Assembly: GCA_035699745.1 (NCBI GenBank)
Contig: DASSPH010000040.1
Span: forward strand, 62,001 to 126,000
DNA: 64,000 nt
DNA from: Vicinamibacterales bacterium
GTDB lineage: Bacteria; Acidobacteriota; Vicinamibacteria; Vicinamibacterales; 2-12-FULL-66-21
Reading direction: 5' to 3'
Below, in pieces: positions 1 to 64,000 of this stretch; position 1 is the stretch's first letter; each line of letters opens with the position of its first letter. The notes under the pieces were generated by a model, which was not told the origin of the DNA, ran no database searches, and worked only from the letters and a program-made list of their open reading frames with translations. The translations under genes were made by a program, and so were the position numbers.

Positions 1-645
1 AATCACTACGAATACGGCCCGTACCTGTCCCCGTTCTATTCGCCGCTGCTGTTCGGTGACGGACCGCATGCGTGGTTCGGCCCGGTGCCGGCATGGTGGC
101 CGGCGGCGCTGCCGTTTTCCGCGGCGCTGCTGATTCTCTGGGCGCCGGGCGGGTTCCGCTTCACCTGCTACTACTACCGCGGCGCGTACTACAAGGCGTT
201 CTGGCAGGATCCGCCGGGATGCACCGTCGGCGAGCCGCGCACGTCGTACTGGGGAGAGCGATCGTTTCCGCTCATCCTCCAGAACGCGCACCGCTACTTC
301 CTCTACTTCGCGCTGGTCTTCACGGTGATCCTCACCGCCGACGCGATCAGGTCGTTCCGGTTCGGCAACAGCCTCGGCATCGGCGTCGGCAGCCTGGTGA
401 TCACCATCAACACCATCCTGCTCACCGGCTATACCTTCAGCTGTCACTCGCTGCGCCACCTGGTCGGGGGACGCAAGGACGAGGTCTCGACCAGCGCGGT
501 CCGCCTCGGCTGCTACACGGCGTGCTCGGCGATGAATCGCCGGCACCAGGTGTTCGCCTGGCTGAGTCTGTTCTCCGTCGGCTTCGCCGACCTCTACGTC
601 CGTCTGTGCTCGATGGGCATCTGGACTGACTACCGAATTCTCTGA
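1..645 (+). CDS. Succinate dehydrogenase membrane anchor subunit, 5'-truncated
   Basis: Frame 1 is open from the first base of the window, so the true start lies upstream and 214 codons are visible. The protein is hydrophobic, with several membrane helices, for example around YFLYFALVFTVIL and LGIGVGSLVITINTILL. Histidines near helix ends (in ILQNAHRYF and SCHSLRHL) could bind haem b or quinone, as in SdhC-type anchors. The assignment rests mainly on position: it ends 3 bp before the flavoprotein gene and is followed by the iron-sulfur subunit gene. By sequence alone I would only call it an integral membrane protein. The expected role is to anchor the enzyme to the inner membrane and pass electrons to quinone. 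Confidence 0.75.
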   Translation, partial: NHYEYGPYLSPFYSPLLFGDGPHAWFGPVPAWWPAALPFSAALLILWAPGGFRFTCYYYRGAYYKAFWQDPPGCTVGEPRTSYWGERSFPLILQNAHRYFLYFALVFTVILTADAIRSFRFGNSLGIGVGSLVITINTILLTGYTFSCHSLRHLVGGRKDEVSTSAVRLGCYTACSAMNRRHQVFAWLSLFSVGFADLYVRLCSMGIWTDYRIL

Positions 646-648
646 CCG

Positions 649-2466
649 ATGACGAACTTCGAGGCATTCGACTACGACGTCCTCGTCATCGGCGCCGGCG
701 GGGCCGGTCTGCGCGCCGCGATCGAAGCGTCTGCCGCCGGCGTCAAGGTCGGGCTGATCTGCAAGTCGCTGCTCGGCAAGGCGCACACCGTCATGGCGGA
801 AGGCGGCGTCGCCGCGGCGCTGGCCAACGTCGACGATCGCGACAGCTGGAAGGTCCACTTCGCCGACACGATGCGCGGCGGCCAGTACGTCAACAACTGG
901 CGCATGGCGGAGCTGCACGCCAGGGAAGCGCCCGACCGGGTGCGCGAGCTCGAGGCGTGGGGCGCGGTGTTCGACCGCACGCAGGACGGGCGCATCCTGC
1001 AGCGCAACTTCGGCGGCCACCGCTATCCGCGTCTGGCGCACGTCGGCGATCGCACCGGCCTGGAATTGATCCGCACGCTGCAGGACCAGGGGGTCCACCG
1101 CGGGCTCGACGTCCACATGGAATTCACCGTCGTCAGCCTGCTGATCTCGGACGGCCGCGCCACCGGCGTGGTCGGCTACGAGCGCGAGCGCGGACGGTTC
1201 AAGGTGTTCAGCGCCGCGGCGGTCGTGCTCGCGACCGGCGGCACGGGCCGCGCCTACAAGATCACCAGCAACAGCTGGGAAGGCACGGGCGACGGCCATG
1301 CGCTGGCCTACCGTGCCGGGGCGGAGCTGATGGACATGGAGTTCATCCAGTTCCATCCGACCGGCATGATCTGGCCGCCGAGCGTGCAGGGCATCCTCGT
1401 CACCGAGGGGGTGCGCGGCGAAGGGGGCATCCTCCTCAACCGCGAAGGGCGCCGCTTCATGTTCGACGACATCCCCGAGCCGTACCGCACCCAGACCGCC
1501 GACAACGAAGAGGAAGGCTGGCGCTACACGCAGGGGGACAAGAGCGCGCGGCGTCCGCCGGAGCTGCTGACGCGCGATCACGTCGCGCGGTGCATCGTCC
1601 GGGAAGTGAAAGCGGGCCGCGGCAGTCCGCACGGCGGCGTGTTCCTCGACATCGCGTGGATCAAGAACCGGCTGTCCGGCGCGGAGGCGCACATCAAGCG
1701 CAAGCTCCCCAGCATGTATCACCAGTTCAAGGAGCTGGGCGATATCGACATCACGCGGGAGCCGATGGAGGTCGGGCCGACGACCCACTACATCATGGGC
1801 GGGATCAGGGTCGATGCGGACTCGCAGATGTCGACGATTCCCGGATTGTTCGCCGCCGGGGAGTGCGCCGCCGGCATCAACGGCGCCAACCGGCTGGGCG
1901 GCAACTCGCTGTCGGACCTGCTGGTGTTCGGCAAGCGCGCCGGTGAATACGCGGCGCAGTTCGCCAGGCAGAACCCGCGCCGCGGCGTCGACACCGCGCA
2001 GGTCCAGCGCGCCATCGACGAGGCGCTGCAGCCCTTCGATCGGTCCGCGTCGAGCGAGAATCCCTACACGGTTCAGGCGGCGCTTCAAGAAATGATGCAG
2101 TCGCTCGTCGGCATCGTCCGGACCGAGGGGGAGATGCAGCAGGCGCTGGAGGAGCTGACCCGGTTGACCGCGCGGGCGGCGCGCGCCGGCATCACCGGCC
2201 ACCGCGAGTACAACCCGGGCTGGCATACGGCGATCGACCTGAAGAATCTGCTGACGGTGTCGGAGGCGATCACGCGATCGGCGCTCGAACGGAAGGAAAG
2301 CCGGGGCGGGCACTTCCGCGACGACTTCCCCGACAAGAATCCCGAGTACGCGGCGTTCAACATCGTCACCGTGCAGCGTCCCGACGGTACGATGGAGGTG
2401 CGGCGCGTGCCGCTGCCGCCGATGCCCGCGGAGCTGCAACAGATCATCGAGGACCAGAAATCGTGA
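649..2466 (+). CDS. sdhA: Succinate dehydrogenase/fumarate reductase flavoprotein subunit
   Basis: This 605-residue protein has the N-terminal FAD-binding motif VIGAGGAGLRAA and the segment AHTVMAEGGV, where the histidine is the usual site of covalent FAD attachment. It also has the substrate-site motif FHPTG and the C-terminal region RESRGGHFRDDFPD typical of SdhA/FrdA. It oxidises succinate to fumarate (or the reverse) on the cytoplasmic face of the membrane complex. The length is normal for the family. The ATG lies 3 bp after the anchor gene. Its last codons (QIIEDQK) are duplicated 89 bp downstream, immediately before sdhB, so the present C-terminus seems to have been altered by a small insertion (see the repeat at 2438-2548). 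Confidence 0.95.
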   Translation: MTNFEAFDYDVLVIGAGGAGLRAAIEASAAGVKVGLICKSLLGKAHTVMAEGGVAAALANVDDRDSWKVHFADTMRGGQYVNNWRMAELHAREAPDRVRELEAWGAVFDRTQDGRILQRNFGGHRYPRLAHVGDRTGLELIRTLQDQGVHRGLDVHMEFTVVSLLISDGRATGVVGYERERGRFKVFSAAAVVLATGGTGRAYKITSNSWEGTGDGHALAYRAGAELMDMEFIQFHPTGMIWPPSVQGILVTEGVRGEGGILLNREGRRFMFDDIPEPYRTQTADNEEEGWRYTQGDKSARRPPELLTRDHVARCIVREVKAGRGSPHGGVFLDIAWIKNRLSGAEAHIKRKLPSMYHQFKELGDIDITREPMEVGPTTHYIMGGIRVDADSQMSTIPGLFAAGECAAGINGANRLGGNSLSDLLVFGKRAGEYAAQFARQNPRRGVDTAQVQRAIDEALQPFDRSASSENPYTVQAALQEMMQSLVGIVRTEGEMQQALEELTRLTARAARAGITGHREYNPGWHTAIDLKNLLTVSEAITRSALERKESRGGHFRDDFPDKNPEYAAFNIVTVQRPDGTMEVRRVPLPPMPAELQQIIEDQKS

Positions 2467-2548
2467 CCCGCGGCCACAGGACGTTGAGCGTGCGAGCGAG
2501 CGTCGCGAGCGAGCCACGCAGGCTGAAACAGATCATCGAGGACCAGAA
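2438..2548 (+). repeat. 22-bp direct repeat flanking a 67-bp insert between sdhA and sdhB
   Basis: The 22 bp at 2438-2459 (end of sdhA) recur exactly at 2527-2548, just before sdhB. The second copy still reads as an SdhA tail (LKQIIEDQKA, then TGA), and that TGA overlaps the sdhB ATG as ATGA, the same overlap style used throughout this window. The 67 bp between the copies hold a 10-bp direct repeat GCGAGCGAGC (2492-2501 and 2505-2514) flanked by GCGTG/CACGC. My reading is that a short GC-rich element was inserted with a 22-bp duplication, giving sdhA a new stop codon and uncoupling it from sdhB. Confidence 0.8.
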
Positions 2549-2551
2549 GGC

Positions 2552-3292
2552 ATGACCAGGGCGACGTTCAAGGTCTGGCGCAGCGACGATGCCGGCGGTC
2601 ATTACCAGGACTATTCGGTCGACGTGGTGCCGGGGATGGTGGTGCTCGACGCCATTCATCAGATCCAGGCGGCGCAAGCGCCCGATCTCGCGGTCCGCTG
2701 GAACTGCAAGGCAGGGAAGTGCGGATCCTGTTCCGCGGAGATCAACGGCAATCCGCGGCTGATGTGCATGACGCGGCTGAACTCGCTCGATCTGCTCGCG
2801 CCCGTCACGGTCGAGCCGATGCGGGCGTTTCCGCTGCTGAAGGACCTGGTCACCGACGTGTCGTGGAACTTCCGCGTGAAGAAGGCCATTACGCCGTTCA
2901 CGGCGAGGCCGGCGGACGCCCCGGACGGCACCTGGCGGATGCGGCAGAAAGACGTCGATCGCGTGCAGGAGTTCCGCAAGTGCATCGAGTGCTTCCTCTG
3001 TCAGGACGTCTGCCACATCCTGCGCGACCACAAGATGCACGACGAGTTCATCGGCCCGCGGTTCCTGGCCTACACCGCGGCGCTGGAAATGAACCCCCTG
3101 GACGCCGCCGACCGCGTGCCCGAGCTGCGGGAGCGCCATGGCGTCGGGCTGTGCAATATCACGCGCTGCTGCACGAAAGTCTGTCCGGAGCACATCACGA
3201 TCACCGAGAATGCCATCATCCCGTTGAAGGAGCGGGTGGTGGACCGCTTCTACGATCCGCTCACGCGGTTGCTCCGCGTCTTCAAGTCGTGA
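2552..3292 (+). CDS. sdhB: Succinate dehydrogenase/fumarate reductase iron-sulfur subunit
   Basis: This 246-residue protein carries all three Fe-S cluster motifs of SdhB/FrdB. The 2Fe-2S loop is CKAGKCGSCS with a later Cys (RLMC). The two C-terminal cysteine groups CIECFLCQDVC and CNITRCCTKVCP supply the 4Fe-4S and 3Fe-4S clusters. It passes electrons from the flavoprotein to the membrane quinone site. The ATG at 2552 overlaps the stop of the duplicated SdhA tail, supporting this start. The next gene begins 7 bp after its stop, so co-transcription is likely. Confidence 0.95.
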   Translation: MTRATFKVWRSDDAGGHYQDYSVDVVPGMVVLDAIHQIQAAQAPDLAVRWNCKAGKCGSCSAEINGNPRLMCMTRLNSLDLLAPVTVEPMRAFPLLKDLVTDVSWNFRVKKAITPFTARPADAPDGTWRMRQKDVDRVQEFRKCIECFLCQDVCHILRDHKMHDEFIGPRFLAYTAALEMNPLDAADRVPELRERHGVGLCNITRCCTKVCPEHITITENAIIPLKERVVDRFYDPLTRLLRVFKS

Positions 3293-3299
3293 GGTCCCC

Positions 3300-3800
3300 A
3301 TGTTCCAGCCGAAGCCGATCTCGAGGGACGCGATTCCCGCCGCGCTCGCCAAGGCCGAGCGCTACCGCCTGCTGAACGAGCCAGGGGAGGCGGAGAGCAT
3401 CTGCCTCGACGTGCTGCAGATCGAGCCGGAGAACCAGGAGGCGCTGGTCACGATGATCCTCGCGCTCACCGACGAGTTCCCGCATCACGGCTCGCACGGC
3501 CTTGCCGCGCGCGCCGAGGAGCTGGCCCGCCGCCTCACCGATCCGTACGAGCGCGAGTACTACGGCGGGATCATCCACGAGCGGCGCGCCAAGGCGGCGC
3601 TGCAGCGCGATTCGTTCCATTCGTCCGCCTCGGCGGTCGGCTGGCTGCACGACGCGCTCGCCTGCTTCGAACGCGCCGAAGCGCTCAAGCCGGCGCACAA
3701 CGACGATGCGGTGCTTCGCTGGAACGCCTGCGCCCGGCTCCTGCAGCGGCTGCCGCACGCGGCGACGGAAACCCACGCCGAACCGATCCAGTCCGAGTGA
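3300..3800 (+). CDS. TPR-like protein of unknown function
   Basis: This is a 166-residue soluble, helix-rich protein without a signal peptide. The region AERYRLLNEPGEAESICLDVLQIEPENQEALV fits one tetratricopeptide-like helix pair, and a second unit around WLHDALACFERAEALKPAHNDDA looks similar. Such repeats usually mediate protein contacts. It starts 7 bp after sdhB and ends 7 bp before the next gene, so it is probably co-transcribed with the sdh genes. I do not recognise a specific family and assign no function. Confidence 0.75.
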   Translation: MFQPKPISRDAIPAALAKAERYRLLNEPGEAESICLDVLQIEPENQEALVTMILALTDEFPHHGSHGLAARAEELARRLTDPYEREYYGGIIHERRAKAALQRDSFHSSASAVGWLHDALACFERAEALKPAHNDDAVLRWNACARLLQRLPHAATETHAEPIQSE

Positions 3801-3807
3801 GGGGATC

Positions 3808-4920
3808 ATGCCAGACAGCCTCCGACGGTCGCTCGCAGTCGCCGCGCTCCTCGCCGCCGGTGCGGCCATCGCCCCCGTCGCGCGCGGTGCGGCGGATCGC
3901 CACTTCCTCTACGTCGCCGAGCCCGGCATCCGGAATTACGTCGAGTACGGCGGGGTCGGCGTGCTCGTCTACGACATCGCCGCCGGATACCGTTTCGTGC
4001 GCCGCATCCCGACGCAGCAGGTGCCGGACGGCGCCGCGCCGGAGAACGTCAAGGGGATCGCCGCAAGCGCGGCGACGGGACGCCTCTACGTCACCACCAT
4101 CCGCCGGCTGATGGCGTTCGATCTCGCCACCGACAAGAAGCTGTGGGACAAGGAGATGCCCGGCGGCGCCGATCGGCTCGCCGTCTCGCCGGACGGCAGG
4201 ATCCTCTACGTGCCGACGCTCGAAGGGCCGCAGTGGAACGTCGTCGACGGCATCAGCGGCGAGATTCTCGCCGCCGTGACGACCAATTCCGGCGCGCACA
4301 ACACGATCTACGGTCCCGACGGCAGGCGGGTGTATCTCGCCGGCCTCAAGTCGCCGATGCTGAAGGTGGCCGACCCGGCCACGCACCGGGTCGTGCAGGA
4401 GATCGGTCCGTTCGCCAGCATGGTTCGCCCGTTCACGATCAACGGCGCGCAGACCCGTGCCTACGTGAACGTCAACGATCTCCTGGGCTTCGAGGTGGGC
4501 GACCTGCGCACCGGCAAGGTGCTGCAGCACGTCGAGGTGCAGGGGTTCGAGAAGGGGCCGGTGAAGCGGCACGGCTGCCCGAGCCACGGCATCGCGCTGT
4601 CGCCCGACGAGAAAGAGTTGTGGCTGTCGGATGGCCACAACAGCGCCGTGCACGTGTTCGACCTGACGGCCGCGGTGCCGAAGCAGACCGCGACGATCAA
4701 GGTGCGCGATCAGCCGGGCTGGATCACCTGGAGCCTGGACGGACGGCACGTGTGGCCGTCCACCGGCGAAATCGTCGATGCCAGGAGCAAGACGATCGTC
4801 GCCCGGCTGACCGACGAGCAGCAGCGGATGGTGCAGAGCGAGAAAGTGGTCGAGGTCGTCTTCAACGGCCCGCGCGTGGTCCGCACCGGCGATCAGTTCG
4901 CCATCGGACGCAAGCGGTGA
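3808..4920 (+). CDS. Secreted YVTN/YncE-like beta-propeller protein
   Basis: This is a 370-residue protein with a hydrophobic N-terminal signal segment (SLAVAALLAAGAAIAP) and repeated beta-propeller blade motifs such as LAVSPDGRILYVPT, GPDGRRVYLAG and IALSPDEKELWLSDG. Proteins of this type fold as seven-bladed propellers in the periplasm or outside the cell. Their substrates are mostly unknown, and no catalytic motif is visible here. The ATG at 3808 is preceded by GAGGGG at good spacing and places the signal peptide at the N-terminus; a longer frame reaching upstream would overlap the TPR gene. It is the last plus-strand gene before a convergent serine hydrolase. Confidence 0.85.
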   Translation: MPDSLRRSLAVAALLAAGAAIAPVARGAADRHFLYVAEPGIRNYVEYGGVGVLVYDIAAGYRFVRRIPTQQVPDGAAPENVKGIAASAATGRLYVTTIRRLMAFDLATDKKLWDKEMPGGADRLAVSPDGRILYVPTLEGPQWNVVDGISGEILAAVTTNSGAHNTIYGPDGRRVYLAGLKSPMLKVADPATHRVVQEIGPFASMVRPFTINGAQTRAYVNVNDLLGFEVGDLRTGKVLQHVEVQGFEKGPVKRHGCPSHGIALSPDEKELWLSDGHNSAVHVFDLTAAVPKQTATIKVRDQPGWITWSLDGRHVWPSTGEIVDARSKTIVARLTDEQQRMVQSEKVVEVVFNGPRVVRTGDQFAIGRKR

Positions 4921-4936
4921 CCGGCAGGCGCGCGCC

Positions 4937-6172
4937 TCACCGCAGCGCCTGATAGACCAGCGTCCCGAACCTGTCGCGGGCGACGCTCGCGTTGGGCATC
5001 TGATTGAGCATCAACACCAGCACGAGCCGCGACCTGGGATCGACGCGGTAGATCGACCCGTACGCGCCGCCCCACCCGAACGCCCCCACCGAGTCGAGGC
5101 CGTTCGCGCCGTAGCGATCGGTGGTCTGGAAGCCGTAGCCGTAGCCGAGGCCGGCGTCGGAGTGCAGCGTGCCGCTCTGGTTCGTGGTCATCAGCTCCAC
5201 GGCGCGAGGTGAGAGGATGCGGACGCCGTCGATCTCGCCGCCGCGGCGGATCGCTTCCAGGAAGCGCGCGTAGTCGCGCGCGGTCGACAGCAGTCCGGCG
5301 CCCCCCGAGAAGCTGCGGCGCGGGCCTTCGACGTAGTGCCCCTGGCCGAGCGCGCCGTCCGGCGCCCGGACGATCCGCCCGTTCGTCTCGCTGCTGCTCG
5401 CGTAGACCGTCACCAGCCGATCGCGCCCGGCTGCCGGCAGGTAGAACATCGTGTCCTTCATGCCGAGCGGACCGGTGATTCGCGTCCGGATCAATTCGTC
5501 GAGCGGCTGGCCCGACGCCTTCTCGGCCACGCAGCCGAGCACGTCGGTGTTGTACCCGTAGACGTAGGCGTCGCCGGGATGCGACATGAAGGGCAGCGTG
5601 CCGAGCCGTTCCATGGTGTCGCAGATCGGCTCGTCCTTGTCCGCCGTATACCAGCCGCGGCCGGTCACCGCCCCGAGGTTCTTCGCCTTGTAGCGATCGG
5701 CGATGCGCGGGTCCTCGCCGTACGAGATGCCGGCGGTGTGCGTGAGCAGGTCGCGGATCGTGATCGCCCGCCGCGCCGGCACGATTGCGATCTGATCGCC
5801 GTTCCTGACCGCAACCGTGGTGCCGGCGAAGCTCTGGATGTAGCGGCCGACCGGATCCGTCAGCGCCAGCCGCCCCTCCTCCATCAGCGAGAGAATCACC
5901 GCGCTGGTAATCGCCTTCGACTGCGAGGCGATGCGGAAGATCGCGTCCACGGTCATCTTCCGGCCGGATTCCTTGTCGGCCCAGCCGAAGGCCTTCTCGT
6001 AAACCGGCTTGCCGTCCTGCAGGACCAGGGCGACGGCGCCGCCGATTCGCTCCTGGTCCACCTGGTCCTGGAAGAACCGGTCGATGCGCGTCAGCCGTTC
6101 GGGCGCGAGCGTCTGCGCGAAGAGGACGACGCCCGCCGCGAGCGCCGTGACGAAAACCGCCAGTCTTTTCAC
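4937..6172 (-). CDS. Secreted serine hydrolase, beta-lactamase (class C/EstB-like) family
   Basis: This 411-residue protein starts with GTG (KRLAVFVTALAAGVVL is a clear signal peptide). It has the active-site S-x-x-K motif as SQSK in FRIASQSKAIT. A YGYN segment in the next conserved region replaces the more usual Y-S-N, and a C-terminal GWGGAYGS segment resembles the family's HTG-type loop. Such proteins include esterases, D-aminopeptidases and beta-lactamases, so the substrate cannot be read from sequence. The GTG lies 7 bp downstream of a TATACT hexamer, with little room for a ribosome binding site, suggesting a leaderless message. It is divergent from sppA and convergent with the propeller gene. 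Confidence 0.85.
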   Translation of the reverse strand: MKRLAVFVTALAAGVVLFAQTLAPERLTRIDRFFQDQVDQERIGGAVALVLQDGKPVYEKAFGWADKESGRKMTVDAIFRIASQSKAITSAVILSLMEEGRLALTDPVGRYIQSFAGTTVAVRNGDQIAIVPARRAITIRDLLTHTAGISYGEDPRIADRYKAKNLGAVTGRGWYTADKDEPICDTMERLGTLPFMSHPGDAYVYGYNTDVLGCVAEKASGQPLDELIRTRITGPLGMKDTMFYLPAAGRDRLVTVYASSSETNGRIVRAPDGALGQGHYVEGPRRSFSGGAGLLSTARDYARFLEAIRRGGEIDGVRILSPRAVELMTTNQSGTLHSDAGLGYGYGFQTTDRYGANGLDSVGAFGWGGAYGSIYRVDPRSRLVLVLMLNQMPNASVARDRFGTLVYQALR

Positions 6173-6179
6173 GGCAGGC

Positions 6180-6185
6180 AGTATA
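6180..6185 (-). promoter_or_regulatory. -10 hexamer TATACT of the serine hydrolase gene
   Basis: On the minus strand TATACT is followed by 7 bp and then the GTG start at 6172. Transcription would normally begin about there, so the message probably starts at or next to the start codon. No convincing -35 element is visible 16-18 bp upstream. Confidence 0.55.
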
Positions 6186-6214
6186 GCCGGGCCGGAGCGC
6201 CGCGAGACCCGGCC

Positions 6215-6220
6215 TACAAT
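6215..6220 (+). promoter_or_regulatory. -10 hexamer TACAAT of sppA
   Basis: TACAAT lies 6 bp before the sppA ATG at 6227, in the 54-bp divergent intergenic region. The spacing implies a leaderless or nearly leaderless transcript. The AGAAGG in the gap abuts the ATG and is too close to act as a normal ribosome binding site. Confidence 0.55.
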
Positions 6221-6226
6221 AGAAGG

Positions 6227-7972
6227 ATGGCTGCACGACGTGGCGTCTGGATCGTCATCGCACTGATCGGCATCGCGGTGTTCATTTCGGCGGCCGGCAT
6301 GCTGCTGCTCGTGTCCGCGGTCGGGCGGGAGCCGCGGGTCGCCGCCGGATCGACGCTGGTGCTGCGCATCGGCGGCGACCTCGCCGAGATGGAGCCGGGG
6401 GGCGTCTTCGGGCCGTTCTTGGAGTCGGCCCCGACGGTGCGGAGCGTGGTCGAGATGCTGCGCAAGGCCAAGGCCGACTCGCGCATCACCAGCGTGATCC
6501 TCAAGCCGACCGGGCCCGCCGCGATGTGGGGGAAAGTGCAGGAGGTGCGCGACGCGATCGGCGACTTCCGCCGCTCCGGAAAGCCGATCGTCGCCTATCT
6601 CGAGTTCGGCGGCGAGCAGGAGTTCTACCTCGCCTCGGCATGCGACAAGGTGTTCCTGATGCCCGCCTCGTCGCTCGACCTGACCGGGATGGCGAGCTAC
6701 GAGCTGTTCCTCCGCGGCATGCTCGACAAGATCGGCGCGTTTCCCGACGCGCTCCACATCGGCGAGTACAAGACCGCCGCCAACACCTTCACCGAGAAGA
6801 CCATGACGCCGGCGCACCGCGAGATGGCGGTGTCGCTGAACACCGACCTCTACGAACAGCTGGTGCGCGGCATCGCGGAAGGGCGGCGCAAGAGCGAGGC
6901 GGAGGTGCGCTCGCTGATCGATCACGGCCCGTTCCTGCCGGAAGACGCGCTGCGCGCCGGATTGATCGACGACCTCGCCTATGAAGACGAGCTGGACGAC
7001 AAGGTGAAGCTCGCGTCGGGCAAGGTCCGCTACCTGGACATGAACGAATACCGCGGCGTGAGTGCCGGCGGCCTGGGGCTGAATCGCGGGCCTCGCGTCG
7101 CCGTCATCCATGCCGCCGGCATCATCGCGTCGGGCAAGAGCAGCTACGATTCGCCGGCCGGCGCGGTGGTCGGCTCCGACACCATGGTCGAGTACCTCCG
7201 CAAGGCGCGCGCCGACGCGGCGATCAAGGCCATCGTCCTCCGCATCGACAGCCCGGGCGGATCCGCCATCGCCTCGGACGTGATCTGGCGCGAGGTGGTG
7301 CTGACCAGGAACCAGAAGCCGGTCATCGCGTCGATGTCCGACGTCGCCGCCTCGGGCGGCTACTACATCGCCATGCCGGCGCACGCGATCGTCGCCGAGC
7401 CGTCCACGCTCACCGGATCGATCGGCGTCGTGCTGACCAAGTTCGTGATCAACGGCACGCTGCAGAAGATCGGCGTCAACCTGGAGCCGGTCTCGCGCGG
7501 CCGCTATGCCGAGATGTACTCGCCGATCCGGCCGTTCTCGCCGGAGGAGCGCGCCCGCATGCTCGAGAACATGCAGGCCACCTACGACACGTTCGTCGAG
7601 AAGGCGGCGCAGGGGCGCAACACGACGCCGGAGAAGATCGACGCGATTGGGCAGGGGCGCGTCTGGACCGGCCGTCAGGCCAAGGAGATCGGGCTGGTCG
7701 ACGAGCTGGGCGGACTCGAGCGCGCCATCGCGCTCGCCAAGCAGCGCGCCAAGATCGCGCAGGACGCCGAAGTCGAGCTCGTGATCTATCCCCCGAAGAA
7801 GACGTTCTACGACCTGATGCGCGATCCGCTGGGCGCGTCCGAGGGCATGACGCGGATCGCGTCGATGCTCGGGATCGGCAATCCGAAAGTGGTCCAGGCG
7901 CTCGCGGCGCCCTTGCAGGTGTTCCGGCGCGGCGAGCCGCTGGCGCTCATGCCGAACATCTTCGTCAGATAG
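6227..7972 (+). CDS. sppA: Signal peptide peptidase SppA, 67K type
   Basis: This is a 581-residue double-domain SppA, close to the usual length of the long form. An N-terminal membrane anchor ([23 protein letters not shown]) is followed by two peptidase S49 repeats. The catalytic serine is S376 in AASGGYY and the general-base lysine is K182 in GEYKTA. Their spacing matches the E. coli arrangement, where Lys is in the first half and Ser in the second. The motif RIDSPGG is also present. It degrades cleaved signal peptides in the inner membrane. It converges with kdgK and stands alone in its transcription unit. Confidence 0.95.
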
Positions 7973-7984
7973 TCACCGTTCGGC

Positions 7985-8009
7985 GTTCAGCTCGACGTCA
8001 CCGCTGAAC
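7985..8009. terminator. Possible terminator hairpin between convergent sppA and kdgK
   Basis: GTTCAGC (7985-7991) and GCTGAAC (8003-8009) form 7-bp arms around an 11-base loop at the convergent junction. There is no T-tract, so a factor-independent terminator is uncertain. Confidence 0.35.
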
Positions 8010-9035
8010 TCTGCCCGATGCGTCGCCTTTGGCGAGCGCGTCGATCTCGGCGACGGTCACGCGGTTGAAGTCGCCGGGAATCGTCTGCTTGAGCGCGCTG
8101 GCGGCGACCGCGAACTTCAGCGCCTCGTCGTGGCTGCGGCCCGTCACCATCCCGTAGATCAGCCCCGCGGCGAAGCTGTCGCCGCCGCCGATCCGATCCA
8201 CCAGCCGCACCGCGTAGTGCTGGCTGCGATGCAGCGTGCCGGACGCGCCGTCCCACAGCACCGCGCTCCAGCCGTTGTCGCTGGCCGAGTGGCTCTCGCG
8301 CAGCGTGATGGCGACGAGCGACGGGCCGAGGTCCTTCGTCACCGACTCGGCAGCGTCCCGATAGGCCGTCACGTCGAGCGTCGCGCCGGTCACGTCGGCC
8401 CCCGCGACCTGCACGCCGAGCACCGATTGCAGGTCTTCTTCGTTGGCGATGACGACGTCGACGTCGCGCATCAGCGGGCGCATCACCGCCTGGGCCTGGG
8501 TCTGGGTCCACAGCTTCTTGCGGTAGTTGAGATCGACACTGACGCGCGCCCCGGCGCGGCGCGCCGCTTCGACGGCCGCCCTGGTCGCCGCCGCCGCCTT
8601 GTCGCCCAGCGCCGGGGTGATGCCGGTGACGTGGAACCAGGCTGCGCCGGCCATGACCGCATTCCAGTCGACCGCGTCGGCTGCCATCTCGCTGATCGAG
8701 GAGTTGGCGCGGTCGTAGATGACCGTCGACGCGCGCTGGCTCGCGCCGGTCTCGGCGAAGTAGATCCCGACGCGGCTCCCGCCGCGGAGCACGTGCGCCG
8801 TGTTGACCCCTTCGGCGCGCAGCGCGCGGATCGCCGCATCGCCGATGGCGTGCGACGGCAGCCGCGTCACGTAATGGCTGTCGAGACCGAGTTGCGCCAG
8901 GCTGACGGCGACATTGGCTTCGCCGCCGCCGAACGTCGCGCACAGCACCGGCGACTGCAGCAGCCGCTCGAATCCCGGCGGGCTGAGGCGCAGCATGATC
9001 TCGCCGAAGCAGACGACGCGTGCAGGCATGCTCAT
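7998..9035 (-). CDS. kdgK: 2-dehydro-3-deoxygluconate kinase (PfkB family)
   Basis: This 345-residue sugar kinase begins with [16 protein letters not shown] and has the N-terminal glycine motif [16 protein letters not shown]. The C-terminal PfkB signature is [13 protein letters not shown], whose Asp is the catalytic base. Together these are characteristic of KDG kinases. It phosphorylates 2-keto-3-deoxygluconate to KDPG in the cytoplasm, just before the aldolase encoded by the overlapping upstream gene. The ATG at 9035 overlaps the eda stop as ATGA, supporting this start. It is the last gene of a four-gene minus-strand operon headed by an FGGY kinase. Confidence 0.93.
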
Positions 9036-9673
9036 CGTGCGGAGGCGACGCTGGCGACGATGCGCCGCGCGTTGGCGGTCAGGACGTCGAAGCGCCCTTC
9101 CTCCACCGCCCTGGTGTCGAGCAGAGCGGATCCCACGCCGACGGCCACGGCGCCGGCGCGGATCCAGTCGCCGGCGTTGTCCAGCGAGACGCCGCCGGTC
9201 GGCATCAGCCGCACCTGCGGCAGCGGCGCGCGCACGTCCTTGATGAACTGCGGCCCGAGCGCGGTCGCGGGAAACACCTTGATCAGGTCCGCCCCGGCGT
9301 CGTGCGCGTCGAGGATCTCGGTCGGCGTGAAGCATCCCGGCGCGACCGCGACGTCGCGCTGGTGGCATGCCGCGATGACCTCGCGGCGGAAGACCGGGCT
9401 GACGACGTAGCGCGCGCCGGCGTCGATCACCGCCGCCGCCGTGGCGCCGTCCGTCACCGTGCCGGCGCCGAGCAGGATCTCCGCCGGAAGCGATCGCGCC
9501 AGGGTCGCGATCAGCTCCACCGCCCCCGGCACCGTCATCGTCACTTCGATCGCCCGGACGCCGCCTTCCGCGATGGCGTCGACGACGCGCCGCAGCTTCG
9601 CCGCGTCCTTCATGCGGATGACGGCGACGACGCCGAGCTGCTGGATCTGTTGCGCGGTCTCCTGGCGTGTCAC
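9032..9673 (-). CDS. eda: KDPG/KHG aldolase (2-dehydro-3-deoxy-phosphogluconate aldolase)
   Basis: This 213-residue class I aldolase has the Schiff-base lysine in the motif DLIKVFPA and the conserved GAGTV segment. It cleaves KDPG to pyruvate and glyceraldehyde 3-phosphate. A GTG start at 9673 ([20 protein letters not shown]) gives the normal N-terminus; the open frame continues upstream into the preceding gene without a better start. Its last bases overlap the kdgK start, so the two KDG steps are translationally coupled. Confidence 0.93.
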
Positions 9674-9683
9674 GCGAAGCGGC

Positions 9684-10466
9684 TCACGTATTGTGAATCC
9701 ACTTGTGTGCGGGGTCCTCGTGCAGCGCGAGCTTGCGCTCGGCGCCGGCCATCGCCCACAGGTAGTACACCTTGTACCCCGGCGGCGCCGAGACCGGGTG
9801 GTAGCCGTAGGGCAGCAGCACCGCGTCGCCGTCGCGCACCGTGTGCGTAGCGCACTCCCCGTCGCTGGTGTAGAGCATCTGCTGCCCGAAGCCCTGCGGC
9901 GGGGAGATGCGGTAGTAGTAGACCTCCTCGAGCACCGGCTCGCCGTCCTTGCCGTCATGCTTGTGCGGCGGATAGCTGCTCCAGTTGCCCGGCGGGTTGA
10001 TCGTCTCGCCGACCATGATGCGGCGGGCGTGCGGATCGGTCACGAAGATGTTGTGCACCTCGCGGCCGTAGTTCCCTTTGCCGCGCGCGTTGACCTCGAC
10101 GCCGTCCGGCCCGATCGCCACGGCGTGCCCGCCGGCCGGCGCCGGAGTCGAGACGACGATGGCTTCGAGCGGCGTCTCCGCGGTGACCGTCAGCGGTGTC
10201 GCCGGCGGCAGGTACACGGCGCTGGCACGCTCGTCGAACACATTCGAACGCGATAACGTCCAGGTCCCGTCGGCGGTGGCGAACGTGCCTTTCCCTTCCT
10301 GGAGGACGATGACGGTCTCTTCGCCCGCGATCTGATACTTGTGCGTCGCACCCGCGGCCAGCCGCAGCCGCGAGCTCGTCAGCTCGCGCGCTCCCCCTTC
10401 GCCGCGCTTCTGCAGATTCTGGAGTCCCTCGATCCTGCGGACCCGATAGAGCGTGTCGTTCAACAT
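9684..10466 (-). CDS. iolB: IolB-like 5-deoxy-glucuronate isomerase family protein
   Basis: This is a 260-residue two-cupin protein with the IolB signature regions NPPGNWSSYPPHKHD, EEVYYYRISPPQGFGQQ and DGDAVLLPYGYHPVSAPPGY. The histidines of the first motif should bind the metal. IolB isomerises 5-deoxy-glucuronate in inositol breakdown, but no other iol gene is visible. It sits directly upstream of eda and kdgK. I therefore suspect a KduI-like role, isomerising 5-keto-4-deoxyuronate from alginate or pectin cleavage towards KDG; that is inference. The family call is solid, the substrate is not. Confidence 0.85.
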   Translation of the reverse strand: MLNDTLYRVRRIEGLQNLQKRGEGGARELTSSRLRLAAGATHKYQIAGEETVIVLQEGKGTFATADGTWTLSRSNVFDERASAVYLPPATPLTVTAETPLEAIVVSTPAPAGGHAVAIGPDGVEVNARGKGNYGREVHNIFVTDPHARRIMVGETINPPGNWSSYPPHKHDGKDGEPVLEEVYYYRISPPQGFGQQMLYTSDGECATHTVRDGDAVLLPYGYHPVSAPPGYKVYYLWAMAGAERKLALHEDPAHKWIHNT

Positions 10467-10489
10467 GGCGTTGGCGGCCAGCTTACCAC

Positions 10490-12085
10490 TTAGCGCGCCG
10501 ATTCCATGAGCGCTGCATACCGGGGGAGGAGCGCCGCGCAGGCGGCCGCCGCCTCCCGGCGCGGCCGCGCGCCGGCGCCCGGGATCGGATCGGTAAACCC
10601 GGCGATGGCCTCGCTCCAGGTCATCGTCGCGCGGCAGTCGGCATGGAACGCGCGGAGCGCGGCGCCCAGCGACGCCGCATTGGGCGGCGCGATCTGCACG
10701 ACCTCGGCGTCGAACACGTCCGCGAGCACCTGCAGGATCGCGGTATTCGCCGCGGCGCCGCCGGTGACCCGGATCGTCTCGACCGCCGGCGCGAACCACC
10801 GAGAGTGCAGCCGCATCGCCATCGCCTGCCCTTCGACGACGCCCCGGACGTTGCGCGCGGCATCGGCCGGATCCAGATCCTGGCGCACCGGTCCGTCGAC
10901 CGCCACCGTCGGCGTGATCTCCGGCACGAACCACGGCACCATCAGCCCGCCGCCGTTGCCGGGCGGCGTCGACGCGAGCAGGCGCGAGAATCCCTCCCAG
11001 TCCAGGCCGTAGGCATCGCGCACGCGCTCGCGCGCCAGCGATCCGTTCGCGAAGCACGTGAGCGCCATGTAGCCGCCGGCCGGCGACGCGAAGACATGGC
11101 CCGAGCCCGAGGGATCGGGATCGGATCGCCACTTGACCGCAAAGACCGTGTCGCTGGTGCCGAGCGAGATGCCCAGCGTCCCCGGCTCGATCAAGCCGAG
11201 GCCGACCAGCGCGCACGGGTTGTCGCCGGACCACGTCACCACTTTGGCGTCACCGAACCCGAACCGGCGGCGGAAGTAGGGGGCGATCGGGCCGGCGATC
11301 GACCACGACGCCTCGATGCGTGGCAGCCGCCGGAGCAGATCCGGCGCGGTGGCCTCGACCGCCCGCAGCCACCACTCCGAGATGGCGAGGTGCATGAGAT
11401 TCATGCCCGACGCGTCGCCGGGATCGATCGGCGCGTCCGCTCCACACAGCACCGAGGCCATGAACGAGCTCACCAGATGGATGCGTGCGGTCGCGGCGTA
11501 GCGCTGCGGTTCCGTCCTCGCGAACTTGTGAATCTGGGCCGCCGTGAATCGCTCGTAGGCGCGCGACCCGGTCATCAGCGCGAGCCCGTCGGCTCCGCCG
11601 ACCGCCTGGGTCAGGGCGTCGCAGTCGCCGGTCGTGCTGCAGTCGAGCCACACCGGAGATTCCCCGCGCGAGAAAATGCGTGCGAGCTGCGGCGCCAGTG
11701 GGCCGGCGGGATCGAGGCTGGCGAGCGCGGCGGGGGCATCCCCGTTCAGATAGACGCTGCCATGCTGCTGCGCGGAGCCCGAGACGGCGCGGACATCGGC
11801 GAGATCGATCCCGGCGTCCCGCAGTCTCCCGAGCACCACGTCCAGCGCCGCCACCCACATCGCCGGCGGTGCCGTGACCGTACGCCCGTCCGCCGACGTG
11901 TGCACGCCTCGGGTGGTCCCGAACTCCGGCAGGGCCTCGTCGAAGACGACGACGTGCTCGGCGACCACGCGGCGCGTTCCGCCTGCCGCCGTCCGCTGTC
12001 CGTGTGCGGCCTCCCGGGCTTCCGTCTCGATGACGGTCGCGGTGAGGCTCTGGGTGCTCGAGTCGAATCCGATGTAAAGCGCCAC
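10490..12085 (-). CDS. FGGY-family carbohydrate kinase, xylulokinase-like
   Basis: This 531-residue kinase has the N-terminal phosphate-binding motif YIGFDSSTQSLTATVI and SGSAQQHGSVYLN, and a C-terminal FGGY domain with VTGGAAANTAILQVLADVF. It resembles xylulokinases, but FGGY enzymes act on many pentoses and sugar alcohols. The start is GTG at 12085 (VALYIGFD), 7 bp after a CATAAT hexamer. An earlier in-frame ATG would run across that promoter and the divergent gene. It heads the operon with iolB-like, eda and kdgK, and ends 24 bp before the next start. Confidence 0.85.
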   Translation of the reverse strand: MALYIGFDSSTQSLTATVIETEAREAAHGQRTAAGGTRRVVAEHVVVFDEALPEFGTTRGVHTSADGRTVTAPPAMWVAALDVVLGRLRDAGIDLADVRAVSGSAQQHGSVYLNGDAPAALASLDPAGPLAPQLARIFSRGESPVWLDCSTTGDCDALTQAVGGADGLALMTGSRAYERFTAAQIHKFARTEPQRYAATARIHLVSSFMASVLCGADAPIDPGDASGMNLMHLAISEWWLRAVEATAPDLLRRLPRIEASWSIAGPIAPYFRRRFGFGDAKVVTWSGDNPCALVGLGLIEPGTLGISLGTSDTVFAVKWRSDPDPSGSGHVFASPAGGYMALTCFANGSLARERVRDAYGLDWEGFSRLLASTPPGNGGGLMVPWFVPEITPTVAVDGPVRQDLDPADAARNVRGVVEGQAMAMRLHSRWFAPAVETIRVTGGAAANTAILQVLADVFDAEVVQIAPPNAASLGAALRAFHADCRATMTWSEAIAGFTDPIPGAGARPRREAAAACAALLPRYAALMESAR

Positions 12086-12092
12086 GAACAAG

Positions 12093-12098
12093 ATTATG
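12093..12098 (-). promoter_or_regulatory. -10 hexamer CATAAT of the FGGY kinase operon
   Basis: CATAAT on the minus strand is followed by 7 bp and the GTG start at 12085, so the operon message would be leaderless. It overlaps a TATGCT hexamer on the plus strand (12095-12100) that could serve the divergent GH2 gene, 16 bp from its ATG. Confidence 0.5.
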
Positions 12099-12116
12099 CT
12101 TTGGCCGGGCTCAATC

Positions 12117-14333
12117 ATGCGCATACAGCTGCCGCTCGTCCTGTGGGTCCTGGCCCTGCTGGCCCCGCAGCAACCACCGCCCGCGCCGCCGGCCTCGCCG
12201 GTGCCCGCGACACGACTGCAGACGAAGTGGGCGGCGCAGGTCACGCCGGATCGCGTCCTGCCCGAATATCCGCGGCCGCAGCTGGCGCGCGCCAACTGGG
12301 TGAATCTCAACGGCCAGTGGAGCTACGCCATCACGGATGGCGACGCGCCCCGCCCGACGGCGTTCGGCGGCAAGATCCTCGTGCCGTTCCCGATCGAATC
12401 GCAGTTGAGCGGCGCCGGGGTGTGGGTCGCGCCCTCGCAGCGCCTCTGGTACCGGCGCACCTTTCCGACGCCGTCGCTGCCGACCGGGCATCGTCTGCTG
12501 TTGAACTTCGGCGCCGTCGACTGGGAGGCGGCGGTGTACGTCAACGGCACCTCCGCCGGCGTGCACCGCGGCGGCTTCGATCCCTTCACGCTCGACATCA
12601 CCGATCGCCTGGTCGCCGGACCCCAGCAGGAACTCGTCGTCGCGGTGCGGGATCCCACCGACGACGGCGAGCAGCCGCGCGGTAAGCAGGTACGCCGGCC
12701 GCGCGGGATCTACTACACCGCGGTCACCGGCATCTGGCAGACCGTCTGGATGGAAACCGTCCCGACGTGGCACGTTCGCGGGCTGCGGATCGATCCGGAT
12801 CTCGATCGCGGCCTCGTGCGGGTCTCGGTCGGCACCGAGGGGCGCAGCGGCGGAAGAATCACGGTCACGGTGCTGGACGGAACGCGCGAGATCGGGCGCG
12901 GCGACGGACCGACCGCGACGATCGCCATGCCGAAGGCGCGGCGCTGGTCTCCGGCCGATCCGTTTCTCTACAACCTGCGCGTCCGGCTCGACTCGGGCGA
13001 CGTCGTCGAAAGCTATTTCGGGATGCGCTCGACGGCGGTCCGCCGCGACGCCAGGGGAGTGCCGCGGCTGTATCTCAACGGCGAGCCGATCTTCCAGTTC
13101 GGCCTGCTCGACCAGGGGTGGTGGCCGGACGGCCTGTATACCGCGCCGACGGACGACGCGCTCGCCTTCGACATTCAGAAGACGCGCGAGCTCGGCTACA
13201 ACCTGATCCGCAAGCACGTCAAAGTGGAGCCGGCGCGCTGGTACTACCACGCGGATCGACTCGGCATGCTGGTCTGGCAGGACATGCCCAGCGCGAACAA
13301 CAAGGGGCCGGAAGCGGAGGCCAATTTCGCCCGCGAGCTGACCGCGATGGTCGACGCGCTCCGCAATCATCCGTCGATCGTCATGTGGGTGCCGTTCAAC
13401 GAAGGCTGGGGTCAGCACGCGACCGAGAAGTACGTGAGCTGGCTGAAGTCGTACGATCCGTCGCGGATCGTGAACAACACCAGCGGCTGGACCGACATGA
13501 AGGTCGGCGACGTCGCGGACCTCCACGCGTATCCCGGACCGGCGATGCCGCCGCTCGAGCCGGCGCGCGCCGCGGTCCTCGGCGAGTTCGGCGGCCTCGG
13601 CCTGCCGCTCGAGGGACACACCTGGCTGGATCGCGGCAACTGGGGCTACCGCAGCTACACGACGCAGCCCGACCTCAACAACGCATACCGGGATCTGCTC
13701 GCGCAGCTGCGCCTGCACGCCGGAGACGGGCTGACATCGGCGATCTACACGCAGACCACCGACGTCGAGATTGAAGTGAACGGCGTGATGACGTACGACC
13801 GCGCCGTCGTGAAGCTCTCGCCCGAGTCGATTGCGGCGAACCGGCGGATGTTCGCCCCGCCTCCGCGCATCGTGCACCTCGTCGCCGCATCGGATCGCGA
13901 GCCGCAGACCTGGCGGTACACGACCGACACGCCGCCGAACACCTGGTTCGACGCGGCGTTCGACGACAGCGCCTGGCGCTCCGGGCCCGGCGGCTTCGGC
14001 GCCCGCGACACGCGTTTCGCCCGCGTCGGCACGGAGTGGCGCACGCCGGACATCTGGCTTCGCCGCGCGATCGACGTCCCGCCGGGAACGCTCACGGCGC
14101 CGCACCTCCGCGTCTTTCACGACGACGACGTGCGGGTCTATCTGAACGGCGTGCTGGTCGCCGAGATGCCGGGCGCGAATGCGGGGTTCGCCTACGTGCC
14201 GCTGACGGGCCCCGCGCGCGCCGCGCTGCGCGCCGGACGCAACGTGCTCGCGGTGCACGCGCATCAGAACCGCGGCGGGCAGTTCATCGACGTCGGCGTG
14301 GTGGACGTAATCGAACCGGGCTCGGCCCGGTGA
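12117..14333 (+). CDS. Secreted glycoside hydrolase family 2 protein
   Basis: This is a 738-residue protein with an N-terminal signal peptide (IQLPLVLWVLALLA). It has a sugar-binding beta domain, an immunoglobulin-like domain and a TIM barrel. The acid/base is E429 in PFNEGWG and the probable nucleophile is E490 in VLGEFGG. A C-terminal carbohydrate-binding-like module (about 600-738) contains FHDDDVRVYLNGVLVAE. The family includes beta-galactosidases, beta-mannosidases, beta-glucuronidases and exo-acting variants; the exact bond is not decided by sequence. The ATG at 12117 starts the signal peptide; an ATG at 12096 is also in frame but overlaps the divergent promoter. The next gene overlaps its stop as GTGA. 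Confidence 0.88.
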   Translation: MRIQLPLVLWVLALLAPQQPPPAPPASPVPATRLQTKWAAQVTPDRVLPEYPRPQLARANWVNLNGQWSYAITDGDAPRPTAFGGKILVPFPIESQLSGAGVWVAPSQRLWYRRTFPTPSLPTGHRLLLNFGAVDWEAAVYVNGTSAGVHRGGFDPFTLDITDRLVAGPQQELVVAVRDPTDDGEQPRGKQVRRPRGIYYTAVTGIWQTVWMETVPTWHVRGLRIDPDLDRGLVRVSVGTEGRSGGRITVTVLDGTREIGRGDGPTATIAMPKARRWSPADPFLYNLRVRLDSGDVVESYFGMRSTAVRRDARGVPRLYLNGEPIFQFGLLDQGWWPDGLYTAPTDDALAFDIQKTRELGYNLIRKHVKVEPARWYYHADRLGMLVWQDMPSANNKGPEAEANFARELTAMVDALRNHPSIVMWVPFNEGWGQHATEKYVSWLKSYDPSRIVNNTSGWTDMKVGDVADLHAYPGPAMPPLEPARAAVLGEFGGLGLPLEGHTWLDRGNWGYRSYTTQPDLNNAYRDLLAQLRLHAGDGLTSAIYTQTTDVEIEVNGVMTYDRAVVKLSPESIAANRRMFAPPPRIVHLVAASDREPQTWRYTTDTPPNTWFDAAFDDSAWRSGPGGFGARDTRFARVGTEWRTPDIWLRRAIDVPPGTLTAPHLRVFHDDDVRVYLNGVLVAEMPGANAGFAYVPLTGPARAALRAGRNVLAVHAHQNRGGQFIDVGVVDVIEPGSAR

Positions 14334-15730
14334 CGCGCGTCGAATCCGAGGCTCCGGCGGGCGCCGTCACGCTCGTCCGCGGCCTCGGCCTGCTCGCGGC
14401 GACGTCGATCGTCGTCGGCGGCGTGATCGGCACCGGCGTCTTCCTCAAGGCGCGAGTGATGACCTGCAACGTCGACACGCCGTGGATGGTGCTGGCGGCG
14501 TGGTCGGTGGCGGGTCTGCTGAGCCTTGCCGGTGCGTTGACGTACGCCGAACTGGCGGTACTGATGCCGCGCGCCGGCGGCGAGTACGTCTTCATCCGCG
14601 ACGGGTACGGCCGCCCGCTGGCGTTTCTCTACGGCTGGACGCGATTCTTCGTCGCGAGCACGGGCGGCATGGCAGGCCTTGCCGCGGGGTTCGCGATCTT
14701 CCTCAACATCGCGGGTGGCGGCGCCCTCGCGGCGACGCCGCTCGGCCTGCCCGTGGTCGCGGCCGCGGCGATCGCGCTCGTCACGCTGGTCAACTGCGCC
14801 GCGGTCACCGTCGGCGGGCGGGTCGCGACGGTGATGGCGATCCTCAAGGTCGCGCTGGTCGCCGGGGTCGGTGCGGCGTCGCTGCTCCTGGCGCAGGGCA
14901 GCAGCGGCCACTTTGCGATGTCGGCCGGGGCGGGCGCCTGCGAAGGCGTGCTGGCCAGCGCCCGGGGCGGATTCGCCGGATTCGGGGCGGCGATGCTCGG
15001 CGCGATGTGGGCGTACAACGGCTGGAACGAGCTGACTTTTCTCTCGGGCGAAGTGGACAACCCGCGCCGCAATCTGCCGATCGCGCTGATCGGCGGCATC
15101 GGCATCCTGATGGCGTTGTATCTGTTCGCCAACGCGGCCTACTTCTACGTGCTCACGCCGGAACAGATCGCCAGCGTTCCGGAGTCGTCGGCGGTGGCGA
15201 CCGAAGCGGTGTCCAGATTCCTTGGTTCCGGCGCCAGCGGCGTCATGGCCGCGGCGCTGGCGATGTCGGTCTTCGGTGCGCTGCTGGTGACGACGATGGC
15301 ATCGGCGCGCGTGCCGTATGCGATGGCGGCCGACGGCGTGTTCTTCGCCGCGCTGGCGCGCGTGAGCCCCGGGACGCGCGTGCCGGTGCGCGCGCTGCTC
15401 GCGCAGGGGGCATGGGGGATCGGCCTGGTCTTCACCGGATCGTACGACGTGCTGACCGACTACGCGATCTTCGCCGTGTTGATCTTCGTCGCGCTGGCCA
15501 CGGCCTCGGTGTTCCTGTTCAGGCGGCGAATGCCGGACGCGGAGCGTTCGTACCGCACCGTGGGCTATCCGGTGGTGCCGATCCTGTTTCTCGTCGTCGC
15601 CGGCTGGCTGATCGTCAACACGTTCATGGCCACGCCGGGACGCGCCATGGCCGGCGTCGGTCTGATGCTCGCCGGGCTGCCGTTCTACTGGTACTGGTCG
15701 AGATCCGCGGCGTCGGCCCGGGAACTATAA
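14330..15730 (+). CDS. APC-superfamily amino acid/polyamine permease
   Basis: This is a 466-residue permease with about 12 membrane helices. The first carries the APC motif VVGGVIGTGVFL, and the segment YAELAVLMPRAGGEYVFIRDGYG is typical of helices 2-3. It imports or exchanges amino acids or related compounds across the inner membrane; the substrate cannot be named. Translation begins at GTG, overlapping the GH2 stop by 4 bp. Its last bases contain the TATAAT -10 hexamer of the following SDR gene, so that gene may also have its own promoter. An amino acid permease in a sugar-acid operon is unexplained. Confidence 0.85.
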   Translation: MTRVESEAPAGAVTLVRGLGLLAATSIVVGGVIGTGVFLKARVMTCNVDTPWMVLAAWSVAGLLSLAGALTYAELAVLMPRAGGEYVFIRDGYGRPLAFLYGWTRFFVASTGGMAGLAAGFAIFLNIAGGGALAATPLGLPVVAAAAIALVTLVNCAAVTVGGRVATVMAILKVALVAGVGAASLLLAQGSSGHFAMSAGAGACEGVLASARGGFAGFGAAMLGAMWAYNGWNELTFLSGEVDNPRRNLPIALIGGIGILMALYLFANAAYFYVLTPEQIASVPESSAVATEAVSRFLGSGASGVMAAALAMSVFGALLVTTMASARVPYAMAADGVFFAALARVSPGTRVPVRALLAQGAWGIGLVFTGSYDVLTDYAIFAVLIFVALATASVFLFRRRMPDAERSYRTVGYPVVPILFLVVAGWLIVNTFMATPGRAMAGVGLMLAGLPFYWYWSRSAASAREL

Positions 15731-15731
15731 T
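15726..15731 (+). promoter_or_regulatory. Consensus -10 TATAAT upstream of the SDR/UxaA/MFS/LarA genes
   Basis: A perfect TATAAT overlaps the stop codon of the permease gene and lies 8 bp before the SDR ATG at 15740. It would give a leaderless internal transcript for the uronate genes. No good -35 hexamer is seen. Confidence 0.55.
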
Positions 15732-15739
15732 TGCGCGGA

Positions 15740-16510
15740 ATGACGTCTTTGTTCGATCTGAGCGGCAAGACCGCGGTGGTCGTCGGCGGCACGAGCGGGA
15801 TTGGGCGCGTGCTGGCGCTCGGGCTCGCCGATGCCGGCGCCAACGTCGTCGCGACGGCGCGGCGCGAGAATCTGGTCGACGAGGTGGCGCGGGAGATTGA
15901 GGGGCGGGGGCGGCGGACGGTGCGGTTCGCGTCCGACGTCGCCGACGAAGCGTCGCTCGCCTCGCTGCGCGCGGCGGTCGAGTCGTCGCTCGGGCCCGCC
16001 GAGATCGTCCTGAGCTGCGCGGGGATCACCAGACGCGCGCCGACGCTGTCGATGGACACGGCGGAGTGGCAGCGGATCGTCGACGTCAACCTGATGGGCA
16101 CGCTGCGCACCTACAAGGCGTTTGCGCCGGGGATGATCGCGCGGAAGCGCGGACGGCTGATCGGCATCGCCTCGTTGTCCTCGTTCGTCGGCCTGCAGGA
16201 GGTGAGCGCGTACACCGCGTCCAAGTCCGCGGTCGCCGGCCTCACGCGCGCGCTGGCCGTCGAGTGGGCTCCCTTCGGCGTGACCGTCAATGCGATCGCC
16301 CCAGGCGTGTTCAAGACCGACTTGAACGCCCAGCTGCTCGACGGTCCGCGCGGCCAGGAGTTCCTGATGCGGACCCCGATGAAACGGTTCGGCCGGCTCG
16401 AGGAGCTGATCGGCGCCGCCGTGTATCTCGCGTCCGACGCCGCGAGCTTCGTGACCGGCCAGCTGCTCGTGGTCGACGGGGGCTTCCTGGCGAGTGGAGT
16501 GAACCAGTGA
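15740..16510 (+). CDS. SDR-family oxidoreductase, KduD/gluconate-dehydrogenase-like
   Basis: This 256-residue classical short-chain dehydrogenase has the cofactor motif GGTSGIG near residue 17, active-site Ser in ASLSS, and catalytic YTASK. The C-terminal segment is FVTGQLLVVDGG. Given the UxaA-type genes immediately downstream and the KDG kinase/aldolase operon nearby, a role in reducing a 5-keto or 4-deoxy uronate intermediate to KDG is plausible. The family alone does not prove this. I chose ATG 15740 rather than an in-frame TTG at 15731, which lies inside the -10 hexamer. The next gene overlaps its stop as GTGA. Confidence 0.88.
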   Translation: MTSLFDLSGKTAVVVGGTSGIGRVLALGLADAGANVVATARRENLVDEVAREIEGRGRRTVRFASDVADEASLASLRAAVESSLGPAEIVLSCAGITRRAPTLSMDTAEWQRIVDVNLMGTLRTYKAFAPGMIARKRGRLIGIASLSSFVGLQEVSAYTASKSAVAGLTRALAVEWAPFGVTVNAIAPGVFKTDLNAQLLDGPRGQEFLMRTPMKRFGRLEELIGAAVYLASDAASFVTGQLLVVDGGFLASGVNQ

Positions 16511-16863
16511 CGTCCGACCTGCGATCTCCGAGTCCCGTGATCGTGATCAGCGACGCGGACAACGTCGCGACCGCGCTCGAGGCGCTCGAGGTCGGGCAGG
16601 TCCTGGCGGCCGTGGGGTCGCTCACCGTGCGCGAGCCGATCCCGCGCGGGCACAAGATCGCGGTGCGAGCGATCCGCGCCGGCGCCGAGGTGATGAAATA
16701 CGGCAGCCCGATCGGCCGCGCGACCAGCGACATTCCGCCGGGCGCGCACGTCCACACGCACAACGTGTCGAGCGCGCGCGGCCGCGGGGATCTGGGACGG
16801 CACAGCTCGATCGGAACGGACGGCCGGATTGCCGAGCCGCCCGACCAGAAGGGGAATCCGTGA
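16507..16863 (+). CDS. UxaA-family dehydratase, small N-terminal SAF-domain subunit
   Basis: This 118-residue protein matches the SAF domain found at the N-terminus of altronate (UxaA) and galactarate dehydratases. Recognisable segments include SLTVREPIPRGHKIAVRAI, VMKYGSPIGRATSDIPPG and HVHTHNV. In E. coli this domain is fused to the catalytic part; here it is a separate gene whose GTG overlaps the SDR stop and whose stop overlaps the GTG of the catalytic subunit. The two products should form one dehydratase converting an aldonate such as altronate to KDG. The short charged tail after HNVSSARGRGDLG is probably a linker remnant. Confidence 0.88.
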   Translation: MTSDLRSPSPVIVISDADNVATALEALEVGQVLAAVGSLTVREPIPRGHKIAVRAIRAGAEVMKYGSPIGRATSDIPPGAHVHTHNVSSARGRGDLGRHSSIGTDGRIAEPPDQKGNP

Positions 16864-18041
16864 CCGAACGCCCGGGCATCACCTTCCAGGGCTACCGCCG
16901 CCCCGACGGCCGCGTCGGCGTCCGCAACCACCTGCTGGTCGTGCCGACCGTGATCTGCTCGTCGGTCGTCGCCGAGCGTGTCGCCGCCGCGGTGGCGCCG
17001 ATCGGAACGGCGCTTCCGCATACCGCGGGCTGCGGGCAGCTGGGTCCGGACATGCACACGACGCACGAGACGCTGGCGGCGTATTGCCGGCATCCCAACG
17101 TCGGCGCGGTGCTGGTCATCGCGCTCGGCTGCGAGCAGGTGGTCGCGCAGCAGCTCGCCGAGGCGGCGCGCCGGGCCGGCAAGCCGGCGCAGATCATCGC
17201 GATCCAGAGTGAAGGCGGCACGGTGCGGACGACCGAGCGCGGCATCGCCGTCGCGCGCGAGCACGCGGCGGAGCTCGCGCGGGCGCCGCGCGAGACCTGC
17301 GACATCTCGGAGTTGATTCTGTGCGTCAAGTGCGGCGGGTCCGACTACACGTCGGGCCTGGCGTCGAATCCCGCGCTCGGCCGGGTTGCCGACCGCCTGG
17401 TCGATCTCGGCGGCGCCGCCGTGCTCGGCGAGATCGCGGAAATCATGGGGGCCGAGCACCTGCTGGCGGCGCGCGCGCCGCAGGCCGACACCGCGGTGCG
17501 TCTGCTTCGCGTCATCAACCGGGTGGAGTCGGAGGCGATTGCGCTCGGCCTCGACATCCGCGGCACGCAGCCCTCGCCGGGCAACATCCGCGGCGGCCTG
17601 ACGACGATCGAAGAGAAGTCGCTCGGCGCGACCCACAAGGGCGGCGAGCGCACCCCCCTGACCGACGTCGTCGGCTACGCGGCGCCGATCACGCGTCCGG
17701 GCCTCACGGTGATGGACACGCCCGGCCTCGACGTCGAGGCGGTCACCGGCATGGTGGGCGGCGGCGCTCAGGCGGTGGTGTTCACGACCGGCCTCGGCAC
17801 GCCGACGGGCAATCCGATTGCGCCCGTGATAAAGATCACCGGCAACGCGCGGACCGCCGCGTCGATGGCCGACAACATCGACCTCGACGTCAGCGGCGTG
17901 CTCGACAACCGGGAGACGCTCGATCGCGCGGCGGAGCGGCTCTTCGACGAAGTTCTCGCGGTCTGTTCCGGCCGCGAGACGGCGGCGGAGCGTCTGGGCT
18001 TCCGCGAGTTCGCCATCCACCGGCGCAACCCCACTATCTGA
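16860..18041 (+). CDS. uxaA: UxaA-family altronate/galactarate-type dehydratase, catalytic subunit
   Basis: This 393-residue protein corresponds to the C-terminal part of UxaA/GarD dehydratases. It starts FQGYRRPDGRVGVRNHLLV, then TAGCGQLGPD, VKCGGSDYTSGLASNPA and a C-terminal TGNPIAPVIKITGN segment. It dehydrates a sugar acid to a 2-keto-3-deoxy acid using an Fe/Mn-type metal site; cysteines and histidines of the usual ligand regions are present. The GTG start overlaps the stop of the small SAF-domain gene, which supplies the missing N-terminal domain. Altronate is the likeliest substrate given the hexuronate-type transporter gene next to it. Confidence 0.88.
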   Translation: MTERPGITFQGYRRPDGRVGVRNHLLVVPTVICSSVVAERVAAAVAPIGTALPHTAGCGQLGPDMHTTHETLAAYCRHPNVGAVLVIALGCEQVVAQQLAEAARRAGKPAQIIAIQSEGGTVRTTERGIAVAREHAAELARAPRETCDISELILCVKCGGSDYTSGLASNPALGRVADRLVDLGGAAVLGEIAEIMGAEHLLAARAPQADTAVRLLRVINRVESEAIALGLDIRGTQPSPGNIRGGLTTIEEKSLGATHKGGERTPLTDVVGYAAPITRPGLTVMDTPGLDVEAVTGMVGGGAQAVVFTTGLGTPTGNPIAPVIKITGNARTAASMADNIDLDVSGVLDNRETLDRAAERLFDEVLAVCSGRETAAERLGFREFAIHRRNPTI

Positions 18042-18054
18042 GGATCGCAACCGC

Positions 18055-19359
18055 ATGGCCACACCCGCCGCTGCTCGCGTCGACGTCCCCACCCTCGGCA
18101 GCCGTGTCGGCCGCTGGCGGTGGGTGATCTGCGCGCTGCTGTTCTTCTGCACCACGATCAACTACATCGATCGACAGGTCCTCGGCATTCTCGCGCCGGA
18201 CCTGCAGCGGGAGATTGGCTGGTCGGAGCTCGACTACGGCCGCATCGTCATCGCCTTCCAGGTGTCGTACGCGGCGATGATGCTGGTGTGGGGCGGCATC
18301 CTCGATCGGATCGGCACCAAGCTGGGGCTGACGATCGCGGTGGCGTGGTGGTCGCTGGCGGGCATGGGCACCGCGCTGGCGAACACGGCGATCGGCTTCG
18401 GCTTCGCGCGCTTCCTGCTCGGGGTGGGCGAGGCGGCGAACTTCCCGGCGTCGATCAAGACGGTCGCCGAATGGTTCCCGAAGAGCGAACGGGCGTTCGC
18501 CACCGGCATTTTCAATTCCGGCACCAACATCGGTGCGATCGTCGCCCCCATCGCCGTTCCGCTGCTCGCGGCGACCTGGGGGTGGCGCGCGGCGTTCATT
18601 CTCACGGGCGCGATCGGATTCGTCTGGCTGGCGGCGTGGATGATGTTCTACCACCCGGTGCAGACCCATCCGAAGCTGCAGCCGCGCGAGCGCGCCTACA
18701 TCAGGGACGGCGCGGAGGAAGCGGTTGGTGCCAAGGTGCCGCTCGCCGAAGTCCTCCGCTACCGGCAGTTGTGGGCGTTCGCGCTCGGCAAGATGCTGAC
18801 CGATCCGGTCTGGTGGTTCTACCTGTTCTGGCTGCCGAAGTTCCTTGCCTCGGAGCACGACATCCGCGGCGTCGCCCTGATTCCGTATCTGACGACGGTC
18901 TACATCATCTCCGACATCGGCTCGATCCTCGGCGGCTACCTGTCGTCGACGCTGATCAAGCGAGGCTGGTCGGTGAACAGCGCGCGCAAGACGGCGCTCG
19001 GTGCCGTCGCCGCCATCGTCCCCTCGGTGATTCTCGCCAGTCAGACGAGGAGCGCGTGGACCGCGGTGCTGCTGATCGGCCTGGCGACCGCCTGTCATCA
19101 GGCGTGGTCGGCGAACATCTTCACGCTCGCGTCGGACATGTTTCCGCGGCGCGCCGTCGGCACCGTGGTGGGATTCGGCGGGTTCGCCGGCGGCGTCGGC
19201 GGCATCCTGATCGCCGAATTCGCCGGCCGCGTGCTGAACCGCGACCCCAGCTACTACCTGCCGATGTTCGTCGTCGGGGGCACGCTGTATGCCATCGCGC
19301 TCGCGGTCATTCACCTGCTCGCGCCGCGGCTCGAGCCGGCGAAGCTGAGGACGGCGTGA
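18055..19359 (+). CDS. MFS transporter, hexuronate/ACS family (ExuT-like)
   Basis: This 434-residue, 12-helix transporter has the anion:cation symporter hallmark INYIDRQVLGILAPDLQ at helix 1, GGILDRIGTKLG in the first loop, and GVGEAANFPASIKTVAEWFP. The last segment closely resembles hexuronate transporters of the ExuT type. It likely imports glucuronate, galacturonate or an unsaturated uronate by proton symport. It lies 13 bp after the dehydratase gene and its stop overlaps the next gene's GTG. Confidence 0.88.
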   Translation: MATPAAARVDVPTLGSRVGRWRWVICALLFFCTTINYIDRQVLGILAPDLQREIGWSELDYGRIVIAFQVSYAAMMLVWGGILDRIGTKLGLTIAVAWWSLAGMGTALANTAIGFGFARFLLGVGEAANFPASIKTVAEWFPKSERAFATGIFNSGTNIGAIVAPIAVPLLAATWGWRAAFILTGAIGFVWLAAWMMFYHPVQTHPKLQPRERAYIRDGAEEAVGAKVPLAEVLRYRQLWAFALGKMLTDPVWWFYLFWLPKFLASEHDIRGVALIPYLTTVYIISDIGSILGGYLSSTLIKRGWSVNSARKTALGAVAAIVPSVILASQTRSAWTAVLLIGLATACHQAWSANIFTLASDMFPRRAVGTVVGFGGFAGGVGGILIAEFAGRVLNRDPSYYLPMFVVGGTLYAIALAVIHLLAPRLEPAKLRTA

Positions 19360-20621
19360 GCGGCGCCGGTCTGGCCACACCGGCGCGGAAGGTGCTGAGC
19401 GCGGCCGACCTGCGCCAGATCGCGCGTGACGCGCTTCGGCCCGTTCCGGCCGGCGCGCGCGTGCTGGCGATCATTCCCGACAAGACGCGCGACGACAACA
19501 CCGACCTGCTGTTCCCGATGGTGTCGGAGGAGCTGGCCGGGCGCCGCGCGGCGCGCTTCGACGCGCTCGTCGCGCAGGGGACGCACGGGCCCATGACCGA
19601 TGCCGAGAAGCGGGCGAAGATCGGTGCGGCCTCTGCCGATCTGCCGCTGCTCGGCGACGTCTTCGATCATCACTGGGATCGGCCGTCCGAACTGACCTCG
19701 CTCGGCACGATCGGCGCCGACGAGGTCTGGTCGCTCACCGGCGGCATCATGAAGGTGGACGTGCCGGTGGAGTTGAACGCGCGCCTCGCGCCAGGCGTCT
19801 ACGACTACGTCCTCGTCTTCGGCGCCGTCGTGCCGCACGAAGTCGCCGGGTTCGCCGGCGGCGCCAAGTACTTCTTCCCGGGCGTCTCGGGGCCCGAGAT
19901 GACCCACATGACGCACTGGCTGGGCGCGCAGGCCACGATCGAGCGGGTCATCGGGCGCGTCGAGACGCCGACCCGCCGCATGATCGAGGCGGCCGCCGAT
20001 CGCGTCACGACGCCGGTGATCGGCTTCACCTCCGTGTCGACGCGCGACGCCGGCGGGCTGCACACCCACGCCCTGTTCACGGGCGGACTGCGCGAGACGT
20101 TCCGCCGGGCGGCGGCGGTGAGCGCGCAGCTGCATATCCGCTACACGGGCCGCCGGTACAAGCGCGTGGTCGCGCTGCTCGACGAGCACTACGACGAGCT
20201 GTGGGTCGGCGGCAAGGCCAGCTACAAGCTGGGAGCGGTCATCGAAGAGGGCGGCGAGCTGATCATCTACGCGCCGCAGCTCGAGACCATCTCGAGCACC
20301 CACGGGCGGCTGATCGAGAAATACGGCTACGCGCCGCTCGAACGGGTCTGCGAAATGGTGGAAGGATCCGACGAGCTGCGGGCGAACCTGTGCGTCGCCG
20401 CGCACCTCGCCCACGTGACGTATGCCGGCCGCCTCGGACCGGACGGCCGGATCGAGCCGCGCTACCGCATTACCCTGGCCTCCGGGATTCCGGAAGCCAT
20501 CTGCCGGCGGGTGAATCTCGGGTTCGCCGACTGCGCCTCCGTCGACGTCGCCGCGGCGCGCAACGATCCCGACACGCTCGTGGTCGAGAACGCCGGCCGC
20601 GACCTGTACCTCGTATCCTGA
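19356..20621 (+). CDS. LarA-like nickel-dependent racemase (DUF2088 family)
   Basis: This 421-residue protein keeps the LarA active-site layout. H161 (in VPHEVAG) is followed exactly 10 residues later by K171 (in FAGGAKYF), matching the His174/Lys184 pair that holds the nickel-pincer cofactor in lactate racemase. H187 sits at the position of His200. An HH pair at 105-106 may match the remaining histidine. LarA homologues act on lactate and several other 2-hydroxy acids. Here it follows UxaA and a uronate transporter, so it may racemise or epimerise a sugar acid, or lactate from fucose breakdown. Cofactor-making LarB, LarC and LarE are not in the window. The GTG overlaps the MFS stop. Confidence 0.85.
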   Translation: MSGAGLATPARKVLSAADLRQIARDALRPVPAGARVLAIIPDKTRDDNTDLLFPMVSEELAGRRAARFDALVAQGTHGPMTDAEKRAKIGAASADLPLLGDVFDHHWDRPSELTSLGTIGADEVWSLTGGIMKVDVPVELNARLAPGVYDYVLVFGAVVPHEVAGFAGGAKYFFPGVSGPEMTHMTHWLGAQATIERVIGRVETPTRRMIEAAADRVTTPVIGFTSVSTRDAGGLHTHALFTGGLRETFRRAAAVSAQLHIRYTGRRYKRVVALLDEHYDELWVGGKASYKLGAVIEEGGELIIYAPQLETISSTHGRLIEKYGYAPLERVCEMVEGSDELRANLCVAAHLAHVTYAGRLGPDGRIEPRYRITLASGIPEAICRRVNLGFADCASVDVAAARNDPDTLVVENAGRDLYLVS

Positions 20622-20676
20622 CCTCAGGGATCGTCGAGATGCGTCCCGGTGCACGGCGCCCGCGCGGCGCGGTTCG

Positions 20677-21837
20677 TTGAGTCGTGAACGCACGGCGCTC
20701 GTCGTCGGCGCGGGCATCGGCGGGCTCGCCGCCGCGGTGGCGCTGCGGCGCGCCGGCTGGGACGTCCGCGTGCTCGAGCGCGCGGACAGCCCCCGCGAGC
20801 TCGGCTTCGCGCTGGCGCTCGCGCCCAACGCGCTGAAAGCGCTCCGCGAGCTCGGGCTCGCCGACGCGGTGACCGAGGCCGGCGCCGTCGTCCACACCTT
20901 CGTCGTCCGGCGCGCCGACGGCGCGCTCCTGAAGCGGATCCACTTCCGCACCACCGCACCCGACTCGCGTTCGGTCGTCACGCTGCGGCCGGCGCTGCAC
21001 GGCGCGCTGCTGGCGGCGGTGCCGGCGGAGTCGCTCCTGCTCGGCCACGAGGTCCGCGGCCTCACGTCCATCGCGGATGGCGCGGCCGTCACACTCGCCG
21101 ATGGCCGGACGCTCGACGGCGCGGTGCTGATCGGCGCAGACGGAGTCGGATCGGTCGTGCGGCGGCAGCTGCACCCGTCCGAGCCGCCGCCGGCGCGGTC
21201 GGGATATCAGGCGCTTCGCGGCGTCACCAGGGGGGCGGCGACGGCGCTCGGAGACACCGACACCGCGATCTATCTCGGCGACGGCGTCGAAGCGGGGTTC
21301 GCGCGCGCCAGCGCCACGGACGTGTACTGGTATCTGTCGCTCGTCGACGAGCTCGTGCCGCACGGCGCCACGCCGCGAGAGGTGCTGGCCCGGTGCACGG
21401 GGGCACTCGATCCGGCGGCGGCGCGGATTGCACACGCGGCGCTGCCGGAGGATCTGCGTCTCGAGCCGCTGTTCCGCCGGGATCCGATCGATCGGTGGGG
21501 AAGCGGACCGGTCACGCTGCTTGGCGACGCGGCGCATCCCGTGCTGCCCCACACCGCACAGGGGGCGGCGCTGGCGCTCGAGGATGCCGTGGCCCTGGGC
21601 CTCGTGCTCGCCGCCCGCGGCGACGCGGCGGCAGCGCTCCGCCGGTACGAGAACGTCCGATCGCAACGGACGCGCGCGGTAATCGGCGCCGGGCCGCGCA
21701 TCGCGGCGCTGACGACGACGAGAAGCCGGACGCGCATCCGGCTGCGCGATGCCGCCATCCGGCTGCTGCCGGGCGCGCTGCTCTCGGGCACGCTGCGGCT
21801 GCACGCGCGCGATCCGCACGCGCGGCTGCGCCCGTGA
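20677..21837 (+). CDS. FAD-dependent monooxygenase, salicylate-hydroxylase-like
   Basis: This 386-residue flavoprotein has an N-terminal dinucleotide motif VVGAGIGGLAAAVALRRAGW. A DG region (GADGVGSVVRRQL) and the FAD-binding GD motif LLGDAAHPVLPHTAQGAAL are also present. Single-component aromatic hydroxylases have this order, but the family also includes epoxidases and other oxidases, so the substrate is unknown. A TTG start at 20677 is the only usable codon before the FAD motif. It lies 55 bp after the LarA gene and is the last plus-strand gene here; its link to sugar-acid metabolism is unclear. Confidence 0.82.
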   Translation: MSRERTALVVGAGIGGLAAAVALRRAGWDVRVLERADSPRELGFALALAPNALKALRELGLADAVTEAGAVVHTFVVRRADGALLKRIHFRTTAPDSRSVVTLRPALHGALLAAVPAESLLLGHEVRGLTSIADGAAVTLADGRTLDGAVLIGADGVGSVVRRQLHPSEPPPARSGYQALRGVTRGAATALGDTDTAIYLGDGVEAGFARASATDVYWYLSLVDELVPHGATPREVLARCTGALDPAAARIAHAALPEDLRLEPLFRRDPIDRWGSGPVTLLGDAAHPVLPHTAQGAALALEDAVALGLVLAARGDAAAALRRYENVRSQRTRAVIGAGPRIAALTTTRSRTRIRLRDAAIRLLPGALLSGTLRLHARDPHARLRP

Positions 21838-21890
21838 GCGTGGGCCCGCCGCTCCGCCGGACCGATCGCGCGCGCAGATGAAACGACGGT

Positions 21891-22769
21891 TCAGAGCGCC
21901 AGGCCGAGCTGCTTCGTGACGTACTCGCGGTTGGCGAGCGCGCTGGCCTTCGGCGAGCCGCCGGGATCGACCACGCGATCGAGCTCGACGATCGCCCAGC
22001 CGTCGAATCCATTGTCCTTCAGCGCCGCGACGCAGCCCTTCACGTCCACCCGGCCGCGTCCGAGCTCCACCCACTGGTAGCCGGGCGCGGTTTCGATCGG
22101 ACGCACGTCCTTCAGGTGGACGACCCTGATGGCCTTCCCGAAGCGGCGGATGAAGGCCACGGGATCGCCGCCGCCCTGCTGGTAGTGGGCGATGTCGAAG
22201 AGCAATCCGACCGAGCGGCCGGGGATGTCCTCGAGGATCGCTTCGATCGCCTCGGGCGCTTCGCCGGTGCTGTTCATGTGATGGTGATAGACGAGCGGGA
22301 CGCCGATCTCGGCGGTGCGATCGCCGAGCCGGCGCAGCATCGCGCCGAGCTGGCGGTAATCGTCGCGCGCAATCGCCCGGCCCTTCGGCTTTTCGTCGAT
22401 CACCTGCAGGAACCCGCCGCCGGCGTCGCGCACGAACTCGGCGTGCTTCAGGTGCAGCGCGATCTGCGGTCCGCGCTCCTCGGGCGCATACTTCAGATTG
22501 CCGCTCGACATCACCGGAAACGCGAGGCGGTGTTTCGCGAGCAGCGCCTTCAGGTCCGCGGGCCGGCTGCCCCACGCGTCGAACGCGGTGGCGCGCAGCT
22601 GGATGCCCCTGAACCCGGCTTCCGCGACTTCGCGGATGGCGCGCGCGTCGTCGCCGCCCCACGTAATCGCGGCGTAGCCGATCTTCATCGCGCCTCGGGC
22701 GGCCGGACGGAGCGCGTGGGGCAGCGCGGCCGCGGCGGCGAGGAACTCACGGCGATTGAGCTCAGACAT
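21891..22769 (-). CDS. Sugar phosphate isomerase/epimerase-type TIM barrel with Tat signal
   Basis: This 292-residue protein has an N-terminal twin-arginine motif NRREFL followed by AAAAALPHALRP, so it is probably exported folded. The rest is an AP-endonuclease-2-like TIM barrel: GFRGIQLRATAFD, LVYHHHMNSTGEA, LLFDIAHYQQGGGDP, VVHLKDV and GWAIVELDR carry the metal-ligand His, Asp and Glu positions of xylose-isomerase-like folds. The substrate is unknown. Its ATG lies within the last 8 bp of the upstream MFS gene, so the two are translated in a coupled way. Confidence 0.82.
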   Translation of the reverse strand: MSELNRREFLAAAAALPHALRPAARGAMKIGYAAITWGGDDARAIREVAEAGFRGIQLRATAFDAWGSRPADLKALLAKHRLAFPVMSSGNLKYAPEERGPQIALHLKHAEFVRDAGGGFLQVIDEKPKGRAIARDDYRQLGAMLRRLGDRTAEIGVPLVYHHHMNSTGEAPEAIEAILEDIPGRSVGLLFDIAHYQQGGGDPVAFIRRFGKAIRVVHLKDVRPIETAPGYQWVELGRGRVDVKGCVAALKDNGFDGWAIVELDRVVDPGGSPKASALANREYVTKQLGLAL

Positions 22770-23979
22770 GGGCCTGTTCCTGCGGGACGCCGCGGCGGGG
22801 CAGCAGCGCGATGGCGACGGTCCCGGCAAGCGCGATCAGGATCAGGACGGTGAATCCGAGATCGTAGCTGCCGGTGGCGTCGCGCAGCCTGCCGATGAAG
22901 TACGGCGAGGCGGCCTCGGCGACGCCGTCCGCGGTGAGGATCACGCCGAGCAGCCGGCCCAGCACGCGCACGCCGAACAGTTCCGCCGCCATCAGCGGAA
23001 TGATCATGTACTCGCCGCCCAGGCCGAGGCCGAAGATCACCGCGAAGGCATACATCGCCGGCGTCGAGTCGGCCATGAACAGCAGCGGGATCGAGCCGGC
23101 GACGAGCACGTAGATGAGGATCATCACGTGCTTGCGCGGCATGCGGTCGGCGAGCCAGCCCATGATCAGGCGTCCCGCGATGCTGCAGGCGAGCACCGTC
23201 GAGGTGATCGTCGCGGCCGCGTCCTGCGTGTATTTCATGTCGAGGCTGAGGAACAGCTTGAGGTGCTGGTTGGTGCCGCCCACCGCGCCGATCGAGCACA
23301 TGCTCCCGATGGCCAGCAGGTAGAACGCCGGGGCGCGGAACAAGCCGGAGATCGGCGCGAGCGCCGCCGGCCCGCCGGCGGCGGTCCGCGCGCCGTCCGG
23401 GCCCGACGAGGCGGGCTCGTCGCGGACGAAGTACGCGAGCGGCAGCGCGAGGACGATGATCAGGATCCCCAGGAACTGGAGCGCCCCGCGCCATTCGAGG
23501 GCGTCCACCAGACGGGGTGACAGCCGCAGCACGAGGAAGCCCCCGATGCCGATGCCGAGGTAGGCGAACCCCATCGCCTTGCCGCGCGCCTTGTCGAACC
23601 ACCGCGACAGCAGCACCTGGTTGGGCAGCGGGCCGCCGCAGACGTAGCCGAGGGCGTTGAAGATGTAGAACAGATAGAACATCCACAGCGCGGTCATGTG
23701 CGCGAGCCCGATCAGCGCGCCTCCCGCCATCACGATGCCGGCCATCATCAGGCGGCGCGGACCGAAACGATCGACGATCCATCCGGCGGCGAAGCCGAAC
23801 AGGGGACCGATCAGCAGCTTGCTGATCGCGTTGCCGGACGTCACCTGGGCGCGCGACCAGCCGAACTCGCGCACCATGAAGTCGTAGTAGAACGGCAGGC
23901 CGTAGAGCGCCAGTCCGACGATCGAGAACAGCACGACGAATGACGTGACCGCCATCCGGTTGGCGACAGCGTTAGGCAT
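22762..23979 (-). CDS. MFS transporter, oxalate/formate-antiporter (OFA)-like
   Basis: This 405-residue, 12-helix transporter has the OFA-type N-terminus (YGLPFYYDFMVREFGWSRAQ) and the first-loop motif GWIVDRFGPRRLMM. Members exchange monocarboxylates such as oxalate, formate or lactate, but many are uncharacterised. I chose ATG 23979, which has GGAG about 7 bp upstream; an in-frame GTG at 23985 is also possible. It lies 86 bp downstream of the GH97 gene on the same strand and overlaps the exported TIM-barrel gene by 8 bp. Confidence 0.83.
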   Translation of the reverse strand: MPNAVANRMAVTSFVVLFSIVGLALYGLPFYYDFMVREFGWSRAQVTSGNAISKLLIGPLFGFAAGWIVDRFGPRRLMMAGIVMAGGALIGLAHMTALWMFYLFYIFNALGYVCGGPLPNQVLLSRWFDKARGKAMGFAYLGIGIGGFLVLRLSPRLVDALEWRGALQFLGILIIVLALPLAYFVRDEPASSGPDGARTAAGGPAALAPISGLFRAPAFYLLAIGSMCSIGAVGGTNQHLKLFLSLDMKYTQDAAATITSTVLACSIAGRLIMGWLADRMPRKHVMILIYVLVAGSIPLLFMADSTPAMYAFAVIFGLGLGGEYMIIPLMAAELFGVRVLGRLLGVILTADGVAEAASPYFIGRLRDATGSYDLGFTVLILIALAGTVAIALLPRRGVPQEQAHV

Positions 23980-24065
23980 CCACACACTCCAGCAGCCGCA
24001 CCGGCGGCATCGTCATCAGATGGTCGCCCGAGGGTACCATTCCGGCGGCCGCGTCCGGCGCGGGT

Positions 24066-25970
24066 TCATTCCGGACGGATCAGCGCCACGAAGCCGCCGC
24101 CGGGGCGGACGGCGAAGGTCAGCGGCGTCGACGGGGACAGCGGAACGCGATCCACCGTCATCGCGGCCGCATCCGTCGGCACGTCGCGGACGATCGTCGC
24201 CGTGTAGCGGCCCGGCGCAAGAAAACGCGGCACGACCCGGACGGTGCGCCCGGCGGCGCCGTTCACCGACGCCACGAACCAGTCGCGGCCGGCGCGCCGC
24301 GCCATCACCGCGATCTCGCCGATCTCGCTCGGCGGCAGCACGATCGTCTCATCCCAGGTGGCGGGGATCGCGCGAAGCACGTCGGCCGCAGGACTGTCGA
24401 GAAAACTCTGCGGGTGGCCGCCGAACACGAGCAGGGTGGACGTGAACACGATCGCCGTCGCGATCTGATGCGGCCACGACGTCTCGCGCCGCCGATCGCC
24501 GAATACCGTCGGCGTGTAGTCGCCATTCCCCGCGAGGTACCGCGTGAACGGCAGCGTCGCGTTGTGCGGCCCCCACGGCGCCGCGCCGCGATGCTCGAAG
24601 CCCCACACCGCTTCGCGCGTCAGCTCGTTCGGCCAGGTGCGATCCATCCCGGTCGGCTTGTTGGCGCCGTGGACGTTCACCACCAGGCGATGCTCCGCCG
24701 CCTCACGCAGGATCGCGTCGTAGAGGTCGATCACCTCTTTCGCTTCGTGATCGAGAAAATCGATCTTCGCGCCCGCCATGCCGTTGGCGCGGCACAACTC
24801 CCAGAACTGCCGGCGCTGCTCCGGTGTCTGCATCTCGCGGCTGTGCTTCCACAGCAGCACCCCGACCTTGTGCTGCCGCGCGTGCTCGCCGAACGCCTTC
24901 AGCTGCTCCGGCGTCCACTGGCGCCAGACACCTTCGACCACGTGATACTCGTAGCCGAGCTTCGCGGCCCGCTCGGTGAACCCTTTCAGCCCCTCGTAGG
25001 TGTTGTCGCCGCCGTCGAGATAGCGCCACACGGCGCGCCCGGGGCGCACCCATGGCGCGGCGATGCCTTCCGGAAACAGCGCCGGATCCGGCGCCGGCGC
25101 AAGGTTGTGCAGAACGTCACTGTTGACGAGCCCATTCAGATCCGGGGCGGCGAGGACGACGCGCCACGGCGTGACGATGCGGCCGGTCACCACGGCCGGA
25201 CGGGCGAGCCGCTGCACGTCTTCGGCGCGGTAGCGCAGCGCGTACGGATACGAGACCGGGTGGGCGTGGCCGAGACGGGCGACGTACCCGCCGCGGCCGT
25301 CGGCGTGCAGCGCCATGCCGGCATAGTTCGTGAGCGCGGCCTCGGTGATCGAGGCGTAGCCGGCGGCGCCCGGCAGCTTGTAGGTCAGCGGCGGCGCCGC
25401 CCAGTCGCCGGCCGGGACGTCCTCGATCGCGCGCTTCACGTAGAGCGCTTCGTAGTGGCCGTGCAGATCGTGCGACCACGTCATCGCTCCCGGCGGCAGC
25501 TTGAACGTCGTCCCCTCGTCGGGCGTTCGGGCGATGGAGTCCGGGTGCTCCGGGACGATGAACCTGAAGGCTGCGCCGGTATCGAACACCCGGATCTCGA
25601 GACGCGCGTCGACGTGCGTCCGCGCGTGCTGGAACGCCAGCGCGAGGTTGCTGCTGCGGTCGCGCGCCAGCGCATGAACGCCGCGCGTCGGGTAGGTGAG
25701 ATCAGTCGCGGACGTGGAGATGACGTCGCTGAGCAGCACGTTGTCGGTGAGCGACACGCCGTCGACGATCATCCCCGGCGTCGACCAGTCGAGGACGAGC
25801 GCGGCATCCCGCCGGACGCGGTAGCGCATCCCCCCTGCCGCGCTGACCTGCAGCTCGAACGTGAGATGCCCGTCGGGGCTCGTCACGGTGTGCTGTCGTG
25901 GCCGCGGCGGCTGCGCCGCCTCGAACGCCGCGGGGCCGGCGAGCGCCGCGACGGCGGCGAGCGCGAGCAT
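24066..25970 (-). CDS. Glycoside hydrolase family 97 (SusB-like alpha-glycosidase)
   Basis: This is a 634-residue secreted enzyme. After a signal peptide (LALAAVAALAGPAAF), residues about 25-280 form the GH97 beta-sandwich beginning TVTSPDGHLTFELQV. A TIM barrel (about 290-540) follows with WRYLDGGDNTYEGLKGF, AKIDFLDHEAKEVIDLY, VNVHGANKPTGMDRTWPN and the acidic ELTREAVWGFEH segment, then a C-terminal beta domain. GH97 includes inverting alpha-glucosidases and retaining alpha-galactosidases. The ATG at 25970 overlaps the end of the alginate lyase-like gene, so they are co-transcribed. Confidence 0.88.
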   Translation of the reverse strand: MLALAAVAALAGPAAFEAAQPPRPRQHTVTSPDGHLTFELQVSAAGGMRYRVRRDAALVLDWSTPGMIVDGVSLTDNVLLSDVISTSATDLTYPTRGVHALARDRSSNLALAFQHARTHVDARLEIRVFDTGAAFRFIVPEHPDSIARTPDEGTTFKLPPGAMTWSHDLHGHYEALYVKRAIEDVPAGDWAAPPLTYKLPGAAGYASITEAALTNYAGMALHADGRGGYVARLGHAHPVSYPYALRYRAEDVQRLARPAVVTGRIVTPWRVVLAAPDLNGLVNSDVLHNLAPAPDPALFPEGIAAPWVRPGRAVWRYLDGGDNTYEGLKGFTERAAKLGYEYHVVEGVWRQWTPEQLKAFGEHARQHKVGVLLWKHSREMQTPEQRRQFWELCRANGMAGAKIDFLDHEAKEVIDLYDAILREAAEHRLVVNVHGANKPTGMDRTWPNELTREAVWGFEHRGAAPWGPHNATLPFTRYLAGNGDYTPTVFGDRRRETSWPHQIATAIVFTSTLLVFGGHPQSFLDSPAADVLRAIPATWDETIVLPPSEIGEIAVMARRAGRDWFVASVNGAAGRTVRVVPRFLAPGRYTATIVRDVPTDAAAMTVDRVPLSPSTPLTFAVRPGGGFVALIRPE

Positions 25971-25978
25971 CGCCGCGC

Positions 25979-27124
25979 CTACTCGAACCAGAGCAGCGGC
26001 TGGCGGATGAAGAAGTTGCGGATGATCTCCTCGACGCTCGAGTCGGCCGGCAGCGTCGACCACAGCTCGATGTAGGCCGGCTGCTTCAGCGCGACTCCCG
26101 CGAACAGCAGGCTGGCCTGCCGCATCGGCCACTGCTCGTGGTACATCACGTCCGGCGGCTTCGGCCACGACTTCTTGTCGCGAATGTACGGCACCATGTA
26201 GGCCATCGCCTTGCGCATTCCCCGCCCGTCTGGCAGCTCGAACGTCCACAGGTCGTCCTCCGGAGTCGAGAGAATCTGGGCGATGGTGGCCATCGCCTCC
26301 AGGTTGAAGAGCGAGTACCCATAGGGTTTGGTCCGCCCGAGCTCGCGCGGGAAGCTGCCATCGGCCGCCATCTGCTCCAGCAGCACGGTCTTGAACCGCG
26401 TCCGCGCATCACGGATCAGCGCCTGGTTGCCGGTGTACTGCGCGAAGGCGGCCACCTGCATCACCCAGCAGGTCGCGTGGTTGTTGGTCGTATCGCGCTC
26501 GTCGATCCCGTACTTGTCGGTCGTCAGCCACTCGAGGTATTCGGCGAACCAGCGCTTGCTCTCCGCGGCATCGTCACGCGACCAGCCGCGCGAGCCCTCG
26601 AGGCGCTCGAGCGCCCGGACCACTTCGACGAGGTGGATGGTATCGATGATCCCCGTGCCGCGGCCGGTCACGCGTCCCTGAATCGCCTGCGCGTAGCGAA
26701 GCGCGGGGTGCATGCGCGTGGTCCGCCCGATGAACCAGGCGCGCGCGTGGCGTCCGGCATGGATCGAATACTTCTGATCTCTGGTGAGGAGGTAGGCGGC
26801 GGCGAGCGCCGGCAGCTGCACCGACAACCGCATCAGCGCGCGGCGATGGTCGTTGAAGTTGTCCGGATTGCTCATCCCGTCGCGCTGGATGTACGGACCC
26901 TTGGGATTCTGGGGATCGGGCCACCAGTAGTCCCCTTCGGAGAAGTAGTCGTGGACGCCGCCGGCGCTTCGCGGCGACCGTGACGCGGTGATGGTGAGCG
27001 GGGGTTCCTTGAGGTAGCGATCGGCGGCGGCGATCACGCGCGCGCGCTCGCGGTCGGCATCGAACTGCGGCGCCGCCGGCGCCACGGACAACACGAGCGC
27101 ACCCAACACGATCGCGGTTCGCAT
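25979..27124 (-). CDS. Alginate lyase-family (PF05426-type) polysaccharide lyase, secreted
   Basis: This 381-residue protein begins with a signal peptide (TAIVLGALVLSVAPAAP). It has an alpha/alpha-barrel sequence with the lyase hallmark NNHATCW, whose Asn and His correspond to catalytic residues of AlgL-type enzymes. A later RTKPYGYSLFNLEAM carries the conserved Arg and catalytic Tyr. Other family segments are DYWWPDPQNPKGPYIQRDG and DNFNDHR. It should cleave a uronate-containing polysaccharide by beta-elimination in the periplasm; alginate is the family's namesake but not proven here. It starts 2 bp after the lacI stop, so the regulator and lyase share an operon. Confidence 0.87.
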   Translation of the reverse strand: MRTAIVLGALVLSVAPAAPQFDADRERARVIAAADRYLKEPPLTITASRSPRSAGGVHDYFSEGDYWWPDPQNPKGPYIQRDGMSNPDNFNDHRRALMRLSVQLPALAAAYLLTRDQKYSIHAGRHARAWFIGRTTRMHPALRYAQAIQGRVTGRGTGIIDTIHLVEVVRALERLEGSRGWSRDDAAESKRWFAEYLEWLTTDKYGIDERDTTNNHATCWVMQVAAFAQYTGNQALIRDARTRFKTVLLEQMAADGSFPRELGRTKPYGYSLFNLEAMATIAQILSTPEDDLWTFELPDGRGMRKAMAYMVPYIRDKKSWPKPPDVMYHEQWPMRQASLLFAGVALKQPAYIELWSTLPADSSVEEIIRNFFIRQPLLWFE

Positions 27125-27125
27125 C

Positions 27126-28157
27126 CTATTTGCTCCGGCTCGATCGGCGCACCACCAGCCGCGGCGGGATCACCACCCGCCTCGGCGGGGCAGGCGCCCC
27201 GCGGGTCTCTCCTTCGACGCGCTCGAGCAGCAGCTCGGCGGCCGCCTTGCCCTGGTCCTCCCGGGACCAGCTCACCGTGGTCAGCGGCACCCGCAGCATA
27301 TCTCCAAGCGCGATGTCGCCGGCGCCGACCACGGCGATGTCCTCCGGGACGCGCAGCCCGGCGTCCCAGATTGCCTTCATCGCGCCGATGGCGCTCGGGT
27401 CGTTGGCGGCGAACACCGCGTCGACGCGCGACGACCGGGGCAGCGCGAGCAGCTTCTGCATGCCCTGATAGCCGTCGGCCTCCTTGAAGCCGCCGCGGAC
27501 CACCCACGCGGGATGCGCCTTGACGCCGGCCTGGCGCAGCGCGGCGCGATAGCCGGCGGCGCGCCGGCGCGCGTGCACCACGGCGGTGCCGGTGATGTGC
27601 GCGATCGCCCGGCGTCCCTGCGCGAGCAGGTGGGCGGCGGCGAGCCGTCCCACTTCCTCGTCGTCGGTGACGACGCGATCGCAGGGCACGTCCTGATGGT
27701 CGTCGCGGTCGATCATCACCAGCCCGATGCCGAGGGCGGCGAGCTGCTGCAGGAGATCGGTGTTGCCGGTGGCGCTCGCGGATCCGAGGACGATGCCGTC
27801 GACCTGGCGCTGCCGCAGCATGTCGAGCTCCTGCCGTTCCTTGGCGGGGTCCTCGCTCGAGCTGCACAGCAGGAGGCCGTAGCCGCGCGCGCTCGCCACG
27901 GTCTCGAGTCCGGCGACGATCTCGACGAAGAAGGAGTGCATCAGATCGGGAATCACGACGCCCAGGGTGTGGGTGCGGCGGAGGGTGAGGCTGCGCGCGA
28001 CGGCGTTGGGCTGGTAGCCCAGCTCGGCGACCTTGGCGAGGACGCGGGCGCGGGTGGCGTGGCCGATGTCGTCCCGGTTGTTGAGCACCTTGGAGACGGT
28101 GGTGATCGACACGCCGAGCTCGCCGGCGATCCGCTTCATCGTGGTGGTGGGAGGCAT
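27126..28157 (-). CDS. LacI-family transcriptional regulator
   Basis: This 343-residue regulator has an N-terminal helix-turn-helix (IAGELGVSITTVSKVLNN) with hinge helix segment NAVARSLTLRR. The periplasmic-binding-protein-like effector domain contains TLGVVIPDLMHSFFVEI and FAANDPSAIGAMKA. It heads the minus-strand operon with the lyase, GH97 and MFS genes and diverges from a TonB receptor. Two copies of a 16-bp palindrome lie in the intergenic region, and a third copy lies at the fucose operon, so it is probably autoregulated and controls both loci. Fucose or a pathway intermediate is a reasonable inducer. Confidence 0.93.
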   Translation of the reverse strand: MPPTTTMKRIAGELGVSITTVSKVLNNRDDIGHATRARVLAKVAELGYQPNAVARSLTLRRTHTLGVVIPDLMHSFFVEIVAGLETVASARGYGLLLCSSSEDPAKERQELDMLRQRQVDGIVLGSASATGNTDLLQQLAALGIGLVMIDRDDHQDVPCDRVVTDDEEVGRLAAAHLLAQGRRAIAHITGTAVVHARRRAAGYRAALRQAGVKAHPAWVVRGGFKEADGYQGMQKLLALPRSSRVDAVFAANDPSAIGAMKAIWDAGLRVPEDIAVVGAGDIALGDMLRVPLTTVSWSREDQGKAAAELLLERVEGETRGAPAPPRRVVIPPRLVVRRSSRSK

Positions 28158-28166
28158 GGCGAATCG

Positions 28167-28182
28167 ACTTTAGCGTTAAAGT
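28167..28182. promoter_or_regulatory. LacI operator candidate 1, ACTTTA-GCGT-TAAAGT
   Basis: A 16-bp inverted repeat with perfect 6-bp arms lies 9 bp upstream of the lacI start. It is rich in A/T within a very GC-rich genome. Its centre is 22 bp from the next copy, two helical turns, so two LacI dimers could bind the same DNA face. Its TAAAGT half, read on the minus strand, could itself be the -10 of a leaderless lacI transcript. Confidence 0.8.
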
Positions 28183-28185
28183 AAG

Positions 28186-28214
28186 TTGACTTTATCGGTA
28201 AAGGATCGTATCAC
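28186..28214 (+). promoter_or_regulatory. Promoter of the first TonB receptor gene
   Basis: TTGACT (28186-28191) and TATCAC (28209-28214) are 17 bp apart, fitting a sigma-70-type promoter firing about 40 bp upstream of the receptor ATG. The second operator (28189-28204) overlaps the -35 element and the spacer, so bound LacI would block RNA polymerase. Confidence 0.6.
28189..28204. promoter_or_regulatory. LacI operator candidate 2, ACTTTA-TCGG-TAAAGG
   Basis: A second copy of the palindrome, with one arm mismatch in the last base. It lies within the receptor promoter and is spaced 22 bp centre to centre from candidate 1. The extended string TTGACTTTA-N4-TAAAG recurs on the minus strand at the fucose operon (48001-48019). 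Confidence 0.8.
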
Positions 28215-28259
28215 AGGCGCCGCTCACACCCTCGGGCCCTTCCACGCAGGAGGCTTGGC

Positions 28260-31200
28260 ATGACGTGGTTCACCCGGTTCGGGCGCGGCGCGCATCTGCG
28301 GCGGGCGCTGCTGCTCACGCTCGCCGCGGCGCTGCCGGCCGGCGCCCAGGACACCGGCACGCTGTCCGGCACGATCGTCGACACCAGCGGCCAGGTGGTC
28401 CCCGGCGCCGCGGTGACGCTCGCCAACGAGGCCACCGCCGCCGCGCGCACCACGACCAGCACCGATCGCGGCGCGTTCACCTTCCGCGCCGTGCCGCCGG
28501 GCTCCTACACGGTACGGGTCGAGCTGCAGGGCTTCCGCACGCTCGAACAGACGCGCAACGTCGTCAACGCCAGCAGCCACGTCGATCTCGGACCGCTCAA
28601 GCTGGAGGTCGGCACGTTGAGCGAGATCGTCTCGGTGGTCGCCGAAGGGGCGGCGATCGAGACCAAGAACAGCGACTATTCCGGCCTGCTGACCGCGACC
28701 CAGATCTCGCAGATCCAGAGCCGCGGCCGCGACGTGGTCAACCTGCTGCGGCTGCTGCCCGGCGTGCACTACGAGGCGGACATCGAGGCGATGGGCGACA
28801 GCTTCGGCTCGCTGATGCCGAACATCGGCGGCATGCGCAAGCACTGGAACCAGGTGACGGTCGACGGGCTCAACGGCAACGAGCTGTCGGGCGCCAACCG
28901 CATGAACTCGTCGATCAACCTCGACGCGATCGCCGAAGTCAAGGTGCTGCTCAACACCTACAAGGCGGAGTTCGGCCACAGCGGCGGCGCCAACATCGAG
29001 ATCGTCAGCAAGAGCGGCAGCGCGACCTACACCGGGTCGGCGTATTGGTACGGCAAGCGCGACGCGTGGAACGCGACGCCGTGGGAGAACAACCGCGCCG
29101 GCCTCGCCAGGCCGAAGCTGCACGTCGATACGCCGGGCTTCAACCTGGGCGGCCCCGTCCGGCTGCCCGGGCTGTGGAACCAGGGGGCGGAGAAGCGCCT
29201 GTTCTTCTTCTATTCGTTCGAAGGGCCGCAGGTGCAGCGCCCCGGGCCGGTGCGGCTGTACCGGATGCCGACCGCGCGCGAGCGGCAGGGGGACTTCTCG
29301 CAGACGTTCGACGCCAACGGACGGCTGATCAACATCCGGGATCCGCAGTCCGCGGCGGCGTGCAACGTGATCAGCGGCGGCGCCGGCTGTTTCGCCGGCA
29401 ACGTGATTCCGTCGAACCGGCTCGACGCGAACGCGCTCGCCCTGCTGAACATGCTGCCGCTGCCGAACACGAGCAGCGCCAACAACACCTACAACTTCCA
29501 GCGCCAGGAGACCTCGACGAATCCGCGGTTCAATCACCTGATCCGCCTCGACGCCCGCCCGTCCGGGCACGACAGCTACTGGGGGTCGGTGCGCACCTGG
29601 CGCTCGAGCCAGTACGGATCGGAGATCACCGCGGGGCCGGCGAAATGGGGGTTCTTCAACGGCTCGTACGTGTCGGGCGACAACTCGGTGAACGGCGGCT
29701 GGAACCACATCTTCGGATCGTCGGGGGTCAACGAGCTGTCCGCCGGGTATCGGCGCGCGACGGAAGGGTTCGGCACGAAGAAGGACGCGGACCTCGACCG
29801 GATCCTCAGGACGACGGCCGGCTACCGTCTCGGCCAGTTCACCGATCTCAACACGCTCGGCGTGATTCCCACGGCGACGTTCGGACTCGCGACCACGGGC
29901 GTCGACAGTCCGGACTTCACCTACGACAGCCGGCTCGGCTCGACGGCGTTCGACACGCTGATGAGCGTGCGGAACAACCTGACGCTGACGCGCGGCCGCC
30001 ATACCTGGAAGTTCGGCGGCCACTTCGAATACATGACCAACAACGAGGCGCGCGGCGGCACGTGGATGGGGCAGTTCCAGTTCAGCAACAACGCCAACAA
30101 TCCGCTGAACACCAACTTCGCCTTCGCGAACGCCGTCCTCGGCGTCTACCAGCAGTACACCGAGACCAGCCGCTACGGTGAAACCCACAACAAGCAGATC
30201 TGGTCGGAGTGGTACGCGCAGGACACCTGGCAGGCGACGCCGCGCTTCACGGTCGACTACGGCATGCGCTTCCTGGTCTACACGCCGTACTGGCGGCCCG
30301 ACAAGCAGATCGCCAACTTCGTGCCGTCGGCGTACACCCGCGGCGCGGCGCCGCGGCTCTATCAGCCGGCGCTGCAGAACGGCGTCCGCGTCGCGCTCGA
30401 TCCGGCGACCGGGCAGACCTTGAACCAGATCTACATCGGCGCCTACGTGCCGGGCACCGGCGTGCAGGCCAACGGCCTGGTGCTGCAGACGGATCCCGGC
30501 GTGCCGCGCGGCTTCCGTGAGATGCTCGCGCCCGCCCCCGAACCGCGCGCCGGCTTCAGCTGGGATCTCACCGGCGCCGGCACGATGGCGCTGCACGCCA
30601 GCGCGGGGCTCTTTCACAACGCGCGCCTCGGCGGCGGGTCGGCCGGCAACCTGCGCAATCCGCCCTACATCACCAATCCGGTGATCCCGAACAACACGAT
30701 GGCGAACACGTTCGTGCCGGGCGTGGCGCTGCTGCTGGCGCCGAGCACGATCGAAGCGCTGGAAACGGAGTACAAGACGCCGAGCTCGTACAACTGGTCG
30801 ATCGGCCTGCGCCGCGAGCTGGGATGGGGCACCTCGATGGACGCGACCTACGCCGGGAGCGTCGGGCGCAATCTCGAGATGTACTACAACCTCAATCCCG
30901 TTCCCGACGGCGCGAAGTTCGATCCCGCCAATCGCGATCCGGGCAGCACCAGCGCGACGGCGGTGCTGCCGGACAACTTCCTGCGGCCGTATGCCGGCCT
31001 CGGTGCGATCCGCGTGCGCGGCAACTCCGGCAGCTCGGACTACCACTCGCTCCAGGTGCAGGTGAACCGGCGCTACATCCGCGGCGTGCAGTTCGGCGGC
31101 GCCTACACGCTGCAGCGCGCCCGCGGCGTGGCCGACGAGGATCCCGGCAACCTGTCGATCACGCTCAACCGTCCGCGGGAGTATTTCTACTCGGAGCTGG

Positions 31201-31808
31201 CGCAGAGCAGCCGCCACACGCTCGTGGTCAACTATTCGTGGGACATCTCGCACGAGCGCTTCGGCAACCGCGCGCTGCACTACGCGCTCGACGGCTGGCA
31301 GCTCTCCGGCGAGAACGCCTTCGTCACCGGCGACTGGGCGCCGGTCGTCCTGACCACCACGGACAACTTCGACTTCACCGGCGGCGACGGCGGCAACGGC
31401 GGCGATCTCGGCGGCGGCCTCCGCGTCGTCCGGCCCGACATGGTGTGCGATCCGATGGCGAACACCGGGAGCCCGCTCACCGGCTGGTTCGACACGTCGT
31501 GCTTCGCGCGGCCGTCGGGGCGCGGCGACTACGGCGACGCGCCGCGCAACGCCGTTCGCCGTCCGGGCATCAGGAACTGGAACCTCGCGCTGTTCAAGAA
31601 TTTCCGCGCCGGCGGGCGGCGCAGCTTCCAGTACCGGCTCGAGGCCTACAACGTGCTGAACACCGTCCAGTTCTCGGACGTCGATCGCACGGCGCGGTTC
31701 GATCCCGCGGGCGCGCAGGTCAACGCGAACTTCGGGACGGCCATCGGCATCGCCAACCCGACGCGTCCGCCGCGCGTGATTCAGATGTCGGTGCGGTTCA
31801 CGTTCTAA
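28260..31808 (+). CDS. TonB-dependent receptor, Oar-like with carboxypeptidase-regulatory-like domain
   Basis: This is a 1182-residue outer-membrane receptor. A signal peptide (LLLTLAAALPAGA) is followed by a carboxypeptidase-regulatory-like beta domain (about 35-110: TLSGTIVDTSGQVVPGAAV), a plug region (SQIQSRGRDVVNLLRLLPGV) and a long beta barrel. The barrel ends in the aromatic C-terminus VIQMSVRFTF. Receptors of this kind in Acidobacteriota import or bind large substrates without a SusD partner. Its promoter carries two LacI operator copies, and the next gene is an alpha-L-fucosidase 18 bp downstream, so a fucose-containing glycan is the likely ligand. Confidence 0.9.
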   Translation: MTWFTRFGRGAHLRRALLLTLAAALPAGAQDTGTLSGTIVDTSGQVVPGAAVTLANEATAAARTTTSTDRGAFTFRAVPPGSYTVRVELQGFRTLEQTRNVVNASSHVDLGPLKLEVGTLSEIVSVVAEGAAIETKNSDYSGLLTATQISQIQSRGRDVVNLLRLLPGVHYEADIEAMGDSFGSLMPNIGGMRKHWNQVTVDGLNGNELSGANRMNSSINLDAIAEVKVLLNTYKAEFGHSGGANIEIVSKSGSATYTGSAYWYGKRDAWNATPWENNRAGLARPKLHVDTPGFNLGGPVRLPGLWNQGAEKRLFFFYSFEGPQVQRPGPVRLYRMPTARERQGDFSQTFDANGRLINIRDPQSAAACNVISGGAGCFAGNVIPSNRLDANALALLNMLPLPNTSSANNTYNFQRQETSTNPRFNHLIRLDARPSGHDSYWGSVRTWRSSQYGSEITAGPAKWGFFNGSYVSGDNSVNGGWNHIFGSSGVNELSAGYRRATEGFGTKKDADLDRILRTTAGYRLGQFTDLNTLGVIPTATFGLATTGVDSPDFTYDSRLGSTAFDTLMSVRNNLTLTRGRHTWKFGGHFEYMTNNEARGGTWMGQFQFSNNANNPLNTNFAFANAVLGVYQQYTETSRYGETHNKQIWSEWYAQDTWQATPRFTVDYGMRFLVYTPYWRPDKQIANFVPSAYTRGAAPRLYQPALQNGVRVALDPATGQTLNQIYIGAYVPGTGVQANGLVLQTDPGVPRGFREMLAPAPEPRAGFSWDLTGAGTMALHASAGLFHNARLGGGSAGNLRNPPYITNPVIPNNTMANTFVPGVALLLAPSTIEALETEYKTPSSYNWSIGLRRELGWGTSMDATYAGSVGRNLEMYYNLNPVPDGAKFDPANRDPGSTSATAVLPDNFLRPYAGLGAIRVRGNSGSSDYHSLQVQVNRRYIRGVQFGGAYTLQRARGVADEDPGNLSITLNRPREYFYSELAQSSRHTLVVNYSWDISHERFGNRALHYALDGWQLSGENAFVTGDWAPVVLTTTDNFDFTGGDGGNGGDLGGGLRVVRPDMVCDPMANTGSPLTGWFDTSCFARPSGRGDYGDAPRNAVRRPGIRNWNLALFKNFRAGGRRSFQYRLEAYNVLNTVQFSDVDRTARFDPAGAQVNANFGTAIGIANPTRPPRVIQMSVRFTF

Positions 31809-31826
31809 CCCATGCCCGAGGCGCTG

Positions 31827-33224
31827 ATGAAAAAGACTCTCCTCTCAGGCTGCATCTCGTGTCTGCTCGTCATCACCGGCGCCGCGCAGTCCACCACGGC
31901 GCCGAGGCCGTACGACGCGGCGCGCGAGAAGCGCCTCGAATGGTTCCGCGAGGCCAAGTACGGCATGTTCATCCATTGGGGCTTGTACGCCATTCCGGCG
32001 GGTCAATGGAAGGACGGCCGCCGCTCGCTGGGCATCGGGGAGTGGATTCAGCATCGCCTCAGGATTCCGGTGCGCGAGTACGAGCCACTGACGAAGGAGT
32101 TCAATCCCACCAGGTACAACCCCGACGAGTGGGTGCAGCTCGCGCAGGACGCGGGGATGAAGTACATCGTCATCACCTCGAAACATCACGACGGGTTCGC
32201 GCTGTTCAAGTCGGCGGTCAGCCGCTACAACGTGGTCGACGCGACGCCGTACGGCCGCGACATCCTCAAGCAGCTCGCCGACGCGTGCGCGAAGCGCGGC
32301 ATGCGGCTCGGGTTCTACTACTCGCAGTCGCAGGATTGGCACGAGAAGGACGCCGCCGGCAACACCTGGGACTACGGTCCGGACACCGACGCGAACGGCA
32401 AGGAGCTGAAGAACTACGACGCCTACCTCCGCGGCAAGGCGGAACCGCAGGTCAGGGAGCTGCTGACCAACTATGGTCCGGTCGCGTTGATCTGGTTCGA
32501 CACGCCGCGCTTCATGCAGGGGGAGCGCGGCAAGCGGTTCACCGATCTCGTGCGATCGCTCCAGCCGAATACGCTGATCGACGGGCGCCTCGGCGTCGAG
32601 GGGGACTACCGATCCACCGGGGACAACGTGATCCCCCCGGAGGCGTCGTCCGAGGCGTGGGAGACGCCGGCAACGATCAACCACACGTGGGGGTTCCGCA
32701 AGGACGACACCGACTGGAAGCGGCCGGGAGAGATCGCGTTCAAGCTCGTGGATATCGTCAGCAAGGGGGGCAACTATCTGCTCAACGTCGGCCCGACGGC
32801 CGAGGGCAACATTCCCCAGGCGAGCCAGGACAACCTGCGGACCGTCGGCCGGTGGCTGAAGCTCAATGGCGAGGCCGTCTACGGCGCCGGCATGAGCCCC
32901 TTTGGCGAGGAATTCGGCGAGTGGACCTCCAGGGACGCGAAAGACGTCCGCGGGCAGAAGCTGTTCCTCGCCAACAACGAGTGGCGGGTGACGACCAAGC
33001 CAGGAAAGCTCTTCTTTACCTTTTTCGCCGAGCCGCGGGCGCCCTTTGAAATTCCGGCGATGAAGAATAAGCTGCTTCGCGCCTACCGGCTCGCCGACAA
33101 GGCGCCGATGGAGCTGAAGGTCGAGAAGAGCGGACGGACGTCGTTCACGCTGGAGCGGCCGATGCTGGATCCGATGGCGACGGTCGTGGTCGTGGAGTTC
33201 GAAGGCAGCAAAGTTGAAAAGTAG
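31827..33224 (+). CDS. Alpha-L-fucosidase, glycoside hydrolase family 29, secreted
   Basis: This 465-residue enzyme has a lysine-rich signal peptide (MKKTLLSGCISCLLVITGAA). The GH29 catalytic motifs are AKYGMFIHWGLYAIPAGQW, VITSKHHDGFALF, and the nucleophile D225 in ALIWFDTPR. It releases L-fucose from glycans in the periplasm or outside the cell, with retention of configuration. The signal-peptide Cys at residue 9 is not in a good lipobox. I chose ATG 31827 (GAGG upstream) over an in-frame ATG at 31812. It lies between two TonB receptors and near the complete L-fucose catabolic operon, which strongly supports fucose as the liberated sugar. Confidence 0.93.
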   Translation: MKKTLLSGCISCLLVITGAAQSTTAPRPYDAAREKRLEWFREAKYGMFIHWGLYAIPAGQWKDGRRSLGIGEWIQHRLRIPVREYEPLTKEFNPTRYNPDEWVQLAQDAGMKYIVITSKHHDGFALFKSAVSRYNVVDATPYGRDILKQLADACAKRGMRLGFYYSQSQDWHEKDAAGNTWDYGPDTDANGKELKNYDAYLRGKAEPQVRELLTNYGPVALIWFDTPRFMQGERGKRFTDLVRSLQPNTLIDGRLGVEGDYRSTGDNVIPPEASSEAWETPATINHTWGFRKDDTDWKRPGEIAFKLVDIVSKGGNYLLNVGPTAEGNIPQASQDNLRTVGRWLKLNGEAVYGAGMSPFGEEFGEWTSRDAKDVRGQKLFLANNEWRVTTKPGKLFFTFFAEPRAPFEIPAMKNKLLRAYRLADKAPMELKVEKSGRTSFTLERPMLDPMATVVVVEFEGSKVEK

Positions 33225-33233
33225 CTTCAACTT
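33211..33233 (+). other. Inverted repeat AAGTTGAA-N7-TTCAACTT at the fucosidase stop codon
   Basis: Perfect 8-bp arms around a 7-base loop contain the fucosidase stop codon and lie just before the ribosome binding site of the next TonB receptor. There is no T-tract. It may be an RNA hairpin that reduces or protects one side of the transcript, or a protein-binding palindrome unrelated to the LacI operator. Confidence 0.5.
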
Positions 33234-33250
33234 CTGGGGAGGAGTCGAAG

Positions 33251-36200
33251 ATGAGGGTGTATCGAACGGCCGCCGGCCTGCTCGCGGCGGTCCTCTTGAT
33301 GGCGGCGGGCGCCGCCGCGCAAAGCGTCACGGGTGAAATCCGCGGCACCGTCCGCGACAGCTCCGGCGGCGTGCTGCCGGGCGTCACCGTGACCGTGACG
33401 AATACCGGGACGGGGCTGACCCGGACCGACACCACCAGCGATACGGGCACCTACGTGTTCCCGAGCCTGCCGATCGGCACCTATACGGTGAGCGCGGAGC
33501 TCCAGGGCTTCCGCAAGGCGGAGCGCGCCGGGTTCGCGCTCGTCGCCGACGGGCGCATCACCGCCGACTTTTCGCTCGGCGTCGGGTCGGTCACCGAAAC
33601 GATCACCGTCGAAGCGGTGCGCGGCGACACCGTGAACCGCACGTCCGGCGAGGTCCAGCGCGTGGTCGACGGGGAGACGGTCCGCTCGCTGGCCTTGTCG
33701 GGGCGCAACTACCTCGAGCTGGCGACGCTGATCCCCGGCGCGATCACGACCGACGACGACCAGATGGCGGTGACCACGGGGCTCGGCACCGGCGGCGTGA
33801 TCATCAACGGCAACCGCGGCAACAGCAACAACCTGACCGTCGACGGCGGCTTCAATCTCGACTCCGGCTCGAACTCGAGCATGATCAACAACGTCGGGAT
33901 CGACTTCATCGAGCAGGTCGCGATCCAGACCTCGAATTTCGCCGCCGACAAGGGGCGCAACGCCGGCGCGTCGATCAACGTCGTGACCCGGAGCGGAACC
34001 AACCAGATCAAAGGCAGCGTGTTCGAAACCTACCGCAACGACCGCTTCCACGCGGCGAACCACTTCGCGCCGAGAGACGCGAGCGGCAAGCGGATCAAGG
34101 CGAAGGAAGACTTCAACGACTATGGCGGCGGGATCGGCGGGCCGCTGGTCAGGAACAAGCTGTTCTTCTTCGGCGGCGTCGAGTTCAAGTCGCTCGACCG
34201 ACAGGAGTCGCCGCTGCTGCGGACGCTTCCGAGCCGCGCCGAGTTGAACGGCGACTTCTCGGCCCGCAGCGTCGTCATCCGCGATCCGCTCACCGGCCAG
34301 CAGTTCCAGGGCAACGTCATACCTGCGAACCGCATCACGCCCGACGGCCGGGCGATCGCGAAGGTGTACGAGCGGATGATCGGTCTCGCGGCGACCTACA
34401 CGGACGCGCCGACCGCCAACAACACCGTCTTCCAGCTCGACTTCCCGTTCGACTGGCGGCAGGATCTGGCGCGCATCGACTACCGCCGCAGTCAGGCGCA
34501 TTCGTTCTATCTGCGCTACCTGCACGACAAGTACGATCTGATCGAACCCCGCGGCACGTTCATCGGATCGGCGATGCCGACCATCCCGACCAACCGCGTG
34601 CGTCCCGGCTACGGCATCCAGCTCGCGCATACGTGGATCGTGCGCGAGAACCTGTTCAACGACTTCAAGGCCACCTCATCGTGGAACGGGCAGCGCATTC
34701 CGCCGGCCGGCGACAACTGGAAGCGCGAGACCTACGGGTTCCAGTTCCCGCAGGTCTACAACCGCGGCCGCTATGACGCCGAGGGCATCCCGCGCATTTC
34801 GTTCTCGGGCACCGGCGCCCCGGCGCAGATCGTCGGCCCCTCGCAGTCGCTGCTGTCGCCGACGACGGACATCACGTTCACGAACGCGCTCACCTGGATC
34901 AAGAGCGCCCACACGCTGCGCTCGGGGGTGATCATCACCCGCAACCGGAAAGATCAGAACGGCCGCAACCAGCATACGGGCGACGTCAGCTTCAACCCGA
35001 CGGGGAACCCCAACACGACCGGGTTCGCGTTCGCCGACGCGCTGCTCGGCAACTTCCGGTCGTACTCCGAAGGCGGGGACGACCCGCTCGGGTTCTTCCG
35101 CTTCACCCAGTACGGCGGCTACGTGTCGGATACCTGGCGCGTGCGCAACGATCTCAGCCTCGAGATGGGACTGCGTTACGAGTACCAGCAGCCGATCTAC
35201 ACCCAGGGGAACAACATCACCAACTTCGATCCTGCTCTGTACAATCCCGCGCACGCGATGGTGCTCAACCCCAACGGCTCGGTCGCGTCGCTCGGCGTGA
35301 ACCGCTATACCGGCCTGGTGACCGCGGGGAACGGGATTCCCGAGGATCAGAAGAACCGGGTGACGCTCGATCCGGTGGCGGCGGCCTTGATCCCCGGCGG
35401 CGCGCCGCGCGGGCTCTACAAGTCGTATCACCTGATCATGCCGCGCTTCAGCGGCGCCTACACGCTGCGCCAGGACTGGGTGGTTCGCGGCGGCGTCGGC
35501 CTGTTCTACGACAAGCCGGAGGGCAACGTCATCTTCTCGCAGGTGAACCTGCCGCCGTTCGTGCCGAGCATCAACGTCGAGAACGGCAATCTCGCCAACC
35601 CGCTGGCCGGCGCGGCCGCGGCGGCGTCGGTGCTTGGCAACATCACCGCGCTCCAGCCGGACATGAAGGTGCCGCGGCAACTGCAGTACAGCGTCGGGGT
35701 TCAGCGCGAGCTGCCGGCGGGGCACTTCGCCGAGATCACCTACGTCGGCAACAAGGGCCGTCATCTGCTCTGGCAGCCGAACATCAACGTCCCGACCTTC
35801 GAGGTGGAGCTCGCGAATCAGCTGCTGCCCTCGACACAGCGCGCCAACACCAACTACCTGCGCCCGTACAGCGGCTACTCCGACATCACGCAGCGCCGCA
35901 GCGATGCGTTCTCCGATTACAACAGCCTGCAGCTGTATCTGAACAAGCGGCGCGGCCGCCAGCTCACCTACTCCGTCAGCTACACCTTGGGGAAAGTCAC
36001 CGGCCTCGGCAGCGGCAACGGCGACAGCCCGCTCGACGACGAAGGCTGGCGGCCGACCGACAACGTCGACTTCTCGTACTTCGTCGGACCGACCTCGTTC
36101 GATCGGCGCCACTCGCTGCTCGTCATCCCGACCTACACGCCGGCGTTCATGCGCGACCGGCGGGACGTGCTGGGACAGATCCTCGGTGGCTGGGAGATCA

Positions 36201-36610
36201 GCGGCAAGATCCGCTGGCAGTCCGGCCAGTACCTGACGCCCACCGGCAACACGCTGATCGGCGTGCGCCGCGCGGACGTCGTTCCCGGGCAGGACATCGA
36301 TCTCGACGATCGCAGCGAAGCGAAGTGGTTCAACACCGCCGCGTTCGTCGCCGCGCCGGTCGATCGCCGCGGCACCGCCAGGGTCGGCATGATCCAGGGC
36401 CCGCACTGGCGGCAGGCGGACGTCTCGCTGCGGAAGCGGTTCCGCATCGCCAGGAGCAAGAGCCTCGAGGTGCGCGCGGACGTGTTCAACGTGCTGAACA
36501 CGGTGAACCTCGGCAATCCGAACACGCAGACGGACAGCAATAACTACGGACGGATTACGAGCGCCCGGATCCCCCGGCAATCGCAGTTCAGTCTGCGGTT
36601 CCAGTTCTAG
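33251..36610 (+). CDS. TonB-dependent receptor, Oar-like, second copy
   Basis: This 1119-residue receptor has a signal peptide (TAAGLLAAVLLMAAGAAA). A carboxypeptidase-regulatory-like domain follows (VTGEIRGTVRDSSGGVLPGV), then the plug (TVRSLALSGRNYLELATLIPG) and a barrel with the C-terminal strand RQSQFSLRFQF. GGGGAGGA before the ATG is a strong ribosome binding site. It is 26 bp downstream of the fucosidase gene and presumably in the same unit. It differs substantially in sequence from the receptors at 28260 and 48101, so it is not a recent duplicate of either. Confidence 0.9.
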   Translation: MRVYRTAAGLLAAVLLMAAGAAAQSVTGEIRGTVRDSSGGVLPGVTVTVTNTGTGLTRTDTTSDTGTYVFPSLPIGTYTVSAELQGFRKAERAGFALVADGRITADFSLGVGSVTETITVEAVRGDTVNRTSGEVQRVVDGETVRSLALSGRNYLELATLIPGAITTDDDQMAVTTGLGTGGVIINGNRGNSNNLTVDGGFNLDSGSNSSMINNVGIDFIEQVAIQTSNFAADKGRNAGASINVVTRSGTNQIKGSVFETYRNDRFHAANHFAPRDASGKRIKAKEDFNDYGGGIGGPLVRNKLFFFGGVEFKSLDRQESPLLRTLPSRAELNGDFSARSVVIRDPLTGQQFQGNVIPANRITPDGRAIAKVYERMIGLAATYTDAPTANNTVFQLDFPFDWRQDLARIDYRRSQAHSFYLRYLHDKYDLIEPRGTFIGSAMPTIPTNRVRPGYGIQLAHTWIVRENLFNDFKATSSWNGQRIPPAGDNWKRETYGFQFPQVYNRGRYDAEGIPRISFSGTGAPAQIVGPSQSLLSPTTDITFTNALTWIKSAHTLRSGVIITRNRKDQNGRNQHTGDVSFNPTGNPNTTGFAFADALLGNFRSYSEGGDDPLGFFRFTQYGGYVSDTWRVRNDLSLEMGLRYEYQQPIYTQGNNITNFDPALYNPAHAMVLNPNGSVASLGVNRYTGLVTAGNGIPEDQKNRVTLDPVAAALIPGGAPRGLYKSYHLIMPRFSGAYTLRQDWVVRGGVGLFYDKPEGNVIFSQVNLPPFVPSINVENGNLANPLAGAAAAASVLGNITALQPDMKVPRQLQYSVGVQRELPAGHFAEITYVGNKGRHLLWQPNINVPTFEVELANQLLPSTQRANTNYLRPYSGYSDITQRRSDAFSDYNSLQLYLNKRRGRQLTYSVSYTLGKVTGLGSGNGDSPLDDEGWRPTDNVDFSYFVGPTSFDRRHSLLVIPTYTPAFMRDRRDVLGQILGGWEISGKIRWQSGQYLTPTGNTLIGVRRADVVPGQDIDLDDRSEAKWFNTAAFVAAPVDRRGTARVGMIQGPHWRQADVSLRKRFRIARSKSLEVRADVFNVLNTVNLGNPNTQTDSNNYGRITSARIPRQSQFSLRFQF

Positions 36611-36642
36611 GAGGCGAGTGCTAGAATCCGCCTGAGATCGTC

Positions 36643-36670
36643 GTCCGGCGGGCCACCGGGGCCGCCGGGC
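36643..36670 (+). terminator. GC-rich hairpin downstream of the second TonB receptor
   Basis: GTCCGGCGG (36643-36651) and CCGCCGGGC (36662-36670) pair over 9 bp, with one G-U, around a 10-base loop, 32 bp after the receptor stop. It is a stable stem but lacks a T-tract, so it may be a Rho-assisted or processing structure. Confidence 0.4.
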
Positions 36671-36750
36671 GACCACGAAAGGTTGCGGCGCCGCGCAGCG
36701 CTATTGCGCAGCTACTCCTCCCGACGCAGTTTCGCGGCGGCGCCGCTTCC

Positions 36751-36799
36751 GCTACCCGCTACCCGCTACGGGTTACCGGTTACCGGTTACCGGCTACCG
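36751..36799 (+). repeat. Seven-copy heptanucleotide tandem repeat
   Basis: Seven consecutive 7-bp units fill this interval: GCTACCC twice, GCTACGG once, GTTACCG three times, GCTACCG once. The consensus is G-Y-TACC-S. It lies in the 276-bp gap (36611-36886) between the receptor and lipoprotein genes, which otherwise holds a GC-rich hairpin and no open frame I can support. The unit length of 7 is not a multiple of 3, so it is not a coding repeat, and copy number could vary by slippage. Confidence 0.85.
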
Positions 36800-36886
36800 C
36801 TCCCGCCAGCCGCCGTCCGACATCCGCCGTCCGCTCCTGCCTGGGCATCGGGGTTGCAAATTGCCGGGTCAGGAGTACGTGTCTTG

Positions 36887-37891
36887 ATGACGCCAAAGCT
36901 CAGCTTTGCGGCGGGGTTGGCGGTCGCGCTGGCGGCGGCCGGGTGTGCGACGGCGCCCGGACCGTTGCGGCCGGCAGCGCCCGCCGACGCCAGTGCGCCG
37001 GCGGTGTTGTGGCGCGATCCGGGGCGCATCGGCACCCGGGATCTGTTCTGGGGCGCGGGCAGCGCCGCGAACGCGCCGCGCGGGCCGTTCACCTTTGTCG
37101 AAGAAGATCTTGCCGGGCACAACCCGAAAGTGTCGGTCCGCGATGCGCAGGGGCGCGAGTGGGACGTCAAGTTCGGCGAGGAGGTTCACGCCGAAGTCGC
37201 CGCCAACCGCATCGTCTGGGCGCTGGGCTACTTCGTCGAGCCGCAGTACCACGTCCCGTCGGGAACGATTCGCGGCGTGAAGAAGCTGGCGCGCGCGGCG
37301 GAGCACGTCGCGCCGGACGGGCGCTTCCGCCGGGCGCGGTTCCGCTTCCGCGATCCGGCGATGCCGCGCACCGAGGAAGAGTGGACGCTCGCCCGCAGCC
37401 CGTTCGCCGGGACGAAAGAGATGTCCGGGCTCCACGTGCTGATGACGCTGCTGAACAACTGGGACATCGAAGGCCCGCGCAACAACCGCGTGGTGCGCGC
37501 CCGCGGCCCGCGCGGCCGGGTCGAGCGCCGGTTCCTCGTTTCCGATCTCGGCGCCACGTTCGGCCGCATGGGCGGCGGGATGATCACCAACCGATCGAAA
37601 TGGAACCTCGCCCACTTCCGGGCAGAGAAGTTCATCGACAGGGTGGAGCACGGATCGATCCGTCTCGCCTACGACGGCTTCGATCCCGACATCGACCGCG
37701 TGCCGATCGAGCACGCGCGCTGGTTCGCCGGGCTCGCCGGCCAGCTCCGCCCGGCGCAGCTCCGCCGCGCGTTCGAGGCGGCCGGCGCGGCCCCCGCCGA
37801 GATCGACGGGTTCAGCGCCAGGCTGCTGGAGAAGATCCGCGCGCTGCGGGCCGCGGTCGCTCCGGCGCGCGTCGCTACCCGTCGCCCTTGA
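36887..37891 (+). CDS. Lipoprotein of unknown function
   Basis: This is a 334-residue protein with a lipoprotein signal: hydrophobic stretch [13 protein letters not shown] then Cys20 in the lipobox AAAGCAT. The mature part is basic and contains [32 protein letters not shown] and [16 protein letters not shown], which suggest a compact folded domain. I do not recognise a characterised family. The ATG at 36887 is chosen because it begins the lipoprotein signal; the frame is open upstream through the heptad repeat but without a better start. It overlaps the convergent flavin oxidoreductase gene by 17 bp. Confidence 0.78.
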
Positions 37892-39314
37892 GCGCTTTGA
37901 GGCGCGCCGCGTCCGGATGTTCCTTGTAGAAGTCGTCCAGCGGATAACAGCCCGACACGAGCCCGAGCCGCGGCCCCGTCGTGCAGTCGCTGAACGTGCG
38001 GCACACGTGCTTGCGCTGCAGCGGCCGGCCGGCGAGCACGTCGGCGGGAAGCCCTGGATACGAGAGCACCATCCGCCCCAGGCCGACGAAGTCGGTCATG
38101 CCGGTTCGCACCGTATGCTGCGCAACGTTCGGCAGCCAGTCCTGTAAATACGTGTACGCGGATCCGACGATCGCCATCGACGGAAATGCCCGCTTGAGGC
38201 GCGCAGTCGCGTCGATCTGCCGCGCCACGCCGACGAGCGGATCTTCCGGCGGCAGGTAGCCGTCGCTCGGCGGAAACAGCGCCGGCCTCTGCATGTGCGG
38301 GTTGTAGTAGGGGCTGCCCGCCGTGACGCACACCCAGCGGATCCGCATCGCCTCCAGCGCCGCCAGCAGCTCGCGTGCGTCCGCCAGGGCGGATTCCATG
38401 TCTTCCGCGCCGCTGTTCAGCGCCCCGAATACGGACAGCGGTCCGCCGGCCTCCGGCACGCCGACGCCCGTCCCGGCCTTCACGAACGGACCCATGTCGA
38501 AGGCCGACAGCCTCACCGCGATGCCGAGCCGCGGCACGGCCGCGCGAATACCGTCGACGACGGTGCGCAGGAACCGGGTACGGTTCTCGAGCGATCCGCC
38601 ATAGCGCCCGTCGCGCGTGCGCGCGCTGAGCAGCTCGTGGCCGAGATAGCCGTGGCAGTGCTTCACGTCGACGAACTGGTAGCCGGCGTCGTGCGCCAGC
38701 GCCGCCGCCGCGACGAACGTCTCCGCGAGCCGATCGAGGTCGTCGTCCGTGAGCAGCCGCACGCCGGCGGGAAAGCGGCGATCCAGCTGCGGGTGGTGAT
38801 ACGCGACCAGCGGTTCGGGCTTCGCCTGCTCGGCCGGCCGCGCGTAGCGCCCCGAGTGCGTGAGCTGCAGGCCGATGGCGAGATCGCCGTCGGCGTTCGA
38901 TCCGAACCGCTCGCGATGCGCGCGCACGAGCGTCTCGCGAAGTTCCGCGACTGCCGCCTGCGTCCGCGGCGTCAGGACCAGCTGGTTCGGGTTCGCCCGG
39001 CCGTCGTGCTGCACTGCGACCGCTTCGCCGCCCCAGATCAGCTTCGCCCCGCTGATGCCGAACCGCTGCCAGCGCCGCGTGGTGAGTGCGCTCGGGCGGC
39101 CGTCGGCGGTGCCGTCCCATCCTTCCATCGGCAGGATGCAGAAGCGGTTGCCGGCGCGCAGGCCGTCGCGCTCGAACGGCGCGGCGAGCGGCGACGCCGG
39201 GGGAGCGGCGAGCGTGTCGTCGAACGGAATGTTCGCGCCGCACGCGCGCAGGTGCTGCCGGAAGGCGTCAGCCGTCTTGAACGACGCGACGCGCGGATAC
39301 GCTGTCGTGGTCAT
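37875..39314 (-). CDS. NADH:flavin oxidoreductase/old yellow enzyme family protein
   Basis: This 479-residue TIM-barrel flavoprotein has FMN-binding family motifs [56 protein letters not shown] and [13 protein letters not shown]. Near the C-terminus a C-x5-C-x11-C pattern (CRTFSDC then GLVSGC) resembles part of the Fe-S cluster site of 2,4-dienoyl-CoA reductase-type members, but the additional NAD/FAD domains are missing. Its ATG overlaps the fucD stop as ATGA, so it is the last gene of the L-fucose operon. A role in fucose breakdown is not known to me. Confidence 0.87.
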
Positions 39315-40630
39315 GGCGCTCCCGGTGAGGCGCGGCGCGCGAGGTCCGTCCACACCGGACCATCGGGATACCGGTACGCGTCCCGCGACTCGCGGCGGAT
39401 CGTGCTGCTGTAGCCGGGCGTCTGCGGCGGCATGTAGCGGCCGCGCCGCATCACCACCGGCGCCTCGAAGTGCTCGTGCAGGTGATCGACGAACTCCGCC
39501 ACGCGATCGTCCATCCGGCCCGACACCGCCAGATAGTCCCACATCGAGAGGTGCTGCACGAGCTCGCACAGCCCGACGCCGCCGGCGTGCGGACAGACGG
39601 GGACGCCGAACTTCGCCGCCATCAGGATCACCGCCAGGTTCTCGTTCACGCCTCCCAGGCGGCAACTGTCGATCTGGCAGAAGGAGATCGCGCCGGCCTG
39701 CAGCAGCTGCTTGAACAGCACGCGGTTGGCGCAGTGCTCGCCGGTGGCGACACCGATCGGCGCCACCCCCCTGGCAATCGCCGCGTGCCCCAGCACGTCG
39801 TCGGGGCTCGTCGGCTCTTCGATCCACAGCAGGCCGAACCGCGCCAGCGCCTGCACGTTGCGAATCGCCTCGCCGACGTCCCAGCGCTGGTTGGCGTCGA
39901 TCATCAACTGCCGGTCCGGACCGATTTCCTCGCGGACGAGCCCGACGCGGCGGGCGTCGTCGGCCGGATCGGCGCCCACCTTGACCTTGAAGTGCGTGAA
40001 GCCGTCGGCGATCGCTTCGCGGCAGAGCCGCCGCACCTTCTCGTCGCTGTAGCCCATCCACCCCGCCGACGTCGTGTAGGCGGGATAGCCGCGGCGGAGC
40101 AGAATCGTCTCGCGATCGGCGGCGGTCGGCGCCTGGCGTTCGAGAATCGCCACCGCTTCGTCGGGGGTGAGCGCATCGGTGATGTAGTGAAAGTCGATGC
40201 AGCGGACGATCTCGCGCGGCGCCATGTCGGCGAGCAGCTTCCACACCGGCTTCCCGGCGCGCTTGGCCTGGAGGTCCCAGACGGCGTTGACGATCGCCGC
40301 CATCGAGATGTGGATGACGCCTTTCTCCGGCCCCAGCCACCGCAGCTGCGAGTCGCCGGCCAGCGCCCGCCAGAACGCCGCGTGGTCGGAGGCGATCTCG
40401 TCGAGATCGCGCCCGATCACGAGCGGCGCGAACGCGCGGATCGCCTCGGCGCACACCTCGTTGCCGCGGCCGATCGTGAAGGTGAACCCGTGCCCCTCCA
40501 GCGCGTCGTCGGTGCGGAGGATGACGTAGGCGGCAGAGTAGTCCGGGTCCTTGTGCACCGCGTCGGTGCCGTCGCTGGTCAGCGACGTGGGGAACCGCAG
40601 GTCGAGGATCTCGAGATCGCGGATCTTCAT
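39311..40630 (-). CDS. fucD: L-fuconate dehydratase (enolase superfamily)
   Basis: This 439-residue protein matches the length of known L-fuconate dehydratases. It has the K-x-K base motif [11 protein letters not shown] and metal ligands in [19 protein letters not shown] and ATGEHCANR, with a histidine in [16 protein letters not shown]. It removes water from L-fuconate to give 2-keto-3-deoxy-L-fuconate. The N-terminus ([20 protein letters not shown]) is also characteristic. Flanking genes supply the lactonase, second dehydrogenase and hydrolase of the same pathway, making this assignment strong. The ATG overlaps the permease stop as ATGA. Confidence 0.94.
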
Positions 40631-41573
40631 GACGGTGTGACGTCCCTCGTCGATCGCACCCGGTCGAGCGCGACGGCGACGACGATGATGCCGCCGGTGA
40701 CGATCTGCTGCACCCAGTTCGGCAGCCCCTTCTGCGAGCAGCCGATCTGGATGATCGTCATGATTGCGGCGCCGATGATGGTGCCGAGCACGGTCCCGCG
40801 CCCGCCGGTGAGACTGCCGCCGCCGATGATGACGGCGGCGATGACGTCCAGCTCGAGTCCGATGGCGACCGTGGGGTCGCCGACGGACAGCTTGGAGAAC
40901 TGCAGCAGCCCGGCCATCCCGGCCAGCGCCGCCGACAAGGTGTAGACCAGGATCTTGGTGCGCCCGATCGCGACGCCGCAGAGCCGCGCCATCCGCTCGT
41001 TGGAGCCGATCGCGAACACGTGGCGTCCGAACCGCGTGTAGCGCAGCACCGCGGCAACGATCAGCGCCAGCACGATCACCGCCCAGATCCCGCCGGGCAG
41101 CACCGCGCTGCTCTGGCTCCGCAGCAGATCGTTCAGCCACGACGTCGGCGCCTCGATCCGCCGTTCCTCCGCCAGCCCTTTCGCCGCGCCGCGCACCACC
41201 AGCATCGTCCCCAGCGTGACGATGAACGGGACGACGCGGAGCTGCGTGATGACGATGCCGTTCACCAGGCCGCAGATCGCGGCGGCGGCGACGCCGCCCA
41301 GCGCCGCGGCGGCGGGCGGGTAGTCGGCGCGCAGCATCAGCGCGATGGCGACGGTGGCGAGCGCGATCATCGAGCCGACCGAGAGATCGATGCCGCCGGT
41401 CGCGATCACGACCGTCATGCCCAGCGCCGCCATGCAGACGATCGCCGCCTGACGCGCCATCAGCTCGATGTTGCCGGGGGCGAAGAACTGGCTGCCGATG
41501 AGCAGCCCGAACACGATCGCCACGAGGATGAGGCCGATGAGCGTCCCCATCCGATCGATCATCGACCGCGCCG

Positions 41574-41577
<4 letters not shown>
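40627..41577 (-). CDS. Sugar ABC transporter permease (RbsC-like)
   Basis: This 316-residue integral membrane protein has about 8-10 helices and the BPD_transp_2 signature [14 protein letters not shown] near residue 60, plus [15 protein letters not shown] near the C-terminus. It forms the inner-membrane channel of a ribose/xylose-type importer. Start and stop overlap neighbouring genes as ATGA. Its position inside the fucose operon suggests L-fucose as the substrate. Confidence 0.93.
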
Positions 41578-43090
<1,513 letters not shown>

Positions 43091-43094
<4 letters not shown>

Positions 43095-44086
43095 TTCGAG
43101 AGGTCGGGTTCGAGCAGCGCTTTGATCTCCGCGGTGGCCATGTTCTCCCTGGTCGCGACGTGGACGCCGGTGTCGATCCATTTCTCGACCGGTTGCCCCT
43201 TGAGATGCGCGACCATGGTCTGCACCGCGGTATAGCCCATGCGCACCGGATCCTGCACGACCAGGCCGTCGATGCCCCCTTCGCGCAGGCCCTTGACCAG
43301 GTTCGGCGAGGCGTCGAAGCCGACGAACTTCACCTTGCCGGCCCACCCGTTGTCCTGCAGCACGCGGAGCAGCGCGAACGACGAGGATTCGTTCGCCGCG
43401 AAGATGCCGTCGATGCCGAGCGAGCCGTCCGGCTTCTTGTAGGTATTGAGGATCGCTTCGGCGCGCTTGTAGGCCCCCTCGACGTCGGCGCCGACGTACT
43501 GATTCGAGCTGACCACCTCGATCCCCGGATTGGCCTTCATCGCGTCGAGGAATCCCTGCTCGCGCTTGCCGGTGCTGTCGTGCCCCTCGGCGTAGCGCAG
43601 CAGCACGACCTTTCCCTTGCCGCCGAGCGACTGCGCGAGCCGCTCGCCGCCGAGCCGTCCGCCTTTGAGATTGTCGGTCGCCACGAAGCTGACGTAGCCC
43701 TCCCCCTTGAGGCCCGAGTCGAAGATCACGACCGGGATCTTCTTGCGGCCGGCCTCCGCCACCGGCTGCACCAGGGCGCTCTCGTCGAGCGGCGCGAGGA
43801 CGATGCCCGACACGCCGCGGCTGACGAACCCCTCGACCTCCGACACCTGCGAATCCCGATCGTCCTCGCGCAGCGGTCCGCGCCAGATCACCGTGGCGCC
43901 CAGCTCCCGGCCGGCGCGTTCCGCGCCGGCGCGGATGCTCTGCCAGAAGGCGTGCGAGGTGCCTTTCGGAATCACCGCGATGGTGAGGCCGGATCCCGCG
44001 GTCGATGAATCCGCGGGCGCGCCCGTCCTGGTGCCGCCGCAGGCCGCAAGCGCGAGCAATACGAGTGCAATCGCCATTCTCTTCAT
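43091..44086 (-). CDS. Sugar ABC transporter substrate-binding lipoprotein
   Basis: This 331-residue binding protein has a lipoprotein signal (MAIALVLLALAACGG, lipobox Cys16). The mature part is a ribose-binding-protein fold: TIAVIPKGTSHAFWQSIRAGAERAG, GIVLAPLDESALVQPV, VVIFDSGLKG and GIFAANESSSFALLRVL. It captures the sugar, probably L-fucose, in the periplasm, tethered to the membrane. The ATG overlaps the fuconolactonase stop as ATGA. Its binding pocket residues cannot be compared here, so the ligand is inferred from the operon. Confidence 0.92.
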
Positions 44087-44937
44087 AGGCCACCTAGATT
44101 CCAGAACTCTCTCGCCGTGCCGCCGAGCATCCGCTGCTGCTCCGCGGGGGAGTACTCGTCCACTGCATCGCGAACCAGCGCGATCACTTCCGCATACGTC
44201 GCCGCCACCAGACAGACAGGCCAGTCGGACCCGATCATGATCCGATCCGGCCCGAAGGCGTCGAGCGCCGCGTCGAGATACGGCCGCAGCTGCCCTGGCG
44301 TCCAGCCGTGCCAGTCGGCCTCCGTGACCAGCCCCGAGAGCTTGCAGCATACGTTGGGAAGCGCCGCCAGTTCCCGCAGGCCCTGCCGCCACCCGTCGAA
44401 TTCGCCGCCGCGGACGTCCGGCTTGCCGAGATGATCGAGCACGAAGCGCTGCCGCGGAAACCGCCGCGCGAACTCGATCGCCTGCGGCAGCTGCCGCGCG
44501 TAGACGAGGATGTCATAGGCGAGCCCCGCCGGCTCGAGCCGCGCCACGCCGGACAGAAACCGCGGCCGCTGCAGGAATCCGTCGGGCTCCGCCTGCACGA
44601 TGTGCCGCACGCCGGCCAGCGCGCGATCCTCGGCGAATCCGGCCAGCTGCGCATCCACATCCTGCTGCAGGTCGATCCAGCCGACCACGCCGCGGACGAA
44701 CGGGTGCTCGCGCGCCAGATCCAGCAGCCACCGGGTCTCCTCGAGCGTCTGCCGCGCCTGCACGGCGATCGTCCCGCCGATTCCGGCGCGGTCCATCTCG
44801 CATTTCGCGTCGCGCGGAAGGAAATCGCGGCGGATGACCGCCATCGACTCGTCGATCCACGGGTACCCGGCCGCGTCGTAGCGCCAGTAATGCTGGTGCG
44901 CGTCGATCGTCTCGCCGGAGGGCTTCGCGTCGCTCAT
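44083..44937 (-). CDS. L-fuconolactonase-type amidohydrolase
   Basis: This 284-residue metal-dependent hydrolase of the amidohydrolase-2 (COG3618) family starts with IDAHQHYWRYD, whose histidines bind metal, and has FVLDHLGKPD and the C-terminal catalytic Asp in IMIGSDWP. The Xanthomonas fuconolactonase belongs to this family. It hydrolyses L-fucono-lactone to L-fuconate, the step before FucD. It lies 7 bp after the Gfo/Idh/MocA gene, which may make the lactone, and overlaps the binding-protein gene start. Confidence 0.9.
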   Translation of the reverse strand: MSDAKPSGETIDAHQHYWRYDAAGYPWIDESMAVIRRDFLPRDAKCEMDRAGIGGTIAVQARQTLEETRWLLDLAREHPFVRGVVGWIDLQQDVDAQLAGFAEDRALAGVRHIVQAEPDGFLQRPRFLSGVARLEPAGLAYDILVYARQLPQAIEFARRFPRQRFVLDHLGKPDVRGGEFDGWRQGLRELAALPNVCCKLSGLVTEADWHGWTPGQLRPYLDAALDAFGPDRIMIGSDWPVCLVAATYAEVIALVRDAVDEYSPAEQQRMLGGTAREFWNLGGL

Positions 44938-44944
44938 GCGCTCC

Positions 44945-45994
44945 TCACTCCGGGATCGCGGTCGCGCCGCGTGCGCTGGAGATGTAGCACGCCTCGACCA
45001 CGGCCATGGTCCTGACCGCGTCGTGCACCGGGCCGACGAGCGCGGCGTCCTCGCCGGCGACGTAGCGCTGCAGGTTCGACATCGGGCCTTCGAACGCTTC
45101 GGTGAACCACGAGCCGCGCAGCGGCACCGTCGCCCAGCCGCCGTCGAGGGCGACCTCCATCGTGTCCGGCGGCCCGGCCGGATATTCGAGGTTGACGCCC
45201 CACGTCAGGCGCGCCGCGCCGTTCAGTCCTTCGACGGTCATCTCCGATGTCTGGTGCCGCGGCCCGGCGCGGTGCGTGTGGTTCAGCACCAGCGAGCAGC
45301 GCAGCGCGTCGCCGTAGTCGAGGATGATCGTGCTGCGCGCGTCGCGCAGCGCCGGCGCCAGGGGGTGCCCGACGCCGCGGCAGTAGACGCCGCGCGGTTC
45401 GCCGGCGAGCCAGCGGATCGCGTCGAGATAGTGGATCGAGTGGTAGAGCACCTCCACCCGCGGAGCCCCGGCGAGAAACGTCCACAGGTGCCACGGCTGA
45501 TCGATCACGATGCGGACGTCGATGTCAACGATCGTCCCCAGCGCGCCGCGCGAGAGCAGATCGCGCAGGGCGAGCACGTTCGGGCTGAACCGCAGCTGGA
45601 AGTTCATCGCCGCGGTCAGCTTCCGCTCGGTGCAGCAGGCGAGGATCCGCCTGGCCGCCGGCAGATCGGTGCCCATCGGCTTCTGAATCAGCACGGCGGA
45701 TCCCTCGGGCAGCCGTTCGAGGACGCCGAGGATCTGGTCCCCCGGAACGGCGAGATCGAACACCACCCCGCGCTGTGCGGCCGCCGCGTCGAGCGTCGGG
45801 AACACCCGCGCGCCGGAGACCAGCGCGGCGGTGTCTCGCGCGCGGGACGGCTCGATGTCGTAGAAGCCGGCGACGGGATAGCCCAGCCTGCCGTACGCCG
45901 GCAGGTGAGCGGATCGCACGATCGCGCCCGCGCCGATGACGACGATCGGCCGCGCGCGTGCGGGACGCGGCCAGGCCTGCGTCAGGTCCTTCAC
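44945..45994 (-). CDS. Gfo/Idh/MocA-family oxidoreductase, candidate L-fucose dehydrogenase
   Basis: This 349-residue NAD(P)-dependent enzyme has the Rossmann motif VVIGAGAIVRSAHLPAYGRLG. At the usual E-K-P motif it has Q-K-P (LIQKPMGTD), keeping the lysine. A YHSIHYLDAIRWLAG segment carries the catalytic-region histidine. It has a GTG start at 45994, two bases after the mutarotase stop. In the operon it is the only oxidoreductase besides the KDF-type SDR and the flavoenzyme, so it may replace the SDR that oxidises L-fucose to the lactone in Xanthomonas. That role is inference. Confidence 0.85.
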   Translation of the reverse strand: MKDLTQAWPRPARARPIVVIGAGAIVRSAHLPAYGRLGYPVAGFYDIEPSRARDTAALVSGARVFPTLDAAAAQRGVVFDLAVPGDQILGVLERLPEGSAVLIQKPMGTDLPAARRILACCTERKLTAAMNFQLRFSPNVLALRDLLSRGALGTIVDIDVRIVIDQPWHLWTFLAGAPRVEVLYHSIHYLDAIRWLAGEPRGVYCRGVGHPLAPALRDARSTIILDYGDALRCSLVLNHTHRAGPRHQTSEMTVEGLNGAARLTWGVNLEYPAGPPDTMEVALDGGWATVPLRGSWFTEAFEGPMSNLQRYVAGEDAALVGPVHDAVRTMAVVEACYISSARGATAIPE

Positions 45995-45996
45995 GA

Positions 45997-46332
45997 TCAG
46001 GTCAGGCGGAAGACCGGCTGCATGCGCGCCCACCACTCGCCCGGCGCCGCACCGGGGATCGGCTGCTGCATCGACTTCATCAGCGCCTCCCATTCGGCCA
46101 CACGCGGATGCGATGCGGCATGCCGTTCGAAGATCGCCTGGTAGTCGCCGTTGCCGCCGGTCTCCACGATCATCACCAGGCGCCGGCCGAGCACGAAAAT
46201 CTCCATCCCCTGCAGGCCCGCCGCGCGCAGGCTGCGCAGCACCTCGGGCCACACGCGGCGATGATGTTCGAGGTAGCGCGCGATCACCGCGGGATCGTCC
46301 TTCAGATCGACCGCCAGGACGTGCCGGCTCAT
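45997..46332 (-). CDS. L-fucose/L-rhamnose mutarotase (COG3254 family)
   Basis: This 111-residue ferredoxin-like-fold protein has the family segments YLEHHRRVWPEVLRSL, GMEIFVLGRRLVMIVE and HPRVAEWEALMKSMQQP. It interconverts alpha and beta anomers of a 6-deoxy-L-sugar. In Xanthomonas the L-fucose mutarotase is of this type rather than FucU. It sits directly after the FAH gene (ATGA overlap) and before the putative fucose dehydrogenase, supporting fucose as substrate. Confidence 0.9.
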   Translation of the reverse strand: MSRHVLAVDLKDDPAVIARYLEHHRRVWPEVLRSLRAAGLQGMEIFVLGRRLVMIVETGGNGDYQAIFERHAASHPRVAEWEALMKSMQQPIPGAAPGEWWARMQPVFRLT

Positions 46333-47210
46333 CGCTCCCGCCGCCCTGCCGCGTCCGCGTCGGTCACGACCTGCTGGCGCGATTGTCCGAGCGCGTCGAT
46401 GCCGAGTTCGACGACGTCGCCCGCCTCGAGGAAGACGGGCTCCGGCTTCATGCCGAGCGCCACGCCGGCCGGCGTGCCGGTGCTGATCACGTCGCCCGGC
46501 AGCAGCGTCATGAATTGACTGACGTAGCTGACCAGCGCCGCCACCCCGAACGCCATGTTCGCGGTGGAGCCGCGCTGGCGCGTCTCGCCGTTGACGGTGA
46601 GCCACATGCCGAGCGCCTGCGGATCGGGAATCTCGTCCCGCGTGGCGAGAAACGGGCCGATCGGCGCGAACGTGTCGCAGCTCTTCCCCTTGACCCACTG
46701 ACCGCCGCGCTCGAGCTGGAAGCTGCGCTCGGAGTAGTCGTTGTGCAACGCGTAGCCGGCGACGTGATCCAGCGCGCGGCGTTCGTCGACATACGACGCG
46801 GCGCGGCCGATGACGACGGCGAGCTCGACTTCCCAATCGAGCTTGGTGCCGCCGCGGGGAATGCGCACCGGATCGTTCGGCCCGGCGATCGCCGAGCTCG
46901 CCTTGAAGAAGATGACCGGCTCCTTCGGCAGCTCCATGCCGCTCTCGGCGGCGTGGTCGCTGAAGTTCAGCCCGATGCAGACGATCTTGCTCGGCCGCGC
47001 GATCGGGCAGCCGATGCGCGCATCGGGGGGAAGGCGCGGGGCGGTGGCGCGCGCGCCGGCCATCCACCGGCGCAGATCGTCAAGGCCGTCGCCGGCGAAG
47101 AACGCCTCGTCGTAGTCGCGGACCTGGCCGGACGCGTCCAGCCGGGTGCCGTCCTCGAGCAGGATGCCGGGGCGCTCGGCGCCGAGCGGACCGTACCGCG
47201 CGAGCTTCAT
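46329..47210 (-). CDS. FAH-family hydrolase, 2,4-diketo-3-deoxy-L-fuconate hydrolase candidate
   Basis: This 293-residue fumarylacetoacetate-hydrolase-family enzyme contains CIGLNFSDHAAESGM, PVIFFKASSAIAGPND, the metal-binding DWEVELAVVIG and GDVISTGTPAGVALGMKP. It would hydrolyse the diketo acid to pyruvate and L-lactate, ending the non-phosphorylating fucose route. A paralogue lies at 59316. Both ends overlap neighbours as ATGA: the SDR upstream and the mutarotase downstream. Confidence 0.9.
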   Translation of the reverse strand: MKLARYGPLGAERPGILLEDGTRLDASGQVRDYDEAFFAGDGLDDLRRWMAGARATAPRLPPDARIGCPIARPSKIVCIGLNFSDHAAESGMELPKEPVIFFKASSAIAGPNDPVRIPRGGTKLDWEVELAVVIGRAASYVDERRALDHVAGYALHNDYSERSFQLERGGQWVKGKSCDTFAPIGPFLATRDEIPDPQALGMWLTVNGETRQRGSTANMAFGVAALVSYVSQFMTLLPGDVISTGTPAGVALGMKPEPVFLEAGDVVELGIDALGQSRQQVVTDADAAGRRER

Positions 47211-47977
47211 ACGGCGGTGGCTCCGCCGTCGATCGGATAGGCCTGGCCGGTGACGAAGGCCGCCTCGTCCGAGCAGAGATAGAGCGCGAGCTGCGCGATT
47301 TCCTCCGGCCGTGCCATGCGGCCGATCGGCTGGTACTCGGACAGGACCTTCATCATCTCGGCTTCGCGTCCCGGGTAGTTGCGCGCCAGGTAGCCATCGA
47401 CGAACGGCGTGTGGACGCGGGCCGGGCAGATGCAGTTGCAGCGGATGCCGCGTTTGACATAATCGACGGCGATCGATCGCGTCATCGTCAGCACCGCCCC
47501 CTTGGTCATCGCATACGCGAAGCGATCGGGCAGGCCGACGAGCGCGGCGATCGAGGCCATGTTGAGAATCACCCCGCCGCCCTGGCGCAGCATGATCGGC
47601 ACCGCGGCGCGGGCGCAGAGATAGACGCCGAACACGTTGACGCGGTAGAGGCGGTCGAGATCGTCGGGGGTCGTCTGTTCGATGCTGCCGACGTGGGCAA
47701 TACCGGCGTTGTTGACGAGGATGTCGAGGCGGCCGTGATCCGCCTCGAGCGATCGGAAGAGCGCCGCGACGTCGTCCGGATCGGAGACATCGCAGGGATA
47801 CCCCATGGCGGTGCCGCCGTCGCTGGTGATCTCGGCGGCGACGCGGCCGGCGGCGGTGGTGTCCCGATCGGCGGCGGCAATGGCGGCCCCCTGCCGGGCG
47901 AACAGCCTGGCGATGGCCGCGCCGATGCCCGAGCCGGCCCCGGTCACGACGGCGACCTTCCCCTGGAGATCGAACAT
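47207..47977 (-). CDS. SDR dehydrogenase, 2-keto-3-deoxy-L-fuconate dehydrogenase candidate
   Basis: This 256-residue short-chain dehydrogenase has VTGAGSGIGAAIARLF, NNAG, MASIAAL and the catalytic YAMTK. Segments such as GLPDRFAYAMTKGAV, VKRGIRCNCICPARV and QPIGRMARPEEIAQLALYL resemble the Xanthomonas enzyme that oxidises 2-keto-3-deoxy-L-fuconate at C4, more than the L-fucose dehydrogenase. It heads the ten-gene fucose operon. The ATG at 47977 lies 23 bp inside the LacI-type operator; an upstream in-frame ATG would fall in the operator. Confidence 0.9.
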   Translation of the reverse strand: MFDLQGKVAVVTGAGSGIGAAIARLFARQGAAIAAADRDTTAAGRVAAEITSDGGTAMGYPCDVSDPDDVAALFRSLEADHGRLDILVNNAGIAHVGSIEQTTPDDLDRLYRVNVFGVYLCARAAVPIMLRQGGGVILNMASIAALVGLPDRFAYAMTKGAVLTMTRSIAVDYVKRGIRCNCICPARVHTPFVDGYLARNYPGREAEMMKVLSEYQPIGRMARPEEIAQLALYLCSDEAAFVTGQAYPIDGGATAV

Positions 47978-48000
47978 TGCCGGAAGGGGCAAGATTTCAT

Positions 48001-48016
48001 ACTTTAGCGGTAAAGT
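48001..48016. promoter_or_regulatory. LacI operator candidate 3, ACTTTA-GCGG-TAAAGT
   Basis: A perfect 16-bp palindrome identical in both arms to the copy at lacI lies between the fucose operon and the third TonB receptor. On the minus strand it sits in TTGACTTTA-N4-TAAAG, so a TTGACT -35-like hexamer (48014-48019) overlaps it, as at the first receptor. This predicts LacI control of the fucose operon and perhaps of the divergent receptor. Confidence 0.82.
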
Positions 48017-48100
48017 CAAAGCGATTTCTCATGTTTTTTGGATGCCGGATGGTGTAACGTGTCGTCCCGTCCGCTTTTTCCGATCATTGAAGGGGGAGCA

Positions 48101-51100
48101 ATGAAACGGTTCGTGTGCACGCTCGCAATGCTCCTGGCGGCCGCCCTGGGCGCATCGGCGCAGGACTTCCGAGGCGGCATTACCGGCCGCATCACCGACT
48201 CGTCCGGCGGCCGGCTGCCCGGCGTGACCGTCACGGCGACCAACGTCGCCACCAACGTCGCCTCCAGCACCACCACGAACGGCGAGGGGGATTACGCCAT
48301 CCTGTTCCTCAACCCCGGCATCTACTCGCTGACCGCCGAGTTGTCCGGGTTCAAGAAGGTCCTCCGCAGCAATCTGGAAGTGAGCGTCGGCGATCGGCTC
48401 GGCGTGGACCTCACGCTCGAAGTCGGCGCGCTGGCCGAGACCGTCTCGGTCACCGCCGAGAGCCCGATGCTGGTGACCACCTCCGGCTCGACGGGACAGA
48501 CCATCGGCGAGAAGACGATCGCGATGATGCCGCTCTCGGACGGCAATCCGTTCGCGCTGGCGCGGCTCGCACCGGGGCTGGCCTACACCGGCGACCTGAA
48601 GTTCTCGCGTCCGTTCGACAACGCCGGCACGTCGGGGATCACCGTCGGCGGCGCGCAGGGGGGCAACGAGTTCTCGCTCGACGGATCGCCGAACATGGCC
48701 AACGGCCGCCGCGTGGCCTTCGTGCCGCCGGCCGGCGCGGTGCAGGAATTCAAGGTGGAGACCGCGAGCTTCGACGCGGCGAGCGGCCATACGGCCGGCG
48801 CGACGGTGAACGTCACCCTGAAGAGCGGCACCAACAGCCTGAAGGGGTCGGCCTACACCTATTACCGCTCCGACAAGCTCGCCGAGAAGGACTTCTTCGT
48901 GAAGAAGGCGAACGCGGCCAAGCCGGGGCTCAGCTACAACCGTCCGGGCTTCACGTTCGGCGGGCCGATCGTGGTGCCCGGCTACGACGGCCACGACAAG
49001 TCGTTCTTCTTCGCCGCCGTCGAGTGGCTCTATGACGAGTTCCCCGAGCCGCTGTTCCAGACGGTGCCGACGCAGGCGATGCGCAACGGCGATTTCTCGG
49101 CGCTGCTGGCGCAGGGCATCGTCATCTACGACCCGCAGTCGGCGCAGCCCTCGACCGGCACCGGCGTCATCCGCCAGCCGTTCGCCGGCAACATCATTCC
49201 CACCGGCCGGATCAATCCGATCGCGCAGCGCGTGCTGAACTCGTACCCGCTGCCGAACCAGCCGGCCGACGCCGGGGGGCGCAACAACTTCTTCTATACC
49301 AATCCGCGGACCGACGACTTCTACTCGGTGTCGACGCGGTTCGATCACACGATCACGCCGAAGCAGCGGCTGATGGCGCGCTACACCCGCAACGATCGGC
49401 GCGAAGCGCGCGGCGCGGAGCTGGGCACCGTGGACGGCATGGTGCCGCGCGGCAACTTCCTGTTCCGCAAGAACGACGGCGTCACGGTGAACCACACCTG
49501 GACGCAGAGCAACAGCTCGCTGTGGGAGCTGCGCGGCGGCTGGCAGCAGTTCCGCGAGCCCAACGTCCGGCAGCACGAGGGCCTCTTCGATCCGGCGTCG
49601 CTCGGCTTCTCCCCGGGCGTCGTCAACCTGTTCCGCGGCGCGCGGTATTTCCCGCTGTTCGACTTCGACACGCTGAGCGACATCGGCGACAACCTGGCCG
49701 GCAACACCACCCACCGGATCTATTCGTTCCAGCCGACCTACACCAAGCTGACCGGCGGCCACGCGATCCGCGCCGGCTACGACGTGCGCAAGTACTGGGA
49801 GTTCGGCGAGAATGCCGCGCGCCAGGCGGGGGAGTATCAGATGCGCAACGGCAGCGCGTTCACCCGCCAGACCAATACCTCCGCGGCGCAGAACTTCCAG
49901 GACGTGGCGACGTTCCTCACCGGCTTCCCGACCGGCGGCTCGATCGACGTCAACGGGAAGCGCACCAACAGCCAGTGGTACCACGCCGTGTTCGTGCAGG
50001 ACGACTGGAAGATCTCCGGCAAGCTGACGCTGAACCTCGGCCTCCGCTACGAGTACGAAGCGGCGCCGACGGAAGCGAACAACGCCGTGGTCCGCGGGTT
50101 CGATCCGAACGCGATGCTGTCGATCAGCAATGCCGCCGAAGCCGCCTACGCGGCGCGGCCCGACGTGATTGCGGCGTCGCAGTGGCGGGCGCGCGGCGGC
50201 ATCGGCTTCGCCTCGGACAGCAGTCCGGGGACCTACGACCCCGACAAGAACAACGTGCAGCCGCGGCTCGGCTTCGCCTACACGCTCAATCAGAACACCG
50301 TCATTCGCGGCGGCTGGGGCATCTACACCACCCCCTTCGTGTTCTCGAACGGCGCAGGCAACCAGATGGGCTTCTCGCAGTCGACGCCGTATACGGCGAC
50401 GCAGAACAACGGCCTCACCTTCCAGTCGACGCTGAACAATCCGTATCCCAACGGGGTGCTGCAGCCGGCGGGCAACTCGCTCGGGCCGAACACGTTCCTC
50501 GGCCAGAGCCTCACCCGCTTCATGCCGCTCGACGCGCAGAACCCGCAGCTGTCGCGCTACGTCGTCAACGTGCAGCGGCAGCTGCCGTCGCGCTGGCTGC
50601 TCGAAGTCGGCTACGCCGGCAGCCGCGGGTTCAACCTCAGCACCGACGAGGAGCTCAACACGATTCCGGCGCAGTATCTGTCGACGAGCCGGGTCCGCGA
50701 TCAGGCGGTCATCGACTATCTCTCGGTGCAGGTGCCGAACCCCTTCGCCGGCGGACTGCTGCCGACCGGCTTCACCGGCGCGAACGTCGCGCGCTCGCAG
50801 CTGCTGCGGCCGTTCCCCCAGTTCAACAACGTGCCCACCTGGGGCTCCGACGGCACCAGCCAGTACGACTCGTTCCAGACCAAGATCGAGAAGCGCTTCA
50901 GCGGCGGCTACTCGATCATGGGCACCTACACGTGGTCGCATTTCACGGAAAAGGTGTTCCGGCTGAACGCGACCGACGCCGACTTCGAGAAGCGTCTCGC
51001 GCGCGACGACGTGCCGCACCGCGTCACCACGAGCATCCTCTACGAGCTGCCGTTCGGACGCGGGCGCGCGTTGGCCTCCGAGGCCGGCGGCGTGCTGAAC

Positions 51101-51601
51101 GCGATCATCGGCGGCTGGAGCCTCAACGCCATCGGCCAGTTCCAGAGCGGGCGGCCGCTGGACTTCTCGGGCCGCAACGTCTACTTCAACGGCGACCTCG
51201 ACGCGCTCGAGGCGAAGTACACCAACAACAGCGATCAGCCGGTATTCGACATCAGCGGCTTCTACTTCCACGACGCCGCGGTGCAGACCAACGGCGTGGA
51301 CGATCCGGTCAAGCAGCGCGCCGACACCCGGATCCGCCTGGCCAACAACGTGCGCTACTTCCCGTCGCGCATCGACGGCATCCGCAGCCCGTTCCTCAAG
51401 CTGTGGGACATCTCGCTCGTCAAGCAGGTGCCGATCGGCGGCCGCGTGCGGGCGCAGTTCAACCTCGAGTTCCTCAACGCGTTCAACACCGTGGTGTTCA
51501 ACGACGCGAACACCGATCCGACCAACGCGGACTTCGGCAAGGTGACGAGCCAGAACAACCTGCCGCGCGACATCCAGCTCGCGGCGAAGATCGTTTGGTA
51601 G
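48101..51601 (+). CDS. TonB-dependent receptor, Oar-like, third copy
   Basis: This 1166-residue outer-membrane receptor has a signal peptide (FVCTLAMLLAAALGASA) and a carboxypeptidase-regulatory-like domain (ITGRITDSSGGRLPGVTVTA). A plug region (IGEKTIAMMPLSDGNPFALAR) leads into a barrel whose C-terminus, DIQLAAKIVW, ends in Trp rather than Phe. AGGGGGA before the ATG at 48101 decides the start; the frame is open further upstream. It diverges from the fucose operon across the operator at 48001. It probably binds the same kind of fucosylated substrate as the first receptor. Confidence 0.9.
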   Translation: MKRFVCTLAMLLAAALGASAQDFRGGITGRITDSSGGRLPGVTVTATNVATNVASSTTTNGEGDYAILFLNPGIYSLTAELSGFKKVLRSNLEVSVGDRLGVDLTLEVGALAETVSVTAESPMLVTTSGSTGQTIGEKTIAMMPLSDGNPFALARLAPGLAYTGDLKFSRPFDNAGTSGITVGGAQGGNEFSLDGSPNMANGRRVAFVPPAGAVQEFKVETASFDAASGHTAGATVNVTLKSGTNSLKGSAYTYYRSDKLAEKDFFVKKANAAKPGLSYNRPGFTFGGPIVVPGYDGHDKSFFFAAVEWLYDEFPEPLFQTVPTQAMRNGDFSALLAQGIVIYDPQSAQPSTGTGVIRQPFAGNIIPTGRINPIAQRVLNSYPLPNQPADAGGRNNFFYTNPRTDDFYSVSTRFDHTITPKQRLMARYTRNDRREARGAELGTVDGMVPRGNFLFRKNDGVTVNHTWTQSNSSLWELRGGWQQFREPNVRQHEGLFDPASLGFSPGVVNLFRGARYFPLFDFDTLSDIGDNLAGNTTHRIYSFQPTYTKLTGGHAIRAGYDVRKYWEFGENAARQAGEYQMRNGSAFTRQTNTSAAQNFQDVATFLTGFPTGGSIDVNGKRTNSQWYHAVFVQDDWKISGKLTLNLGLRYEYEAAPTEANNAVVRGFDPNAMLSISNAAEAAYAARPDVIAASQWRARGGIGFASDSSPGTYDPDKNNVQPRLGFAYTLNQNTVIRGGWGIYTTPFVFSNGAGNQMGFSQSTPYTATQNNGLTFQSTLNNPYPNGVLQPAGNSLGPNTFLGQSLTRFMPLDAQNPQLSRYVVNVQRQLPSRWLLEVGYAGSRGFNLSTDEELNTIPAQYLSTSRVRDQAVIDYLSVQVPNPFAGGLLPTGFTGANVARSQLLRPFPQFNNVPTWGSDGTSQYDSFQTKIEKRFSGGYSIMGTYTWSHFTEKVFRLNATDADFEKRLARDDVPHRVTTSILYELPFGRGRALASEAGGVLNAIIGGWSLNAIGQFQSGRPLDFSGRNVYFNGDLDALEAKYTNNSDQPVFDISGFYFHDAAVQTNGVDDPVKQRADTRIRLANNVRYFPSRIDGIRSPFLKLWDISLVKQVPIGGRVRAQFNLEFLNAFNTVVFNDANTDPTNADFGKVTSQNNLPRDIQLAAKIVW

Positions 51602-51609
51602 GGGGTCCC

Positions 51610-53019
51610 TTGCAGCACTCGGGAACCGAGGTCGCGAACGCCCCGTTGCTTCGCGACCTCCCCGAGCCGCCGCGCAACATCTGGCGCATCGTCGGGCCCG
51701 GGGTGATCGCCGCCGGCGTCGGCGTCTCCTCGGGCGAGTTCATCCTCTGGCCGTACATCGCCTCGCAGGCCGGACTCGTCTTCCTGTGGGCGGCGGTGCT
51801 CGGGATTCTGACCCAGCTCTTCCTCAACATGGAGATCGAGCGCTACACCCTGGCGACGGGAGAGACCGCGCTCATCGGCTTCAACCGGTTCTGGAAGCAC
51901 TGGGGCCTGGTGTTCGCGCTGATGGTCTACTTCGCGAACCTCTGGCCCGGCTGGGCGCTCAGCTCGGCGACGCTCGCCACCTTTCTGTTCGGCGGCAACC
52001 CGGCCTACATCGCCGTCGGCGTGCTGCTGGTGATCGGCGTCGGCCTGACGCTGGCGCCGGTGGTCTACCTCGCGCTGGAGCGGCTGAACTTCCTGAAGGT
52101 CGCGATGGTGCTGACGCTGATCGCGCTGGCGCTCGTCTTCGCGGTGACCGCCGACACCTGGCGCGCGCTGCCGGCCGGGCTGGCGAGCGTCGGCACGATC
52201 CCGTCCGAGCTGGGCTTCGCGCTGCTCCTCGGATCCGTGGCGTTTGCCGGCGCCGGCGGCGGACAGAATCTCTGCCAGAGCAACTGGATCCGCGACAAGG
52301 GCTTCGGCATGGGGCAATACGTGCCGCGGCTCGTCAGCCCGCTCACCGGCGAGGAACAGGTGAGTGCCGCCGCCGTCGTCTCGTACCGCTTCGAGCCCAC
52401 GGCCGCCAACATGGCGCGCTGGTCGCGCTGGTGGCGCTTCGCCAACATCGAACAGGCGGCGACCTTCGCGCTGGTCAGCATCCTGACGATCACGCTGACG
52501 TCGATGCTCGCGCACTCGATGCTGTTCGGCGAGAAGGGGCTGCCGACCACCGTCATGTTCCTGCAGATCGAAGGACGGCGGCTGCAGGAGGTCGTCGGGC
52601 CGTGGTTCGGCCTCCTGTTCTGGGCGACCGGCGCGTTCTCGCTGTTCACGTCCGCGATGGGGATCACCGACTACACCAGCCGGCTCGCGGCGGACGTGCT
52701 CAAGTCCACCTACCTGCGCACGTCCACGGTCAGCGAGAGCCAGATCTATTTCTGGCTGGTGTGGGGGCTGGTGGCGATCGGCTGCGTCATCCTGCTGAGC
52801 GGCCTCGCGCAGCCGCTCGTCCTGCTCGTCATCTCGGCCTGCGTCGGCGGGACGATGATGTTCCTCTATTCCGGCCTGCTGATCCTGCTGAACCGCCGGC
52901 ACCTGCCGGCGCCGATCCGGATCCGCGGCGTCCGCATCGCCGTGCTCGTGTGGTCGATCGCGTTCTTCGGGGTGCTCGCGGGGCTGACCGTGTGGCAGCA
53001 GGTACAGCGATTTCTGTGA
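51610..53019 (+). CDS. Nramp-fold transporter lacking the canonical metal motifs
   Basis: This 469-residue protein has about 11 membrane helices and the Nramp/APC-fold layout. Helix 1 reads GPGVIAAGVGVSSGEFILW, where metal transporters have D-P-G-N. The helix-6 region reads AFAGAGGGQNLCQSNWIRD, where they have M-P-H. The metal-binding Asp, Asn and Met are therefore absent, so manganese or iron transport is doubtful. It starts with TTG, 8 bp after the receptor stop and after a GGGGG ribosome binding site. The following Fe-S oxidase gene overlaps it as GTGA, suggesting an organic-acid or sugar-acid substrate. Confidence 0.82.
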   Translation: MQHSGTEVANAPLLRDLPEPPRNIWRIVGPGVIAAGVGVSSGEFILWPYIASQAGLVFLWAAVLGILTQLFLNMEIERYTLATGETALIGFNRFWKHWGLVFALMVYFANLWPGWALSSATLATFLFGGNPAYIAVGVLLVIGVGLTLAPVVYLALERLNFLKVAMVLTLIALALVFAVTADTWRALPAGLASVGTIPSELGFALLLGSVAFAGAGGGQNLCQSNWIRDKGFGMGQYVPRLVSPLTGEEQVSAAAVVSYRFEPTAANMARWSRWWRFANIEQAATFALVSILTITLTSMLAHSMLFGEKGLPTTVMFLQIEGRRLQEVVGPWFGLLFWATGAFSLFTSAMGITDYTSRLAADVLKSTYLRTSTVSESQIYFWLVWGLVAIGCVILLSGLAQPLVLLVISACVGGTMMFLYSGLLILLNRRHLPAPIRIRGVRIAVLVWSIAFFGVLAGLTVWQQVQRFL

Positions 53020-54326
53020 TATCGCATGCAGACGCGTTGAAGACCATCGATTACGCGCTGCTCCAGCAGTGCATGCGCTGCGGCATGTGCCTGCCGGCGT
53101 GTCCGACCTACGACGCGACCGGGCGCGAGCGCCACAGTCCGCGCGGACGGATCGCCCTGATGCGGGCGATCGCCGACGGCGACCTCGAGGTCAATCGGGT
53201 GTTCGCCGAGGAGATGAGCTACTGCCTCGGATGTCTCGCCTGCCAGACGGCGTGTCCCGCGGGCGTGCAGTACGGCGTGCTGTTCGAAACGGCGCGCAGT
53301 GACATCCGCCGGAGCGGCGTCGACGCGGGCCCGCGGCGGCGGTTCTGGCGCGGCCTGACGCTGCACTTTCTCTTCATGCGGCCGGGTGCGCTGCGGCTGG
53401 CCGGCCGCGCGCTGCGGGTCTATCAACGGACGGGACTCGAGCGGCTGGCGCGGCGGCTCGAGCTGACGCGGCTGCTGCCGCCGGATCTCCGCCGTCTCGA
53501 GCCGCAGGCGCCGGCGATCGCCCGGCGGTTCTCCGATCGGCTGATTGCGCCGCGCGAAGCGCCGCGCGGCGCGGCGCGCGGCCGGGTCGCCGTGCTCACC
53601 GGCTGCATCCAGGACCTCGTCTTTCCGGCGATCAACCGCGACACCGTCGACGTGGCGCTGGCGAACGGCTACGAAGTCGAGACGCCGCGCGGGCAGTCCT
53701 GCTGCGGATCCCTGCACGCGCACAACGGCGAGCCGGAGCTGGCGCGGACGCTCGCCCGGCGGCTGATCGACCTGATTCCGCCCGATCGCTACGACGCCAT
53801 CCTCAGCAACGCCGGCGGCTGCGGATCGCACCTGCGGCATTACGGCGCGCTTCTCGCGGACGACGCCGAGTACGCCGGCCGGGCGCGCGCCTGGGATCGA
53901 AAGCTCCGCGATGTACAGGAGTGGCTGATCGAAATCGGCTGCCGCACGCCGTCGCGGGCGCCGTTCGACCGCGAGACGGCGATCACGTATCACGACTCCT
54001 GTCACCTCGCGCACGGCCAGAAGGTGTCCCGCCAGCCGCGGGAGCTGCTGCGGCTCCTGCCCGGTGTGACGCTCACCGAGCTGCCGGAGTCGTCGTGGTG
54101 CTGCGGCAGCGCCGGCATCTACGCCATCACGCAGCCGGCGCAGGCCGACGCGCTGCTGCAGCGCAAGGTCGCCAACATCCGCGGCACCGGCGCCGCCATC
54201 GTCGCCGCCGCGAACCCCGGTTGCCACCTGCAGATCGCGCGCGGGCTGAGCCAGGTCAGCGCACCGATCGAGGTCGTGCATCCGGTATCGCTGCTCGCCG
54301 AAGCGTACAGGCGCGAGCGGACGTGA
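53016..54326 (+). CDS. GlcF-like (Fe-S)-binding oxidase subunit
   Basis: This 436-residue protein has two ferredoxin-type cysteine clusters near the N-terminus (CMRCGMCLPACP and CLGCLACQTACP). Two CCG-type domains follow, with SCCGSLHAHNGE, GGCGSHL, TYHDSCHLAHG and SSWCCGSAG. This is the layout of the iron-sulfur subunit of glycolate oxidase and D-lactate dehydrogenase complexes. It would pass electrons from a GlcD-type flavoprotein to the respiratory chain. No GlcD is adjacent; one lies at 60226. The GTG overlaps the Nramp-like gene stop. Confidence 0.9.
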   Translation: MISHADALKTIDYALLQQCMRCGMCLPACPTYDATGRERHSPRGRIALMRAIADGDLEVNRVFAEEMSYCLGCLACQTACPAGVQYGVLFETARSDIRRSGVDAGPRRRFWRGLTLHFLFMRPGALRLAGRALRVYQRTGLERLARRLELTRLLPPDLRRLEPQAPAIARRFSDRLIAPREAPRGAARGRVAVLTGCIQDLVFPAINRDTVDVALANGYEVETPRGQSCCGSLHAHNGEPELARTLARRLIDLIPPDRYDAILSNAGGCGSHLRHYGALLADDAEYAGRARAWDRKLRDVQEWLIEIGCRTPSRAPFDRETAITYHDSCHLAHGQKVSRQPRELLRLLPGVTLTELPESSWCCGSAGIYAITQPAQADALLQRKVANIRGTGAAIVAAANPGCHLQIARGLSQVSAPIEVVHPVSLLAEAYRRERT

Positions 54327-54431
54327 CCACGCATTTGCATCGGACCACGTCGCGGCACCAGCTCGCGGGGGCCCGGGTGGTCCACACGTTTCGAGCCGAG
54401 CGCGGCTGCCAGAGCCAGTGGCGTCTGTCGC

Positions 54432-55211
54432 TTATCGCGCCGTCCAGCCGCCGTCGACGAACAACGCGCTGCCGGTGACGAATGACGACGCGGGCGAGGC
54501 GAGGAAGACCACCGCCCCCTCGAGTTCGTCGAGCTCTCCCCAGCGTCCCATCGGAATCTGTCTGACGAACTCCTGGTACTTCACCGGATCGTCGAGCAGC
54601 GCCCGGTTCATCTCCGTGCCGAACGGTCCCGGGCAGATCGCGTTCACCGTCACGCCGCTCCCCGCCCACTCGAGGGCCAGGACGCGAGAGAGGTTGAGCA
54701 CGCCGGCCTTCGCCGACGCGTAGGGGGCGCGGCCGGGCAGCGCGATCACCGAGAGGATCGACCCGAGATTGATCACGCGTCCCCACCCGCGGCGCACCAT
54801 CTTCGGCCCGGCCAGCCGCGAGCACAGGAACGTGCCCTTCAGGTTGGTGTCGAGGACCGAATCCCAGTCGTTCTCGGTGAGCTGTTCGACGGAGCCGCGG
54901 ATGTTGTTGCCGGCGTTGTTGATCAGGATGTCGATGCCGCCGAACTCCGCCTCCACCTTCGCGAACATCCGCTCCACGTCGGCGGCAACGGTCACGTCGG
55001 CCTGGACGCCCATGCACCGCCGGCCGGTCGTCTGCGAGATGGCGTTCGCGGTGTCGTCGCAGCGTGCGAGCGTCCGGCCGGCGAGGACGACATCCGCGCC
55101 GACCTGCGCGAGCGCCGTCGCCATCGTCTTGCCGAGACCCTGGCCTCCACCGGTGATGAGGGCCACCTTGCCGTCGAGCCGGAACCTGTCGAGTACTGAC
55201 GTCTGATTCAC
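54432..55211 (-). CDS. SDR-family dehydrogenase, gluconate 5-dehydrogenase-like
   Basis: This 259-residue short-chain dehydrogenase has [36 protein letters not shown], catalytic YASAK and a C-terminal [12 protein letters not shown]. It has a GTG start at 55211, 25 bp after the MFS stop. It shares the operon with a sugar-acid MFS transporter and diverges from the GntR/IlvD/FAH/GlcD genes. It may therefore supply the 4-dehydrogenase step whose own gene is reduced to a relic at 59208-59299. Oxidation of a 2-keto-3-deoxy acid is the inferred role. Confidence 0.87.
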
Positions 55212-55236
55212 GCGAGCGTCTCCTCCGTGTGCCGAT

Positions 55237-56520
55237 CTAGGCCGCCTGGCGCGCGTGCACCGGCGCCTGCCGCAGCGGGGTATGCGAGTCGAGGAACAGC
55301 CAGCAGAAAGCGCCGATCAGGTAGATCGCCGCCGAGACGTAGAACGTGATCGTCCAGTTGCCGGTCCACGCCAGCAGATACCCCACCACGAGCACCGACG
55401 ACGCGCCGGCGATGCTGCCCATCATGTTCATCGCGCCGGCGACGGTGCCGGCGTAGCGGCCGCCGATGTCCATCGTGCCGGCCCATGCCGCCGGCATCAC
55501 GAAGTCGTTGAAGAACCCCGCGAAGCCGAGCACGATCATCGCGCGCCGCGGATCCTCGATGCCGGTGAAGATGAAGATGCAGGCGGACGCGCCGACGAAC
55601 CCGGTGATGGCGACGGCGCGGCGCGCCGCCGCGACGCTGCCGAGCGACCGCGCCAGCCTCGGGATCACGCCCGCCGAGACGATACAGCCGAGGCCTCCGA
55701 GCAGCAGCGGCAAGCCGGCGAGCAGCGCGCCCATCCTGAGCGTGGTGCCGCGCGATTCCCGCAGGTAGGTCGGCAGCCAGTTGATGTAGAACCACCAGCC
55801 GTAGGCCAGGCACATGTACTGGATCGACAGCAGCCACACCGCCGGCGTCGAGAAGATCAGCCGCCACGGCACGCCGCTGTGCGCGATGGCGGTCTCTGAC
55901 GGCGGCGGCAACAGCGCGAGCTCCGCCGCGTTGACGCCCGGGTGCTCGCTCGGCGCGTCGCGGTACCAGAGATAGAAGAACACCGCCCAGATCGCCCCGA
56001 GGAGGCCGAGGATCTCGAACGTGCGCCGCCAGCCGAGCAACCCGATCAGCGTGGCGACGAGAAGCGGCGTGAACGCGCCGCTGACCCGCGTCGCCAGCCA
56101 GACCGTCGCCTGCGCGCGCTCGCGCTCGCGCACCGGCAGCCAGGTCGTGAGCACGCGGGTGAGATTGGGGAACGCCCCCGCCTCGCCGGCGCCGAACAGC
56201 GCGCGGGTGGCGATCAGCGATGCGGCGTTCCAGGCGAAGCTCGTGGCGGCCGTGAAGGCGGACCACCACAGGACGATGCGCAGCAGCACCCGGCGCGGGC
56301 CGATCTTGTCGCCGAGCCAGCCGCCCGGAATCTCGAAGACGGCGTAGGCCCACCCGAAGGCGGCGAGCGCCCACGCCATCTGCGTCTTCGACAGCGCGAG
56401 ATCGGTGCTGATGAACGGCGCGGCGACCGAGATCGCGACGCGATCCACATAGGTGATGACGGCGAGCGCCACGGCGAACGCGGTGACGCCGTGACGTACC
56501 CGGGACGGCGGTGGGGTCAT
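55237..56520 (-). CDS. MFS transporter, sugar-acid (ACS) family
   Basis: This is a 427-residue, 12-helix transporter with [17 protein letters not shown] at helix 1, [15 protein letters not shown], and [24 protein letters not shown]. These are hallmarks of the glucarate/galactonate/hexuronate branch. It probably imports the sugar acid handled by the divergent IlvD/Edd module. The ATG at 56520 lies 9 bp after a TATACT hexamer, so the message is nearly leaderless. It differs clearly from the MFS genes at 18055 and 22762. Confidence 0.87.
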
Positions 56521-56529
56521 GGCGCGGCG

Positions 56530-56535
56530 AGTATA
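56530..56535 (-). promoter_or_regulatory. -10 hexamer TATACT of the MFS-SDR operon
   Basis: TATACT on the minus strand lies 9 bp before the ATG at 56520, the same hexamer and nearly the same spacing as at 6180. The matching -35 position overlaps the TGCATGCAGA repeat at 56555, a candidate GntR site. Confidence 0.5.
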
Positions 56536-56554
56536 TCGCTGTCGAGGGGAGCAA

Positions 56555-56564
56555 TGCATGCAGA
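56555..56564 (+). promoter_or_regulatory. TGCATGCAGA repeat, candidate GntR operator (copy 1)
   Basis: This 10-bp word, with the self-complementary core TGCATGCA, occurs here and at 56640-56649, both in the 171-bp gap between divergent MFS and gntR genes. This copy covers the likely -35 region of the MFS promoter. A third weak relative, ATGTGCAC, lies between them. Confidence 0.4.
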
Positions 56565-56639
56565 TGCACACGCGCCGGGTCGCGCGCTCCACCAAAATGT
56601 GCACGAATTCTCCGCAGCGCCCGCCGCGTCGTCGGCGAT

Positions 56640-56649
56640 TGCATGCAGA
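56640..56649 (+). promoter_or_regulatory. TGCATGCAGA repeat, candidate GntR operator (copy 2)
   Basis: Second exact copy, 42 bp upstream of the gntR start, where binding could give autoregulation. The intergenic gap holds no open frame I can support. Confidence 0.4.
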
Positions 56650-56691
56650 GCGAGCGGCGTGTTAGGCTTCGCGCCGGAGTAGCGAACGCTC

Positions 56692-57486
56692 GTGGAACCG
56701 CAGACCCAACGTCTCGAGTCGCAGACGCTGTCCGCGCTGCTGCAGATGCGCGAGCTGCTGCTGCGCGGCGAGTTCCGCTCCGGCGAGCGGCTTCGCGAGA
56801 TCCCGCTGGCGGCCCGTCTCAAGGTGTCGCGCACGCCGCTGCGGCTGGTGCTCGACCGTCTCGAGCAGGAGGGGCTGCTCGCCAGCCGGCCGACCGGCGG
56901 CTTCGTCGCCGCGGAGTTCACCGTCCAGGACATCCACGACGGCATCGAGATCCGCGGCATGCTCGAAGGGACGGCGGCGCGGCTGGCCGCCGAGCGGCTG
57001 AAGAGTCCGGACGAGCTCGCGCCGGCGCGCGAGTGTCTGGAGCGCACCGATCGGCTGCTCGAGCGCTGGGCCTCGGGCACCGACTCGCTGGCGCAGTACA
57101 TCGCGCTCAACGAGCGGTTCCACGATCTGCTGCTCGACCTCGCCAGGAGCCCGATGGTCCGCCGCGCGGTGTCGCGCGCCGCCGCGCTGCCGTTCGCCTC
57201 GCCCAACGCGTTCATCCTCGGGCACGCACAGAAGAAGGAAGGGCAGGAGGTCGTCACCATCTCGCAGATGCACCACCGCGCCATCGTCGACGCCATCGCG
57301 CACCGTGAAGCGACGCGCGCCGAGGCGCTGGCGCGCGAGCATTCGCGGCTGGCGCGCACCAGCCTCGAGATGGTGCTGCGCGACAAGGCGCTCTTCACCC
57401 GCGTTCCCGGAGCGTCCCTCATCAGGTTTCCCGAGACGGCCTCGAACGCTCGCGGATCCGAGGCGGCGGGCAGGCCACAGCCGTGA
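56692..57486 (+). CDS. GntR-family regulator with FCD effector domain
   Basis: This 264-residue regulator has an N-terminal winged helix (ALLQMRELLLRGEFRSGERL, then LAARLKVSRTPLRLVLDRLEQEGLL). A helical FCD domain has metal-binding histidines in NERFHDLLLDLARSP and MHHRAIVDAIAHREATRAE. FCD regulators usually sense sugar acids or other organic acids. It starts with GTG at 56692 and overlaps the dehydratase gene as GTGA. It likely represses the dehydratase operon and the divergent MFS-SDR operon until the sugar acid is present. Confidence 0.9.
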   Translation: MEPQTQRLESQTLSALLQMRELLLRGEFRSGERLREIPLAARLKVSRTPLRLVLDRLEQEGLLASRPTGGFVAAEFTVQDIHDGIEIRGMLEGTAARLAAERLKSPDELAPARECLERTDRLLERWASGTDSLAQYIALNERFHDLLLDLARSPMVRRAVSRAAALPFASPNAFILGHAQKKEGQEVVTISQMHHRAIVDAIAHREATRAEALAREHSRLARTSLEMVLRDKALFTRVPGASLIRFPETASNARGSEAAGRPQP

Positions 57487-59207
57487 GCACGCGCACCTAC
57501 CGATCGGCCGCCTGGTTCGGCAAGCACGACAAGGACGGCTTCATCCACCGCAGCTGGATGCGCAACCAGGGGCTGCCCGCGGACGTCTTCGACGGGCGTC
57601 CCGTCGTCGGCATCTGCAACACCTGGTCGGAGCTGACCCCCTGCAACGCCCACCTGCGCGCCATCGCCGAGCACGTGAAGCGCGGGGTGTGGGAATCGGG
57701 CGGGCTGCCGCTCGAGTTCCCCGTCATGTCGACCGGCGAGTCGAACATGCGGCCGACGGCGATGCTCTACCGCAATCTGGTCAGCATGGACGTCGAGGAG
57801 TCGATCCGCGCGAATCCGATCGACGGCGTCGTGCTCCTGTGCGGCTGCGACAAGACGACGCCGTCGCTCGTCATGGGGGCGGCGAGCTGCGACGTGCCGG
57901 CGCTGGTCGTCTCCGGCGGGCCGATGCTCAACGGCAAGTACTGCGGGCAGGACATCGGATCCGGCACCGACGTGTGGAAGTTCAGCGAGGACGTCAAGGC
58001 CGGCATCATGACCGCCGAGCAGTTCATGGACGCGGAGGCGTGCATGTCACGCTCCGCCGGCCACTGCATGGTGATGGGCACGGCGTCGACGATGGCATCG
58101 ATGGTCGAGGCGCTCGGGCTCGGGCTGCCGTTCAATGCCACGCTGCCGGCCGTCGATGCGCGCCGTCATGCGCTGGCGCACCTCGCCGGCCGCCGCATCG
58201 TCGCGCTGATCGAGCAGGACGTCCGGCTGTCGCACATCCTCACCCGGCCGGCGTTCGAGAACGCGATCCGGGTCAACGGCGCGCTGGGCGGCTCCACGAA
58301 CGCGGTGATTCACCTGCTGGCGATGGCCGGCCGCGTCGGCGTGCCGCTCTGCCTCGACGACTGGGATCGTCTCGGCCGCGACGTGCCGACGCTGGTCGAT
58401 CTCAAGCCGTCCGGGCGCTTCCTGATGGAGGACTTCCACTACGCCGGCGGCCTGCCCGCGGTGATTCGAACGCTCGGCGAGCGCGGCTTGATCCATCGCG
58501 ACGCGATGACGGTGAACGGCCGCACCCTGTGGGAGAACTGTCACGACGCGTCGCGCTGGAACGCCGAGGTCATCAGGCCGATCGATCGGCCGCTCGCCGA
58601 GAGCGGCGGCGTCGCGGTCCTGCGCGGCAACCTCGCGCCCGACGGCGCGGTGCTGAAGCCGTCGGCGGCGTCGGCGCACCTGATGCAGCATCGCGGCCGC
58701 GCGATCGTGTTCGACGACATCGAGGACTACAAGGCGCGGATCAACGATCCGGCGCTCGGCGCCGACCCGTCGTCGGTGCTCGTCCTGAGGAACAGCGGGC
58801 CGGTGGGCTACCCGGGGATGGCGGAAGTGGGCAACATGGGGCTGCCGCCGGCGCTCCTGAAACAGGGGATCACCGACATGGTGCGCATTTCGGACGCGCG
58901 CATGAGCGGTACGGCGTACGGCACCGTCGTCCTGCACATCTGCCCCGAAGCGGCCGTCGGCGGACCGCTCGCGCTGGTGCGCGAAGGGGATTACATCGAG
59001 CTCGACGTGGCGGCGCGGCGGCTGCACCTCGACGTGAGCGATGAGGAGCTGGCGCGGCGGCGGGCGGCCTGGCAGCCGCCGCCGGCGCCTCCGCCAAGCG
59101 GGTACGTTCACATGTACGTGCGGCACGTCCAGCAGGCGGACAAGGGCGCCGATCTCGACTTTCTCCGCGGCTGCCGCGGACACGGAATCCCACGTGAGTC
59201 TCACTGA
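57483..59207 (+). CDS. IlvD/Edd-family sugar-acid dehydratase (arabinonate/xylonate type)
   Basis: This 574-residue dehydratase binds an Fe-S cluster through C54 (TPCNAHL), C122 (CGCDKTTPS) and C195 (SAGHCMVMG). Spacings of 68 and 73 fit the sugar-acid branch such as L-arabinonate dehydratase. The C-terminal DLDFLRGCRGHGIPRESH is also typical of that branch. It converts an aldonate to a 2-keto-3-deoxy acid. With the FAH hydrolase and GlcD downstream it fits a pathway giving pyruvate plus glycolate or lactate. Substrate (L-arabinonate, D-xylonate or L-fuconate) is not decided. The GTG overlaps the gntR stop. Confidence 0.92.
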   Translation: MSTRTYRSAAWFGKHDKDGFIHRSWMRNQGLPADVFDGRPVVGICNTWSELTPCNAHLRAIAEHVKRGVWESGGLPLEFPVMSTGESNMRPTAMLYRNLVSMDVEESIRANPIDGVVLLCGCDKTTPSLVMGAASCDVPALVVSGGPMLNGKYCGQDIGSGTDVWKFSEDVKAGIMTAEQFMDAEACMSRSAGHCMVMGTASTMASMVEALGLGLPFNATLPAVDARRHALAHLAGRRIVALIEQDVRLSHILTRPAFENAIRVNGALGGSTNAVIHLLAMAGRVGVPLCLDDWDRLGRDVPTLVDLKPSGRFLMEDFHYAGGLPAVIRTLGERGLIHRDAMTVNGRTLWENCHDASRWNAEVIRPIDRPLAESGGVAVLRGNLAPDGAVLKPSAASAHLMQHRGRAIVFDDIEDYKARINDPALGADPSSVLVLRNSGPVGYPGMAEVGNMGLPPALLKQGITDMVRISDARMSGTAYGTVVLHICPEAAVGGPLALVREGDYIELDVAARRLHLDVSDEELARRRAAWQPPPAPPPSGYVHMYVRHVQQADKGADLDFLRGCRGHGIPRESH

Positions 59208-59299
59208 CCCGGTGCCTGGCGGCGTGGCTGGTCTCCGACGGGAATTCGATCTCGACCGGCGCCGTGTTCGACATCAGCGGCGGCCGTTCGACCTGCTGA
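59208..59299 (+). pseudogene. Relic of an SDR dehydrogenase gene (C-terminal end only)
   Basis: Between the dehydratase and FAH genes, frame 2 reads AWLVSDGNSISTGAVFDISGG, then RSTC and a stop at 59297. This is the C-terminal signature of sugar-acid SDR dehydrogenases (S-x-x-T-G-A-V-F-D-x-S-G-G-R). No start codon or cofactor motif exists before it; the frame is closed by TGA at 59195. An SDR gene once located here, as expected for a dehydratase-dehydrogenase-hydrolase operon, appears to have been deleted internally. Confidence 0.75.
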
Positions 59300-59315
59300 A
59301 CGCGAGCCAGGCGGC

Positions 59316-60167
59316 GTGAAACTGCTTCGCTACGGTCCCGCCGGCGCCGAGAAGCCGGGGCTGCTCGACGGCCGCGGCACGATCCGCGATCTCTCCGGGC
59401 AGGTGCCGGATCTCTCGGGTGCCGCGCTGCTGCCGGAATCCATCGCGCGGCTCGCCTCGCTCGATCCCGAGTCGCTGCCGGCGGTCGCCGGCGCGCCGCG
59501 GATCGGCCCGTGCGTCGCCGGCGTCGGCAAGTTCATCTGCGTCGGGCTCAATTACTCCGATCACGCCGCCGAGTCCAACATGGCCGTGCCCGCGGAGCCG
59601 ATCATCTTCATGAAGGCGACCTCCTCGATCGTCGGCCCGAACGACGACCTCGAGATCCCGAAGGGATCGCAGAAGACCGACTGGGAAGTCGAGCTGGGCG
59701 TCGTCATCGGCAGGCCGGCGAAGTACGTGGACCCGCGGGATGCGATGGCGCACGTCGCCGGGTTCTGCGTGGTGCACGACGTCTCGGAGCGCGCCTTCCA
59801 GCTCGAAGGCACGGGCCAGTGGGTGAAAGGCAAGAGCGCCGACACCTTCGGACCGGTCGGCCCGTGGCTGGTCACTCCGGACGAGATCGCCGATTGTCAG
59901 AACCTCGACTTGTGGCTCGACGTCGATGGCCGCCGCCGCCAGAGCGGCAACACCCGCACGATGGTGTTCGACGTGCGCTATCTCGTGAGCTATCTGAGCG
60001 GGTTCATGAGCCTGCGTCCCGGCGACATCATTTCCACCGGCACGCCGCCAGGCGTCGGCCACGGGATGAAGCCGCCGGTCTACCTGCGCGAAGGGAACGA
60101 CGTGCGTCTCGGCGTCCAGGGCCTCGGCGAACAGCGTCAACGCGTCATCGGCTACCGGAATCACTGA
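59316..60167 (+). CDS. FAH-family hydrolase, 2,4-diketo-3-deoxy sugar-acid hydrolase candidate
   Basis: This 283-residue enzyme is a clear paralogue of the product at 46329. Both share CxGLNxSDHAAES, the metal site DWEVEL-x-VVIG, GQWVKGKS and GDIISTGTPPGVGHGMKP. It has a GTG start at 59316, inside the tail of the SDR relic region. It would cleave a 2,4-diketo-3-deoxy acid to pyruvate and a 2-hydroxy acid (glycolate from pentonates, lactate from 6-deoxyhexonates). GlcD just downstream could oxidise that product. Confidence 0.9.
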   Translation: MKLLRYGPAGAEKPGLLDGRGTIRDLSGQVPDLSGAALLPESIARLASLDPESLPAVAGAPRIGPCVAGVGKFICVGLNYSDHAAESNMAVPAEPIIFMKATSSIVGPNDDLEIPKGSQKTDWEVELGVVIGRPAKYVDPRDAMAHVAGFCVVHDVSERAFQLEGTGQWVKGKSADTFGPVGPWLVTPDEIADCQNLDLWLDVDGRRRQSGNTRTMVFDVRYLVSYLSGFMSLRPGDIISTGTPPGVGHGMKPPVYLREGNDVRLGVQGLGEQRQRVIGYRNH

Positions 60168-60225
60168 TCTGTCTCTGCCCGCTTCCGCCCTCGGCGCGCT
60201 CGCATCGATCGTCGGCGACGACTCG

Positions 60226-61551
60226 GTGCTGATGCGCCCCGAAGACCTCGTGCCCTACAGCTTCGACGGCACCGCCGCGCTGAAGCAGCGGCCGGAGGCC
60301 GTCGTGTTCCCGCACACGACCGCGCAGGTGGCCGCCTGCGTGCGGCTCGCCGGGGAGGCCGGCATCCCGATCGTCACGCGCGGATCGGGCACCGGCTTGA
60401 GCGGCGGCAGCGTTCCGGTGCCGGGGAGCCTGGTGCTGTGTCTCGTGCAGATGAACGCGCTGCTCGATCTGGACGCGGCGAACCTGACGGTCCGCGCCCA
60501 GCCGGGACTGGTGACCCAGAAGATCGACGAAGCGGCGGCGCGCCACGGGCTGTTCTATCCGCCCGACCCGGGCTCGATGCGGATCAGCACCATCGGCGGC
60601 AACGTGGCGGAGAATTCCGGCGGCCTTCGCGGCCTGAAGTACGGCGTCACGCGCGACTACGTCATGGGCCTGGAAGTCGTCCTGCCGGACGCGCGCGTGG
60701 TGCGATTCGGCAACCAGTGCGTGAAGGACGTGGCCGGGTATTCGCTGAAGGACCTGTTCGTCGGATCGGAAGGGACGCTGGGCATCATCACCGAGGTGCT
60801 GTTGAAGCTGGTGCCCAGGCCCGCGGCGCGGCAGACGATGCTGGCGCTCTACGACCGGATCGAAGACGCGGCGGATACGGTGTCGGCGATCGTCACGGCG
60901 CGGATCATTCCGTGCACCCTCGAGTTCCTCGATCGGATGACGGCGGTCTGCGTGGAGGAGTACGCGGGTATCGGCCTGCCGACCGACTGCGACGCGGTGC
61001 TGCTGATGGAGACGGACGGCCATCCGGCGGCGGTGGCCGACGAAGCGCGCCAGATGGAGGCGCTGGCGCGGTCGCACGGCGCGCGCGAGGTCCGCCGCGC
61101 GCGCGACGAGGCGGAGGCGCTGCAGCTCGCCGCGGCGCGGCGCAACGCCTTTTCGGCGCTGGCGCGCCGCCGTCCGACGACGATCCTGGAAGACGTCACC
61201 GTGCCGCGCAGCGCGCTGGCCGCGATGGTCGGCTTCATCGCCGAGACCGCCGCCGCGCACCGCCTGCAGATTGGCACCTTCGGCCACATGGGGGACGGCA
61301 ATCTGCATCCGACCTTCCTGGCCGACGAGCGCGACAGCGACGAAATGGCGCGGGTGCACCGTGCGCTCGACGCGATCGTGACGCGGACGCTGGCGCTCGG
61401 CGGCACGATTACGGGCGAGCACGGCGTCGGCCTGGCGAAGAAGGCATGGCTGCGCCAGCAGCTGGGTGACGCCAGCCTCGATCTGATGCGGCAGATCAAG
61501 CAGACGCTCGATCCCCGCGGGCTCCTCAACCCGGGCAAGATCTTCGGCTGA
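60226..61551 (+). CDS. glcD: FAD-linked oxidase, glycolate oxidase/D-lactate dehydrogenase subunit GlcD-like
   Basis: This 441-residue flavoprotein has the PCMH FAD-binding motif VTRGSGTGLSGGSVPVPGS, YPPDPGSMRISTIGGNVAENSGG and LFVGSEGTLGIITEV. The C-terminal part has FGHMGDGNLHPTF, TGEHGVGLAKK and LDPRGLLNPGKIF. It oxidises glycolate or D-lactate, passing electrons to a GlcF-type partner. The GTG at 60226 is the first standard start, but homology seems to extend upstream (SLPASALGALASIVGDDSV), so translation may begin at a CTG at 60169, just after the FAH stop. The Fe-S partner is probably the gene at 53016. Confidence 0.9.
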   Translation: MLMRPEDLVPYSFDGTAALKQRPEAVVFPHTTAQVAACVRLAGEAGIPIVTRGSGTGLSGGSVPVPGSLVLCLVQMNALLDLDAANLTVRAQPGLVTQKIDEAAARHGLFYPPDPGSMRISTIGGNVAENSGGLRGLKYGVTRDYVMGLEVVLPDARVVRFGNQCVKDVAGYSLKDLFVGSEGTLGIITEVLLKLVPRPAARQTMLALYDRIEDAADTVSAIVTARIIPCTLEFLDRMTAVCVEEYAGIGLPTDCDAVLLMETDGHPAAVADEARQMEALARSHGAREVRRARDEAEALQLAAARRNAFSALARRRPTTILEDVTVPRSALAAMVGFIAETAAAHRLQIGTFGHMGDGNLHPTFLADERDSDEMARVHRALDAIVTRTLALGGTITGEHGVGLAKKAWLRQQLGDASLDLMRQIKQTLDPRGLLNPGKIFG

Positions 61552-61638
61552 ACGCTCGTTTTCGCATGCGGCCCGCTGCCGGACAGCCTCGGCCTCGAAT
61601 CCGGACGCAGCTGCATGGTCGGCTGTCCCGATTCGGCG

Positions 61639-61755
61639 CAATTCCGGCTCGAGGCCTGCAACGGCCGTCAACGCAGTTGTTTACAATGCTCGCAACACGA
61701 CACCGGCGCACAGCCGCTGCGCACGGTTCAGCTGCGGGTGCGGTTCTCGTTCTGA
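61639..61755 (+). pseudogene. Relic of a TonB-dependent receptor (C-terminal fragment)
   Basis: One frame reads QFRLEACN, then 22 unrelated residues, then LRTVQLRVRFSF and a stop at 61753. Functional Oar-like receptors in this window have the matching pieces RLEAYNVLN and a terminal strand such as VIQMSVRFTF or RQSQFSLRFQF. The roughly 40 residues normally between them are shortened and scrambled, and no receptor body lies upstream. The gap 61552-61778 thus holds a deleted receptor gene; a TACAAT hexamer (61682-61687) also lies here. Confidence 0.65.
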
Positions 61756-61778
61756 GAAGAGAAGGGGCGCGCAAGAGG

Positions 61779-63113
61779 ATGGTGACAGCGAGGCTCGTAA
61801 CGGTCAGCGCGCTCTTCTGTGCGATCGGCGTGGCGGCTGCTCCGCAGCAGCCGTCCGCGCCCCAACCACCTGCCGCGCAGCCCGCTGCCAATCTCAAGGA
61901 CAAGCCGGTCTTCGTTCCCGACCCCGACAATCAGATCATCAAGTCCGAGAAGCAGACGTTCCGGATCGAAGTGGTCACGCCCGGGCTCGAAACGCCGTGG
62001 GCACTGGCGTTCCTGCCCGACGGACGCCTGCTCGTCACCGAGCGTCCAGGGCGGCTGCGCATCATCGAGAAAGGGAAGCTGCGGCCGGACCCGGTGCAAG
62101 GCACGCCGAAGGTCTGGGAACGGCAGGATGCCGGCATGCTCGACGTCGCCGTTCACCCGCAGTATGCGCGCAACGGGTGGATCTACCTCGCCTACACGGA
62201 AGTCGTTCCCGGGTATGTCGCGCCGCCGCCCGCGCCGGCGCCGCCGCCGGATCCCTCCGCCGACCCCGCGGCCCGCGGCCGCGGCCGCGGCGGACCCCCG
62301 AGCCCGCCGTCGATGACGGTCTTCGTGCGCGGGAAGATCGACAGGAACAACCGCTGGGTCGACGAACACGTGCTCTATCGCGCTCCCGCCGAGCTCTACA
62401 CGCCGAGCGGATCGCACTACGGCGCCCGCTTCCTGTTCGACAAGGCCGGCCACGTCTTCTACTCGCTCGGCGAGCGCGGCGACATGGCCAACGCGCAGGA
62501 TCTCTCGAAGCCGCTCGGCAAGATCCACCGCGTCAACGATGACGGATCGATCCCGAAGGACAACCCGTTCGTGAACACGCCGAACGCCGTCCCGTCGATC
62601 TGGTCGTACGGCCACCGCAATCCGCAGGGACTCGCGTGGGATCCGTCGGGACTGCTGTGGGAATCGGAGCACGGACCCAACGGCGGCGACGAGATTAACA
62701 TCATCGAGAAGGGGAAGAACTACGGCTGGGGCGTGGTGACGATGGGTGTGCAGAGCGGCATCACCGAGCGCAGCCGCCCCGGCATGGAGCCGCCGATCGT
62801 CTACTACACGCCCACCATCGCGCCGAGCGGGATGGTGTTCTACACGGGCTCGAAGTATCCCGGCTGGAAGAACGATCTGTTCGTCGCCGCGCTGGCCGGA
62901 CAGCAGCTGCGGCGGCTCGAGATTCGCGGCCGGGAGGTCGTGCACCAGGAAGCCGTGTTCCAGCAGTTCGGCCGCGTCCGTTCCGTCACGACCGGACCGG
63001 ACGGGCTGATGTACCTGCTGCTGCAGAATCCCACGGGTGCCGGCACCGGCCTCAGCCTGGCAGCCTCCACCCCCGGCATGGTGATCCGGCTGGTGCCGGT
63101 CAGCGGAAAGTAG
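61779..63113 (+). CDS. PQQ-dependent sugar dehydrogenase (glucose/sorbosone dehydrogenase family), secreted
   Basis: This 444-residue protein has a signal peptide (LVTVSALFCAIGVAAA) and a six-bladed propeller. The propeller shows ETPWALAFLPDGRLLVTERPGRLRI, DVAVHPQYARNGWIYLAY, WSYGHRNPQGLAWDPS, WESEHGPNGGDEINII and a C-terminal DGLMYLLL. A Pro/Gly/Arg-rich insert lies at about 147-178. The family oxidises aldoses in the periplasm using PQQ and passes electrons onward. The ATG at 61779 begins the signal peptide; the frame is open further upstream without a better start. The last gene of the window follows 28 bp later, so the pair may act together. Confidence 0.88.
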   Translation: MVTARLVTVSALFCAIGVAAAPQQPSAPQPPAAQPAANLKDKPVFVPDPDNQIIKSEKQTFRIEVVTPGLETPWALAFLPDGRLLVTERPGRLRIIEKGKLRPDPVQGTPKVWERQDAGMLDVAVHPQYARNGWIYLAYTEVVPGYVAPPPAPAPPPDPSADPAARGRGRGGPPSPPSMTVFVRGKIDRNNRWVDEHVLYRAPAELYTPSGSHYGARFLFDKAGHVFYSLGERGDMANAQDLSKPLGKIHRVNDDGSIPKDNPFVNTPNAVPSIWSYGHRNPQGLAWDPSGLLWESEHGPNGGDEINIIEKGKNYGWGVVTMGVQSGITERSRPGMEPPIVYYTPTIAPSGMVFYTGSKYPGWKNDLFVAALAGQQLRRLEIRGREVVHQEAVFQQFGRVRSVTTGPDGLMYLLLQNPTGAGTGLSLAASTPGMVIRLVPVSGK

Positions 63114-63141
63114 CCGGCGCTCCGTCCCGTTCTCACGGACC

Positions 63142-64000
63142 ATGCATCGCACCCGCGTCTTCCTCGTCGCGCTCACGGCCGGGATCCTCACGGTCGCAAC
63201 CGGCATCACCGGGCAGCAGGGCACCGCGACCGTGCCCGGCAACATCTGGCCGCCGCCCTGGAAGCAGATGGCGAAGTCGATCCCGCTGTCGCCCGAAGAC
63301 GAGATGAAGACGTTCTCGATGCCGCCGGGATTCCGCGTCGAGCTCGTCGCCGCCGAGCCGATGGTCGATTCGCCGATCCTGATCGACTTCGATGCCGACG
63401 GCCGCCTCTGGGTCGTCGAGATGCTGACGTTCCTTCCCGACAGCTCGGGTCGCGACTCGACCGAGCCGCTCAACCGCGTCAGCGTCCTGGAGGACACGGA
63501 CAACGACGGCCGGATGGACCGGAAGACGATCTTCGCCGACAGGCTGCGGCAGGCCCGCGCGCTCAAGGTGCTCGATCGCGGCGTGCTCGTGGGCGAGCCG
63601 CCGAACCTGTGGTTCATGAAGGACACCGACGGCGACCTGAAAGCGGACGTCAAGGATCTCGTCGTCAACACCTTCGGCAACCCGAACGGCAACATCGAGC
63701 ACAACGCCAACAGCCTGTTCTGGGCGATCGACAACGTGATGTATTCGTCCGAACACGTGTGGGACGTGCGCTGGCGGAAGGGCAGGTTCGAGCCGCTGCC
63801 GGCGCTGAGCCGCGGCCAGTGGTTGATCTCGCAGGACGACGCCGGACGCATCTACCGCAACGTCAACGACTCCCCGCTGTTCGTCGACTACACGCCGTCC
63901 CGCTATTACCTGCGCAATCCGAACCTGGTTCGGACCCGCGGTCTCTACGAGCTGTTGATCGAACAGGCCGACGCGACCATCTATCCCGTGCGCGACACGC
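63142..64000 (+). CDS. PVC-type/membrane-bound dehydrogenase, N-terminal part (runs off window)
   Basis: The frame is open from ATG 63142 to the window end (286 codons). After a signal peptide (VFLVALTAGILTVATG) come EDEMKTFSMPPGFRVELVAAEP, DFDADGRLWVVEM, LEDTDNDGRMDRKTIFAD, KDTDGDLKADVK and NANSLFWAIDNVMYSS. These are the opening propeller blades of the PVC-type haem-binding/membrane-bound dehydrogenase family. Later parts of such proteins usually include HEAT repeats and a CxxCH cytochrome domain, not visible here. The expected role is periplasmic oxidation of a sugar or alcohol, probably coupled to the upstream sugar dehydrogenase. Confidence 0.85.
   Translation, partial: MHRTRVFLVALTAGILTVATGITGQQGTATVPGNIWPPPWKQMAKSIPLSPEDEMKTFSMPPGFRVELVAAEPMVDSPILIDFDADGRLWVVEMLTFLPDSSGRDSTEPLNRVSVLEDTDNDGRMDRKTIFADRLRQARALKVLDRGVLVGEPPNLWFMKDTDGDLKADVKDLVVNTFGNPNGNIEHNANSLFWAIDNVMYSSEHVWDVRWRKGRFEPLPALSRGQWLISQDDAGRIYRNVNDSPLFVDYTPSRYYLRNPNLVRTRGLYELLIEQADATIYPVRDT

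Follow-up and report, generated by a model that had tools for sequence, protein, structure and literature searches.

A candidate sugar-acid or 2-hydroxy-acid transporter with an Nramp fold and an invariant Ser-Gly-Glu signature at the place of the DPGN motif

The window analysed here, a 64,000-nucleotide stretch of a Vicinamibacterales genome, carries on its plus strand a gene for an Nramp-related transporter of 469 amino acids, which begins with a TTG codon at 51610 and ends with a TGA stop at 53017–53019. As the initial annotation had described, the gene is held tightly between a TonB-dependent receptor gene, whose stop lies 8 bp before the TTG, and a GlcF-like gene that can start at the GTG at 53016, so that the four bases GTGA (53016–53019) are common to the start of one gene and the stop of the other. 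Repeats within the transporter gene were short, chance matches only. The transporter, its two key motifs and the genes around them are as follows:

44086–44937, minus strand: L-fucono-1,5-lactonase-like amidohydrolase (NF052480, 305.9 bits, cut-off 400; PF04909)
46000–46332, minus strand: L-rhamnose/L-fucose mutarotase, rhaM (PF05336)
46332–47210, minus strand: second FAH-family hydrolase (NF053535, 359 bits)
47210–47977, minus strand: second SDR dehydrogenase
48101–51601, plus strand: Oar-like TonB-dependent receptor (Pfam OMP_b-brl_4, 635 bits)
51610–53019, plus strand: Nramp-related transporter, SGE branch of NF037982 (open reading frame, NCBIfam, AlphaFold2 model, PDB matches)
51727–51738, plus strand: TM1 S40-S41-G42-E43 at the DPGN place (alignments; S41, G42 and E43 in 41/41 homologues)
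52246–52269, plus strand: TM6 A213-G-A-G-G-G-Q-N220, replacing the MPH segment with one residue fewer (alignments)
53016–54326, plus strand: GlcF-like Fe-S subunit, glycolate oxidase/lactate dehydrogenase type, GTG start (Pfam CCG, Fer4_8)
54435–55211, minus strand: SDR dehydrogenase
55240–56472, minus strand: MFS transporter, D-galactonate-transporter type (TIGR00893, 234.8 bits, below the cut-off of 395; PF07690)
56692–57486, plus strand: GntR-family regulator
57483–59207, plus strand: IlvD/EDD sugar-acid dehydratase (NF004784, 933 bits)
59316–60167, plus strand: FAH-family diketo-deoxy-sugar-acid hydrolase (NF053535, 420 bits, cut-off 500)
60226–61551, plus strand: GlcD-like FAD 2-hydroxy-acid dehydrogenase (TIGR00387, 494.7 bits, cut-off 567.9)

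Judged from their sequences, these genes look like a non-phosphorylating L-fucose/L-rhamnose-type route. The sugar is a tentative assignment, because several of them match below curated cut-offs, among them the IlvD/EDD gene against the L-arabinonate dehydratase model NF009559 (873 bits, cut-off 882) and the GlcF-like gene against both NF008434 GlcF (234 bits) and LdhH (218 bits). Route 3 of L-fucose degradation yields pyruvate and L-lactate (PMC11199699), a product that fits the adjoining GlcD and GlcF genes. The set is partly doubled, with two FAH-family and two SDR genes flanking the TonB receptor, transporter and GlcF genes (44086–47977 and 54435–61551), and a second IlvD/EDD gene lies past the end of the window on the same contig (131761–132690), about 12 kb downstream of the first. 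The window also encodes a ribose-type ABC system, and a substrate call from the window alone was dropped because three transporters share the locus.

The NCBIfam model NF037982 (Nramp_1) matches the window protein over its whole length with 503.8 bits, against a curated cut-off of 50, and also recognises the canonical MntH of the same genome (192 bits); Pfam PF01566 gave no match to the window protein up to an E value of 10. Since a sequence-only search of the PDB found nothing, either with the single protein (up to E 1) or with a 41-row profile (up to E 10), the link to a solved fold required a structure model. The AlphaFold2 model (mean pLDDT 84.9, pTM 0.87) has as its best solved match DraNramp (6d91, Foldseek E 1.5e-10), with a VIA Z of 33.2 and an rmsd of 3.0 over 394 aligned residues, followed by the YcsG model 9a52 (Z 33.0), human NRAMP1 (32.7) and EleNRMT (30.4), while members of other APC families such as AdiC and SLC7A10 score lower, at about 26–27. 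The protein thus has an Nramp/LeuT fold, as had been proposed from the sequence, and homology to the Nramps rests on the shared NF037982 match together with this structure.

The changes in the two helices that line the metal site of canonical Nramps were described correctly by the initial annotation, which had read a VSSGE-type sequence in place of DPGN and GGGQN in place of MPH. In TM1 of the window protein (AAGVGVSSGEFILWPYI; in a second printed form, GVGVSSGEFILWPYI), S40-S41-G42-E43 occupies the DPGN columns of canonical MntH by both alignment methods; the hhalign comparison of two narrow profiles, at 0.2%, did not reach a significant score, yet it placed SSGE on DPGN. In TM6 (AFAGAGGGQNLCQSNWIRDKG), MAFFT sets GA-GGGQ-NL, one residue shorter, against the GA-TVMPH-NL of canonical MntH. 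Across 41 homologues, S41, G42 and E43 are invariant, E43 standing at the position of the TM1 Asn; position 40 is Ala, Ser or Gly, and the TM1 Asp is absent from every one. The TM6 stretch A213-G214-A215-G216-G217 is likewise invariant and is followed by Gly, Val or Ala, then Gln or Asn, then an invariant Asn (N220), and Q223, S224, N225 and R228-D229-K230 are further residues shared by all 41. Because the S-G-E residues are conserved across these homologues, they form a family signature and do not reflect drift in a single gene. It had also been claimed that the metal ligands were removed, which is correct for the Asp and the Met; the alignments indicate, however, that the binding site retains an acidic residue, the Asn position now being an invariant Glu.

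Both motifs that define a canonical Nramp, DPGN in TM1 and A/CxxM-PH in TM6, were tested and found missing, so the window protein is not a member of that class. Nor does it belong with the NRMT (Mg2+) or NRAT (Al3+) clades, both of which keep the TM1 Asp (PMC8806188): the NRMT signature DxxG/TxxA/T is absent, with SxxE on TM1 and no Thr at the TM6 position, as is the NRAT signature DxxN/AxxT. With an Nramp fold and neither DPGN nor MPH, the protein has the features of the Nramp-related proteins, a paraphyletic set.

We then considered the genes next to its relatives. The survey covered the 80 closest loci with their flanks from one scan, a set from the window's order and an even sample of Actinomycetota, and neighbour calls on the wrong strand were left out of the gene maps (some in L132, L134, L136, L138, L147, L149, L166 and L168). 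Occurrence of the family is rare and patchy, with members in 5/247 sampled genomes of the window's phylum, 23/296 Actinomycetota and 3/398 genomes of the phylum of Povalibacter. Members on no fewer than five branches of the family tree are adjoined by 2-hydroxy-acid enzymes; the recurrent partners are IlvD/EDD and FAH proteins, dehydrogenases of the GlcD, GlcF, LldD and LutABC types, OtnK/PdxA2 and LarA, all of which have 2-hydroxy acids or the immediate products of these as substrates. In the seven Streptomyces loci the transporter is the first gene of the operon, with an IlvD/EDD gene directly 3' of it, then FAH in most and, in L046 (Streptomyces jeddahensis), GlcD too. A Vicinamibacterales locus (L036) and an Acidobacteria locus (L100) pair the transporter with a xylonate-type dehydratase through 4-bp overlaps, the latter adding FAH and an aldehyde dehydrogenase. 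In one Vicinamibacteria genus (g12), three genomes have the transporter next to IlvD and a GlcD-GlcF fusion, and a fourth has it next to an LldD-type enzyme. LutABC, LarA and OtnK/PdxA2 accompany the transporter of Rubrobacter indicoceani and most of its tree neighbours in the even sample, and an L-lactate permease (LctP) and an FAD/Fe-S dehydrogenase lie near those of the haloarchaea Haloarcula and Halobellus. The lactate or glycolate link suggested by the initial annotation therefore survives in part: GlcF or GlcDF, LldD, LutABC and LctP do recur in several lineages, but the neighbours extend beyond these, and dehydratases of sugar acids and genes for C4 sugar acids are commoner partners than lactate and glycolate genes.

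Other branches of the Nramp-related set were met in the same survey. One protein (L133:8111-9418) has GSGELIVTP in TM1 and, in TM6, GASELIYYPYW, which holds a second Glu; its neighbours resemble GMC oxidoreductase, fucosidase, sugar isomerase and Gfo/Idh genes. A Rubrobacter indicoceani plasmid (L142) carries two paralogues from different branches, at 2566–3990 and 7920–9389, within one sugar-acid/lactate cluster (UxaA, LutABC, LarA, OtnK, PdxA2), and a further branch (L135:8566-10029) has GGGE in TM1 and retains the NWLRDKGFGMG segment after TM6.

Counting a locus as positive when the transporter has one or more marker genes within about 10 kb, we found 9/80 positives among the closest loci (seven of them from one Streptomyces lineage), 5/10 in the window's order (four from one genus) and 13/22 in the even Actinomycetota sample (all 13 apparently one clade), so the sets are not independent; near canonical MntH the count was 0/14. 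The chance background was taken from the density of marker genes per genome. Genomes hold 2–4 IlvD and 3–5 GlcD-type genes, and with 2–4 IlvD per genome one within 10 kb is expected by chance in about 1% of cases. Among the ten genomes of the window's order that bear an SGE protein, five have IlvD within about 6 kb, representing three lineages when the genus is counted once. No marker was present in 71/80 of the closest loci; most close relatives have no such neighbour, and the members from Nonomuraea, Kribbella and Micromonospora have unrelated genes around them.

From the fold, the replaced ligands, the conserved signature and the neighbourhood pattern we infer an organic substrate, its import, the kind of acid and any ion coupling, and propose, with a probability of roughly 0.55, that the window protein transports sugar acids or short 2-hydroxy acids. 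It would be a LeuT/Nramp-fold secondary transporter for a 2-hydroxy carboxylate, either an aldonate sugar acid or a lactate- or glycolate-type acid freed in sugar-acid degradation. In the window it would serve the putative L-fucose/L-rhamnose-type route, the L-lactate from which GlcF and GlcD may oxidise. Glu43, an invariant residue where TM1 is unwound, could be the ligand of a proton, a cation or the hydroxyl groups of the substrate. The exact acid is probably not the same in every clade: Streptomyces and Acidobacteria would take C5/C6 acids, the Rubrobacter clade C4 acids and haloarchaea lactate-type acids. An organic substrate is favoured by the absence from all 41 homologues of an Asp that every characterised metal clade keeps, and by the precedent of PxpT, discussed below. 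Against a 2-hydroxy acid count the marker-free majority of the closest loci, the lactate permease already present in the haloarchaeal loci, and the lack of an invariant Arg or Lys placed in the substrate site; the window, moreover, already encodes a ribose-type ABC system as well as the galactonate-type MFS transporter, and could do without a third sugar-acid importer.

The main rival is transport of a divalent cation through a site for the hydrated ion, of the kind that EleNRMT (Mg2+) has and that is claimed for YcsG/MntG and MumT (Mn2+), which would supply cofactors to the adjoining enzymes. Sugar-acid dehydratases and FAH enzymes do depend on divalent metal, the fold is nearest to that of the metal Nramps, and a hydrated ion could find ligands in Glu43, which is invariant, Q/N219 and N220. 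YcsG and MumT, likewise encoded in catabolic operons, raised cellular Mn (PMC10448178, PMC5050338). We nevertheless consider this explanation unlikely, as the TM1 Asp is never present, the partner enzymes have a substrate class in common and not a metal, and the genome has its own canonical MntH; that an Rfam search, including metal riboswitches, gave no match near eight loci and in the window stretch is weak evidence in the same direction.

Transport of another organic solute of the same pathways, such as the parent sugar, a lactone, a polyol like inositol or a keto acid, also has to be weighed. In SCN 69-37 (L034) the transporter gene comes after a ribose-type ABC operon and before an inositol-dehydrogenase-like gene, in Amaricoccus macauensis (L096:8215-12308) it separates the substrate-binding gene of a sugar-type ABC system from the permease gene, and other Nramp-related branches occur in GMC-oxidoreductase, fucosidase and Gfo/Idh loci (L133). 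LutABC, LldD, LctP, LarA and OtnK/PdxA2, on the other hand, act on acids and not on sugars or polyols, and we regard such a solute as improbable. Export of the lactate or glycolate that FAH cleavage sets free, suggested by the L-lactate released in route 3 (PMC11199699), appears very improbable, since the same loci encode dehydrogenases that would consume these acids and the Streptomyces transporter stands first in its operon, before the dehydratase. Should the 2-hydroxy-acid reading be true, it would supply the sugar-acid or lactate importer still missing from several non-phosphorylating pathways and would mean that the name 'Nramp family divalent metal transporter' misleads in many database entries; how the Nramp metal site evolved from APC carriers of organic solutes could then be tested on living intermediates.

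That such proteins exist, and that they lack the two motifs, was already known. Cellier described orphan outgroups of Slc11 (PMC10606218), and a 2026 preprint from the Gaudet group treats the Nramp-related proteins as paraphyletic, with diverse residues where DPGN and MPH would stand, uncharacterised save for EleNRMT and the hypothesised MntG (PMC12873925). In open-licence papers we found neither the cross-phylum hydroxy-acid neighbourhood link nor any prior report tying an Nramp to fucose/rhamnose, xylonate or polysaccharide loci or to sugar acids; one literature match for xylonate concerned Nramp mice. The initial annotation's view of a repurposed fold, which implies that an earlier metal transport was lost, probably has the direction reversed, because the Nramp-related proteins lie as a paraphyletic set outside the canonical Nramps in that tree, where the metal motif arises after their branches (PMC12873925). 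A wider proposal, that the S-G-E branch is an unrecognised Nramp-fold family for sugar acids or 2-hydroxy acids, which occurs widely, if patchily, in bacteria and haloarchaea under the wrong name of metal transporter, and that together with PxpT it points to an organic ancestral substrate with metal coming later, is possible but in our view doubtful.

Compared with known systems, the window protein shares its fold, core helices and NF037982 match with canonical Nramp/MntH (SLC11; DraNramp, ScaDMT), which has DPGN and MPH, whereas the window family has Ala, Ser or Gly for the Asp, an invariant Glu for the Asn and no PF01566 match. The NF037982 name, 'Nramp family divalent metal transporter', asserts a metal transport that the site residues do not support despite the full-length match, and is probably misleading for the ligand-lacking branch, the equivalog model covering canonical MntH as well. 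The Nramp-related set, with its G-motif groups, and Cellier's orphan outgroup likewise have the Nramp fold without DPGN or MPH (PMC12873925, PMC10606218). EleNRMT has the same fold and an altered metal site, but unlike the window protein keeps the TM1 Asp, as do all characterised metal clades (DxxN-AxxM, NRAT DxxN-AxxT and NRMT DxxG-TxxA/T; PMC8806188). PxpT and YcsG (MntG), from 5-oxoprolinase operons, are likewise Nramp-fold transporters encoded with catabolic enzymes, although their partner enzymes differ from those of the window family. YcsG has been claimed as a Mn importer (PMC10448178), and MumT, from a urea operon, raises cellular Mn (PMC5050338), while PxpT, an Nramp-family homologue of YcsG, is needed by C. 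glutamicum for growth on 5-oxoproline (PMC13274462). Given these reports, organic substrates in the Nramp fold are a live question and not a new idea; the window family bears on this dispute between organic substrate and manganese, in which PxpT supports an organic acid as the substrate of an Nramp fold.
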